A DNA stretch of 64,000 nucleotides from positions 6,201,378 to 6,265,377 of the forward strand of contig NC_087381.1 of NCBI RefSeq assembly GCF_963675165.1, in the 5' to 3' direction. This document shows positions 1 to 64,000 of this stretch, one piece after another (positions within the stretch are counted from its first letter, which is position 1; the number at the start of each line of letters is the position of its first letter). This DNA is from Halichondria panicea (lineage: Eukaryota; Porifera; Demospongiae; Suberitida; Halichondriidae). The notes beneath the pieces were generated by a model. It saw only the letters and a program-made list of their open reading frames with translations, did not search any database and was not told where the DNA came from. Both the position numbers and the translations under genes were made by a program.

Positions 1-24
1 GTTATCTGTCAAGCCAATCAATAG

Positions 25-300
25 TAGAACCTCGATCCATAAAACGGACACCATTGGAATCGAATAGCTTTGAAAAGGCTGTAGGGACCAAGCTACAGCT
101 AGGTTTTCACGATTGTACAAAAATAATGCTATCTCAGCAATCATTTTCTGCTAATTCTGGGTGTGTATGCCCGTTCTGGGAGGTTATTTTCCATTGCTAA
201 AGTTGATTGGGGACTAGAAAGCTGCTCGTTATACAGGGTAGAGAGATGGTCGCTCCTGAGCAGAGGGGGTGGGGTGTCGGACAAAGGTGAATCGTTACGT
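25..300. mobile_element. Partial copy of a TA-flanked short inverted-repeat element
   Basis: This stretch matches the element at 33289-33700: both have AACCTC followed by CATAAAACGGACACCATTGG, then the GGCTGTAGGGAC block, the AGCTAGGTTTTCACGATTGT block and a GGGGACTAGAAAGCTGCTCG block in the same order. Only the left end is present, and the match fades after the CGCTCCTGAG motif near 262. It is a decayed non-autonomous DNA transposon lying upstream of the first recognisable exon. No coding content is seen. Confidence 0.7.
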
Positions 301-592
301 AACAAGATTGAATTCTTACCATCAATACAAACTGATTATTTTCCAATAGAGCATTTTGCGTAAATGGGGGAAATTGGTCTAGAAAAGAAGATTTTGCAAG
401 TCTCTGTACCACAATTGCAACTGAAGCTATCCTTGAGGTTGTAAGCAGTTCCAATAAGTTTGTGAGGTACTACTAGTCCACACACTGACTGAATGTCTGC
501 ATGGAAGGATTCCATTTTGCGCAAAGCTTTCGTGCAATCTGTCTTTGTTTCCTACAATAGCTGACAATATTATTAATTGTCCATTCCCACAG

Positions 593-1342
593 TTCTGTAC
601 AGGGACGTACTGTGTTGTCCTGGGGCTACCCGACTGTGAGTGCAGTGCTGTAGAGCAAGCGTGTCATGTCTGTTGCCGTTTCCCCGATGGTAATTGCACC
701 TCGACACTCAATATGGCGGCAGAAGATATTCAAGGCCGTGCCGCTGACCTCCCGGGAGGAATGGGCGCCAATAAACAAATGGGCTTTCCTTGTGTCAATT
801 TCACTGGATACTGCGATTTCTTCAATACGTAAGTTAATTATCATTGCCGATCTCTGTATGTATACTGCTATCTATATTTACAATATCCCACTCTGTTAAT
901 ATAGTACGAGTGTTGTAAAATTAGGAGTACCCTCCCCCCCCCACATGCACACACACAGCTGCATGACAGTGAACGAGGATGGTGCCTGCAATCAAACCAG
1001 CAACTTAAGTACCAGTGCTGTGATTGGCATTGTGGTTGGATCATTGGCTCTTCTACTTGCTCTATCGGTGGCCGTCATTCTGCTGGTTGCTCTGAGGTAT
1101 CGGAAGTGTAAATCAAAGGCCTTGGGTATCAATGAAAGTAAACCACCAGATGTGTGAGTTCATCAGTAATTATATGATGTCATAATTATACCTATATAAT
1201 TATTATGCATGCATGAAGCCTGAAATTGTCGGGTGAGCTTTCCCACCATGAATATGATTACATCTGTGTATTTAAAGAGGCTAACTTGACTGGAAACCCT
1301 CAACCCTCTATAGCAGGAGATCTGAGGATACTTCAGAGATGA
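593..1342 (+). CDS. ADAM10-like metalloprotease, 3' end only (Cys-rich domain, TM, cytoplasmic tail)
   Basis: Three exons are proposed: 593-828, 959-1153 and 1219-1342. The first encodes a cysteine-rich segment with ACHVCCRFPDGNC and GFPCVNFTGYCDFF, matching the membrane-proximal Cys-rich region of ADAM10/Kuzbanian (ACHVCC..., CNDFRGYCDVF in vertebrates). The splice is in phase and continues with NTCMTVNEDGAC, as in that family, then a hydrophobic segment of about 24 residues beginning VIGIVVGSLALLLAL and basic stop-transfer residues. The catalytic domain must lie upstream of the window. The transmembrane and tail exons are close copies of the last two exons of the receptor gene at 3031-11282. 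The tail exon has an eroded acceptor (AAG instead of CAGGAG) and indels, so it ends at TGA 1340-1342 instead of the TAA 1406-1408 that would match the paralogue. Family assignment is firm. Whether the gene is expressed is unknown. Confidence 0.72.
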
Positions 1343-3030
1343 AGCTTGAATTAACACCCTTTGATGCTTATGGGCCTGTGACAGTCCCCACGCATGTTGA
1401 CAGCTAAAGTTAGATTGTATAATTTATAGTCTTATAGCTAGCTGAATAGAATTATACAGAGAATATCAACTGTAAACACTAGTGGTGTAGAATGAACTGA
1501 TTTAGTTTCAAAGTTTCTCCTCATAATAATTTTTAATAATTTTACGTATATCAAATTAATTGTCTTTGTGAGGGATCGGGGATGTAGAGTACTAGAGATA
1601 CTGATTCAGTTTCATAGTCAATTTGAAGGCACTTAACAAAACTCAATACTTAAAATAATACAAAACACCTGTTTCTAGAGTGTTCTACTAACAAAACACA
1701 TTATCTAGAATGTTCTAGGATTTTCTACTGCAACCTAACTAGAATAGTCATTACTATAGTACTTGTGGTTTACCACATGATTAATTAGTAAGCAATGTCC
1801 TGTGAGGCCGTGTCCTCACAATCTTGTATTGTTTGTACGTGGACAGTAATGCTACATTGCTCATACAGCTGATGACAACGTTGTACGTGATTTTGCTGTC
1901 TAGGCTCAACAAGAAAGTAGGGCCGAAACAGGACCTGTGCATGTGTGTGTTGGTGGATTGGTGGATTGGTGATTGCATAGATAGAAAAGGAAGGGATTGG
2001 AAACGGAATCCACCAGATATAATTATACCAGCAGTCTACTGATCAGGGAGTGCCTGAGGACAGCATGGTCAAACTAGCGCCAGCAAAGTGAATCATATAA
2101 TTATAGTTATGAAAGGTGCAGGTGCGTTTAAAATAACACTGAAAGTGTTTTGATTGTTTAGCTAGTATGCAATAGGGCACTATAACTACGTTGATGTAAC
2201 ATACGTAATTATATAGTAGATATTGCTAGTGAATCATAATAGTTATTAGAAACTTTATAAGTGTATTACACAAGAGCATTCAGTACACACTGACAATAAT
2301 TATTTTTAAATCTCAGACGGTTTGAGTTTTATTACAGATTCCAATGGCTGTTTTTCAAACAGGGCTTTTCGTCCTTCTTCTGCTGGGATGTGCATTGGGG
2401 TTTTCTCACTCACTTTTGTCTGTTCGTGTGTAAGAGTCTCTCAGTCACAACAGCCCACTTAGGCATATTTTCGGACTGTGCCTCTAACGCTGTCACCGTG
2501 CATGCAGCTATATATATATAGAGTATGTTAAATGATTCCGGCGGAGGTTTTTTCCGCTATTCAGGGAGGAGATTATACCATATAAGATTACGTTACCCCA
2601 AATGTGTTTAATGAGACAATAATTAATGACTTCAAATCATTTAGCATGTATAGCCATGTCTTTGGTAACAGATGTAGCTTGTGGCGCATGTGCAAAAACC
2701 TCTTGTAGAAGTCACGCTGTGTAAACATAGCAGCCTGGAACCGAGGCTAGTACAAGTACACATTCACCTTCCTGTGCGCGTGGCGTGCAAACAATTTCGC
2801 TTTCTTAGCGCCTTCCTATAGAAACGCCACGGGTATTGCAGGTGCGTTTAAAATAACACTAAAAGTGTTTTTTGATTTTTTAGCTATCAATAGGGCACTA
2901 TAACTACGTAGATGTAACATACGTAATTATGTAGTAGATATTGCTTATAATTATGTTGGTGTAATTATATATAGGACTAGAGTGAGTCAAATAAATATTA
3001 CTGCCATGCATTTCTCGTAAGATTCTGACT
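1343..3030. other. Gene-free spacer with repeat remnants
   Basis: No credible exon was found. The spacer holds the 3' flank of the ADAM10-like gene, one end of a CATAGAT...GGGATTGG inverted-repeat element at 1976-2011, a direct repeat pair (2118-2227 and 2838-2945), and a CCGAGGCTAG motif near 2741-2752 that resembles the terminus of the MULE-like element at 34560-35357. The last 28 bases before the ATG at 3031 are conserved upstream of the two other leader exons in the window. Confidence 0.6.
2118..2945. repeat. Pair of ~110-bp direct repeats 720 bp apart
   Basis: The segment 2118-2227 (starting GCAGGTGCGTTTAAAATAAC) recurs at 2838-2945 with few differences, including the shared ATAGGGCACTATAACTACGT and AACATACGTAATTAT blocks. 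They flank about 610 bp with no recognisable coding content. They could be a duplicated upstream region of the receptor gene or short terminal repeats of a decayed insertion; no flanking target duplication was identified. Confidence 0.65.
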
Positions 3031-6000
3031 ATGGCTAGCTCACAAACTTTGTGCTGCTTGTTCCTATTGTCTGTGCTCCTACATATATCACTTGGAGCTG
3101 GTGATGAACTCACCCTGGACATCAGTAAGTGCAATGGTCTTGTGTCTAGAACGTTTACTCTAACTCAGTCCTGCAAACAAAACTGCTGTGAATAGAATTT
3201 ATTCCTATAGAATAAAATAAAATTCTAGCTAGGATATCATAATTGTGATTTCTCTTCCAGATCCTCTTGCTCCAAACACCAGAGGAAGCAGATATTTGCT
3301 CTGGCCTTCATGAACAATGCTGCTCATAATTCAAATACCACACTACAGGAAATCGGAATTTTCATCACCACTGAACAAGTAAGCTCACGTTTCACCCTAG
3401 AGACACGATGGCCGGGAGTGGATGGAGCAGGATTCACTGAGACCTCTCCTGGATCTGGGTTATGGACTCGCACGGAAATCGCTCGACGAGGAGAATTCAC
3501 TTTCATCAATCTGCCGGCAGGACAGGGTACCCAAGGAGACATAGCCGTGCAAAACAATGGAGAAACCGATGAAGCTGAAAGACAAAAGGGACTGTTTATA
3601 ACAGCAGAGGATCCAAACGATGATCTCACTGTATATGTGCTCAATGATGAATCTACAACAACTGATGCGTACATGGCTATTAACTGTGTCGAATTTCCAA
3701 ATGCTAAAAGTTACAAGTACTTTATCTTTTCATCTGGTGTGTTTGGTGGAGAGTCATTTCAGAGTCGATTTCTTTTTACTCCTTGTGAAAATGGCACTAC
3801 TGTCAATGTACAAGCCTCCCCAACCCAAACCCATCCCGGTTGGGTGAACCCTAGTCCTTCAAACCCAAGTGCTCGAGTCGAATCAACTTATGGGAGGGCT
3901 TTCAATCGTTTTGACACTGTGATGATTAGCAATAATGTGGATCTTACTGGCTCTATCATCACTTCTAACAAGCCATTGGCTGTATTTTCTGGGCATCAAT
4001 GTGGAAATCCTACTGCTGTTGGAAGTTGTGACTATCTTATAGAACAATTGCCACCTCATCCAACATACGGTGACCTGTTTTTCATGGCTCCCTTTGCTGT
4101 CAGACAAAGCGGTGAACTGTACAGAATTGGCTCAGTATCTGCTGGAGCACAAGTAACAATCAATTGTGAGTGTGCAGCAAGTTCAGCTGATGGGAATAAT
4201 CGAGTTGGACTTGTTAGCGCTGGAAATGGTGCTTACACAGCCACATTAAGTGCAGGACAATACGCTGAGTGCCTAACACCTCAGAGTGCTCAGACCTATT
4301 GTTGTGTTACGTCCTCTCAACCCGTTACTATGGCTGGATATACACTCGGCCGTGATGCTGAACCGGTTTTAGGTCGCTCTGAACATTTTGATCCTTCCCT
4401 ATATTACATACCGGCAGCTAACTCCTATTTGAGCAGCTACAGCTTTACTTCAGCCAAGGATTTGACCACTCAGTTCAACGGATATCTGAGCTACATCTTG
4501 CCCACTCGCATTTTCAATAATACTGAAGCAGATCAACAGAGGTTTCGTATCAATGGAGAAACTAGAATTCCTGACCAATATGAAGCCATCAACTGTCGAG
4601 TGGATGGTACTGATCAGGTGTGTGCTTATGGAGCTACCAGCAGCATGGGCCGAGGAAATTTCAACCTTACTTATGACAACATTGAAGATGGAGCATTCTG
4701 GGGATTTGCATACGGCTTTTCTTTTAGAGCTTCATTTGCTTATCCTTTGCCCTTTGAAATGGAGCCAGTTGGACGTAAGTTTCCTGAAAATTATTATGAC
4801 ATTTAATTACTATTTCTCTTTGTTTATGCAGTGGCCTGGATTCGAGCAGTGGATCAAGTTGTAGTGGAATCTAGTGTAACAATGGTCGATCTCATGTTTA
4901 GTATCACCCGTGGTGATCGATCAGAGCGTAGTAGAGCATATGCTTCCCTTCAATCCCTCACAGCTGAAGAAGGTATTTAGTCCACTATTATGCAGTCCAG
5001 TCTAATATTACTTGTAATTTCTATATCCATGCATGCAGGTTCTGATTATACTGCTCCTCCACCACAAAGAAATGGTGGGCTTGATCAAAATGGCAACCTG
5101 CGATGGGGAAGAGATGGCGCCACACTCCCCAACGTTGCATATGAAGTCACTATTTTGAATGATGACATTCCAGAGCCAGTGGAAGTGGTGGAGGTGATGG
5201 TGCAGTGTGTTGCAACCGAGAACTGCTACCTGCCCACAACTCGGTACACCATAACCATTATTGATGATCAAGGTGAGTGTGAAAATGCTATTGTTATCAA
5301 GTGGGTGACAGACTCATGCATGTGCAATTGCTGTAAATGCAAGAATGCAAACTCCCACGTCAAAGATAAATATTATAATAAATGATAATTAGTGCATGCT
5401 TGTCATGTGGAGAGTGGACAGTTTTGGTAGACTAGAAATGTTAACATAATTCAGTTGCTTTACAGGGTTTTCAGGTAGTGAGTCACTATAATTAATTATT
5501 AGGATCATCTAGCTCAAGGATGATGTACTCTCTTATAGCTTGGCAACAAATACCTTAGTGAAAGTGCACAGACTTACGAAGCTGGCATGCATGCATGCAT
5601 TCAGTTGCTTTCGTTCAATTATGGTTACATTATTATAGCATTGTGTGATACTGTATAATCATATTGCCCATGCATCCCGTACAGGTGCCTGTCTTGACCT
5701 ACCTGCTTTCTCGCTTGGTTCCATCTCATACGACTTTAGGATTTTCACAGAGATTAATGGTCGACCATACGGAACAGTTGCCACGTATGAGTGTGATGAT
5801 GAAACTTTATTAGGAGAAGCTACAAGGACTTGTGAGGTTGGAGTGTAGTCAGGAAGTGTACCAAACTGCGGGAGTAAGTAACCATTGTCAGTATTTTATA
5901 AATCAATCTGTAAACCACGTTACGGTACAAGTATGTCATACCACGTCACTATCAGACCGAATCTTAAGTAGGTGCGTAGGTGTAGTGGTTAATTAGTTAA

Positions 6001-9000
6001 AAATGATATCAGCATACACGCATGTGGTTTGTACCTCCAGCCCACTTATTCATGGCTAACAGTTTACACAACTACAAGTGTTAGTGACGGATTCACTCCG
6101 AGATGTAGAATGGAATGTGCGTGGGAGTCGAATACTCCTCTTCATACACTCCTGCTTATAATGATCTCCAACCTCGAAAAATTAGTGCCTCGAAAATCGG
6201 TATTGAACCCAGTATATTGAAACCTCTCTACTGTAGGGGTGTGAGCAAAAAAGTTTACTGTACATTCCTCTTCACTATAATTATAAATTATGTACTAGTT
6301 AATGCACGATTGCGTTCGCCGAGTGCTACATGATGCTTCGAGAACTTCCGCGAGGCCAATAATATCCATAGAGCACGAGCGTAAAACAGTGCATTAACTA
6401 GTTTGTATATAGTTTTTAGCTTCTTGCCAATACTAATACCTATCGGCTCTAGTATAGAGCTAACTACTAAGTAGAATAGCAACCTTCTATGAAAAAATTT
6501 TGCTATTCCTGATTCTGGAGAGACCGCAATAGCCTTCAACGTACTGTACTGGTAAGCAAAACTAGCCTTTACTCGAGAATAAAGCCTTTGTTAAGCATTG
6601 CTAGAAGCTTATAGAATCACTTATAGCTGTACTTGCATTGCAACCATGGAGCAGTTGTAGCTATTGTAAAATTCTATGGCTTAAAAATCAATTATTTTGA
6701 CCACCAACCGTGTTCTAACTACCCCAGCCGTGCTGAACTACCAAACTGTTCCAAAAATTCCAACCATGCACAGAATAATAGAGCAGTCTGCGGTTACTAT
6801 ACAGTTGTAGATCATAATATTATAGTCTATATGGCATTTGTTAGCATATTGATCTTTGTACAAAAAACTACATGGTTTGTTGTGACTATAATATGGTGCT
6901 TCATGGCACTAGTAATCAATGTTAATTTTGAGGCACAATAGTGTTACAGTTATCGGCTTGTTTTCACACTGTTAACCAACTTTACATCCTTTTAAAGTGG
7001 TGTCTGAATGTCTGACACTGGCACCTATTCCAAATGGAGCTATTACATATGATCCCGATATGACCGCTGCTTTTGAAGTGGATACAGTGGCTACTCATAG
7101 ATGTGATGATGGTTTCATTCTAGTGGTCGGATCTGAGACTCGAGTGTGTTTAAATACAGGGATATGGTCTGGCCTGATTCCTGTGTGCGGAGGTACATAT
7201 TATAGATTCGTTAAAGCAAATTATTTAATTATCTCTTATCATGTTTGTTTTTATGTCATGTCAAAAGTAAAATGTCAGTTAACACCGTTAACGAACCGCC
7301 TTTCCCCAATTCCTGGATCCGCCCCCGACGCCCACACTGTGTGCATGTAATCAAACCTATTGTTGCAATGCAATCGTTGTTCAAGCATATCTGCTCGTGT
7401 TAATTGCCCAATCGCTATTCTTATTATTTTTACAGCAAAGCTATGTCCAGAATTGCCAAGCTTTCCAAACGGAGCTATTACATATTTTCCTGATTTTATT
7501 CCTGATTTTAATGACGGAACAGTTGCTACATATAGATGTAATCCTGGTTTCTTTCTGGTCGGAATTGCAACTCGAACGTGTTCAACCTCAAGTACTTGGG
7601 CTGGCCAGCCTCCTGTGTGCCAACGTAAGATTCGTTTGTGATATAATTATAGGCTCTGTGGGGGAGCAAATACTTTTAGTGCATTCTTAAATCATTTGCA
7701 AACTATAATTGTTCATATTTTTATGTATCTGTGAGTGTGGACATGTACACACAGGGTGTGTAATCAAACGAACTGTTTGCAATCTTATAGCCGATCGTTG
7801 TTCATGCCGCTAGTATATATTCTTGCCACTGAACAATGTATGTATGTTATCAACTCATGTGCGCAGTATTTTGTATACATAGTTCTCCTTTACAGAGGTG
7901 GAATGTCCAGCACTAGAACCCATTTCAAACGGAGTTATTATATATACTCCGGATATAATGGCTGATTATGATATGGGAACATTGGCTTTATATAGTTGTG
8001 ATTTTGGTTTCATTCTGGTTGGATCTGAGAGTCGACTGTGTGTAAGTGGAGGGATATGGGCTGGCCAGCCTCCTGAGTGCCAATGTAAGATTGTGTGTAT
8101 TTTATCAGCTCGTCTTCGTTTATTATCCTTTATACAGCTGAATGTCCAGCACTGGCACCCATTCCAAACGGAGTTATTACATATGGTCCTGATATGACTG
8201 CCGATTTTAATGTGGATACAATAGCTACTCATAGCTGTGATGCTGGTTTTCGTTTGGCCGGATTTGAGACTCGAGTGTGTTTACCCTCAGGGACATGGTC
8301 TCGTCTGATTCCTATGTGCCTCGGTACGTAAGGTTTAATATAATTTATAGGCCCTAAGAAAGATTATGCTGATGCGCATGTTGAAATCATGTGACAACTC
8401 CATTCTAACTGTCATGCCGAAATTTATGAATTTGAGAATAACAGCTTAATGCATGTATTTAGCCGGGCCAAACTCGCATATAATGTTGTATGTTATCATT
8501 AACTTGCATGCTTTGCTCTGTGAGTGTGAACATGCAACACGCAGGTTGTGTGTAATCAAACCAACTGTTGCGATGTGCTAGCCGATCGACTCGTTATTCA
8601 TGCAGCTCTTTTCTTTCTACTGAACAATGTGTGTGTGTTATCAGCTTGTGACAATTTGTATACATATCCTTTACAGCGGTGGAATGTCCAGCACTGGCAC
8701 CCATTCCAAACGGAGTTATTACATATGGCCCTGATATGACTGCCGATTTTAATGTGGATACAATAGCTACTCATAGCTGTGATGCTGGTTTTCGTTTGGC
8801 CGGATTTGAGACTCGAGTGTGTTTACCCTCAGGGACATGGTCTCGTCCGATTCCTATGTGCCTCGGTACGTAAGGTTTAATTGTTATTATAATAATTTAT
8901 AGGCCCTAAGAAAGATTATGCTGATGCGCATGTTGAAATCATGTGACAACTCCATTCTAACTGTCATGCCAAAATTTATGAATTTGAGAATAACAGCTTA

Positions 9001-11282
9001 ATGCATGTATTTAGCCGGGCCAAACTCGCATATAATGTTGTATGTTATCATTAACTTGCATGCTTTGCACTGTGAGTGTGAACATGCACACGCAGGTTGT
9101 GTGTAATCAAACCAACTGTTGCGATGTGCCAGCCGATCGACTCGTTATTCATGCAGCTTTTTTCTTTCCACTGAACAATGTGTGTGTGTTATCAGCTTGT
9201 GACAATTTGTATACATATCCTTTACAGCGGTGGAATGTCCAGCACTGGCACCCATTCCAAACAGGTCCAGTATACGTAATTATTGGCACACTAGCTGTTT
9301 CCTTTGATTTCAGGGGTCAAAGTACAATTATAATGTAGGTCATTGGTGTTAGTAATTTAATTGCATGTTGTTCAACTCTTATACAGGTCCATGTGACAAT
9401 CTTCCACCGTTATTCAACGGAATGATCACCTACAATACTTCCCAAGGACTTCATAATACTGTTGCCATATACACTTGTAATGATGGGTTCACACTTCTTG
9501 GAAGTCACCTAAGAATCTGTGGGGAGGGAGTGTGGGAGGAAGCTAGCCCTTCATGCTTACAAGATGGTAAGGTGGTAAGGTGCACAATACTGTGTCAATG
9601 TCAACAACTCTACTGGTGTGCACACACCATTAATTCCATACACATGTAACCTTATAATTATTAAAAGAGAATTGAAAATTAACCGTATACTTAAGGGCAC
9701 TCCAAATGATACTCTGGTTTCTGGTCCACCCGCCCGCATCACATTTATTGTTGGATTTCTACATCCTACGCATGCGCAGCAGCACTGCAGCACAACATAA
9801 TGTGTTAATGCGATATTCATAAGGTGAAATAAACAAATAATGAATAATGACAAAAGCCTCCCGCGCGCATGGCGGACTAGAAACCAGAGTGACAATACTT
9901 GGAGTGGTCTAAGTTGAATAATTTTGTAGAGGTATAATTCAATTAATGTTCTCCTATAGCTGCAGTGATAACTTCAAATGGTGCTCCAATGGTTGGACAG
10001 AGCTTCTCCTTATTATGCACTGTGACTGAGACTGACTCACTTCATCTCACCATTTCCTACTACTGGTTCAGAGGACAACTGCCACTTACTACTACTTTTG
10101 GTATTCTCACCTTTGACACATTGTTCCTGTCAGACGCTGGACTGTACAGATGTAAGGTCACTGTGAGCTCTGATGAGCACCAAATTACTGTTAACTCAAG
10201 CTATGACATTGATTTCAAGAGTAAGCAATTTTTAAAAGTCAGTAGCTATATAATTATAATAAGCTAGTTCCCTTTGATCGTTTAATAATGCCATTTAAAA
10301 CTATCACTGTGAATATTATAGTTATTTGGATAACTAGATCTTAATTTGTGAGTGTGACTGTCGAAGAGCAGTTATGACTTCCTTATATTTATTGTAGGTC
10401 TTCACATCCAGCTGCGACTCATTATCAGTTCTAATTGTGGAGCATACACTCAGTCAGAAACAGCTGTTAAAACCAGCGACATCACTAATGAATTTTCCCA
10501 CAGTGTCGATGAACTTTGTCAATGTGGTTTCAACACCTCTCTTATCTCAAGACCATTTATCCGCTGCTTTGAGAACTCTCCAAATCATGTGACATACAGA
10601 GCAGTTCTGAGCAGTAGTGAAACGATCTCGGCTCTCATGATTTTCTCCTTCATTGATCGATGGAGCAAAGAGACTCCCAGCATCATTGTGCAGAGTGCAG
10701 GACTTCGCATCAACAGTACTTGTCCGGTGATTATTGCCAATCCTGATGGTCCCGAATGCCCTGAGGATCTCACTAATCGCACGTTGATAATAACAATAAA
10801 CACAGATAATACTCCACTTTTGAGTGTTGATGTTGTGATTGGCATTGTGATTGGTTCATTGGCTCTTATACTTGCTCTATTGTTGGTCGTCATTTTGCTG
10901 GTTTTTCTGAGATATCGGAGATATAAATCAAAAACCTTGGGTATCAACGTGTGAGTTCATCAGTCTATATTATGATGTCATATACACCTATATTATGCAT
11001 GCATGCAGGAGGCCTGAAATTGTTCTGGATGAGCTTCCTCACCACGACTATGATTACATCAGCACATTCCAAGAGGCAAACTTGACTGGAAACCCTCAAC
11101 CCTCTACAGCAGGGGACGATACTTCTGAGATGAAGTTTGAATTAAAGCCCTGCGATGCTTATGGGCCTGGAAACCCTCAATTACCCTCTACAGCAGGGGA
11201 CAATGCTTCCGAGATGAAATTTGAATTAACACCCTGTGATGCTTATGGCCCTGTGACAGTCCCCACCCACGTTGACAGTTAA
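3031..11282 (+). CDS. Receptor A: signal peptide, IgGFc-binding domain, Calx-beta, CCP repeats, Ig-like, TM, tail
   Basis: Fourteen exons: 3031-3124, 3261-4774, 4832-4972, 5039-5272, 5685-5873, 6998-7192, 7436-7624, 7896-8084, 8138-8323, 8677-8865, 9387-9566, 9960-10220, 10398-10950 and 11009-11282. The leader MASSQTLCCLFLLSVLLHIS is a signal peptide. Exon 2 encodes about 500 residues of IgGFc-binding type (VDLTGSIITSNKPLAVFSG, then CDYLIEQLPPHPTYGD), as in the N-terminus of FCGBP. Exons 3-4 form a Calx-beta domain (YEVTILNDDIPEPVEVVEV). Seven CCP (sushi) exons follow, then an Ig-like exon (YYWFRG ... DAGLYRC), an unidentified Cys-containing domain with a TM helix at about 10830-10908, and a tail with DYDYIS and two DAYGP motifs. 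All exons except the leader and the last two are phase 1-1. Against paralogue B there are two lesions: a 2-bp insertion near 3292-3296 and an in-frame TAG at 5846-5848 in CCP1. Removing 2 bp makes the total divisible by three. The model is firm; whether the gene works is open. Confidence 0.75.
6290..6640. repeat. Dispersed repeat, family also at 28330, 39765 and 45966
   Basis: Shared blocks include AGCTAACTACTAAGTAGAAT, TTTTGCTAT, the CTGCAATAGCCTTCAA-type block, AAACTAGCC...CTCGAG and CTAGAAGC(T)TATAGAA. Copies occur at 28330-28665, 39765-40000 and (inverted) 45966-46290. This copy lies in the intron between the first and second CCP exons of receptor A. No protein is encoded. Confidence 0.6.
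8319..9264 (+). repeat. Tandem duplication of a CCP exon-intron unit, last copy truncated
   Basis: The CCP exons at 8138-8323 and 8677-8865 are nearly identical, and the intron sequence after each (from CCTCGGTACGTAAGG through GCATGTATTTAGCCGGGCCA to the next CTTTACAGCGG acceptor) is also duplicated, with a period of about 540-555 bp. A third acceptor and exon start at 9229-9264 run only to the CCATTCCAAAC block and then diverge into unrelated sequence. That last copy is a truncated exon and cannot encode a domain. The arrangement is a snapshot of CCP number changing by unequal exchange. Confidence 0.8.
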
Positions 11283-12168
11283 AGTTAGATTGCATAGTCT
11301 TATAGCTAGCTGAACAGAATTATACAGAGTATCAAAACCGTAAGCGCTATTGGTATAGTAATGACCTTCAATGTTTCTCCTCACAATAATTATATGTTTT
11401 GTAGTTTTTCTATACACTAACATGGCACTAATAATATTTTCTACAAGAGACAGTGTTATGTACATAATTGTAGTTATGGGGCACATGCATGTATTATATA
11501 ATTATAGCAAAATAATGATCAAGTGGTGTGATTCCATGCATGCACGTACATATTAAAATACAGATTTTTTAGTGAAATTTTAGTGGGCAAAAAATTCTCG
11601 TTGCACTGCATGGAACAGCAGTGATTTTCGTGAGGAAACATTTATTGTGTACATGCACTGCATAAACATTATTGTCTATATACGTGCACTGCATGCATTA
11701 TGATATATAATTATGCTTTCCGGTAAACCTATAGGTTTTCGTGGGTAAACTTGTCATTGAGGTCAGCTTGCCCACGAATTTTTTGCCCCAAAAAATTACA
11801 CGTACATGTATACGTTGTATCTTGCTTATATTGCTGTTGCCGAGCCTGCATGCATGCATATGGGAGCGTCTGTTTCGAACGAGGACCTTTCCACTTTTGA
11901 GGTATTTCCTGTTCAATTATAGTATCAAAGGCAATTCTTAAGTTATTATTAATAATAATTATTATCTAGTTCCCAAAAAGTAACTATAGCTGACAGACAC
12001 ATGTAATGAATATCACTGATTTTTTCAAAGCACCAACCATGCAAATGCACAACGTATATGTACCTATACTATAGAAAAAAAAAAAAAAGGTAAATAATCA
12101 ATCAACAACAAAATCGTCATTTATCGTCATTTAATACTAGCGTCTTTCTCCGCCATGGAAGCGCCGAG
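11283..12168. other. Spacer between convergent receptor A and SNAPC4
   Basis: This is the shared 3' flank of two convergent genes. It contains many TGCATGCA and ATAATTAT words and, at about 11570-11800, a degenerate copy of the GTATAGCRGGTAATTTTCG element (compare 16699-16899), recognisable by TTTTCGTGGGTAAACTTG and the GCCCAAAAAATTAC-type block. An A-run is at 12075-12088. I see no exon. Confidence 0.55.
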
Positions 12169-15100
12169 CTAAAAAAATTTCACAGTTTTTCTCCTTTTGA
12201 CAGTTTCTGATGGAGACACACCAACGTCAATGGTGGCCGTCTCATTACCATCTTCCACTGATTCAGAAGGCTTTTGCTTTCTGTTAGAGTGTTCCTTACG
12301 TTCAATATCAGAGGGTGTGGTTCCAGCATCGGAGGGTATGGTGGTGAAATCCATTGCTTTGCTAGTGGATGGATGAGCAGCACTTTGTTCACTCGTGTTT
12401 GAATTATCAGGAGGACGCTTGCGTTTTCTGAATGAGAGCTTTTTCAGAACAGGCTTCTTCTGAACAGTTTTTCTGAACAGAGCATTTGAAAATTGCTCAA
12501 TAGAGGGTGGGTCAATAAGTCCACATTCTGTAGCAGTCTTTGAAGCACCTCTTTTGGGAGCCAGTTTGCGTGTCCTTTGTCGACTCTTAGCTGGCGCTCT
12601 TGTAGCAGTGTCGACCATCGAACTGTCAATGCTTTGGGCAACTTCTTCTACTGTTTTAGAGGCCACACCTTTCTTTCGTACGTACGTTCGTTTTGCTCTC
12701 TTGGATTGTGGACTTTTTGGTTTCTCGGCATTTTTTCGTTTTCGATCACCACCAGTAGTACTTTGACCAGTAGCTGTTGGCCGTTTCTGTGGTTTTTCAG
12801 GTGTTTGATATTTCTGTGTTGGACAATAAGTATCGTGGATAAGTATGTCATAGGTAGCGTAGACTTGTAGCCGGTAATGGTAGTCACCCACGATAGCTGA
12901 ATTGATGATGTTTGCACTTTTCTTCACGGGAGGTATGGGAACCTGAGACAGTGCAAAATGACGTGAGATGAGGTCATCGTTATTCAGAGGAGTGATAATC
13001 GGTCCAGTATTTCTCCGGCGATAAGGACGCGGGAATTTACTATAGCATATGTGGTTAGGCTCGTACACAATCATGTGAGCATCAGCTTCCATTAAAACGT
13101 CTTTCTCAGTTGCTATTTGAACGGGGAGATCAAATCCGGCCATTTCAAAGACGAATTTTTCCAATTCCAATCTCTCGTCTGTTTCCGTTCTCGGAGTGAA
13201 TCGAAGAAATTCAGCTGCCAAAACTCGTTTAATTTCCGTACTGTTCCCCCTACCAGCAGAGTTGGAAATAACAGGAATGTTGGATACAATAGAATCTGTT
13301 GTACCACTAGGCAATATATTAGTATCAGCCAATGGTTCATTCACGCTGAAAATAGAAGAACTCGTAGTAGTAACCATGGTTACAGCATTTAGTTTCTTTT
13401 GATCTGGTAACTCGTCGTCGTCCAAACTATTATTTGATTCTTCAGTTCCACCGTCCCCAGCATTGCTAGCAGCTGTTGTTTCGAGTGATTGCTCTGAAAT
13501 TAGCGGACGCAATACAAAACGTGGTCCCACAGGGAAATTCCCTTCTCTTCTGGGGATGTGGGCATTATGCAAGTCACGTGACACGGTATCCAACGGTGCC
13601 GTGTTCCTGTTCGATTCAACATTATTAGGTACGGATCCAGATTCAGTATTTCTAGCAGCTGTTGTTTCGTGTGATTCTGAAATTAGCGGACGCAATACAA
13701 AACATGGTCCCACAGGGAAATTCCCTTTTCTTCTGGGGGTGTGGGCATTATGCAAGTCACGTGACACGGTATCCAACGGTGTCGTGTTCCTGTTTGATTC
13801 CACATTATTAGGAACGGATCCAGATTCAGTATTGCCAGCAGCTGTTGTTTCGTGTGATTCTGAAATGATTGGACGCAATACGAAACGTAGTCCCACAGGG
13901 AAATTCTCTTCTCCTTTTATAGTGTTCGTAGAATCTGATTTCGTCCCCCCAATACTTGGTAAACATGCAATCTTTCCGTTCCCATCCCGAGTGCCAATGT
14001 CTGTAGGGGTTCTTGGATTAGACCCATTGGGCAAGTCACATGACACGGTATCATTTATCATCAATGGTGTCGTATCAGAGTTTCTGGTATATTGTTCAGT
14101 GTTCACGTGTGATTCCACATTATGAGGAATGGATCTAGTTTCTGTCCGAGTGGCCACTTCAGCTGGGGGTATATGAAAGGATCTCGGTAGTGGCTTGAGG
14201 ACGGGGTCAGAGGTCAAGGGGGCATGGTCACCAGATGCTGGACCATGCTGAGGCTTAACAATGTTGACTACAACATTCGTATCCATGGCGTTGGTCGTTC
14301 CCATAGCAACAGTGTGGTTCCCGGCTGTAACATTAGAGCTTGTATTATCATCATCATCATCTTGAGTGAGATCAATTATTGATTCAGGAGTAGATTGCGA
14401 TCCCGATTGTTCCCCTCCGTTCAGGGGGGCACCAACATTAGCCGACGTTGTGCCCCCTCTTAGATTAGAGAGAATATTCTGTACAGTTCCATCTATCGCT
14501 TGGTCGTTGGTTGGACAACTGGTCGACGATTGTCCTTCCTCGTTACGAGAATTGTGTAGCGGTTGAGAGCTAAACATTGTTGATGATCCGTTCTTAAGAG
14601 CGGCCGAATATCGTCGAAAATTATACGACGGTGGAACCTGGAGATCAGAATTGTCCCAGGAGATAATCCTGTCAGGACTTGGATAAGAGTCGGAATTGAT
14701 GATGGAGGATTTACGTTTGTCTCGTGTAGTGTAGCGATATTTAAACTTCTTGACTTTCTCTTTCACAACCTCAGGGAGATCAGTCTGTGTGTGTGTGTGT
14801 GTGGGTGTGGTATGGTGTGTGGGTGTGTGGGTGTGGGTGTGTGGGTGTGTGTAGGAGAGAAAGATGTCCGTGAAACATACAAGGAAATAGGCAACTCAAT
14901 TGAAAATGGACCAAAAAAGTCTACATGTGTATGTTTTGTACGTATAGTATACATAATAATATTGTGTACAAATGCACTGATCTAAGCACACCAAACAGCT
15001 ACTAAATGCATTGTTTAGTGAAATGGACGTTTCAACAATTAAGTAATAATAGTACTAATTTAGAAAAAACGCCGGCTTTTTTCAGCTCGAAATAAATAAA

Positions 15101-18100
15101 AGCGCACCATAATTATTGTTATGAAAATTGGAATTTTGGAACTCGTATTAGGGACAATCTACAGAAAATCAAATTTAACTTTGAACAGGCCTAATTTTAG
15201 AACGATGAATAGTGTTTTCACACTCGATCCCCCCTCCCACTCACAGTATCAGGGAGGGTGGTCACGTTCTTGATCAGGTGAGAGTATCGTTTGAGAGCCT
15301 GATTGGTGAATTGTTGAAACACTTCGTCGTCTGATTTCAGCTGTTTCCAACGCATACTGCACATGGCGTCCGTTCGCTGTGGGAGAGAACTCTTGGCTAT
15401 CTTAGACCACGGAATACACGCGTTGCTTCCTTTGTGTGTGTGTGGGTGTGTGTGTGGTGTGTGTGGTGTGGGGGGGAGGGGGGTGGAGGTCCAACAACCG
15501 TGCTCCTAGTAATAATGTTTGCTAAATCAGCATTTAACATGTTGTTGAGTGATTTAAAGCTAAAACTAGACCTTAAAGAATGCAACACGTAGCAAATATT
15601 TATATTTTAGGCGCACGGGTGTCAGACCTCCTCTGCATGGATGGAGGTCATATTGCAGCTAGCACAGTACTAATAATTATTACTGTAGCACCCATGCACA
15701 CAGTATACATGTACATGTACATTATATGTAAGTATATTCGTACATACATGGGATTTAACAATGTACAAGACTATGCATGTCAAGTATGCTATCACATGAC
15801 TCACCTTCGTACGGCTGACACGCCTCCAGCAATACTCGATCCTCGTCCTTACTGAACGGACCCTTCTTGAGGTCAGAGTTCAACACGTTCAGGTAGCGCT
15901 CACGACACTGGCTTTGGGAACGCCCGGGCACAAACTGACACACTTTCGACCACGCCTTCTTCCCGTAAACACCCACGCCTTCAATTAGTTTCTGTGAGTG
16001 CAAAGAATTGGGAAATGATCAACCAATTAATTAGTACAGTCATGCATTTTTAGAGCTACATGACATTGCACATGTATATGCATGTATATAATTATACATG
16101 TACTTGTCTATACATTGTATATAAAGAACGGACATAATTTCAGTTCTGGTGACCCAATTGCAATGATTTTTGTGGTTCTCTGAAAGCTTATAAGAAGCTG
16201 TCTCGGTTTCAGTTAATTTCAGGAACATAATTACAATTATTAAAAGCAATAATTATAATTATTAAAGCATTTATGGCTGTTGCAATAATTATTCTTAACT
16301 GCATGCACTCCACTCTGTTTATCAAAGGTTCAGGGACTCTGGGTACATTATGAGCTACTGAGTTAATTGCTTACCACATCTTCTGCTTTTGACCACTTTC
16401 CTTTCTTGATGTCAGGGCAGAGGGACATGGTCCAGCGGTAATAGCAGTTATTAGATGAGCGGCCGCCACCAACATAATGAGCCACTGAGTGTGTGTGTGT
16501 GTGGACATCATTATATGGTTACATCATAACAGATCTCCAATGTATTGCTGTATCATGTATACCGTATAGCAGATCATTTTCATGGGGGAAAAATCCTCTA
16601 ACCCTATGCGTCATGAACGGGTACCCTACACTGTAAGTGCACAAAGTTACTTTACGATTGATCGACGCAAGGTAATGCTTGTTTAATGCTTTGTTTGATA
16701 CCGTATAGCAGGTAATTTTCGTGGAGTAAAATATTCGTTATTTTCGTGGGCAAGCTGACCTCCACGACATTTTAACGTAGGCGTGGCTTACCGGAACGTA
16801 TGAATGCAGTGCAGGCAATGACATTTTTACTCACAAAAACCATCGTTTTCGAGTGGAACGAGAATTTTTTACCCCACAAAAATTACCCGCTATACGATAC
16901 TCTCTCTCTCTTTTATATCGACTTTGGATTGGAGTCACATGATACTTGATGCGTGAGGGACTGAGAAATTACAAATTGATCAGCATTAATGTCTTATTCT
17001 TATATAGCATTAATTGTATCCACATGCTCAAAGTTCGTCAACCCTCCTTCTCTGACCTTTGACCCAGTTTTGTCCGTACAGTTTTACTGCACTCTTGATT
17101 TTCTTGTCCTCGTCTTTACTCCATCGCCCACCACCCTTCCCAAGATTTTGAACAGTCTGGTACTGCCCCAGACAAGCAAACGCTGTGCGACCAGTCTACA
17201 GTGGGAGCTAGGTGGATAATACAGGTATACATATAGGTCCCTCCATTTTGGAAGTGACTATAATTATAGTTAGGCTCCGTCACTATAGGTTTTAATACAT
17301 GTATGGTCTAACATTTACTTTATGAAAGCTTAGAAGGAGCCCATCGGATGGTATGCTCAAATCCCAAACTTGGATCGGGTCATTTTCGAAAAAGAGCACT
17401 GGACCATGCATGCATGCATGGACCATTATGCATGCATAATTATAACATAGATATAAGAGGGAGAGGGATGGGAAACGCTACGTAAATAGCATTGACGATC
17501 CGCGTTTCGGTCAATGTTTTCTTCTTTATTTCCTCCAGCCCATGCTTTTAGCTAGTACTAGGCTATAAACTAGCTACTGAGCTCCATGTATTAGCAATGG
17601 CTAGTGGAACAGTCACAACAAGGTAGCAGCAATAGTTAGTGAGACCCCTCCAAGCAGTAAAAAGCAGCTTGGACAGGCAAATTCTTGAGAGGAGCTCTGT
17701 CAGTACCGTTGAGCATTCCAGTACAGTCACAGACATATGATAGAGAATTATGGAAATGTAGCAAAGTTCTGTCGTAAATTACTGTGCTGATACGACGAAC
17801 CAACTATCAATGAATACAAAGAGACATTTACCTACATTCAATCATTGATGTAACTTTCTAAATGGGTACACAAAAAGTCTGCTTTTAAAAACCAGCTTAC
17901 TAAGACAAAAATGAACATTACTTACCAACCTAAAGCCAAGTGGCTTTGATTTTACTTGCATACAATGCCCAGCTACTTAAGAAAGAGGGAATCATTAATA
18001 TTTTGGGCTGTAGTCACAGCCTCTCTTGTTAGAAGGTACACAAAGCCACTAGACAGAGCCGAAACGATAATACAACACTCAAAAAACTGCCTTTGAAAGT

Positions 18101-21100
18101 TTTTAAGCTCTTGGTGAGATACACAACGCTTCTATATGATGCACAGTAGGCGTGGATGCTCAGTACAGGACTAAGAGTCCCATGCAGTGGGGAGCTGTGA
18201 ATGATAGTAATAACATTTCCCGCTGGGTTGGCGGGGTGTCTATAGAGGCGAAACGCGGATCAACTTTTGGCATTACACAGAAGTGATTGTGCGCACGTGC
18301 TCCGTTTCCCATCCCTCTCCCTTCTTATATCTATGATAATAATTAGTATTGCAGAATAGTACGTAATCTCCTACTCACGCCTAGTTCCCGGGCTATCTCG
18401 GCCCAATCTCTCTCTTGGTGTTTACGAGCAATTTTGCTGAGATTTTTGTTCTCTTGAGGTGACCACACCTTCTTGTTGATTGACGGACAACTGTGATTGG
18501 TCCAATGGATGCGGCAATCATTCCCTGAACGTTTGTGCCCGAACTAAAATAGGAGGGAGAAATGAAATTACGATTATGCTCATCAGTTATAGACAAATTA
18601 AGTTGTAGCATTTTCAAGTGATCGGTATACATGTACTCATGACTATAATATAGTCATGATTATTGTTGTCTATAGTATACCGATCAATTTTTAGTACTTG
18701 AAAATTATATAGTTTACTGCTATAAAAACACAATTTTGTGATTGAAAAACATCACCACTTTAACAAAATCATCAAGAAAAATCAATCGACACACCCACCA
18801 TTTCGTAGGAGAGGGAACTCCAGTTGACCTCCTCCACAGTATTGTCACTGTACAGCTCTTCATCACTCAGTGCCCTGAGGGGGAAGGGGGAGGAGTTATG
18901 ATATGTGGTGGGTATATGCAACGCTACAATCATGCATACTCACATTATGTATCTAAGCATATACCGGCCATTGGAAAGGTAATTCGGAGAGCTATGAATG
19001 AAAATTACATGGTCTCAAAGATAGCTACTAAATCATGCAGCTGAATAATTACTAAATCAATACCACCATAGCAACGGTACAATGTAGACTCATTACTCAC
19101 TTGACTGCCTCTACTTTAGCGAGTACTAATTCCTTCAGCCTCGCCTCACTCGGGTCATCCTCACTCACATCATGAGTCTCCAGTTGCCTCAGGAGTGGTC
19201 GAGTGCGTCCCTCTATCAGCTGGAACCGTACACCCTCCACCAATCGAGTCTCAGATTGACGGGTCCCTGGGGTGTGAGAGAAATACAAGTATGCTGTGTG
19301 TAGGAGGGGGGGGGGTATATTCGTGCGCCCTTGGGGAATACATACAACTGCCCTCGGATATACAAATCCAATACACCCTTGATATCCATATGGTACAACT
19401 ATTATATATACCATGATGTGCTCTAGGAATATTCATTAAAACTCTAGGGTACACTGTACGTACAAATGCCACGTATACTCCAGGGGTACATTCATATACA
19501 CCCCTAGAGGATAAATGACTGTGGTCGGCCTAAAGCCCATGCTCCATTTTTTAAGGACCATCCTTTGATATATACATGTACATGTACCTACACGTAACAA
19601 AAAGTGTCGAAATTGTAAATATTATGGTTTGTCATGTGTATAATTATATACACACAGCAGAGATCAAAAGAGTGTTTACCAGTGGGTAGAAGCGAGTAAT
19701 TGGCGCTTTGTAATTATTTCAAAGTGTCGCCTTAAATTGAATAAGTATGGTATGGTTAATTGCGATGGTTGGTATAACCACCTCTTAGGCCTATAGGTGT
19801 TTAGTACTTTTGCACAACAATAAAGCTGCAAATAAATTAATGTGTCACTGGGTGTTGAATTTTAATTTGAGTATTGAGAATAGCCACATCTTTGAATTCT
19901 GCTGTAGGGTACATGTATGTTGTAATGATGTAAAAAACTTACAAGGTGACTCGGTATGTATTCTGTCCATTTCAGCATAGCTCCCGGCACCCTCGTGGCA
20001 AATGGGCGGGGACTAGGAGGAGGAGACAAAGAGAGGAGAGAAGATAATACTTGGTTACAGTGTATTCACAAATGTATTTGACTAATAATCTCTTAATTCA
20101 CCCAGAACTAAAGTTACATATACAAACGAGCCTTACCAGAGTTGATATATGTTTTTTTTATAAACGGAATACTAGTATGTCAATAATTATTAGTAAAGTT
20201 TTATTCTTTTTGTTTCAGACCACAGACCAAACACTTAATTATAATCTTTGTTATCAAACGATTCTAACTGAAGTTATGGGCAGCTATACTGAGTGATAAT
20301 GTAGACCCCACTTAACAGGAACATATAGGTTGCTTGAGGATACAAATGATGTAATGTTGCTCTATAATTATAGTTAGCCAATAACAATCAAGATCACGTA
20401 CTTATACATAATGTGTTATATAGCGTCCCTCAGCCCTCGAGTACTATAACCATGCATAGATATACATTGTAACTTTGATCGTAAATACATGCACACTCAC
20501 AAAGCCGAGATGGTCCCTGAAGTACTTGCCCCTCCTAAAGGTCGCCATTGACAACTTCTGCAACAACTGTGGTCACCATGCACACACACACACACACACA
20601 CACAGAGGGAATTAGTGATCGAAGTACGTGCAGTCTAATTATTATAGTATACATGTTATGATAATTATATCAGCACTTACATACATGATCTATAGTACGA
20701 TGGTGTTGTTGTAAAGTGCATGCATGTATGCAGCCAAGAGCAAATAAGATGCTATAGCTATGGAACTTGTGGTGAGTTCACATTTTATAGTCGACTAGGT
20801 ATAGTCTCTAACACATGCATGGGAAGTACAGAATGGAGATGTGCCCACACTGGTCGATTGGCAGTGTTTGGTTGGTACTATATCCACCTCTAATTTAATT
20901 ATGGTTATCGCATGTTTATATAAAAGGCAATAAAAACAATTTATTCACAGAATCTACCACATGTATGTATGTAGCCACATTCCTGCAAATTAGCATTACA
21001 TGCATGTACACTATAGGATGTCACACTATAAGATCACACTTGTGCAGTCAGTGTGTCCCACCTTCCTACATGTACGTCTTGGGGCAGTGACAGTGTCCAG

Positions 21101-22024
21101 TTTCTGCTTGTTGGATGCTATAGCAACCTCCAGTTTGTCCAGCTGCTTCTGTAGTCCCGCCTGTAGCAGTATAGGTACTATTATTTGAACAAGCATGCTG
21201 GTCAAACATTTATAATTATACAATATACAATAACACCATACAATAACACCAAGTGTCCACGTGGTTAAATATGTTGCTGATCAGCAGAAGCATGCAGCTA
21301 TTGTAACCGCTTCAGCTTAGCCTATAACAGTATAGCTTGCTACCTTGTTCGATGCAATAATTATGTCTAAGACTACATTTGTAAGAGCTCTGGACATCGT
21401 TTGCTGATTTTGTATGCAGAGGCTTCTCAAATTAATGGGCGTGGCTCAATGAGAGTCTGGTATCTGAATATTCAGCCATCCGGATGAGGTGGACTCCATG
21501 CAGGTGTTTGGATAATCGAGGCTCAACTGCATGTACACATAATAATTATACGTGCAATAATTATTATTACCTGGGCTTCATAGTTTTTCTGTAGACACTG
21601 TTTCAGTTTCTCAGTGCTTTGATCATCAGCCTTCTCAACAGTAGCTTTGTGAGTGGGTGGGGGAGGGTGTGAGTAGGTGGTGGGTGTGTGTGGGGGGTGC
21701 ATGTGGGTTTACTCAAATTTTTATATAGACATGGTATTAAACTGAATAGTAAGTAATAACGTTGGAGTGTATATATGCCTACCATCGATGCATGCATCTT
21801 AATAGCCGACCTGGATCAATAATTCAATATGCTTTTATACTGTCAGATACATCCACTTGTTTGTGGTATACAAAACTATGTACTTTCCAATACAACATTT
21901 TTAAAAATTACAAGACTTGGATCTTACACAGTAGCTCGGCTGAATTTCCTCCGTGCAAGATTATGTTTATTGATTCTAGATCTTTGGTTAGCTCTTCATC
22001 TTTGTCTTCTGAGAGAGCAGCCAT
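12169..22024 (-). CDS. SNAPC4: SNAPC4 (SNAP190), largest subunit of the snRNA-activating protein complex
   Basis: Thirteen exons on the minus strand, 5' to 3': 22024-21928, 21644-21571, 21160-21062, 20566-20501, 20012-19943, 19266-19101, 18874-18799, 18543-18379, 17195-17057, 16484-16375, 15991-15805, 15429-15245 and 14784-12169. All have GT-AG borders and compatible phases. The sum is 4050 nt, giving 1349 residues plus stop. SNAPc binds the proximal sequence element of snRNA genes for RNA polymerases II and III. Diagnostic here is a half Myb repeat (GNDCRIHWTNH) followed by four Myb repeats: VWSPQENKNL... at about 238-285, GRWSKDEDKKIKSAVKLYG... 294-341, KGKWSKAEDVKLIEGVGVYG... 345-392 and KGPFSKDEDRVLLEAC... 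397-447. This Rh-Ra-Rb-Rc-Rd layout is the SNAP190 signature. The N-terminal third has a helical segment (LQKQLDKLEVAIASNKQKL). The last exon encodes 871 low-complexity residues with basic clusters, a SUMO-interacting-type motif and three internal repeats. Confidence 0.93.
13480..13930 (-). repeat. Three ~60-residue repeats inside the SNAPC4 last exon
   Basis: On the minus strand the exon encodes three successive copies of a unit with GNFPVGPRFVLRPLISE followed by ETTAA, a short variable part, NNVESNRNT, LDTVSRDLHNAH and PRR. The first begins EENFPVGLRFVLRPIISES. The unit is about 180-190 bp, and the second and third copies are nearly identical at DNA level. This is a recent in-frame duplication in a disordered region; its function is unknown. 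Confidence 0.85.
14785..14854. repeat. (GT)n-type simple repeat at a splice acceptor
   Basis: A GT/GGGTGT tract lies directly upstream (minus-strand sense CA/ACACCC) of the SNAPC4 last-exon acceptor at 14784, where it supplies the pyrimidine-poor CACACACAG acceptor context. A similar tract at 15430-15480 precedes the acceptor of exon 12. Confidence 0.8.
16699..16899. mobile_element. Short inverted-repeat element (CCGTATAGCAGGTAATTTTCG family)
   Basis: The left end CCGTATAGCAGGTAATTTTC and the right end AAAATTACCCGCTATACG are inverted copies, each next to a TA. The element is about 200 bp, has no coding content and sits in a SNAPC4 intron. Related copies are at 52885-53108 and 55481-55651, with fragments near 11570-11800, 16559-16600 and 57608. 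Confidence 0.75.
17446..18335. mobile_element. CATAGAT-type inverted-repeat element in a SNAPC4 intron
   Basis: The ends CATAGATATAAGAGGGAGAG and (after GGATGGGAAACG) the inverted counterpart CGTTTCCCATCCCTCTCCC...ATATCTATG enclose 890 bp with no coding region. It belongs with 24364-24894 and 36556-37317, which share the inner GGGATTGGAAACG motif. It fills most of the intron between exons 8 and 9 of SNAPC4. Flanks are AT-rich, so a target duplication cannot be called. Confidence 0.8.
19290..19515. repeat. Degenerate ~24-bp tandem array
   Basis: A series of CCCTnGG/CTCTAGGG motifs followed by ATAYA-type words recurs roughly every 20-26 bp (GCCCTTGGGGAATACATAC, GCCCTCGGATATACAAATC, ACCCTTGATATCCATATGG, CTCTAGGGTACACTGTACG, TCCAGGGGTACATTCATATA). 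It lies in a SNAPC4 intron and looks like an old minisatellite; the register is loose. Confidence 0.45.
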
Positions 22025-22344
22025 TTTTAATTAGTATAGATATGGTTTCCAGACATTCCAGAGCAGCCACGTGGTTGTTTAAAATGGTCGTCACATTCAT
22101 AATTCAAAATTATTTAATCCGGGTTGTTAATGATCTTTACCCATCCAAACTTGATTTGTCTAATATGCAGTGCATTGCACTGTCATAGGGTGCTGTTTGT
22201 CAAAACACCATGGTTGTGTAAAAACTGCAAGTTTACTGTACAATGTACATGAATACTTAGCTTAAATATATCAGAAATTTTGTATAGGATTCACATTAGT
22301 GTACGTATTATATACTGTATAAGCCGAATTCTCTTGCACTCTTC
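22025..22344. promoter_or_regulatory. Putative bidirectional promoter between SNAPC4 and the small gene
   Basis: The 320 bp between the SNAPC4 start codon (minus, 22024) and the ATG at 22345 (plus) separate two divergent reading frames. No TATA-like box stands out at a sensible distance. The call rests only on the head-to-head layout and short spacing. Confidence 0.35.
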
Positions 22345-23432
22345 ATGAAAGTGGATGCAGCACCTTCCCAAATGTGTGGCATTGCATCGTTGGCCCCCCT
22401 CAAAACATTTCGTAAGTTAGCCTTGTAAAGTTAAAGGTATAGCTTAATGTGTTAACCTGGTAATCTGGATAAAATAATATTGAGGTCACAGGAGGTTTCC
22501 CTGCATTGTCCTACCTAGACAATGACCACTTCTTATATTGTCTGCACAAGGTCATGTCGGTAAACCATAAGCAGATGTTAATCCTCCACTGAAAATTGAG
22601 AGTTCTATAGTATTTGTAACACATCCCATTTGAATGTTTATGTGACAATGAGTGAACTGGTTTTGGGCAGATATGTATGCCTCATTGTCTATGTAGTAGT
22701 AGTTCTCTATTGTAAATAATTATGGTATTATCGTTTTCTGGTGTGTACTGATGTATGTGACCATGTTTGGTAGTGCGTATAGTGACCAATGATGACCATT
22801 GTTTGGATGAGTTTCAGCTTTATGTCAGTCTGAGTGTTGTGTATAGATTGAGTTGGTGAGAAGCTATATATACTACTCCATTCAAAACAGAAGAAAAATT
22901 GCGGTAAGAGAAACTAGATTGCTACTAAAATAATAATCACAAGCATGGGGTTTGTTTATGCGTAGTTGAATATTAATTTTGCGTTATCTGGAACATTGAT
23001 TATCTGGGTGGGTTATAGATAAGTGCATGGGTGCGAATAATCAGTCTATACTGTATCAATAATTATTGTCATACCATGCAGTCCTGTTGTTTGTTACACC
23101 AGGCACGTGCTCAAAACCATCTCCGTGTGACACTATAAGAATATTGTATTATACTGCAGGTCTAAGCCATTTTAGGCATATGATCAGTCCCTATTATGAG
23201 CCATAACATTGCATGGCACTTGGTATGATATGGCTCACCAATCTTCCCCCTTGAGTCAACACACAGGTAGTCAGTCGTACACACTTAGTGAATCTATTGT
23301 GTATTAATTGCAGAAGTTGAGAGTGTTGTTACTATCACTAAAGCTGTGGCTGCTACTGATGATATTGATCGTATGCAAGCCGTGAGTGAGCTAGTGAGGT
23401 TACAGAGACATTGGAAGCAAGCCACTGCCTGA
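22345..23432 (+). CDS. Possible two-exon gene for a 61-residue protein, unidentified
   Basis: Exon 22345-22411 starts with ATG and ends at a CGTAAG donor in phase 1. Exon 23314-23432 follows a TTAATTGCAG acceptor and ends with TGA. Joined, they give 186 nt, or 61 residues, beginning MKVDAAPSQMCGIASLAPL and ending VSELVRLQRHWKQATA. The second exon is predicted to be helical, with VVTITKAVAATDDIDRMQAV. No signal peptide or membrane segment is seen and I do not recognise the family. The second exon is open in only one frame and is better supported than the first. More 5' exons could exist, in which case this is only the 3' end of a larger gene. Confidence 0.4.
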
Positions 23433-23620
23433 AATGAGGTTAGTGCATGACGCCACTGTTGTTTCATTTTTTCATGCCAGCTATTAATCAGTCGGCATGG
23501 TTATAGACATTTAACGCGTATACGACTATTGTGTATTGTATATTTACCAAATGATTATACACACACATGCGTTACCCAAACTGCATGTGACTTTAGCTGT
23601 ACTCATTTATCTCATCATAG

Positions 23621-26600
23621 TGACGACAACCTTGCTAGACAACTCTACTGGGCTAGTCGTTATGGTGGTGACCAAGACGTGCTTGAGCTGCTACAGAGAG
23701 GAGTTCCACCCAACAACAGTGAATACTACACGAAACTGAAGGATGGATGTACTCCACTACATGAGGCATGTGCTCACAGCCATCTTTGCAGTGCAGAACT
23801 ACTCATTAAGTTTGGAGCGATTGTAGCTGCTAAAGATAATGATGGTTGGACCCCTTTACACTGGGCATGTTTTAACAACAGTAAGGACACTGCTAAGCTG
23901 TTACTGCAGCACCACTGTCCCACAGGTGAGCCTTTATATACTATAATGATAGTCCAGCTATGTCAATTAATCTGTGACCTAGTCCAGGAGGTGTGTGACA
24001 GTGCATGGCCGCCATTGTATATAGCGAGTAAAGCTTCACAGTTTAAAGATGCCTTTGAGTAGTCAATATAATTATATTCTTATATGCATGCATGCATGCG
24101 TGGTGGCCACTATATACTTACATGTATACAAACATAGCATCTTTAGCTATTTCTTTGCCCATGCATGTATGGTTTTCGATTGAAAATACTCTATACATTA
24201 GCTGAAACAGTTGGCAAAGCATTGCATTTGGTGATTCTGGAATGAAGAAATGAGCTATACTGCATGCATTGTTGATCACATGCATATAGACATCGTAATA
24301 CTCTATCTACAAGAGGCACTTCGTACATGCACTTCGTGCCTGCTGTCAGCTCATGCCTGCCACCATAGATAGAGTAGAGAGGGATTGGAAACGAAAGTGA
24401 TTCACGTGATGTTTTACAATGAAGTCTACGTAGTGGCTCTGGGACCATCCGTGTATCTCCTCATAACTCCCGCAAAAGCCCGGGAAACTTATTGTGTCCA
24501 AAGCATACATCTCAGAGCTACCCCCATTAATGAATCACATGCCCCCTGATAGTAGGTATCAATTGGAAATGAAGAAAATATAATCTCGATTGTCGTGAAG
24601 TAGCTAGAGGTACACAGAGCGCTTTTTCATGCTTGTGTTCCTATAGTACCTTTGATATAGCTAAGACTGTGTAACTAAACACTGTCCTGTGTCCCAAATG
24701 GCCTCAAGTATTAGAGAAAGTTGATGTTTAGCAGCAGAACTGCTCGTGGACTTCTTACATAGAGCAAAACAATTCTCATGAATTATTTATGTTTAGCCCT
24801 CGTGTTAAAAAGTAAGCCTCGATTAAAACCGCGGAGATACACGGATGGTACTTCAAGGGTACTTCCGTTTCCAATCCCTCTCTACTCTATCTATAGTTCC
24901 ACCAACCATGTAGATATTAAGACCCGTAGTGGACAGACTGCTGCTGATATGGCCAGAGGGAGATACCGTGCCTTGGCTCAACATGTGGAGAGGTTCCGGC
25001 CTGGACTTAGAGGTGAGTTGGCCATCAGCTGATGTACACTGCACTGGCGTAGGAAGCAAAATCCTAATGGGGGGGCTCTAGTTTTTTGAATGAAAAAAAA
25101 GTACGGCTGTCTACATATAGTGCAGCTTGGATAAATCATCTCTACTTAATAGCCTAGAAATATTCCCCTCCCCTTCCTACACCACAGGCACTGTCATGGT
25201 CAGTACAGCTATATAGATCAGTGGTTTCCGTGTGATGCACTTCTCAGTATGTCAAAGTTCATTACTAGCTGGAAATTTTTGCTATAAAGTACTAACTTTC
25301 CAAAAACAAATTAAAGAAATTAAGCACTTTGTACGTATTCAATGCAAGTACATGGAAGCTCAATTTTAGTTAGTAATCAGCTTCTCTGAGGGTATTTGGA
25401 ATCAGCTAATGATTTGCATTTTGTCTATCCTTCATAATTATTATGGTACGTACATCAAGTTCATTTGTATATAACCCTCCAAATAGTGCTATATATCCGA
25501 CCAGAAAAACATTTGCAATGTGAAAAATTGCTAGGATTGGCCAGGGGAACCACAAAAAAGCGTGGAAACAAGAAATCAGACGAGAGCATAACTCCAATCC
25601 GTTACAACGTCAATCACATGTACTGGTAGTTTGTTTTCCCGGCCAATATATATACCACGCAATTTTTACTGGTGGAGTGATGACCAATCCCTATATATAT
25701 TTACATTTTGGAATGTGCGGGCATATTATAATTATGATGATTTGATGTTCCTAAATACATGCAGTGTTTAGCACAGGTATACACACAGTCCAACATGCAC
25801 GGATCGTACTCACTGGTGACCTGCATGGAATGATGCATGTGGTGGATGGAAGCTGGTAGATGGATCTGGAACACATGCATGCAGTCTATATACTATGTAT
25901 TGTACATGTTCATGACGTTGTAACGGATTGGAGTTATGCTCTCGTCTGATTTCTTGTTTCCACGCTTTTTTGTCGTTCCCCTGGCCAATCCTAGCAATTT
26001 TTCACATTGCAAATGTTTTTCTAGTCGGATTCCTTTTCTTTTTCAGTACAGAAGTATATCATGACATGATATGCATAAGTGGAACATCAAGGGCAGTACA
26101 GAAGTTCAAGAAGAGAAGACAGGACTAATCAGATATTTTCTTCTCAAATATCTCTGGACTAATGATTATAGTAATGAGTATATTATTGCTTCAAGTTGAT
26201 AGATCTATGACATGATATGCATAAGTGGAACATCAAGGGCAGTACACAGAAGTTTATACAAGAAGAGAAGACAGGACTAATTTTCTTCTCGAATATCTCT
26301 GGACTAATGATTATAGTAATGAGTATAATAATTATTATTGCTTCAAATTGATAGATCTATGTTGAATTTGTGAATCAGTATTAAATGACAGTCATTTTAA
26401 AAACATGATATCTAGCCAGTGCATATAGCATGCCTGTCAGAGAAAGGGAGCTAGAGCTGAACTGTGCAAAGAAAAGCAACACCTCGCTGAGGCTCTGGGA
26501 AAGCACTGCACTGATTTTAGGCGCACGGTATCTATTATCAACTGGCCACTAAAGATGGCGGAATTGTCTAGGTAAGAGAAATAGAGACTGAGAGGTCATC

Positions 26601-29600
26601 TGCCTTGTGGAAGCAATCGCAAATCTGAAGAAGTGCTTTGTAATCCAGGTTGTAGTCGTTTGGAAACCCTGTGCAGAATGTCCTGGAGATGGCTGTACTT
26701 GGAGCAAATGCTGGGCAAGAAACTTACTTACTCACTCAGTCAGACAAAGAGCGGTGAAACGTCGAAATAGTGCAATTTTTAAAATGACAATATTCATTCA
26801 TTAAAATGTTCATGGATTATGAAATGAGAGATACAAAGAGAGAACAGGCTAAATAAACTATCTGTTCAGCCAGTTCTGCCTTTCCCTGCAGAGATAGAAC
26901 AGTTTGAACAGGAGTCAATATAATTGAAATATTGCTAAACACAGGCAAACCCACTGCCAATCTTATGTAAAACCTACTGGTTTTACTAATACACAGCTAT
27001 AGTACAATACCAATGTCCATGCAATCAGATGCATGACTGGACAATAATAATTATGACAATAAATTATGACAATATGACAATGCCTCAGGGAATATTAGTA
27101 TGCTCCCCCCCCCCATTTTTAGTCTTTTAATTTGGCTTCTATATATATATCTCACTATAACTAACTATTATGTAGATCCTCTGTCTTCGTACCCAACACT
27201 GGAACAGCTGAGTCAGCTGGAATATAACCAATGGTTTCAACTTGGTATTCGCTTGGGTTTGGGAAAGGATCAACTGGAAACTATAAAGAAGAACCAACAT
27301 CCCACAGCAGCAACTCTCCAGGCAGCCAAAATCAAGAATATTGACATGCTTTGGAAGGATATTGTGGAAGCTCTATTGAGCATTGGAGAGTACGAGTTGG
27401 CAGAGAGTGTGTGCACTCAGCAAGGTCAGCTTCTAAAACAATCTTGTTTTGTTTCTGAGACTCCATTACTATATGCGGTACCAGTACTAGAAACAATGTT
27501 GTATATATATACTCCTGATTTATCACAAAGGAATAAAGTCTCTTTTGCTATCCACAATTGTATACGCTGTCTAAATTGTGCTAACATTGCCAACTGCAGG
27601 GGAAGGTGAGAGTGCTCTGTCAGTGAGTGCATTCTATGGCTGGCTGGACTGGGTCAAGCGTCTTGTGGAAACTGTGAGCCTCAATCAAGAAGGTGAAAAT
27701 AGTCACGTTATAATTTCTGTCTATAGTTCTTCCAGTGTACATGTATACATAGTCTTCGTTATTCTTAGCCAACGCTACATTAATTATTACAAATAATGAT
27801 CTTGATTGATCGTTACGAATATCTTTACAATTAATATTCATAACTAGTGTTCAAGCTGGCGCTGTGCTAATGCCTCTCGCCATGTTTTTGCTTTCGCTTA
27901 AAAGTATTAGAGTGTTATATTAGTATTAAAGTTAGCTTATCTATATAAAGTCACTGAGAAGAAAAGACTTATTTACATGCATCTATTGTTGTATTATGTG
28001 GCTTACCAGGATCTCAAGAAAGAAGAAAATTGATTCTTCCAGGATCTGTAGTTCAGTGTATATAATATCTAAGAAGAAAAGACCTGTGTACATGCATATT
28101 GTTATCTATATTGTTATATGGTAGTGTTTTGTGGCTTATATACCAGGCCCTCAAAACAAAGATAATTCTGCCAGGAGGATCTTGGGATATTATTTTCTCA
28201 CACGTGGGGAATGAGCGCGCATGCGCATTACATCCACAGGAATAATTAAAGGGTGTGTCCAAAGAGATCAATTTCACAAATGGCTACTGCTAGCTAGCTG
28301 TTTTAACAGATATTTTCTGAGTATTGTAGCTAACAAAAAGCTAGCGCTTTAGTGCAAGGCTAACTCATATGTTGAATAGAAAGTTTGTGCGGACAGATGA
28401 TGCTATGAAAGATTCTGAAGAGACTGCAACAGCCTTCAATGTGAGTCAAACTAGCCATAACTCGAGAAAGAAGCTTTAGTTTGCTAATCCACGAATCAAA
28501 ATCCAAGAGAATGTGGCTAGAAGCCTATAGAAGCTGTTAGTTTTCGTTACATTGCAACCGTTGAGCAGTTATAGCTGGAATACACACACACACACACAGA
28601 CAGACAGACACACACACAGTCAGCTTTACCGTATCCCTCGTGCGGCTACGCCTCGAGGCATAATTATAGTGTGTACATGCAGGTACAGTCAACATGGCTG
28701 GTGACACCGCACTCTATCTGGCCTGTGCTAATGGCCACATAGAAGTGATGAAGTACCTCATCACCCAATCCCTTGGCTGTACTACAAATGGTGACTATAA
28801 TTATTTGCTTCTATTTTTGTGCATTACATTTATATATAATGCATAGACTATTATAGATCAGCTAATTACAAAGCAACAAAGAATGAATATGATTTCCAGT
28901 GGCGCACAAATAGAACAAGAAATTTTTTGGCACTTACAATAGAGTGCTGTTTAGCAATAGAACGTAAAGTAATTATAGCTGTTCCACGAGGACATCGCGT
29001 GTGTATAATATTCGCTAAAAGGCTCAAGAGCCCTCAGATGAATTTTGGCAGTTCTATTAATGATTATTATTAGGGTTCACCCACTCTAACAAGCTTTGCA
29101 TGTGCAACGTATAAAACACCGGTACGTAGGAGTTTCTCCCAGTTTTAATGTTCGCGTTAACTGCTCGAAAATTTATGGTGTGTAAATATTTTCTTACCTA
29201 AATACCAGCAAATTATTCCTGGCGCTCAAATAAATTTGAAGTTGGTGCTGTAATTAAAATAAAGACAGTATGTCTATGAAAAACAGTGAATTATGTGGAA
29301 TTTATGTTTTTTCAGATTACCTCTTGCTAGCCTCTGTCAAAGGGAATCGAAATCAAAGAGCTGTGGAATATCTTTTAGCAGAATGTCATTGTGATCCAAA
29401 TGTGACCGACAAAGAAGGCAAGACACCTCTCGATTTGGCCAATGAGCCTAACATCATAAAGCTCCTCTTGAAACACGGAGCCAAGGCTACCAATGTCTAC
29501 AAGGAACACAGCAAGCTAATCGGAAGGCTCTCCTCCAAGCGACCCCCACACCTTCCTCTGTCTGTGCTCATCATTGGCGATGGTGGCGTGGGGAAGAGCA

Positions 29601-32259
29601 CTCTGTTGAAGTCCATTATGAGCTCAAAAGGGTTTTGGTCTAAACTACGGAAGGCAAGACCAGTAGATGGTGTCGATGCGAGGACAGTGGGGATCATACC
29701 GTACGAAATATACACCAAAGAGTTTGGGAGAATCATCTACTTTGATTTTGCTGGCCAGAAAGAGTTTTACACGAGCCACTGTGCCATTCTGGAGAATGCT
29801 GTTCAAACCTCACCACCCATCATTATCCTCTGTGCTAAGCTTTTAGAAAGTGAGCAGGCGATTATTGATTCAACGTATCGTTGGTTGACCCTTGTCCACA
29901 ACCAGTGCACCAATCTGAAAGGCAAAGCACATGCGATAGTAGTTGGTAGCCATGCTGACACGGTAAAGAAAATGGGAGAAGATCCACGAGCCAAAGAGGC
30001 CATATTTGCCCCCATCATCAAACAATTCCCGAAGTTTCAGTTCACAGAGTTTATTCCAATGGATTGTCGTTTTGCTGATTCCGATGACATAACAAAAGCA
30101 AGAAAACTGATTCAGAAAAGCTCCGCTATTCTCCGCTCACCAGAAACCATCAGCCTAAATGCTCACACCTTTTACATCTACCTTGCCGAAAGCTTCAAAG
30201 ATAACCTTGCTTTGTCTTTGGGTATGAGAGAATTAAGAGCGATCTTAATGAAGGTCTGTCAAAACGCACTCAAGATGTTCTTTCTTTCATACCCAGCACT
30301 GTCCCTCACCTCATTGAGATCTGTGACCAGCTGCATGAAAGAGGTCTCCTCTTGTTTCTCCGCCAGCTCTCCACAAAAATCTTTCCTAGTTTTTGACCAA
30401 GCAACACTCCTATCCAGAGTAACTGGGACCGTGTTTGCTCCTGAAAATTTCCGCCAACACTGCAAGCTAGCTTCAAGCACTGGAGTGGTGCCTTTGTCGA
30501 AATTCAGCAAAGAATTCGATGGCTTTGACACAGAGATGCTGACTGCCTTCATGTCCCACTTAGAGCTGTGTTTCGAAATCACTGACAAGCAAGTCTTGGA
30601 TTTCATTTCAAAGGAGATTGATTCTACTGCTACTACTGGCAGAGATACTTCTGTTCTTGAGTCTGACACTCGATACCTCTTCTTTCCAGGGTTGATTCGA
30701 ATCGAAATTCCAGACCATGTTTGGGAAGAATCTCAAAGCATCAAGTACTACTTTGGCTGGATACTCCAAACCTCTCAAGACACGGAGTTTTTCGACCCTC
30801 GCTGCCTTCAAGTACTCATTCTGAGGATAGTGTTCACCTTCAGGCTTGCCCCTGCTCTGAGAGTACAGCGTGATGTCCCTTCTCTGCAAAGATTCTGCTC
30901 TGTGTGGAAGAATGGGATCTACTGGTGCGACGATGATGGAATCACTGCACACCTTGAGCTTGCTGAAAATGGTCGATCTCTTGCTCTCAAAATGCGCACT
31001 GACAAAGTTCAACCTGAAGGTCTGATTCATCGCTTCAGAATTATGAGCACAATCCGTGAGACTGTTGAATGTTTTAGCCACAATGTGAATGTGATAGAAA
31101 CTGTGATTGATCCAAAACTAGTTGTCTATCATCCTCTAAAAAATCCCTCTGACCCCCCATTGGTCAACATCAAAGATATTGCAGCAGCTGTCTCCTCCAA
31201 CAAAATAATGATCAAATCAACACAACAAGTTGGCCTCGCCTTTGAGCATCTCTTACAGTTTGAGCCGTACGCTGGCCTGGATCAAACCACCATACAGTGT
31301 ATCCACAGTGACAAGAATACCAAGAAAGATGAGAAAATCTCCGGAGCTTTCATTTCCCATTTTGCCGAACTGGTTATCAATTCAGATAATGAAAATCCAG
31401 ATCAAGTTGCTCGAAACAGTCGTATGTTCAGAATAATCCTGAGTCCATCTCAAACTTCAGTTGTCAAAATTCAGTCGGTCAGTCCCAGACAGGAGGTGAT
31501 CCAGGCCCTTGAGACGTGGAGGAGTGAGACTGGGGGAACTTACAGCTGTCTGAGGGAGACTCTCAATAAGTACAGCGTCTTCACTGGTAGAAACCCTCTG
31601 GTGAGTGTGTATTATGAATATACATGCATGACTGTCTAATTATACTCTAGCCCTTCATGCATGTACTACGTATATACAGGATCTAGCTGGTGTGGCTCAT
31701 GATGATATTGATCCCTCTGTGCTTAGTATCAGTGATGACGATCAAAAGGTGCGTTGTCCGCAGCTGTACAATAAATGTAAATTGCAACTCCTTTGCCCCA
31801 CCTTAATGAGCATTTCGGACTACTTTTAATGTACATGTACAAACTTGCTGTTTTAGAGTTTACACCCAAACCATGCAGAGTTTGTTTGTATGGTTATTAT
31901 ACTACTGATGTGTATAGGATCCAGGGACTACCAGCCTCCATGAGTTGGTGGTCAAGCATGGAGTCACTGACGAGCAGTTGGATCGAGAGATTGTACAAGA
32001 CGACCTTGCTCCAGTAGCTATGCACTTTGATGATGTGGAGCTCTACCTCAACCCACTGAAGTTGACTGACAATGAACAAGCTGACGTGAGGCGAGAGACT
32101 TATTTAAGTAGAAGCAATCAAGTGGCAGTGATCAACAGTTTGTCAATCTGGAGAAGTCACGAACCCAGCGAAGCAACCTTTAGAGCACTGATTAGTATAT
32201 TATTCGATATAGGGAAGGAAGATATTGTTACCAAGATCTGCCAGTACTTGAAAAGGTAG
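23621..32259 (+). CDS. Ankyrin - Death-like - ankyrin - Roc/COR - Death domain protein, 5' end not found
   Basis: Eight exons: 23621-23925, 24914-25012, 27176-27424, 27600-27692, 28689-28790 (or from 28683), 29316-31600, 31680-31748 and 31918-32259. Phases agree and the model encodes about 1180 residues with no internal stop. The first exon has ankyrin repeats (DGCTPLHEACAHSHL, DGWTPLHWACFNNSKD). Exon 3 is a Death-like fold (YNQWFQLGIRLGLGKDQLET...), followed by more ankyrin (AGDTALYLACANGHIEVMKY). The long exon starts with an ankyrin end (GKTPLDLANEPNIIKLLLKHG) and then a Roc GTPase: P-loop GDGGVGKSTLL, switch-II DFAGQKEF, and VVGSHAD in the place of the usual N/TKxD. A COR-like region follows. 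The C-terminus is a Death domain ending CQYLKR. Proteins of this class act as intracellular signalling scaffolds. The first exon begins in phase 2 without an ATG, so at least one upstream exon is missing. Confidence 0.82.
24364..24894. mobile_element. CATAGAT-type inverted-repeat element next to a splice acceptor
   Basis: The left end CATAGATAGAGTAGAGAGGG (then ATTGGAAACG) and the right end CCAATCCCTCTCTACTCTAT (then CTAT) are inverted copies enclosing about 530 bp. The right end lies 19 bp before exon 24914 of the ankyrin-Roc gene, so its pyrimidine-rich CCCTCTCTACTCT tract serves as the polypyrimidine tract of that acceptor. No coding content is seen. Confidence 0.8.
25495..26030. repeat. 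Inverted repeat with ~119-bp arms and ~300-bp loop
   Basis: The left arm 25495-25613 and the right arm 25911-26030 are near-perfect reverse complements (for example GCTAGGATTGGCCAGGGGAA against TTCCCCTGGCCAATCCTAGC). Each arm also happens to carry a short open frame, which is a by-product of the duplication. No target duplication was seen, so it may be a foldback element or an inverted segmental copy. As intronic RNA it would form a long hairpin. Confidence 0.85.
26056..26362 (+). repeat. Tandem duplication of ~150 bp
   Basis: Two adjacent copies (26059-26205 and 26206-26362) share TGACATGATATGCATAAGTG, AACATCAAGGGCAGTACA and CTCTGGACTAATGATTATAG, with small indels. It is intronic and has no coding content. 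Confidence 0.85.
28330..28670. repeat. Dispersed repeat copy ending in CA-rich tract and CGAGGCATAATTATAG
   Basis: This matches the 45966-46290 copy in the opposite orientation. It shares the CTGCAACAGCCTTCAATGTG block and AAGAAGCTTTAGTTTGC-type block, and at one end a CA/GACA simple repeat followed by CCGTATCCC...CGAGGCATAATTATAG, where the other copy has TATGCCTCGG...GGTATACGGTAGTGTG. It lies just before the 28683/28689 acceptor of the ankyrin-Roc gene. Confidence 0.6.
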
Positions 32260-33288
32260 TATGTTCGCAGTTAAATGCACAGAACACTTAATCTAGGGTG
32301 GTTCTCTCCAATTTGAAAGTTCAGCAGCAGCTCAGTTCTAGAACAAATTAACTTGAAGAAAATCTAGATCTACGTCCAAGTGGAGAGTACACTTAATCAC
32401 TACAGTTGTGGTTTACCACTTGATCAATTACTTCCTCTAACAGTGCACATGTTGTATACAGTGTGCTATATGGTTTCAGTGATTTCCAGCTTTGATTTAT
32501 ACCCGAAATCATGTGTACTGCTTGAATCACTAGTATACCTTCTTTACATGCAGACCCAGTCATCTATGAGTGGTGCTGAGAGTGACTGACTGTATAAAGC
32601 TAGAGCTATGTGTAGGACTCTTGTACTGAATTGAACACACAGTAGCTATATAATTATTCTTGTTATTGTGTATGTGATTTTCCCCATGTCAGTCATGGCT
32701 TTACTAGTGAAATCTAATCTGTTTAACTCTTGTTACGTTAAGGATCTTTACCCAAGTAGATACACCTTCCCTTGTGTGGAGGCTACAAATAAGAGGTCAT
32801 AGACTTGGAGAGAGTATATCCAACGAAGTGGCAGTGATCAACCATACTATGATAGATTTATATACTGTATGTAGCTATTACTATAATGTTAACATGTAGA
32901 AACTTCTCATGTGGTGTACAATCAGAAGTGTATGCTAAGAGCGAAGTTTACTGCATAATTATAGTGACTCCTCTTCACTGCAGGTTGGTGGTGACAGTTA
33001 AGTCCATACTCAAAGCGGTAAATTCACTGCTAAATCATAATTCCAATAGATGAGAGGTCCCTGTCATCAGAAAGGCTCCAATACTCAGCAACTCCGGTAC
33101 AGAGAGTAAGACTACAATATCATCATCAGCAGTTGGTGATCAACGTACACTGAAGCAGTCAAGTCGGTACCCAAAGAGGTAAAGTCACTGTTGAATTATG
33201 TACTTGGTGTATTTGAGAGCATAGTATATAACAAAATGATACTGCTTGCCTCCCATTATGCACATGAGGTGTGAGAGGCGTGGTTATA
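32260..33288. other. 3' flank of the ankyrin-Roc gene with possible decayed exon copies
   Basis: No intact exon is seen. Short stretches echo the last Death-domain exon: GAAGTGGCAGTGATCAACCA at about 32824 against CAAGTGGCAGTGATCAACAG in the exon, and AGTTGGTGATCAACG near 33132. These look like decayed duplicates of the terminal exon. AG-rich and AT-rich spacer makes up the rest. Confidence 0.45.
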
Positions 33289-33700
33289 CAGTGGAACCTC
33301 CATAAAACGGACACCATTGGGGAACAGCCTTTTGGCCGTTGTGTGTGCTCTATGAGTCATTTCTTGCGCTGCTGCAAATGAATCTTGAAGCTTTGCTAAC
33401 TGCTTCTTTGAAGCTTTGAAAAGGCTGTAGGGACAATCTACAGCTAGGTTTTCACGATTGTGCAAAATAATGCTATCTCAACAATAATTGTTCTGCTAAC
33501 TCTGGGTGTAGCTGTCCGTTCTGGAAGGCCATTGCTAAAGCTTATTGGGGACTAGAAAGCTGCTCGTTATACGGAGTAGAGAGGTGGTCGCTCCTGAGAG
33601 GTTGCTGAAGTTATTGTAGTTTCAATCCGGACCTGAGCTTTTGGCCGTTATATAGCGTGTGTTTGCACTTCGGAGGTGGTCGTTAATGGAGGTTCCATTG
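33289..33700. mobile_element. TA-flanked inverted-repeat element, complete 412-bp copy
   Basis: The left end CAGTGGAACCTCCATAAAAC and the right end, whose complement reads CAATGGAACCTCCATTAACG, form terminal inverted repeats. TA dinucleotides at 33287-33288 and 33701-33702 are the probable target duplication, as in Tc1/mariner-type elements. There is no transposase frame, so the element is non-autonomous. A partial copy is at 25-300. Confidence 0.85.
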
Positions 33701-34299
33701 TACTAGCTGGTTCAGACTAAGGAAGGTGCAAAAAAATTCTTATTATATGCAATAACTTACAGAGATCTAGTGAAGTTGTTACTAGAACTGAGAAAAGAGA
33801 AGAATATAGCTGAACAAATCTGTCAGCACTAGACTTACTTGTCTCCATTTTGTACAGGAGGTGCATGTGAGAGGTGTGGTTACTGGTTCGGACTAAGTAA
33901 CTGATTGTACAGGTGTTGAACTATACAGGGCCTTCACTCTCAGAACAAGTGCGCCTGAGATCGAGACTGGTACGACAGGCGCGAGGGGAGGAGGGGGGCG
34001 ATCAGTATAATTATGTGTACATACTGCATATGTGCTCCTGGCCCACATTAAAACTTATAAGCATGCGCAGAAATTCAACGCGACTATATCTTTCGAATGT
34101 ATACATTAATTCACAGATATTTTATATCAGTGACCAACATCACACAAATGAAATGATGAAAATAATGTGTGTGTGTGAGGAGAGCTGCATTCAGTAACTG
34201 GCACTGTATAGACTGTGAAGACCATAGAAGACTGTATTGGTGTATTTTGAGAATGCACTGTCACATAATGTTACCGCTGTTGCGCTGTTAATGGGGGTC

Positions 34300-34380
34300 C
34301 TAAAATATTAAAATTCTAGGCCTGGGGGGGGCCCAATCTCATGGGGGGCCTAAAATTTTATGACACCGGTACTATAGATT
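34300..34380. mobile_element. Solo right end of the GTCATAAAATTTT element
   Basis: Sequence from TTAAAATTCTAGGCC to AAAATTTTATGACACCGGTA, and the flank ACTATAGATTGCTCTGGGCT beyond it, match the right end and flank of the complete element at 40182-41103. The left part is missing. Confidence 0.75.
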
Positions 34381-34559
34381 GCTCTGGGCTACAAACTACA
34401 ACATTATACATTGTATTGTCATTTGTTGCATTTTGAGTGGGCAGATCAAAGGAAACACTGTGCCAATATCTGCCATATGGCACAGGTCAAGCCTTGAACT
34501 GTGCCACTATCTAGATACTGGCATAGTATGGCTGAAGTTACCTAAAGCCCAGTGGTAGG

Positions 34560-35357
34560 TAGCCTCGATCCCAGGCCGATCCGTCTCCAATTGAACGCTA
34601 GGTCGCCTACTAGGCCTGGTATTGATTGTATTTGGGCGTGATCTGGGCGTGGTTTTTTAATAAATTGACTCTGGTACAACAAAAAATGAATCCTCCAACA
34701 GTGGTCTTCAACAACAGCCTCTGGGGCAGTATACAGCAGGAAATACTTCCCAGAAGACACTTCTTTGGCAGTGGCAACCAAATTTTTGTCGATTCCTTTA
34801 TTGCTACTGAGCTACTGAGGATGGCAGCAGAAACACCTCTATTGTTTAGACTCCTGCCTGGTCAATTATGAGTCTCATGATGAGAGATACAAGGGGAGAG
34901 ACAATTAACAAGAACAACACTTTTGTCAACAGGAGGAGCCTTGGTCCTACCTAGCTTGTAGTCCATTAAAAAGGGTAGCAACTGATATAGCAGAGAGACT
35001 TGCCATACCCCGTTGGGAACCAGATAAACACGTCCCTTCCCTCAAACAGGAGCTTGAGAGCCTGGGCCTGTTCTGCCATGAGAGTGAGGCCATCTTGCTT
35101 CAAACAAACAACGCGTTGCATGCCATAGCTAGCTAGCTATAAATTGAGAACATGACACGGAGCTACATCACTGTAAGTTTTACGGGAGTAAAATGCCTCT
35201 ACGTACACCTTTAGTATTACAGAAAAAAAGCAGGAAACAAAATGTGAAGAATCTCTGCTTTAGTTTCCGGTTCCTGCCACGCCCAGATACAATCAATACC
35301 AGGCCGTATTTTTCAACTTCGTTCTATTAAAAAAAAATCGGCCTGGGACCGAGGCTA
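34560..35357. mobile_element. MULE-like element with 9-bp target duplication, carrying gene-like fragments
   Basis: The ends TAGCCTCGATCCCAGGCCGA and TCGGCCTGGGACCGAGGCTA are inverted, with a second inner inverted block (CCTGGTATTGATTGTATTTG against its complement). The element is flanked by a perfect 9-bp direct repeat AGTGGTAGG (34551-34559 and 35358-35366), the duplication length typical of Mutator-like transposons. No transposase is seen. Inside are two open segments that look like exons of a cellular gene: 34686-34860 (MNPPTVVFNNSLWGSIQQEI...) and about 34933-35141 (EEPWSYLACSPLKRVATDIA...), the second after an AACAG acceptor. I do not recognise the source gene. Confidence 0.75.
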
Positions 35358-35599
35358 AGTGGTAGGCAGAAAACGTTTTTCATGCGTCTGGAGCATTCCA
35401 CAGCCACCACAAATAGTTGAAACTAGTTGTCCTATAAAAGGAGTGATGTGTACACAGAAAGGAATGCACAAGGAATGCAGTTGTTACACAGCTCACTGGT
35501 GCGCACATGGTGCCTTTGCCCTCGAGGCCTGCGGCCCTCGGGCCTAAGTCACTACTGAGCCAATATATCCCATGTGGCACTCATGCATGTGTCACATCT

Positions 35600-36060
35600 A
35601 TAACTTACAAGAAAAAAAATTATTGTAGCTAGATGCTTTGTCTAGTAACATAATAACAGAACTAGAATGGAAGAGAGAAGCTCTAGAGTATTTTTTGGCT
35701 TTGTTTTTGGCTTTGTTTGAGAGTAGTATATAGGAGCCACTCGTTTCTTGGGCAGTGTGCTGTACTTTTTTGCTGCAAGGCTGCATGGGGGAGGAGCTGG
35801 ATGTATGGAAGTGCTGGGGTTCTAGCTTTGGCTTCTTCCTTTGGCTTTGTTCAAGAGTAGTATAGGAGCCGCTCGTTTGCTGGGCTTGTTTGCTGCAAAT
35901 TCTTGCTTAGATGTCTTCCTTTCGCTTTGTGAGAGTAGTACGAGCCGCTTGTTTCTTGGAAAGTGTTGTTTGCTGCAAAACTGGTGGAGGAGCTGGATGT
36001 TTCCATTTTGTGGGTGGAGCTAGGTCCAGGACTATAATTTTATAAACTGAGGTGGAGGAA
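35600..36060 (+). repeat. First of three related ~450-bp blocks (also ~41150-41600 and ~41940-42400)
   Basis: All three blocks start near AAAATTATTGTAGCTAGATG and run through AGAGAGAAGCTCTAG, GGGCAGTGTGCTGT, TGCTGCAAGGCTGCATGGGG, AGTGCTGGGATTCTAGCTTT and a CTGCAAA...GGAGCTGG(A/T)TGTTTCC end. Each has internal sub-repeats of GAGAGTAGTA...GCCGCTCGTTT...TTGGG. They represent successive segmental duplications between the two receptor genes and appear non-coding. Confidence 0.75.
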
Positions 36061-36151
36061 CATGGTTGACTAGTGTCTAAACGTATTAATTTGAGTGAAT
36101 AAGGTTTCAGGTAATGATTCATAACTGCTTGAAAATTCAAAACCCCTGCAG

Positions 36152-36200
36152 ATCCTACTGCTCCAAACACTAGAGGAAGCAGATTTGCTCTTGCCTTCAT
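36152..36200 (+). pseudogene. Fragment of receptor exon 2
   Basis: After a CCCCTGCAG acceptor, 49 bp match the start of receptor exon 2 (GATCCTACTGCTCCAAACAC, then AGAGGAAGCAGATTTGCTCT), and the preceding intron also matches that of receptor B (GACTAGTGTCT...ACGTATTAAT). The match stops abruptly at CTTCAT, followed by TATATTC repeats. It is a broken third copy of the IgGFc-binding exon, and no rest of it is seen in the window. Confidence 0.85.
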
Positions 36201-36393
36201 TATATTCATATATATATATTATATTTATTCAGAATCAATTATATCCCGTTGCTACGTTGTTGCCAAGTGCAATATGCAGCATAATGCACTGACCGCAAAG
36301 TCATAATGCACTAACCACAAAACGCCCCTCCGGCATTAGACAGACAATTAAATTAAGCAGACAATTATTGTATCATGAGAAATAACAAGTATA

Positions 36394-37593
36394 CAGTAGA
36401 CTCTCGCTATTCCGGCTCCCTGAAGTACGGCCACCTCGATATACCAGCCATTTGGCTTGGCATGGAATGCTAGCTATATGTTTACTGCACAAAACTCACC
36501 CTGAAGTACGGCCACTCGCTATTCCGGTTACCGGCCAGTGCTGGCTGTCCCAAACCATAGATTGAAAAGGAAAGGGATTGGAAACGACCAGGCCCCCCTG
36601 TGTAAAAGGTTGAAACACTCCGCGTTATATTTCGCGCTCGCAAATATTTTCGTGGTTGATCGTTTTGTGTTGTATTTTAACTGTTTCTAGCTCTCCTATC
36701 CACTAGCGATCACTCAGGGGCTGTGAGGTACTCTAGAGAAGTAAGTTTATACCACTGACAAGCTCTGAGTCTGTTGTCTTTACTCTGTTTCCAATTTTTG
36801 TTGAGTTAAGCTTGAATTACTCTATGTCAACTTTTCTCTTTCCCTGCTGTGAAGTCAAAACAGCAAAGTACATTGCTTGACTTGGTTATTATGTATCTAA
36901 GTGCTACATAGAATGGCTTCATGCTATGGATAAGCTGTACTGTTCATAAACGTTTGCAGTATAGTCCTTCAAACTGCTTTAGTATACTTTCAGTATACTT
37001 TTAGACACACCACGGGCCTTGACCTCCCACGACTTCATAGTAAGGGCTATTCCTTCTTTTATAGCATTTATTTGTTTAGTGATAGTGGCTGCGTGGCTTA
37101 GTTGACTTTTTAGAGCTAGATTCTCTTAACTTTTTAGAAAAATCAACATTAAAAGTGATCTATTTCACTGTTTCTATGCACAGCACATTGTAGAGCAGTC
37201 AAGACAGGTAATGTGCTGACTATAAAAATAATCCTTTGTAGTTTTAGCCACACCCTATAACGCGGAGTGTTTCACACAAACATTTTCGTTTCCAATCCCC
37301 TTCCTTTTCAATCTATGCCCAAACAGGGTTTTCAATGTAATTTTATATGTGTATTACGGCCGGATATGACCTTTGGGTGTGGTTTAGCAAATAAAATTGA
37401 ATTACACTTAAATAGAGAACAAAATGATTCATTATTCTACATTATCCTCGAGACAAGAATCGCAAAAGTAGTCATTAGATTCTAGGTAAGGTTGTTTTTA
37501 AGCCGCGGCTATTTCCTGAGCTGCAGCCACCTCGCTATTCCGGCGGCCAAGCTGCATGGTCCCAAGGGTGACCGGATTAACGAGAGTCTACTG
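36394..37593. mobile_element. TA-flanked inverted-repeat element with a second element nested in it
   Basis: The left end CAGTAGACTCTCGCTATTCC and the right end, whose complement reads CAGTAGACTCTCGTTAATCC, are terminal inverted repeats with flanking TA at 36392-36393 and 37594-37595. The terminal sequence resembles pogo/Tigger-type elements. About 760 bp of its 1.2 kb is the inserted element 36556-37317. No intact transposase was found. Confidence 0.85.
36556..37317. mobile_element. CATAGAT-type element with perfect 7-bp target duplication
   Basis: The ends CATAGATTGAAAAGGAAAGG (then GATTGGAAACGA) and the inverted counterpart enclose 762 bp. The direct repeat CCCAAAC flanks it on both sides (36549-36555 and 37318-37324). 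This copy defines the boundaries of the family also seen at 1976, 17446 and 24364. A 7-8-bp duplication and CA...TG ends are compatible with P- or hAT-type elements, but no transposase is present to decide. Confidence 0.88.
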
Positions 37594-38124
37594 TATATCA
37601 AAGTAAGTCCAGCCATGCAGGAATGTTCAGCTCTACTGGAGTTTCTTTGCAACCATGCAGGTTTTAAAATTGTCCAAGGTTCATTTTGTGGAAGATTCTG
37701 TGTTCCTAGACCTAGTCCTCGACTTTGTGATGCATGTCAATTCTGCTTCACCATAGCACTAGAAGCGGCTCTTTTTGCTGGGGGCTTGAGCTGTTTTGCA
37801 GCAGTGTAGAGGCGAGTTTCTTTGGCTTGGTTGTGATGCCGAGGATAGTGGAGGGCTGTTCAAGCAGCAGTTTAAAATACACTGAGTAGTGGGGTGGGGC
37901 TGTTTCTTCGCAGCAGTAAGTAGGACTTACAACCTGGAGTAATGATTATGACAAATAATGGATAGTGTGATGTCGAAAGTATAATTTTAAAGATAACAAT
38001 AACAAAATTGCCATTAGCTGTGTCAACCAAGCCGGTCGATGTCATAATAATTATGTATTATGGGCTATATAGGATAGTGACAGAAATAATGCCATTCCCA
38101 GTAAGATTTTGTCGAGTTTAGACT
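37594..38124. other. Spacer upstream of the spare leader exon
   Basis: Partly related to the 35600-type blocks (GAAGCGGCTCTTTTTGCTGG and GGGCTTGAGCTGTTTTGCAG near 37762-37802). The last ~35 bp before the ATG at 38125 (CATTCCCAGTAAGATTTTGT...TTTAGACT) match the leader flank of receptor B. No other exon is seen. Confidence 0.55.
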
Positions 38125-38218
38125 ATGGCTAGCTCCAACAATTTGTGTTGCTTGTTCCTATTGTCTGTCCTCCTTCATACATCACTTGGAGCTGGTGATG
38201 AACCCACCCTAGACATCA
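38125..38218 (+). CDS. Orphan signal-peptide exon of the receptor family
   Basis: This 94-bp exon encodes MASSNNLCCLFLLSVLLHTS and LGAGDEPTLDI and ends in phase 1 at a GTAAGT donor, exactly like the leader exons at 3031-3124 and 43234-43327. It has an intact start codon, signal peptide and donor. The next matching exon 2 on this strand is that of receptor B at 43722, with B's own leader in between. It could therefore be an alternative first exon of receptor B or the remnant of a deleted gene. Confidence 0.7.
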
Positions 38219-39039
38219 GTAAGTGGTGTTGCATGTGCATGTGCTCTAATCAGCTCTTCTATCAACTGATAATATTATATAGCCTTAGATCCCACTTGTG
38301 TGTGTTTAGCAGGGAATTATGAGCCATAATCTCATAGTTTCCCAGGGAATTATAAGCTTGAGGGTATAAAGTACAAGTATAATTTTTTTGAATGCACACA
38401 GAAATGATAATAAAGCTGTAGCTAGCTGCATGATAATTAGCTATGGCTGTTCAGTTTTTTCACTACCAGTTTCTATAGGGTTTGCTGGGTTGATGGTAGG
38501 GTTCACCAGTATCTTTTCTTGTCTCTATGAGGAACACTAAGAGCCAATGATTATAACAGTTCTGGGTCCATTGTCACAAGCATGAAAGCATGTCTTCAAC
38601 TTGTAGCATTTGTCAACTTCGCCTGACTTCTGTTTCTATCCTGCAGCCATGTTTCAAACAGTAGACTCCTGTGTCTTTTTGGGAACGATAGTGCACTGTA
38701 GCATTGCTGCAAGCTGTTCCTTGCTAGCTAGCCGTACATATCAGAACAGTTTACTGAGCTGGGGGTGGGGCTTGAGTGCAGAGAAAAGAGGAGGCTGGGC
38801 TCATTTGTTGCAGAGTGCTTCCTGCACAAGATGGAGTCACTAGTTTTCCATTCCAATGTTGAAGAAGGCCAATGAAAGGTTATTTAGCAGAGAAGCAGAA
38901 ATCATCTAGCTTGTCAAAACAGGACATTTTCAAAAATAAAGCTGTTGCTAAGGCTTGCTGCTTTTATAGATACACTTCTTGCCTGAGGCAGCCAATGAAA
39001 AGTGGGATCTAAATCAGTTAGCACATGTGCATTTGGTAT

Positions 39040-39115
39040 CTATGGTTATAGTGTCCCTCATCCCTCGGGCAAAGCCCTCGTGATATGGGACACTATAACA
39101 CATAGATACCTCATG
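39040..39115. repeat. Short foldback, second copy at 42596-42672
   Basis: GGTATCTATGGTTATAGTGT...CCTCGGGCAAAGCCCTCG...ACACTATAACACATAGATAC forms a hairpin with arms of about 25 bp. An almost identical copy lies at 42596-42672, and partial copies are near 41790-41825 and 20415-20450. It behaves like a tiny mobile foldback unit. Confidence 0.75.
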
Positions 39116-39139
39116 CCCATGTACTATCTATAACTTAGA

Positions 39140-39469
39140 TCATGTTTGCCATAAATACTGCAATTTGATTGGCTAAAGGAAGTGTTCTATCCAACTTAGA
39201 AAATCATGTGCTTATTTAGAAAATCATGTACTTACTTAGAAAATCATGTACTTCACTTAGAAAATCATGTAGCAAAGATTAGATAAGAACATTCAAATCT
39301 GATTGGCTAAATACTCATGGTTGCTATGATCTAAAATGCTTAGACACTGTTTAGGAAGTTTCCACATGATTTAGAAGTCCTCAGGGCTAGTAGAACCCTC
39401 ACTGCGTTCGGGATACTACAACCAGCCCTTTGGGCTTCTAAATCATGTAGAAACTTCCTAAACAGTGTC
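39140..39469. repeat. Foldback-containing repeat, inverted copy at 56392-56705
   Basis: Arms GACACTGTTTAGGAAGTTTC and GAAACTTCCTAAACAGTGTC (39343 and 39450-39469) enclose a second inverted pair around CTTCTAAATCATGT, giving a 127-bp hairpin. Together with the preceding 200 bp of AGAAAATCATGT repeats it recurs in reverse orientation at 56392-56705, about 17 kb away. Confidence 0.85.
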
Positions 39470-40181
39470 TCATAGAAAATGCTTGTCACAAAAATGGTGC
39501 AATCTGATTGGTTACTTGGAGGTCCTTTATTTCTCATAGAGACCTCTCAGTCATTCAGAGGTCTTCTATGGAGGTCCATTATATATGTTCACTACATGCA
39601 TTTAACATTTTTTACATGATACATACAATCATACATGGAATGCTTAGCAACATCTATTTTATGCACAAGTACACACAGTTTATGTTGAAGTCATAGTAAC
39701 GATGATGCAGTGCATCATTAAAAACTAATTTTTAAAAGTCTTTGTGTTCTGCAGTGCCGCTTCGTAGCTTTAACCTCACTCTTGCAGCTACCAATAGCTA
39801 GTGCTCTAATGCAGAGCTAACTACTAAGTAGAATAGCAACTTTCTATTAACCGTTTTTGCTATGCAAGAGACGGAAACTGCCTTCAATGTGAGTTTTTTT
39901 ATGTAGACTAGCCAGAGCAAAGCTTTAATGTTGCTTGAGGTTTGTAGAAACAGAGTCTTCTTTGTATTAATAATAGCTTAGCTTGCTTAGCACTCGTCCA
40001 ACGGTCACTATGGAGTTTTGAGACCCTTAGGCCCTTAGTAGCACCCTTGCTACGCTCGAGATGCTACAGCCTCGGGCCTTCGGGTCTCAAAATCCCATAG
40101 AGACCTTGGACTCAGCCTATAACTATTATTTAGATCCCATTTGAGTGTATTTAGCAGGGAACTATGAGCTATAGTACCGGT

Positions 40182-41103
40182 GTCATAAAATTTTGGGCCC
40201 CCCCCATGTTTACACCCCAGGGCCTAGAATTTGAATATTTTGGGCCCCCCGGGCCTAGAATGTTAACAGTTTAGGCCCCCCAGGGGTCCATTCTGTTAAA
40301 ATTCTAGGCCCCCAACTGTGAGATTAGGCCCCCTCTTTTCTGCTATTCTTTTCTGCACGATAGAACAAAAATGAACGAAGTCAAAGAGATATAATATTAT
40401 GGTAAGGTTAGCTCTATTAGTTGACAAAGCATCAAAGAGACATGCATGCAAATACTCTGTATAAAACAACAATTCATATCTTCTTCCATATGTTTTGATT
40501 TCCTACATGGAAGAAAATCGATGTAAATTGTTGTGGAGATGCTCCAGTATATAGCATCACTAGCTCATGCAGCTCTCAATATGCATGGAATCATAGAGAG
40601 AAGAGAGAAACTCTTTTATCTATGGTGGAATCACAGTATACATGCATGTAATAAGTGCACAAGCAAGTGAGCCCTGTTAGACTGATGGAGCTAGTTTCTT
40701 TTGTGTAAAGCTCATTGTTTGAAGATTCTAGTAGTCCAGGCTTGATAAGCTTTTTGGAGTAACCCAGCTGCTCAAAAGCAGCAACCTTGAAAATCCGGGA
40801 TATATGAGGTGAATAACAGTTTCCTTTTCCTTTGTAATCTGGCTGACCAATTCGGCCCCTATATGACATAGGCTATGTGCTTCGTGCTGCATGAGGCCTG
40901 ATCCATGGAATGGTGCTGTGATGGCTGTGACCAGTTGCATGAAATGTGTGCGTGTGAGGAGAGCTCTAGTTTTATGTTGTTGTACTTTTGAGAATACGCT
41001 AATAATTTAATGGGGGGCGTAAACTTTTAAGAGGGGGCCTAGAATGTTAAAATTCTAGGCCCGGGGGGGGCCCAATCTCATGGGGGGCCTAAAATTTTAT
41101 GAC
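40182..41103. mobile_element. GTCATAAAATTTT inverted-repeat element with 6-bp target duplication
   Basis: The left end GTCATAAAATTTTGGGCCCC and the right end GGGGCCTAAAATTTTATGAC are inverted copies, flanked by the direct repeat ACCGGT (40176-40181 and 41104-41109). Inside each end are further copies of TTAAAATTCTAGGCC. The interior has no transposase. The matching empty site at 41829-41905 confirms the boundaries. Confidence 0.9.
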
Positions 41104-41828
41104 ACCGGTACTATAGATTGCTCTGGGCTACAAACTACAACAAGAAGATATACATGTAATAACATAAAAATTATTGTAGCTAGATGCTTTGTCTAGTAAT
41201 AACAGAGCTAGAATGAAACTGAAAGAGAGAAGCTCTAGTTGTTTTTTTTGCTTTGTTTGAGGGTAGTAGGAGACACTTGTTTTTTGGGCAGTGTGCTGTA
41301 ATTTTTTGCTGCAAGGCTGCATGGGGGACATGTGTATGGAAGTGCTGGGATTCTAGCTTTGGCTTCTTCCTAAAGTTCCTTGTTCAAGAGTAGTATAGGA
41401 GCCGCTCGTTTGCTGGGCTTGTTTGCTGCAAATTATAGCTTATATAGGTGTCTTCATTTTGCTTTGTGAGAGTAGTACAAGCCGCTCGTTTCTTGGGAAG
41501 TGTGCTGGGCTTGTTTGCTGGAAAACTGGGGAGGAGCTGGATGTTTCCGTTTTGTGGGTGGAGCTAGGACTATAATTTTAACTAAGGAGGAACAGGGTTG
41601 ACTTGAATAGAGACCACAGATTTAGTAGAGACACAGAGATGCCAACTTCAGATATTAGTTTTCAAAAGAATAATGATGCAGTTACTAGGTTGGCTGTTTA
41701 TATAGGTTGACTGTTGCTAAGCTAGTGCATTTATAGTAGCCAATAGGTTTTGGGATCTAAGTTATAGTTATAGAACATGGGCAAGAGGTATCTATGTGTT
41801 ATAGTGTCTCAAAGCTCGAGGGTTTATA

Positions 41829-41905
41829 GATCCCATTTGAGTGTATTTAGCAGGGAACTATGAGCTATAGTACCGGTACTATAGATTGCTCTGGGCTACA
41901 AACTA
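41829..41905. other. Empty insertion site matching the 40182-41103 element
   Basis: The left flank of the element (GATCCCATTTGAGTGTATTT...GAGCTATAGTACCGGT) and its right flank (ACTATAGATTGCTCTGGGCT...) are contiguous here, with a single ACCGGT at 41872-41877. This is the pre-insertion arrangement in a duplicated neighbouring segment, or a precisely excised copy. Confidence 0.9.
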
Positions 41906-43194
41906 CAACATTGTACATTGTATTGTGATTTACAAGAAGATACACATGTAATAACATAAAAATTATTGTAGCTAGATGCAATATAATAACAGAACTAGAA
42001 TGAAAGAGAGAAGCTCTAGTTTCTTTTTTTTGGCTTTGTTCGAGAGTAGTAGGAGACGCTCGTTTTTTGGGCAGTGTGCTGTGCTTTTTTGCTGCAAGGC
42101 TGCATGGGGGAGGAGCTGGATGTATGGAAGTGCTGGGATTCTAGCTTTGGCTTCTTCCTAAAGTTCCTTTCACTTTTTTCAAGAGTAGTATAGGAGCCGC
42201 TCGTTTGCTGGGCTTGTTTGCTGCAAATTATAGCTTAGGTGTCTTCCTTTCGCTTTGTGAGAGTAGTACGAGCCGCTCGTTTCTTGGGAAGTGTGCTGGG
42301 CTTGTTTGCTGCAAAACTGGGGGAGGAGCTGGTTGTTTCCGTTTTGTGGGTGGAGCTAGCTAGGACTATAATTTTGTCCATCAAACTGAGGTGGAGGAAC
42401 AGGGTACGGGTTGACTTGAATAGAGACCACAGACTTAGTAGAGACACAGAGATGCCAACTTCAGATATTAGTTTTCAAAAGAATAATGATGCAGTTGCTA
42501 GGTTGGCTGTTTATATAGGTTGACTGTTGCTAAGCTAGTGCATTTTTAGTAGCCAATAGGTTTTGGGATCTAAATCAGTTAGAACATGTGCATTCGGTAT
42601 CTATGGTTATAGTGTCCCTCATCCCTCGGGCTAAAGCCCTCGAGCTTTGGGACACTATAACACATAGATACCTCATGCCCATGTTCTAACCATAACATAG
42701 TAAACATGCACTTTAATAAAACTATAATAACGCAGGTTGTGTTTAATCAAACAATTGTGCAATGTGCTATAGGCGATCGTTGTTCATGCTTTCCATCGCA
42801 GCACAGTATTATACAATGTGTGTATAATTATATATGTTCAGTTATATATAAGCTCATGTTGCCCAATATCGATATGACATAATTATTACCCAATCTTAAA
42901 TTGTAATGAATCTCATTAATATCACTTGCGAGTAATTAGAATCACAAGTTGTGGTAATACTGGGGATCTATATCAACACATCTAGGTGTAGCAAGAGTCT
43001 GACAACCTGGAGTAATGATTATGAGCCTAATAGTTTGGCTGACGAGGATAGTGGATAATGTGATATCAAAACTAAATTAACAATAACAAATTAACAGCAG
43101 TTGCCATGCATTATCTGTGTCAACCAAACAGTTGATCGAAGTTGTATATGTAAGGCTATATAGATTTAGTTAGTGAGCCAAGTATATACGGTTC

Positions 43195-43233
43195 AGCCAT
43201 TCCTCGTAAGATTCTGTCGAATTTAGACTAACT
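43195..43233 (+). promoter_or_regulatory. Conserved leader flank (probable 5' UTR/core promoter)
   Basis: CCATTCCTCGTAAGATTCTG followed by TCGAATTTAGACTA lies directly upstream of the ATG. The spare leader at 38125 has CATTCCCAGTAAGATTTTGT then CGAGTTTAGACT, and the leader at 3031 has CATTTCTCGTAAGATTCTGA. Conservation outside the coding part suggests a retained 5' UTR or initiator region, though duplication alone would also explain it. Confidence 0.5.
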
Positions 43234-46200
43234 ATGGCTAGCTCACAAAGTCTGTGTTGCCTGTTCCTATTGTCTGTCCTCCTTCATATATCACTTGGAG
43301 CTAGTGATGACTTCACCATTGATAGCAGTAAATGCAATGGTCTTGTGTCAGCTGTATCTATAGACAATGTTTTGGAGGTGTCAATGGGATTTAGAAGCCC
43401 AAAAGAAATATTTAGGTATACACTATTCAAGTGGCTGAGGGCTTCTAAATCACATGGACAACACCGACAAAACTGTGTCTATAGATGGTAGTGCGCATGC
43501 GCAAATCTTGCCCTCAAGTACACGGAATACTATAGGTATACTAAGTAAATTGTAAGTATACTAAGTCCCACAGTACTATACCTGCTCTGAGGCACTTTTT
43601 CCATGTACTTCCCATGTATAGATCTTATCAACTAGTGTCTATTAAACGTATTAATTAAAGAGTACTTAAATGTACTCCTGATTTTAGTGAATGATTTATA
43701 GCTGCTTCAAAACTCCTGCAGATCCGAATGCTCCAAAATCCAGAGGAAGCAGATTTGCTCTGGCCTTCATGAACAATGCTGCTCAAAGTTCAACTGCAAC
43801 CCTACAGGAAATCGGAATTTTCATCACCACTGAGCAGGAGAGCTCAAGTTTCACCCTAGAGACACGATGGTTGGGAGTGAATGGAATAGGATTCACTGAG
43901 ACCTCTCCTGGATCTGGGTTATGGTCTCGCATGGAAATCGCTCGACGAGGAGAATTCACTTTCATCAGTCTGCCGGCAGGATGGGGTACCCAAGGAGACA
44001 TAGCCGTGCAAAACAATGGAGAAATCGATGAAGCTGAAAGACAAAAGGGATTGTTTATAACAGCAGAGGATCCAAACGATGAGCTCACTGTATATGTGCT
44101 CAATGATGAATCTACAACAACTGATGCGTACATGGCTATTAACTGTGTCGAATTTCCAAATGCTAAAAGTTACAAGTACTTTATCTTTTCATCTGGTGTG
44201 TTTGGTGGAGAGCCATTTCAGAGTCGATTTCTTTTTACTCCTTGTGAAAATGACACTACTGTCAGTGTACAAGCCTCCCAAACCCAAAACCATCCTGGTT
44301 GGGTGAACCCTAGTCCTTCAAACCCAAGTTCTCGAGTCGAATCAACGTATGGGAGGGCTTTCAATCGTTTTGACACTGTGATGACTAGCAATAATGTGGA
44401 TCTTACTGGCTCTATCATCACTTCTAACAAGCCATTGGCTGTATTTTCTGGGCATCAATGTGGAAATCCTACTGCTGTCCGAAGTTGCGACTATCTTGTA
44501 GAACAAGTGCCACCTCATCCAACATACGGTGACCTATTTTTCATGGCTCCCTTCGCTGTCAGACGAAGCGGTGAACTGTACAGAATTGGCTCAGTATCTG
44601 CTGGAGCACAAGTAACAATCAATTGTGAGTGTGCAGCAAGTTCAGCCGATGGGAATAATCGAGTTGCACTGGTTAGCGCTGGAAATGGTATTTACACGGC
44701 CACAGTGGGTGCAGGACAATACGCTGAGTGCCTAACACCTCAGAGTGCTCAGACCTATTGTTGTGTTACGTCCTCTCAACCCGTTACTATGGCTGGATAT
44801 ACACTCGGCCGTGATGCTGAACCAGTTGTTTTAGGTCGCTCTGAAAATTTTGATCCTGCCCTATATTACATACCAGCAGCTAACTCATATTTGAACAGCT
44901 ACAGCTTCACTACAGCCAAGGATTTGACCACTCAGTTCAACGGATATCTTAGCTACATCTTGCCCACTCGTATCTTCGATAATTCCACAGCAGATCAACA
45001 AAGGTTTCTTGTAAATGGAGAAACTGGAATTCCTGATGATCAATATCAAGCCATCAACTGTCGTGTGGATGGTACTGATCAGGTGTGTGCTTATGGAGGT
45101 ACCAGCAGCATAGGCCAAGGAAATTTCAACCTTACTTATGACAACATTCAAAATGGAGCATTCTGGGGATTTGCATACGGATTTTCTTTTAGAGCCTCGT
45201 TTGCTTATCCTTTGCCCTTTGAAATGGAGCCAGTTGGACGTAAGTTTCTCAAAATTCTTTTACATTTCATTTTATTATTCTCTTTGTTTATGCAGTGGCC
45301 TGGATTCGAGCTGTGGATCGAGTTGTAGTGGAATCTAGTGTAACGATAGTCGATCTCATGTTCAGTATCACCCGTGGTGATCGATCAGAGCGTAGTAGAG
45401 CATTTGCTTCCCTTCAATCCCTCACAGCTGAAGAAGGTATTTAGTCCACTATTATGCATTCCAGTCTTAATTGCTTGCAATTTCTATATCCATGCATGCA
45501 GATTCTGATTATACTGCTCCTCAACCACAAAGAAATGGTGGGCTTGATCAAAATGGCAACCTGCGATGGGGAAGAGATGGCGCCACACTCCCCAACGTTG
45601 CATATGAAGTCACTATTTTGGACGATGACATTCCAGAGCCAGTAGAAGTGGTGGAGGTGATGGTGCAGTGTGTTGAAACCGAGAATTGCTACCTGCCCAG
45701 AGCTCGGTACACCATAACCATTATTGATGATCAAGGTGAGCGTACAAATGGTATTATTGAGGCACATGTAATTGCTTGCATGCAGAGCTCCATGTAAAAG
45801 ACAGTATACTTGTTATGTGGAGAGTGGACAATAATTATCTATGATACGCTAGAAACATAAAAACGCATGTATGCAAATGGTACGTATAATTATGCCGTAG
45901 TTGCGGACATCCCTGGATGATACGCTCTAGTTGCTTGGTATCAGTAATCATTCGGTTGAGTTATTATGCCTCGGTGCGCATGCGCAAGCGAGGTATACGG
46001 TAGTGTGTTTGTGTGTCTGTGTGTGTGTGTAGACTGTTTCAGCTGCTCAAGGATCAATGAAGTGTAAGTAAGAGTTTCTATAGGCTTCTAGTCATGTTTT
46101 CTTGGCTTGGTATTTGTGGATTTGCAAAATAAAGCTTCATCTCGCTAGTTTTGCTTACTTGGAATGCCATTGCAGCCTTTTCAGAAGAGTCCGTAGCAAA

Positions 46201-48052
46201 ACTTGTTCACCGAGTGTTGCTACTCTACTTAGTAGTTAGCTCTGCACTAGAACGCTAGCTATTGGTAGCTGCAAGAGTGAGAAGAGAGCTGCAAGGCTCT
46301 GCTGACTTGCAGCCATTAATTTTAGACTTGAACTTTTGGCATCGATCGTTATTAACAACAATCATCTTCGATCATTACCCACTCCTTGAGTTTCCCTGCG
46401 ATTCTGGATTCTGCATTTAAAAATGTTCACATGATAATTATAATCAATGTGTGTATAAAAGCTAGCTATTAGTAGCTTTATGTTATGTAGCTTTGGCATC
46501 TCCACCGAGGCATCAGCACCCACGGTGCTTTCATTTGTATAAGCATTGTATTGCCCACCTTTAGGTGCCTGTTCTCCTGACCTACCTGCTTTCTCTGATG
46601 GCTCCATCTCATACAACTATGAGTTTTTCACAGAGATTGGTGGTCGACCATACGGAACAGTTGCCACGTACGAGTGTCGTACTGGAACTTTAGTAGGAAA
46701 CCGAATAAGGATTTGTGCGAATGGAGTGTGGTTAGGAAGTGTACCAAGCTGCGGGGGTAAGCTAGGTTACCATTCACTGTCAGTATTGTGGCATCCTATA
46801 ATTATAATCAATCTCTCTTGATCCTATTATACATAGTGGTCAGAGTCATGTTTGGGTTTGCAACTCTTTCCTATAGGGATAACTTGATTGGCACTATAAT
46901 TATTATAGCTTCCATTATTATAATAGTTATACTTCAGCGTCCTCGCTATTTATTTATTGCTCTCATACTCGATCTTATATGAATGTGACAAATCTCATAC
47001 AACCAGATACGCATGTAGCTATAAATGGTCTCACAATTGTGACTAGTTCAAGTACACAGCTCTGGGCAATTATATTGGTTAATTTTGAGGCGCTAGTGTT
47101 ATGTACAGTTATTGACTCGTTTTTTGCAAGTTGTTATCCAACTTCGCATCCTTTTACAGCGGTGGATTGTCCAGCACTGGCACCCATTCCAAACGGAGCT
47201 ATTGCATATGATCCTGATACGATTGCTCCTTTTGATGAGGGAACAGTGGCTACTCATACCTGTAATGAAGGTTTCATGCTGGGTGCCGGATCTGAGACTC
47301 GAACGTGTTTAGAAACAGGGAGGTGGTCTGGCTTCACTCCTGTGTGCCGAGGTATGTAGATTCGTTTCGGTTATTTATCGAATTATCTACTATCATGCGC
47401 TACAACTTCATTTGATGTCATGTCAAAAGTTAGAATTGCAACTTCGCATGCACTAGTTATGATCTGCATGTGCATGCCTTCATTTTTATGCGTCTGTGAG
47501 TATGAACATACATGTTGTACGTGGCATGTATGTTGTATGCAATCAAACTTACTGTTAATTTGTCACGTGCCTATATCCGATCGGTGTTCATGCATACAAT
47601 ATGTGCATGTGTTATCAGCTCGTGTTGCCCAATATTTTGTGTACGACTATTCTACATAATTATTCTCCTTTACAGCGCAATGTCCAGCACTAGAAAACAT
47701 TCTAAACGGAGGTTCTATTTTATATTTTCCTGACTTTACTCCTGATTTTAATGACGGAACATTGGCTACATATACCTGTGATCCTGGTTTCCGTCTAGTC
47801 GAAATTGCAACTCGATTGTGCCAAATCTCAATGACATGGACTGGCCAGCCTCCTGTGTGTGAACGTAAGATTCAATGATAGTTTATATAGCTCTGGAAAA
47901 CAAATCATTAGCACGGTAGTGCTAGTAGTAGGGTTGGGTTGTACCATTATAGTGCAGAATTATTTTATCACCTGATAATTGCAAAGTATGCTTTGAATCA
48001 CTGTTCATCTTGTAAGTTCCGTTCCGGTGCATATCTCACTGTGTATTTTACG

Positions 48053-48093
<41 letters not shown>

Positions 48094-51000
48094 CTCTGTG
48101 TCCTATATTGCCGCCCGTAGACAATGGAAGGGTTCAATACTCTCCTGACTTCATACCTGATTTTAACGTGGGTACTGAGGCCACGTACACTTGCAACTTT
48201 GGGTTCCGTCTGATTGGACAGATGGTTTTAGAGTGTGAAGGAAATGGACTGTGGTCAAATTTTCCTCCAATGTGTAAAGGTGAGGAATGAGCCTATAATT
48301 ATGAGCCTCTTATGAAAAAGGACATGGACATGGAAATGAGACCGAGTATTATCAATGTTGTATTATACATATGACTTGAGGCTATACGCGTGCATTGATT
48401 GTGTAGCTGCTAATAACTCTAGATTAGTGAACGCTCAACAGCATGTACATATCTCAAGGTTGCCCTAACGGGACTTACAATTCTCTTTGTTGAAAAGAGT
48501 CTGTTCGTCTTTGTTCCTATGTATCTGTGCATGCGTGTTTTGGTGTGTCAGTGTGTAGCTCTGTACCATGCACATTTGCTTATAATTATGGAAAGCAAAC
48601 GGCAGCGCTGTATTGTGTATAACACTTGTAGGTATTCAACCACTTTGTGTATAACTCCTCTCCATATAATTATGGCGATACGGTCATAGCCATGCACTTA
48701 CGAAACGTGATCCCCGTAGTTAGACGCTCCTTCTCCATCTTATGCATGGGCTCCAGCTACCTTCAACTGCTGTGTATAAGACCTCCCTGCCAATAACTTG
48801 ATCATGTAATCTAGAACACGATGGAGACTGTATGACTTTTATCACATGCTTGTAACCTTGATAACATGACACCAGGCCCGTACCCCATGGGGGGGAGGGG
48901 TTCCATCGAGCCACCTCTTAGTTAGATTTAAACACATGCACTCCTATATATACACTTCAACAATCCTTTTGTACCAAAGTTAAGACCTTATTATGTTATA
49001 GAGATCTGCTAATAAATTATGCATGGTTGGTCAGCTTAAGTTTAATTATATATTTGTTTCTTATTTTACCGGCCCCGACACTTACATCTCTTATACAGCT
49101 CAATGTCCAGAAAACTGACACCTATTCCAAACGGAGCTATCACATATGGTCCGGATATGACTGCTGACTTTGATGTGGGAACAAATGCTACTCATACCTG
49201 TAATGAAGGTTTCATTCTGTTGATCGGACCTGAGATTCGAACGTGTCAAGACACAGGGAGATGGTCTGGCTTCATTCCTGTGTGCCGACGTACGTAAGAT
49301 TTGCTTTGTTAGGCTCTGAGAAAGTAAACTATTCAGTAATAAATTATCGTACTTACGTACCTACCTGTGCTAAGCGTGTGAGATGTTAGTATCTCTCCCT
49401 GCATGTGCATGCTTCGAATTTTTATGCGTCTGTGAGTGTGAACATGCACACACAGGTTATGTGTAATCAAACCAATTGTTTGCTATATGCTAGCCAATCA
49501 ACTCAATCGTTAATTGTTTATGCAGCTATATTCTTGACACTGAACAATGTGTGTGTGTTATCATCTCGTGACAGTTTCTTGTGCATATCCTTTACAGCGG
49601 TGGAATGTCCAGCACTGGCACCCATTCCAAACGGAGCTATTACATATGGTCCTGATATGACTGCCGATTTTTTGATGAGGGAACAGTGGCTACTCATACC
49701 TGTAATGATGGTTTCATTCTGGGTATCGGATCTGAGACTCGAACGTGTTTAGAAACAGGGAGGTGGTCTGGCTTCACTCCTGTGTGCCGAGGTATGTAAT
49801 TCATTAGGGTAAATTATTATTGTGAATTTGTCGGAAGTTATGAATTTGATAATGCACGCCTTTAGTTGCGTGTGCCAAGTACACTATATATTTTGGCATG
49901 TGCGTGTTTATGCATCTGTGAGTGTGAACATGCACGCACCTGCAGTGTGTAATCAAACCAACTGTTTGCGATATGCTAGCAGATCGTTGTTCATACATAC
50001 AATGTCTTTTGTGTACAATTATTCCACTAACACAATTATTCTCCTTTATAGCGCAATGTCCAGTACTGGAACCCATTCAAAACGGAGCTATTACATATTT
50101 TCCTGATTTTATTCCTGATTTTAATGACGGAACAGTTGCTACATATAGATGTAATCCTGGTTTCTTTCTGGTCGGAATTGCAACTCGAACGTGCTCAATC
50201 TCAAGTACTTGGGCTGGCCAGCCTCCTGTGTGCCAACGTAAGATTCGTTTGTGATATAATTATAGACTCTAGGGACACAAAATCAAAATTGCATGCACTT
50301 AGCTGTGTCAAGAGTATTATATTTTGTCACTGCATGCTTTGCATTTTATGCGTCTGTGAACATGCACACGCAAGTTGTGTGTAATCAAACCAATTGTTTG
50401 CGATGTGCCAGCCAATAGACTTGTTTTCTATATTCTTGACACTGAACAATGTGTGTGTGTGTTATCATCTCGTGACAGTCTTTTGTGTATACTACCTTTA
50501 CAGCGGTGGAATGTCCAGCACTGCCATCCATTCCAAACGGAGCTATTACATATGGTCCTGATACAATTGCTCCTTTTAATGTGGGAACAGCGGCTACTCA
50601 TAGCTGTAATGATGGTTTCATTCTGGGTGCTGGATCTGAGATTCGAACGTGTTTAAACTCAGGAATATGGTCTGGCCTGACCCCTGTGTGCCGAGGTACG
50701 TTGATGTCATGCTGAAAGTTAATCTATTTAGCTGTGTGTGCCAAGTGCACAAGATATGTTGTGATATGTATGTGCATGTTTTGCATCTGAACATGCACGC
50801 ACCTGCAGTGTGTAATCAAACCAACTGTTTGCGATATGCTAGCAGATCGTTGTTCATACATACAATGTCTTTTGTGTACAATTATTCCACTAACACAATT
50901 ATTCTCCTTTATAGCGCAATGTCCAGTACTGGAACCCATTCAAAACGGAGCTATTACATATTTTCCTGATTTTATTCCTGATTTTAATGACGGAACAGTT

Positions 51001-51558
51001 GCTACATATAGATGTAATCCTGGTTTCTTTCTGGTCGGAATTCCAACTCGAACGTGCTCAATCTCAAGTACTTGGGCTGGCCAGCCTCCTGTGTGCCAAC
51101 GTAAGATTCTTTTGTGATATAATTATAGACTCTAGGGACACAAAATCAAAATTGCATGCACTTAGCTGTGTCAAGAGTATTATATTTTGTCACTGCATGC
51201 TTTGCATTTTATGCGTTTGTGAACATGCACACGCAAGTTGTGTGTAATCAAACCAATTGTTTGCGATGTGCCAGCCAATAGACTTGTTTTCTATATTCTT
51301 GACACTGAACAATGTGTGTGTGTGTTATCATCTCGTGACAGTCTTTTGTGTATACTACCTTTACAGCGGTGGAATGTCCAGCACTGCCATCCATTCCAAA
51401 CGGAGCTATTACATATGGTCCTGATACAATTGCTCCTTTTAATGTGGGAACAGCGGCTACTCATAGCTGTAATGATGGTTTCATTCTGGGTGCTGGATCT
51501 GAGATTCGAACGTGTTTAAACTCAGGAATATGGTCTGGCCTGACCCCTGTGTGCCGAG
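43234..51558 (+). CDS. Receptor B ectodomain: signal peptide, IgGFc-binding domain, Calx-beta, ten CCP exons
   Basis: Exons: 43234-43327, 43722-45239, 45296-45436, 45502-45735, then CCP exons 46565-46756, 47160-47351, 47676-47864, 48094-48279, 49099-49289, 49598-49791, 50052-50237, 50504-50695, 50915-51100 and 51367-51558. The leader is a signal peptide. Exon 2 is an intact 1518-nt IgGFc-binding-type exon (LTGSIITSNKPLAVFSG). Exons 3-4 are Calx-beta (YEVTILDDDIPEPVEVVEV). CCP modules have the usual four Cys and a Trp (CPALAPIPNGAI ... GRWSGFTPVC). CCP5 and CCP6 each carry a 2-bp insertion that breaks the frame, but skipping either exon keeps the frame. The last CCP exon ends in phase 1 and matches the phase of the exon at 52392, so this is most likely the N-terminal half of the adhesion GPCR at 52392-62838. 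Taken together and corrected for the frame breaks, the two halves total about 1982 residues. Confidence 0.8.
45966..46290. repeat. Dispersed repeat copy starting TATGCCTCGGTGCGCATGCG
   Basis: The end TATGCCTCGGTGCGCATGCG...GGTATACGGTAGTGTG plus a GT tract leads into blocks shared with 28330-28665, 39765-40000 and 6290-6640. The same terminal motif with a longer GT tract is at 60432-60511. It lies in the intron between the Calx-beta and first CCP exons of receptor B. Confidence 0.65.
48051..48092. repeat. (CA)n microsatellite forming a splice acceptor
   Basis: An uninterrupted CA repeat of about 20 units runs directly into the CAG acceptor of CCP4 (exon from 48094). Length changes in it could alter the use of this acceptor. 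Confidence 0.9.
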
Positions 51559-51720
51559 GTACGTTGATGTCATGCTAAAAGTTAATCTATTTAGCTGTGT
51601 GTGCCAAGTGCACAAGATATGTTGTGATATGTATGTGCATGTTTTGCATCTGAACATGCACGCACCTGCAGTGTGTAATCAAACCAACTGTTTGCGATAT
51701 GCTAGCAGATCGTTGTTCAT
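49927..51720 (+). repeat. 863-bp tandem duplication, each unit with two CCP exons
   Basis: The unit beginning AACATGCACGCACCTGCAG at 49927 repeats at 50790 with almost no differences, and the start of a third copy appears at about 51653 and breaks off near 51720. Each full unit holds one short CCP exon (186 nt) and one longer one (192 nt) with their introns, so CCP7+8 and CCP9+10 are copies. Near-identity including introns means the duplication is recent or an assembly artefact. Confidence 0.92.
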
Positions 51721-52391
51721 GAACGTTTATTACGTGTAAGGCTGTGCTAAGTGCACATGAGATGATACATTTTGAGTTTATCTTTGCCTGCTCATCGGCA
51801 TAAACCACCGAGGGCTAGTTACTTCTTGCCACATGCAGTACAATGTGTGTATGTTATCAGCTCATCTTCTACAATCCTTTGTTTAAACAATTCTTCTCCT
51901 TTATACAAGTATATATACATGCATATAAGCTGCAATTTTTAAATCCTCACAACTTTCTCAGAGCCTATACGAGGCACACAGGAATCAGACCTTGCCATAT
52001 CCCTATAGCTGTGTCTAACTATAGTTGCATGAACTAACGATAATTATAGTCAACGTAAGATTCATGTATTCACTAATTAAATTCCAATGACTGCTACTAA
52101 TAAGTACAATGCATGGCATAAAAAGGTAAAAGATCAATGGAGAATATAATTTAAAGGCCTATAATTATTATAATTATTGTCAAGATTAGTATGCTTATGC
52201 ATTATAAATTAAGGCACACATCAAGTTATGTCATGAATAACGTCTGCATGATTGTGAATATTTATATGTGCCGTGCAGTTGTTAAATTAATGTCCTCCCC
52301 TCCCCCATCAAAAATGGATGTAACGTATGAGCTCCATAACTATTCTCTCTCTATATAATATAGCTTGTATACAATGCACACACGTTTACAG
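51559..52391. other. Intron or spacer between the last CCP and the hormone-receptor exon
   Basis: Contains the truncated third 863-bp unit to about 51720 and AT-rich sequence after it. No CCP exon is present. In the joined-gene model this is an 833-bp intron. Confidence 0.6.
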
Positions 52392-55300
52392 CTGGTTGTG
52401 AAGCAGAGATATACCAGAATCATTCTTGGCCCAACACGGCACTTTGGTCTACTGCACTGTCCCCTTGTCCATGTGTTGAAGTATTGGGTGTGTTCGCAGG
52501 GAATGTCAGCAGACAGTGCTCTGGGTCAATCAGTGAGGGAGGTATGTGGAAGGATGAGCTTGACCTCAGCAGCTGTGAGACTACACTTTCAGATATATCC
52601 CGGGAATTGTGTGAGATTACAAGCGTAAGTGGTTTGAGGAAGTTGAAATATATCTGTTAGACAACTGCTGCTGCAGCATGACTACTTCTATACAGCCAAC
52701 GTTTTCTAAAAAATTATATTTTAGTTACTTTTGTATGGTGTAAATTTTCATGTATTTCATATTAAAGAGAATCATACGAAAATTAAGTTATTCTACCGCA
52801 ATGGATTCAACATCACTATCCTGAGCTGTACGAATATTAAAAATACGAATGGATAGTCATAAAACCAACGTTGATATACGGTATACTGTATAGCGGGTAT
52901 ATTTTGAGGGTATAAACTTTCGCGGAATGACCTTAAGAAAGGTTTTTACGGAATAACAGCCTTTCTGCAATGCATGCATGCATGCATGCATGCATGCACA
53001 TGCGATAGTAAATTCGTGGGTATAAATGTCCGCGGTTAATTCTTGATCAGCGAAAACCACGAAAATGTTTATACCCTCGAAATATAATTATTATATCCGC
53101 TATATGGCAGTTAGAGCTAGCTGAATTCCTCATTAGCATTCGCAAAGCTTGATAATGGTGTTGGATATTCACAAAACATTGTAGTAATACAATAATATTT
53201 TTTGTCTGCAAAAGAACACATTACAGTTTAGTATTTGAGGTATAAGATAAGATGCCATGGTCAGACACCGAAAGCACCACAACCACTGAAACCTTGTAAC
53301 GTGTGGGAATAGGTTACTGTATAAATTGTGTACTTTAGTAGAGCATCAACTTTGAACTGAGCTACACATGTACAGCACAAAGATGGGCTCCAATGTGAAG
53401 ATTATCGGTATCTCAGTGGCAGCATTTGTGCTACTGACAATCACACTATACGGAAGTCTATCCTTTGCTGTGTGGAATCTACATACCCAAAGTGCGAGTC
53501 TAAAGTCTGATAATCAAAGTCTAAAAGAGAACCAAATCATTGAATTACAAAATCTAAAGACTGAAATGCAAAGTCTAAAATCTGCAAATGAGAACCTACA
53601 TAACAAAATCTCTGAATTGCGAGGTTTTGTTCAAGCTATAAATCCAAACCCTCACTCGAGTGATGAAGCCACGGTGATGGACACACTAAAGCGACTAACT
53701 CGACAATCCGGCTCCTCTCAAAGTGCTACTGATCTACTTGCTGATGCTCTGGCAGAACTAATTGAAAAGAAACTCTACACTATAATGGACTGTGCTAGAG
53801 ATGACGCTGATAATTTAACCGACTGTTCGCTCAAGCCAGGCCCAAAGGGGGACAAGGGATGCCTGGGTGATCAAGGTAAAGAAGGCCCTCAGGGAATGAA
53901 CGGAGAACCTGGGGTCAAAGGACACATCGGTTACCCTGGTCATAAAGGGGAGGTGGGTCCAAAGGGTCCTAGCGGCAATCCCGGTCCAACGGGGCACCGA
54001 GGGGTTAAAGGAGATATGGGCGAGATCGGTCAACGAGGTGAGGCGGGGGTTAAAGGTGACGAAGGTATGAAAGGAGAATATGGTTTCCCTGGACACAAAG
54101 GCGAGAGTGGCGGGCCAGGTGCCAAGGGGATTAAAGGAGATCGAGGCTTTGGAGGCAATAATGGACAAAAGGGAGAGAAAGGAATAACGGGGGAACAAGG
54201 TCCACCAGGACCTATTCCCACCACACAACCACCAACTACTAGAGCGGTGACTACACAACCACCAACTGTTCCCTCTGAGAGGTGTAGTGGTCCTGGATGG
54301 AGGAAGGTGGCATCTCTTGATATGACTAATACTAGCCAAAACTGCCCTCAAGGACTAACACTGACTGGCTACTCAAAACGATCATGTGGTCGAACACATA
54401 CAAATTATTATGCTTGTTCATCAGTCACCTTTCCTGTTAGTGGGGGTCAATACAGTCGAGTGTGTGGGAGAGCAAAGGCTTATCACTATGGGTACCTGTA
54501 TTCCTTTCTTGGGTATAACCGTGACTCACGTGGTATCAATGCACAGTACGTTGATGGACTAAGCTTCACTCATGGAACACCCAGGACACACATTTGGACA
54601 TTTGCAGCTGGTTATTATCAAGGAATCAGTGGTGATACTAGCAATAATTGTCCTTGTAACACTGGTAACACCGACGGCTCCCCTCCTTTTGTTGGTAATG
54701 ACTATTTCTGTGAGAGTGGCGTAAGCTCTTTTTCTGCACGTGGAGGTAACATATTTTACCCTGATGATCCACTCTGGGATGGTCAGGGGTGTATCCATGG
54801 CAACCCATGCTGTCAATTGAACACCCCACCGTGGTTCAACCAAACACTACCAACCCCCACAACTGATGATATTGAAATGAGACTATGCTTGCTTCAAACA
54901 GATCCTTGGGGTAACATTGCTCTTGAACAAATGGAACTATACGTCTACTGATGAACTAGAAACACTGAACATTGATCTGACTCTGTGAATTATCCTAGAT
55001 GTAAATATTGTAACAGATATTAGTTTTGTGAGCAAAAAACCTTGAGGGTATAAAGATCGTGGTGTCATACAAGTACCAGTAGTATTGGCAATCTTACTTT
55101 TGCGAACCATTAACATTAATTTGCTAATTTTATTTGATGTTGTAATATTTACGGTAATAATTGTTCACCTGTAGTAACAGAGGTTATCTGATGCTTGACC
55201 CCGGTAGCGCTGTCCATCACCCACACCTCCCCCCGACACACACACACCCGAGGAGCTGAGGGGTCAAAGGGCAAAGCTTGTAGTCCAGTTCCCCGGGAAA

Positions 55301-58300
55301 GGAACTCAGCCACACCCACTTCCTGTACAGGGGAAGGGGTTAGAACAGTATTACCATAATCACAGTTAACCAATAACGAGCTTTCAAAGGTAGCTACCAG
55401 AATGGCTGAATTGTATGATCACACTTGCACAGGGAGCACCTACAATGCAGAATACCAATATATCATTATGTATGTATGTACCGTATAGCAGGTATATTTT
55501 GAGGGTATAAAAAAATGCCTTTAGAAAGGTTTTCGCGGATTTAATTTTCGTGGAATAGCGTATTTTTACAGCATGCATGCATAGTCGCGGTACATGCCTA
55601 ATCCGTGAAAATCACGAACCTTTATACCCTCGAAATATACCCGCTATACAGTATACAGTACTCATACGTAACGACACTGTATACAACCCTTTTTACCTCA
55701 CTTGAAATGCTTACATTATTAGAGAAAACATAAGTCAACCTAGCTACAGTGCACACAGTGGGATCACACTATAGGCTCTGTACACTAGCTACAGTGCACA
55801 CAGTGGGACCACACTATAGGCTCTGTACACTAGCTACAGTGTGCACAGTGGGATCACACTATAGGCTCTGTACACTAGCTACAGTGCGCACAGTGGGACC
55901 ATGCACACTATAGGCTCTGTACACTAGCTACAGTGCGCACAGTGGGACCACACTATAGGCTCTGTACACTAGCTACAGTGTACACAGTGGGACCACACTA
56001 TAGGCTCTGTGCACTAGCTACAGTGCACACAGTGGGACCACACTATATAGGCTCTGTAAACTAGCTACAGTGCACACAGTGGGACCACACTATAGGCTCT
56101 GTACACTAGCTACAGTGCACACAGTGGGACCACACTATAGGCTCTGTACACTAGCTACAGTGCACAGTGGGACCACACTATAGGCTCTGTACCTAGCTAC
56201 AGTGCACACGGTGGGACCACACTATAGGCTCTGTACACTAGCTACAGTGTACACGGTGGGACCACACTATAGGCTCTGTACACTAGCTACAGTGCACAGT
56301 GGGACCACACTATAGGCTCTGTACACTAGCTACAGTGCACACAGTGGGACCACACTATATAGGCTCTGTACACTAGTCTACATAATAGTTAGACACTGTT
56401 TAGGAAGTTTCTACATGATTTAGAAGCCCAAAGGGCTGGTTGTAGTATCCCGAACGCAGTGAGGGTTCTACTAGCCCTGAGGACTTCTAAATCATGTGGA
56501 AACTTCCTAAACAGTGTCTAAGCATTTTAGATCATAGCAACCATGAGTATTTAGCCAATCAGATTTGAATGTTCTTATCTAATCTTTGCTACATGATTTT
56601 CTAAGTGAAGTACATGATTTTCTATTGAAGTACATGATTTTCTAAATTGGATAGAACATTTCCTCTAACCAATCAGATTGCAGTATTTATGACAAACATG
56701 ATCTAAACACCGCAAGTCAATATTAAAATAGCATCTCTGCTTCTTTCTTGCCTTTCAAGTGAGGTGAAAGGTTGCAGCCATGCAGCACCATAGTACACTG
56801 TACTATAAGGAGACTCACTGATTGCCTGTTCAGGACCAGACACTGAGGTCCATGCACTAGGAGGAGATCACATGATGACAAGTAGTCATACTGTGTGAGG
56901 CCACTACCCGTGGACCGCATCCGTTCCCGTAGCAACTGCTCGGACCTGAGAACAATTCGATTCAGTATTCAAAATGTACAACTATACCAGCACAGCATAG
57001 AAGATCAAATGCTATAATGTCATGTGATACGTTACAGTGCATAGTTATACAGGACTAAGATATGTCTGGTAGACCTAATTCCACATCTTATAATGTAGCT
57101 AGATAGACAATTAATAGATCTGTACTGTAAGCACTAGCCATTAAGCAGGCACGGAGGAATATATTGTAATGCAATATACATCAGACATAGCCTCATCCCG
57201 GGCTGATTTTTTTTTTAAGTTGAAAAATACTAGCTAGAGACAACAAGGCTGGGAACGAGGCTACCTCAGTTAGTGCTATATCAATACAACTACAAATAAA
57301 TTGTCTTTTCATTGATGTCTTTATATAAAGGGTATACCAAATAGGCTGACTTTTTGAAAAGAATAATACACTATGGCAGGCACATTGATAAAATCAGTGA
57401 AAGTAGTTATTTTCGGTAAACCAAGTATATACTACAATATGCTGAATGTCATCACCTTCTTTCGTCTTTGGCTGCCACCAGTAGCCAGTGTAGCAATCAA
57501 ATTCCTCTTATATGATAAAGGAGGGTGCTCCAGCTGACCTCTGGCCGGGCCCCAGGCTTGTCTGCAAAAATAGAAAATAAGTTGTGACATAAATTATTAC
57601 TATAATTATAGCGGGTTATTTTCGGGGGGGGGGGAATCAGTTTGTGGATCTTATTTTCATGGTTGCTACTTGCACTGCAGGTAAAAGTAGTCTAAGGTCG
57701 CTTCATTCATGGTCCAGTATTCAACCACACAAATGATAAGACATCAAATGCACCACAACATAACTTAGAAACCCCAGAGATAAGATATTAAATAAGAGGT
57801 CACCATATAAATTGACTTCAGTATAGAGTATCAACTTTGAACTGATTTACGCATGTACAACAAATAATGGATTCAAATGTGAAGATTATCGGTATCTCAG
57901 TGGCAGCCTTTGTGCTACTGACAATCACACTATACGGAGGTCTATCCTTTGCTGTGTGGAATCTGCATAGCCAAAGCGTGAGTTTAAAGGATGAAAATCT
58001 GAACCAAAACTCTGAATTGCGAAGTTTAAAAGAGAACCAAATCACTGAATTGCGATGTCTAAAATCTGAGAATGCAAACCTACAGAACCAAATCACTAAG
58101 CTGCAAGATATTGTCGGAGCTAATCCAAACCCTCACTCGAGTGATGAAACCACGGTGATGGACACACTAAAGCGACTAACTCGACAATCTGGCTCCTCTC
58201 AAAGTGCTACTGATCTACTTGCTGATGCTCTGGCAGAACTAATTGAAAAGAAACTCTACACTATAATGGACTGTGCTAGAGATGACGCTGATAATTTAAT

Positions 58301-60471
58301 CGACTGTTCGCTCAAGCCAGGCCCAAAGGGGGACAAGGGATGCCTGGGTGATCAAGGTAAAAAAAGGCCCTCAAGGAATGAACGGAGAGCCTGGGGTCAT
58401 AGGACTCAGTTTTTTGCTGTATTGAAATGAATCTCTCTGCCTTCCTATAGGGACTCTCATCAAATATGACAACTCAAGTGTCCAATCAGATTGCCAACAT
58501 CACATCCAAACCTCAAAATCTGACTGCAAGTCAACTCACCTTGGTTACTGCAATAGTAGAGCAAGTAGCAGTAGAAGCTGCTGTCAACCAAGAGGTGAAC
58601 ATTGTTACTTACCAATGAGTTATGACTCTATCACATGTCCAGGTGAGGGACAACTATCTTCAAACAATCAACAATATTCAGCAAGCCGATGTTGACGTCA
58701 TCTATGAGAGCCAGCTAGCAATGAATTCATCAACAAGGTATGTTGCAAGTATAATTATTGTCACTGTGGGTTGTTTCTTCATGTAAGCCTCACAAAAGGC
58801 CAGTGCTAACTCCCGCTACGTATTTTGTGATAGGCCTTTTCTTATCCAATTTGTTTGCTGTTTTCCTTTTCCCTGCATGTATGTGTTTAGTTGAAACCCA
58901 TGATCTTTGCCAAAGTTGATGTTTACCCTCCCGGTATAGGATTCTTGCAAGCCTCGAAACATTTCTGGACAATCTCAATACTTCAACTGTTTCCAGAAAC
59001 TCCACAAGCATGCAATCAGACTGTTTTAAGTTTTGAAACATTTGCTATGACAGTGCAAGATTTAGACCCTGACAGTTTCCAGGGCCAGACATTTGTTGTT
59101 GATTTAGGCCCTGTCGAAGAGGCAGTGAACAATACTGGCGTTATTGACCAAGATGCTCTGATGACGGCTAATGATTACACAGCTGATAACAGATCAGATA
59201 TTGATTCCCTTAGTGAAGACACCGAAAACTCAACAGCCTCTCTACGCTTAAGCCCTTTGATTCTTAAAGAATGCCCTACAACAAACCGTTCACTTCGGCA
59301 AAGATTAAGTTACTCTGTTTTTTTGTCTGATGTGCTTTTCCTTCCTGAGAACAGAAGTACTAATCAGGTGTGATCTATTGTGGTGGCTGCAAGACTAGCT
59401 TGTCTGCAGACCAACAAGACAGTGCTCTCAGTACCAGTACGGACAAGCTTTCTGATCAGGATGACGGTATGAGCAATTTAAAAATATGTAAGTAAGTTCT
59501 TTGTGATTTGTCTGCAGAATAATATTGAAAACAGTAGCTGTGCTCTGTATAAGACTCAAGGTAAGTGCCCGGACTTTGCAGCTTTAACAAGCTCACTATA
59601 CCTTTCATTTTTTCTATCTTTACTATTTCAGATCAGTTTGGAGCTTGGGACACTGCTGGATGTAAAGAGATAACCAGTTCCAATGGGAGAAAAGATTGCG
59701 AATGCAGACAATTGGGCCACTTTGGAATACTCTTTGTAAGAAATATATACACTACAACATTTTGATCTCCTCACGATTACAGGATTTGAATCCAACGTCA
59801 TTACCTGAAAATCTTGCAATTGCTTTGAGCACCATCACATACATTGGCCTGAGCTTGTCTGTAGTGTGTCTTCTGGTGTTTATATTCACCATTTTTATCA
59901 GCAAGTAAGTAGCAACCTGCCCAGTTTGTTCGGCGTTTCTATTCTCTTTCGTAGGAAACTCCTCGCTGATAAACAAAACCAGATTCTCATCAACATGAGT
60001 ATTTCACTGATGTTTCTGTACTTCACCTTCCTCATTGGAGGGTTCACTGTTGGTGTCCCACCTCTCTGTGGGCTCATGTCTGCCCTCCTGCAGTACTTCT
60101 TCCTAGTGTTTTTTTCCTGGATGGCTGTAGAAGCTGTCTGGCTCTACCTCAAACTGGTAGTGATAATGGGATCTCAGTCCCTCACCTCCAAGTTCATGCT
60201 GAAGGCTGGAATTCCAGCTTGGTGTAAGCAATCGTTAATAATGCTTATCTTGAGAGATTGCTTGTGTACTCAGAGTTGATATAGTACATTCAGTTTTGTT
60301 GCTATAATTATGTTTTTGAGGGTGCTTTTATATTATACTCCACATGCAGTACTGCCCTTTATGATTGTTGTCATCAGTGCTGGGGTGGGCTACCAATACT
60401 ACAGCAACCTATACTAGTAAGTACCTACAGTTATGCCTCGGTGCGCATGCGCAATTAAGCGGGGTATACGG

Positions 60472-60514
<43 letters not shown>

Positions 60515-62838
60515 GAAGGGGGTGTAGTAAGTACAAGGCTAACTGGGTTAGATGAAACTGCACCCGCTGAAACGTACCATTTTGACTCAAACGGAATGCA
60601 TATTAATTAATTTTTATGAAGGACATTCAATAGACAGTTTATATTTTTCCGGTATTCAGAGGAGCACCAAACCCGTCATTGCCAGTCTACAAGTTTTGGT
60701 ATCATTAATCTCCTGACTTGTGAATAGCTCAAGGAAAGGCGGGACCACTCCCATACATGCAAAGTCCGAGTGTCACTGTCAAACCATAGACTCAATGGTT
60801 AAACACCACAAAACATGCTGTTGAAAAGCAAGCTAAAAAAAATTTGATTTTGTATTTTGTTTAGGAAGTACAACTATATTAATTTAGACAGGCAAAATGT
60901 AACCTTTTAGTGATTCAAATAGAATAGATCTAGATTTAGCAGTGGCGTAGCCAGAGGGGTGCAGAGGGTGCTCCAGCACCCCCCCTCTGGCCTTAGACTC
61001 TGCTCCATAAGTTCATTTTACTAACTAGCTAGCTAGCTGATATGAGATACCGTATTCACCCAAATTACCGGGACACAAAAAAATAATTACGGCTTGCAGT
61101 GTCTCTTGGAATAGAGCAAGAAAAATTACGTTAAAGTCGAAGTGTCCCTTGTATTAGGGTGTCCCGTATAGTAATTAGAACGAATATTTCCCCATGGTAT
61201 ATGTACACGGCCTCGATTCCAGGCGGAGGCTAGCTCTGCAGCTAAAATGTATTTCGTGCAGTTTAGAAGCTGTGTAGTTCTTTTACCTATAGTTCCCTTA
61301 GAAACCTACTGCTCCTGACCAATATAGGAGAGCCCAATTCTACTTGCTGCATCACTACTGCTGACTTTTTCCCTTAGGCGCCAGTTCCCTTGCCTACCCC
61401 CCTCTTGCTGATTGTGTCTAGGAGCTTTCCACTAAGCAACGCGCAGCCCCTCCCCTTCTGGTCACGCTCCCGCATTGTGCATGCTCTTTTTCATTCTAAT
61501 TAGATCAGGACGTCTACATTTCCGTCCGAAGTGTCCCTTAGAATGGAGTGTCCCGGTAATTCGGGTGAATACGGTAAATATAGAGCTCTCTTGCACGATC
61601 AACTCAAAACTCCACCTCCAACTAGCTAGCTCCACCTCCAAATATTCATTCCAGGCATTCCAGTCAGTGCACATGTGCAAAGCAACGTGGCTGAGCAGAC
61701 CGAGCAGACCACCACACCGAGGTCCCCCACAGAGTTGCATACTGTTCAGCAGCTATCACCATCATCATCATATGTCACTCTTTCAGTTGAGCCCAGTTCA
61801 CAGAGCAGCACTGCAACTGCAAGTGGCTTGTCACCCTGTCCTGCTAATTCACAAGCAGAACCTGGTTAGCAGCTGCATGATTTAATTGTCACAACTCAAA
61901 ACAATGCATTTTATAGGATATCTTCAAATGAAGATGTGGCTTAACCACCAGCACCCTCAAAGCAGCAGTACCCTCATTTCTTTAGCTAGATTGCGTTAGA
62001 ATCAATCTCAGAACATGTAACAACAAACATTTTCTGGGGGAGTGTCCCCAGACCCCCCCCCCCATTGGAGCCACATTTTGCACTGCCAGTGCGCTCTGCG
62101 CACGTAATTCGGACAATCCATTCATCCAGCACCCCCTCTCTCAAATCCTGGCTATACGCCCCTGTTTAGGGTGATCTTTATATTAGTCCGCAAAATACTG
62201 AATGCGGATGCAGGTGCATGCAAAGTTCTGTGTAGTTAATATACCAATGTACATTTTTATGAATAGGGCATGTAATATATATACGGTATTTAGTACCAAC
62301 ATCGATCACATACACACATCATTATTCATTCAGCTGTCATCCTACTGAATGGCCTTTCTATTATGGATTCATTCTTCCTTTTGTCATCATCTACGTATTC
62401 AACTGGTCCGTATTTGTTGCCATCATGGTGTCCATTTGCAAGCATTATAGAAACCTGCAGTCACTAAACGAGAGCTCCGTACTTCAACAGTTGAGGAATG
62501 TTAAGAAGAACTTGGTCATTGCAATGTGTCTATCAGTTGTACTTGGCCTGGGTTGGGGCCTTGGACTAGTATCAACAAGCTCTGGTCTTGTGGAGCTGTC
62601 ATTCACATTCCAAGTGATATTCTCGATCTTTGTGGGTTCTCAAGGTGTGCTAATTTTTATTATATATGGTCTTCGAAGCACTAACTTCCGCCAGACATGG
62701 ATAAAACTCTTTAGTGGCTGTAGATCAAACACTGATAACTTTGTGTCTTCTGAGAAAGGAAATACTAATCCACGAGATAATTCTAGCACTGTCAGAGTGG
62801 AGTTATCGAGCATGAACACATTACCAAGCAAACAGTAA
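52392..62838 (+). CDS. Adhesion GPCR: hormone-receptor-like domain, GAIN, GPS, seven transmembrane helices
   Basis: Exons: 52392-52624, 58451-58594, 58643-58737, 58940-59367, 59410-59466, 59518-59560, 59632-59735, 59783-59904, 59955-60223, 60350-60416 and 62334-62838. The first encodes a HormR-like module (NVSRQCSGS...GMWKDELDLSSC). The next four give the GAIN domain (TSKPQNLTASQLTLVTAIVE). The GPS spans two exons, with SSCALYKTQ, WDTAGC and CECRQLGHFGIL. TM1 is in ITYIGLSLSVVCLLVF, TM2-3 in exon 59955 with the class-typical FFSWMAVEAVWLYLKLV, TM4 in 60350, and TM5-7 in the last exon (GLGWGLGLV, FVGSQGVLIFIIYGL). Phases match throughout, including back to the CCP exons of receptor B. One extra T in the TTTT at 59031-59034 breaks the GAIN frame; without it the total is a multiple of three. 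The first intron is 5.8 kb and hosts other genes. Confidence 0.9.
52885..53108. mobile_element. Inverted-repeat element (GTATAGCGGGTATATTTTGAG family)
   Basis: The left end GTATAGCGGGTATATTTTGA...GGGTATAAAC and the right end GTTTATACCCTCGAAATATA...CCGCTATA are inverted. The interior has a run of TGCATGCA near 52969-52998. It belongs with 55481-55651 and is related to 16699-16899. Confidence 0.75.
53320..53325 (+). promoter_or_regulatory. TATA-like box of the collagen-like gene
   Basis: TATAAA lies 63 bp upstream of the ATG at 53383. In the duplicated copy TATAAA is at 57806-57811, 61 bp upstream of its ATG, and the sequence between is also conserved (AGAG(C/T)ATCAACTTTGAACT). Spacing and conservation fit a core promoter. 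Confidence 0.55.
53383..54951 (+). CDS. Type II transmembrane collagen-like protein with Cys-rich C-terminal domain, single exon
   Basis: This is an intronless frame of 522 codons. I prefer the second ATG at 53383, because the duplicated copy starts at the matching position (MDSNVKIIG). A hydrophobic segment (IIGISVAAFVLLTITLYG) near residues 7-27 has no cleavage-type leader features, so the protein is probably anchored N-in. A heptad-like Leu-rich stalk follows (LKSDNQSLKENQ, LKSANENLHNKI), then about 42 Gly-X-Y triplets at 53838-54218 (GPKGDKGCLGDQGKEGPQG onward), a Pro/Thr linker, and a C-terminal domain of about 220 residues with many Cys and Trp (HIWTFAAGYY, DPLWDGQGC, CCQLN, IEMRLC). 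I have seen this C-terminal layout in cnidarian and sponge proteins but know no function. It could be a surface adhesion or pattern-binding molecule. The gene lies wholly inside the first intron of the adhesion GPCR on the same strand. Confidence 0.88.
   Translation: MGSNVKIIGISVAAFVLLTITLYGSLSFAVWNLHTQSASLKSDNQSLKENQIIELQNLKTEMQSLKSANENLHNKISELRGFVQAINPNPHSSDEATVMDTLKRLTRQSGSSQSATDLLADALAELIEKKLYTIMDCARDDADNLTDCSLKPGPKGDKGCLGDQGKEGPQGMNGEPGVKGHIGYPGHKGEVGPKGPSGNPGPTGHRGVKGDMGEIGQRGEAGVKGDEGMKGEYGFPGHKGESGGPGAKGIKGDRGFGGNNGQKGEKGITGEQGPPGPIPTTQPPTTRAVTTQPPTVPSERCSGPGWRKVASLDMTNTSQNCPQGLTLTGYSKRSCGRTHTNYYACSSVTFPVSGGQYSRVCGRAKAYHYGYLYSFLGYNRDSRGINAQYVDGLSFTHGTPRTHIWTFAAGYYQGISGDTSNNCPCNTGNTDGSPPFVGNDYFCESGVSSFSARGGNIFYPDDPLWDGQGCIHGNPCCQLNTPPWFNQTLPTPTTDDIEMRLCLLQTDPWGNIALEQMELYVY
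55169..57561 (-). CDS. Partial minus-strand gene, unidentified (three exons recognised)
   Basis: Three minus-strand exons with good GT-AG borders: 57561-57456 (AWGPARGQLEHPPLSYKRNL...), 56945-56819 (SEQLLRERMRSTGSGLTQYD...) and 55322-55169 (EVGVAEFLSRGTGLQALPFD...RVCVCRGEVWVMDSATG). The last has a beta-propeller feel (VCVCRGEVWVMDSATGVK), but I cannot name the family. Introns are 510 and 1496 bp; the second contains the 45-bp minisatellite. The gene runs opposite to the adhesion GPCR and lies within its first intron. Further exons in either direction were not identified, so the order and completeness are provisional. Confidence 0.5.
55481..55651. mobile_element. TA-flanked short inverted-repeat element
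   Basis: The ends CCGTATAGCAGGTATATTTT and CGAAATATACCCGCTATAC are inverted copies with TA on both sides. At 171 bp it is the tightest copy of the family seen also at 52885-53108. Confidence 0.82.
55743..56376 (+). repeat. 45-bp minisatellite, about 14 units
   Basis: The unit CTAGCTACAGTGCACACAGT + GGGACCACACTATAGGCTCT + GTACA repeats about 14 times, with few substitutions (ACAC/GCAC/ACGG variants) and small indels. It lies in an intron of the minus-strand gene and within the first intron of the adhesion GPCR. The repeat contains the palindrome-like GTGCAC and CTAGCTA words but no evident coding frame. Confidence 0.95.
56392..56705. repeat. Inverted copy of the 39140-39469 foldback repeat
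   Basis: GACACTGTTTAGGAAGTTTC at 56392 and its complement ending at 56518 form the hairpin, followed by ACATGATTTTCTAAGTGAAG-type repeats. It sits directly after the minisatellite. Confidence 0.85.
57188..57263. mobile_element. Short derivative of the MULE-like TAGCCTCG element
   Basis: TAGCCTCATCCCGGGCTGAT and GGCTGGGAACGAGGCTA form inverted ends around a T-run and TTGAAAAATAC, matching the terminal parts of 34560-35357 but only 76 bp long. A clear target duplication is not visible. Confidence 0.6.
57867..58430 (+). pseudogene. Truncated second copy of the collagen-like gene
   Basis: From about 57800 to 58406 this matches 53316-53925: conserved TATAAA, start MDSNVKIIG, transmembrane segment, a variant stalk, the ATDLLADALAELIEKKL region and the first collagen triplets. 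A 1-bp insertion in an A-run near 58357-58363 breaks the frame (GGTAAAAAAAGG against GGTAAAGAAGG), and homology ends after GGGGTCATAGGACT. The remaining ~127 collagen residues and the whole C-terminal domain are absent. The broken end lies about 45 bp before GPCR exon 58451. It is a recent, partial duplication and probably non-functional. Confidence 0.88.
60473..60511. repeat. (GT)n microsatellite
   Basis: A GT run of about 19 units follows TATGCCTCGGTGCGCATGCG...GGTATACGGTA, the same terminal motif as the dispersed repeat at 45966. It lies in the intron between TM4 and TM5-7. Confidence 0.9.
60940..62164. mobile_element. CAGTGGCGTAGCCAG-type element with 5-bp direct repeat, in a GPCR intron
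   Basis: The left end CAGTGGCGTAGCCAG and the right end CTGGCTATACGCCCCTG are inverted, and TTTAG flanks both sides (60935-60939 and 62165-62169). C-rich blocks CCAGCACCCCCCCTCTGG and CCAGCACCCCCTCTCTC lie inside the ends. The 1225-bp element contains the nested element 61050-61574 and a Ser/Thr-rich open stretch (about 61670-61865, SPSSSYVTLSVEPSSQSST) that could be a captured exon. It inflates the TM4-TM5 intron. Confidence 0.75.
61050..61574. mobile_element. TA-flanked inverted-repeat element nested in 60940-62164
   Basis: The ends CCGTATTCACCCAAATTACC and GGTAATTCGGGTGAATACGG are near-perfect inverted repeats with TA on both sides (61048-61049 and 61575-61576). It is 525 bp, has no transposase and is of Tc1/mariner-like type by its ends and target. 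Confidence 0.88.
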
Positions 62839-63730
62839 TCCCCACATAATGAAGAAAAGAACTGAAGTATAAAGACAAGATAAGATAAATAGCTGAGTTT
62901 CTAGCTGCTTCAGTTACTAGCTATATACTTAGAAGGTTGGAGGGACAGTTATCCCATTTTTATTGTAATTACAGATATTGATTTAGCATGAACACTGAAG
63001 TCACTGAAATGATAATTTTTATAATGGTTGTGGGCTGTTGGGAAGGAATGAATGATTGTGCTGGGATCACTAGTTTATGTTATGCTGGTTTTTATATATA
63101 GCTACCCAACACACTCATAATAATTATGTACCCATCAAAACCACTTCCCCTCACACCCACTACCCCCACTGCTCCCCACATCCATTATACCAACGCCTAG
63201 TACCCCCCAAAACCACCCACTTCTCCCACAACGCATGTGTAGTTCATGATGTGTCTTGACTTTTGGGCTTGATTTTTATAAAATTAATGGTGGACTTGAG
63301 ACACCTCCTGTAATTCGTATAATTATGCACTCAATTAAGTCTCAACTGAGTGTACTAATTACAGGGGGTATCTCTATTTCATTGAGTCCACCATTAATTT
63401 TAGTGATTCCACTGTGTAGATGGTTTTGCATGTGCATGTTGCGGCTGGGTAGTTTTAATTTACCCATGAACTACCCGCTAATGCCGCTCTACAGTAGCAG
63501 AAAGTAACAATTAACGTTGTTAAAACAGGAAGTACCTATACTATAGACATGAAGTCACAATTAATACACAAGAAAACCACTACTTACTATGACATATAAA
63601 AACTATTACTGAATTACTATGACATATAAAATTATACCGGAATACTACGATGGCCCTGAGTGTTACTATAGCTATACCCACTTACCGATTCAAGACACTC
63701 CATCTATATTTATAGCAGTTTAAGTTTGCA
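62839..63730. other. Spacer between the adhesion GPCR and the decarboxylase-like gene
   Basis: Contains the 3' flank of the GPCR and a C-rich CACCCACTACCCCCACTGCT stretch near 63155-63225. An imperfect inverted pair (TAAAATTAATGGTGGACTTG near 63278 and GAGTCCACCATTAATTTTAG near 63383) forms a 125-bp foldback. No exon is seen. Confidence 0.55.
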
Positions 63731-64000
63731 ATGGAGATGCAGATTAGTGAGACCAGCATAGTGGTGCTGGACATTGTACATGATGGCGAGGCTGCTCTGA
63801 GGGAACATATCAAGAACAAAACCACTGCTTTACAGAGGAAAGAGGTAATGCTATTATATACATTCTGTGTGGCTATTCACGGATACTTTTCTATAATTAT
63901 ACCATAACCAGGCCATTGATGATTCCTTCTATGTTGTTGACATTGCATGGTTGGGTACTGGAGCTCCATAGAGACTGGGTGACTGCCCTGCCCACTATCA
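63731..64000 (+). CDS. Ornithine decarboxylase / antizyme-inhibitor-like protein, 5' end only
   Basis: Exon 63731-63844 starts ATG (MEMQISETSIVVLDIVHDG) and ends in phase 0 at a GTAATG donor. The next exon begins at 63912 and encodes AIDDSFYVVDI, followed in a shifted frame by ELHRDWVTALPTI. These match the start of the ornithine decarboxylase barrel (FYVADLGDI...LRWLKALPRV in vertebrates), where the pyridoxal-phosphate Lys lies a few residues further on, outside the window. One extra G in the GGG at 63953-63955 puts a TAG in frame at 63969-63971; without it the reading continues. The gene is cut by the window end, so catalytic residues cannot be judged. Confidence 0.6.

Follow-up and report, generated by a model that had tools for sequence, protein, structure and literature searches.

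Whether an IgGFc-binding domain and an adhesion GPCR can belong to one and the same gene is the question raised by the second of two receptor loci in the window analyzed here, a stretch of 64,000 nucleotides from Halichondria panicea (C5:6201378-6265377). The first-pass annotation had proposed that this second receptor (positions 43234-62838 of the window, plus strand) is a single gene running from an IgGFc-binding domain through CCP (sushi) modules to HRM, GAIN and 7TM parts. As a description of a gene family the proposal held up in the gene models of the relatives B, C, L007 and L009, but as a description of a working receptor in the window it found no support, given three frame-broken exons and a nonsense codon. 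By its sequence, the locus is probably a degraded member of a family of adhesion GPCRs with an IgGFc-binding (FCGBP-type) N terminus, the apparently intact relatives of which read in a single frame by their gene models.

Twenty-four exons, all on the plus strand, were modeled for the second receptor from splice sites, with phases read as in the paralogues; the genome searched comprised 131 Mb in 39 contigs. Exon 1 (43234-43327, phase 0 to 1) encodes a signal peptide (MASSQSLCCLFLLSVLLHISLGA...), has homologous first exons in other members and ends at the donor shared by the family. The open IgGFc-binding-type exon follows (43722-45239, phase 1-1), and the domain announced for it was confirmed by PF17517 (E=2.9e-34 for the frame 43691-45325). 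Seven other C5 members share 71-96% identity with this exon, compared with 27-31% for L007, L009 and L010. A PDB sequence search with this exon rendered six matches (E 0.063-0.28), mostly T-cell-receptor chains, which were taken as chance. Two phase 1-1 exons come next, the x2 exon (45296-45436), which has no assigned domain, and an exon that by eye is Calx-beta-like (45502-45735, ending in ITIIDDQG). The Calx-beta domain claimed for the window copy had to be abandoned as a Pfam-supported domain, since neither exon gave a Calx-beta match, singly or joined: x2 showed no match, the other exon a sub-cut-off one to ClpS (0.13), and the joined pair nothing.

The ten CCP/Sushi exons that had been counted were all recovered, between 46565 and 51558, two by Pfam (PF00084, E=1.8e-4 for CCP1 and 2.1e-9 for CCP2) and eight by tblastn to each other. 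CCP1 (46565-46756) is common to the paralogues, while nine further CCP exons, two of them frame-broken, stand in the place of the paralogues' Calx-beta array. CCP2 to CCP4 (47160-47351, 47676-47864 and 48094-48279) and CCP7 to CCP10 (50052-50237, 50504-50695, 50915-51100 and 51367-51558) are open, CCP9-10 being a close repeat of CCP7-8. The HRM exon (52392-52624, phase 1 to 0) matched PF02793 weakly, below cut-off (E=6.6e-4; 20.5 bits versus a cut-off of 26.2). Of the GAIN exons, G1 (58451-58594) and G2 (58643-58737) were 94% and 97% identical, respectively, to those of paralogue B, with GPR128_GAIN_subdomA reached at E=0.028 only, and G3 (58940-59466, 527 nt) is broken. The GAIN/GPS exons (59518-59560 and 59632-59735) carry the motif CECRQLGHFGIL, and the 7TM exons (59783-59904, 59955-60223, 60350-60416 and 62334-62838; 7tm_2 E=1.2e-10 and 1.4e-5) are open. 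Judged by Pfam scores and by the paralogues, the domain calls in the window are above chance; an Rfam scan of 43000-63500 gave no match.

The phase junctions on which the one-gene proposal had been built proved correct. Thus, the last CCP exon ends in phase 1 at 51558 and HRM starts in phase 1 at 52392, HRM ends in phase 0 at 52624 and G1 starts in phase 0 at 58451, in both cases as in the paralogues, and the stop codon at 62836-62838 lies in their phase. The accompanying statement that all later exons fit was accurate for 21 of the 24 modeled exons, which are open in the paralogue phase, but not for CCP5, CCP6 and G3. CCP5 (49099-49289, 191 nt, with a stop at 49116) was found frame-broken by phase reading against the paralogues, and CCP6 (49598-49791, 194 nt) by phase reading, with tblastn. 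For its part, G3 has gained 4 nt near 59008 and is further interrupted by an in-frame TGA (59371-59373). The three apparent insertions mentioned in the first-pass annotation were probably CCP5, CCP6 and G3; the in-frame stop in G3 was additional and unreported there.

As assembled, the window copy has a frame of 921 codons, which closes at 49116. Since all open CCP exons have phase 1-1, dropping CCP5 and CCP6 preserves the frame as far as GAIN, within which it then ends, at 59034. Thus, through the modeled exons the window copy is unable to encode the 7TM part, and its reading as an intact gene was rejected, with CCP5, CCP6 and G3 frame-broken and a TGA in G3. The G3 exon exists in 11 near full-length copies on C5, that of the window included, plus a fragment on C1; it is open in all 10 of the other aligned C5 copies, and both window lesions are absent from them. 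The HRM-G1 intron measures 5.8 kb in the window copy versus 0.09 to 0.34 kb in A, B and C, and it holds a single-exon collagen gene, separate from the receptor (53398-54951, plus strand; PF01391 E=6.8e-19), the best other matches of which form clusters at about 213-581 kb of the same contig. A truncated second collagen copy lies in the same intron (about 57882-58408, plus strand). The history of this copy would comprise the arrival of a collagen gene within an intron and the loss of frame in three exons, and its product would be at most an IgGFc-CCP protein, truncated and secreted. Where a gene copy is broken, matching phases from exon to exon are insufficient evidence.

Whether such exons form one receptor was examined in paralogues of the same genome. 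When the genome was searched at the DNA level with the HRM exon, 11 matches were obtained, that of the window included, all of them on C5. For five of the 11 (the window copy, A, B, C and D6015), an IgGFc exon lies on the same strand no more than 21 kb upstream, and for the other six none does; the distance from IgGFc to HRM was 6 to 8 kb in A, B and C and 20 kb in D6015. The order in A, B and C starts with IgGFc, Calx-like and CCP exons and continues with a Calx-beta array and with CCP, HRM, GAIN and 7TM exons, so that Calx-beta and CCP exons occupy the space from CCP1 to HRM. Paralogue B reads through 31 exons (2,492 amino acids) in a single frame that starts in the IgGFc exon and reaches the stop of the 7TM part with no internal stop, in a model that uses one placeholder base for the end of exon 1. 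All 31 B exons were found in A, with no frameshift and no stop. The dN/dS values between A and B were 0.32 for IgGFc, 0.43 for the Calx array, 0.54 for GAIN and 0.32 for TM; those of Calx0 (1.25), CCP1 (0.87) and HRM (0.91), with few changes each, gave no clear indication of purifying selection.

Paralogue C is open from ATG to stop, with 24 exons, 1,973 amino acids and a largest intron of 1,328 bp. Frameshift flags in its comparison with B were attributed to blastn gaps, the C exons themselves being open. In the C protein, Pfam detected IgGFc_binding (3.6e-35), Calx-beta (7e-32, four stretches), Sushi (2e-10), GPS (PF01825, 1.4e-6) and 7tm_2 (1e-25); HRM (1.5e-4) remained below cut-off, as did GPR128_GAIN_subdomA (0.014), and PF16489 was not reached for GAIN. 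The protein scanned kept two odd small exons, and the frame was still open when the test was repeated without them. Exon 1 up to the shared donor measures 109 nt in C, 94 nt in both window receptors and D6015, and 99 nt in A and B. The exon 1 of A and B ends in phase 0, not 1, and only a weaker donor, noted by eye, would preserve the frame; accordingly, C alone is open from the ATG among the modeled C5 copies.

The coding potential of the interval between CCP1 and HRM was scored in B and C. The values, 373 for B and 154 for C, compared with at most 70 and 35, respectively, in 20 shuffles, the codon table having been derived from the exons of B itself. When the table was trained without A, B and C, the scores were 267 for B (at most 58 in shuffles) and 116 for C (at most 38). 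The reverse-complemented interval scored 113 in B and 36 in C, or 97 and 40 with the table free of A, B and C, values that are above the best shuffle in B and equal to or over it in C. For B and C alike, all 20 of 20 shuffled sequences also gave the exon finder an open, albeit poor, path. Since every shuffle yields an open path, such a path was rejected as stand-alone proof, and it is the score that constitutes the evidence.

A similar order of domains was found outside C5. In L007 (C4) and L009 (C1), IgGFc is followed by HRM, GAIN, GPS and 7TM within 4.7 to 6.6 kb, via a short linker. The signal-peptide exon of L009, picked by eye, is in phase with the IgGFc exon on the other side of a 68-bp intron, the stalk is a short EGF-like piece, and HRM lies about 0.4 kb after the IgGFc exon. 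Pfam values for L009 were 1.3e-4 for HRM (below cut-off), 5.3e-16 for GAIN (PF16489), 7e-7 for GPS and 1.2e-55 for 7tm_2. Those for L007, whose model is without a signal peptide, were 3.6e-4 for HRM (below cut-off), 8.6e-17 for GAIN (PF16489), 1.3e-10 for GPS and 1.3e-38 for a partial 7tm_2 match (profile positions 73-246 of 250). L010 (C3) has IgGFc, six exons that by eye resemble fibronectin type III, and HRM-, GAIN-, GPS- and 7TM-like exons. Since the gene models of B and C, together with L007 and L009, join IgGFc to 7TM, the fusion is, by these models, real at the level of the family: an IgGFc-type head and an adhesion-GPCR tail are joined in apparently intact relatives of the same genome. 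The likeness to FCGBP lies in the IgGFc_binding domain PF17517, present in the window copy and in the C, L009 and L007 models. FCGBP carries vWD, C8 and TIL repeats, whereas C, L009 and L007 are without them (Pfam, E up to 0.1) and end in 7TM.

The locus might also consist of two genes or remnants, namely, an IgGFc-CCP1-4 gene of the I6384 type (43234-48279) and a CCP-HRM-GAIN-7TM remnant of the D6015 type (49099-62838) that lost its own signal-peptide exon, the fusion then being a feature of the family and not of this locus. We consider this possible but rather unlikely. The 5' half does resemble I6384 (92 to 95% over two pieces of window 43296-48589), in which no HRM match was found within the 10 kb examined, while window 51740-52844, at 85%, and exon G3, at 97%, point to D6015. 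In D6015, which is the reverse complement of L017, L018 and L019, the region from IgGFc to HRM contains two additional signal-peptide exons (at 7718 and at 16932), homologous to window 43001-43336. For this reason the GPCR of D6015 may start without IgGFc, and fused and separate arrangements may both occur in the family. D6015 also contains repeated blocks of CCP exons (5476-8887 and 14655-18076 are 95% identical), and the window linker (51559-52391) differs from it by indels not in threes. However, the separate GPCR start that the first-pass annotation had named as evidence against its proposal was not encountered: tblastn with six signal-peptide exons, a set that recovers those of A, B and C and all three of D6015, gave none of the family at window 43327-52392, the best value being E=0.078. 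A single-query tblastn over the same interval likewise gave no signal-peptide exon, although this search is insensitive, having missed C's own exon, and in the linker (833 bp) no signal peptide was evident by eye in the three ATG frames of at least 25 codons. Moreover, the phases of the window copy stay compatible, and A, B and C have one signal-peptide exon each, upstream of IgGFc, by the same six queries. Among the loci compared, we infer a fusion with a 5' half nearest I6384 and a 3' half nearest D6015. Since D6015 is the nearest to the window also in the IgGFc exon among the GPCR-bearing copies (86% versus 70 to 76% for A, B and C), a shared older arrangement of the window copy and D6015 is a possible alternative to the fusion.

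Two further explanations are far less probable. A single working receptor in the window, its broken exons being assembly errors or skipped, is compatible with the 21 exons open in the expected phase and with the frame kept to GAIN on skipping CCP5 and CCP6, and the lesions could be assembly errors. Nevertheless, the stop at 59034 in GAIN remains after that skipping, the two G3 lesions are separate and absent from all 10 other copies, and a collagen gene sits within the HRM-G1 intron, all of which make this explanation very improbable. Less credible still, to the point of being nearly negligible, is that IgGFc and GPCR genes are only neighbors in tandem arrays and never one gene. This was addressed with a survey of 123 of 124 IgGFc matches (one overlapping C1 match was omitted), merged to 114 places, and the best 150 of 164 7tm_2 matches, from 150 scored of 227 candidates. 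A same-strand 7tm_2 match lay within 12 kb downstream of at least 20 of the 114 IgGFc places and, as tandem arrays would give, also within 12 kb upstream of at least 12; the internal signal-peptide exons of D6015 also fit mere adjacency. On the other side, opposite-strand 7tm_2 within 12 kb, among the matches listed, was found downstream of none of the 114 places and upstream of one. The in-phase signal peptide of L009, with HRM so close beyond the IgGFc exon, the uninterrupted frame of C and the interval scores of B and C above those of shuffles likewise speak against it. The reading that we prefer is that of a degraded member of a family in which both parts form one gene.

By the gene models, the gene of the apparently intact relatives encodes in one frame, and in this order, a signal peptide, IgGFc, a variable stalk, HRM, GAIN/GPS and 7TM, the stalk consisting of a Calx-beta array plus CCP on C5 and of the EGF-like piece in L009. 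The IgGFc domain and stalk would bind an extracellular ligand, and GAIN would relay this binding to the 7TM bundle and a G protein. At the GPS, the motif CECRQLGHFGIL contains Gln-Leu-Gly (QLG) in 9 of the 11 C5 copies, with no match in the stretch examined of the other 2. The usual cleavage site, as given in PMC13197933, is His-Leu/Ile-Ser/Thr. Thus, with QLG in its place, absence of self-cleavage is predicted for the C5 branch, in contrast to L007, whose triplet HLT fits the consensus; that of L009 (HFT) is off consensus. Uncut at the GPS, the C5 branch would signal without shedding its head.

In the portion of the open literature covered by our search, no adhesion GPCR with an IgGFc domain was named, and the combination may be new. 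However, the Figure 1 legend of a work on pattern-recognition receptors of Halichondria panicea (PMC8242945) lists GPS, HormR, 7TM, GAIN, IgGFc-binding, Calx-beta and Sushi. Since IgGFc-binding is there among the domains of sponge immune receptors, GPCRs included, the combination may already be drawn in it, although the passages of text available place IgGFc-binding and 7TM on no single protein and assign the domains to no receptor class. The Amphimedon adhesion GPCRs (Krishnan et al. 2014, PMC4302439), as far as that text was accessible, have 7tm_2, with GPS in 28 of 40 and HRM in at least 8. Like the present family, this set comprises 7tm_2 receptors with HRM, and recognition domains, SRCR among them, occur in some; Figure 4 of that work shows a selection, and its legend names DUF, EGF, fn3, GPS, HRM, Ig types, SNARE and SRCR. 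Unlike in the present family, sushi, calx-beta and igg are absent as terms from its main text. Similarly, in the accessible text on choanoflagellate and animal adhesion GPCRs (eLife 2025, PMC12716839), the HRM-GAIN-7TM module is present, as in the family described here, and Calx-beta and HRM are listed for the Adhesion family, whereas IgGFc and sushi do not occur as terms in the main text. If confirmed by cDNA, the present models would place an IgGFc-binding-type domain among the heads known for adhesion GPCRs, a single genome having more than one such architecture, including a branch predicted not to self-cleave. C and L009 would then offer specific loci for asking whether adhesion GPCRs sense mucus-like, microbial or self ligands in this animal.

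In the first window receptor (3031-11282, plus strand), the IgGFc exon shares 90% identity with its counterpart in the second. The ectodomain block IgGFc-Calx-CCP is the same, but it is followed by an Ig-like exon and an apparent single membrane pass with a tail, while A, B, C and the second window receptor end in HRM-GAIN-7TM instead. I6446 has the Ig and membrane exons in common with the first window receptor, and the tail of I6626 is a related one (56%). In the first receptor, the exon finder had to resort to an odd small exon ahead of IgGFc and to irregular CCP exons, so this receptor may be damaged too, and both window receptor loci thus appear to be damaged. The mixing of modules is itself directly visible in these loci, the alternatives being a CCP array or a Calx-beta array as the stalk and HRM-GAIN-7TM or Ig-single-pass TM-tail as the end. 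As to its purpose, we tentatively suggest, with some way to go before it could be called likely, that the C5 array might act as a receptor swap-shop, in which a signal peptide-IgGFc-x2-Calx-CCP1 block is set on alternative stalks and signaling ends, with fast birth and death as in immune or self-recognition receptors.

Other features were observed in the window. An orphan signal-peptide-like exon (38125-38223, plus strand) is 76% identical to the family exon 1 over 33 residues. The region 23451-31639 (plus strand) contains an ankyrin-repeat frame (Ank 4.2e-19) and a 793-amino-acid frame that matches Roc GTPase (9e-7) and ankyrin. On the minus strand, the region 12169-16018 contains a Myb DNA-binding frame (15755-16018, 1.3e-13) and, near it, a 908-amino-acid open frame (12169-14895) with no Pfam match at E up to 0.01. 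Finally, several frames in 35598-42363 share similar peptide stretches (such as CSKKAQHTAQKTS), which were also found upstream of the IgGFc exon in A and look like a dispersed repeat.
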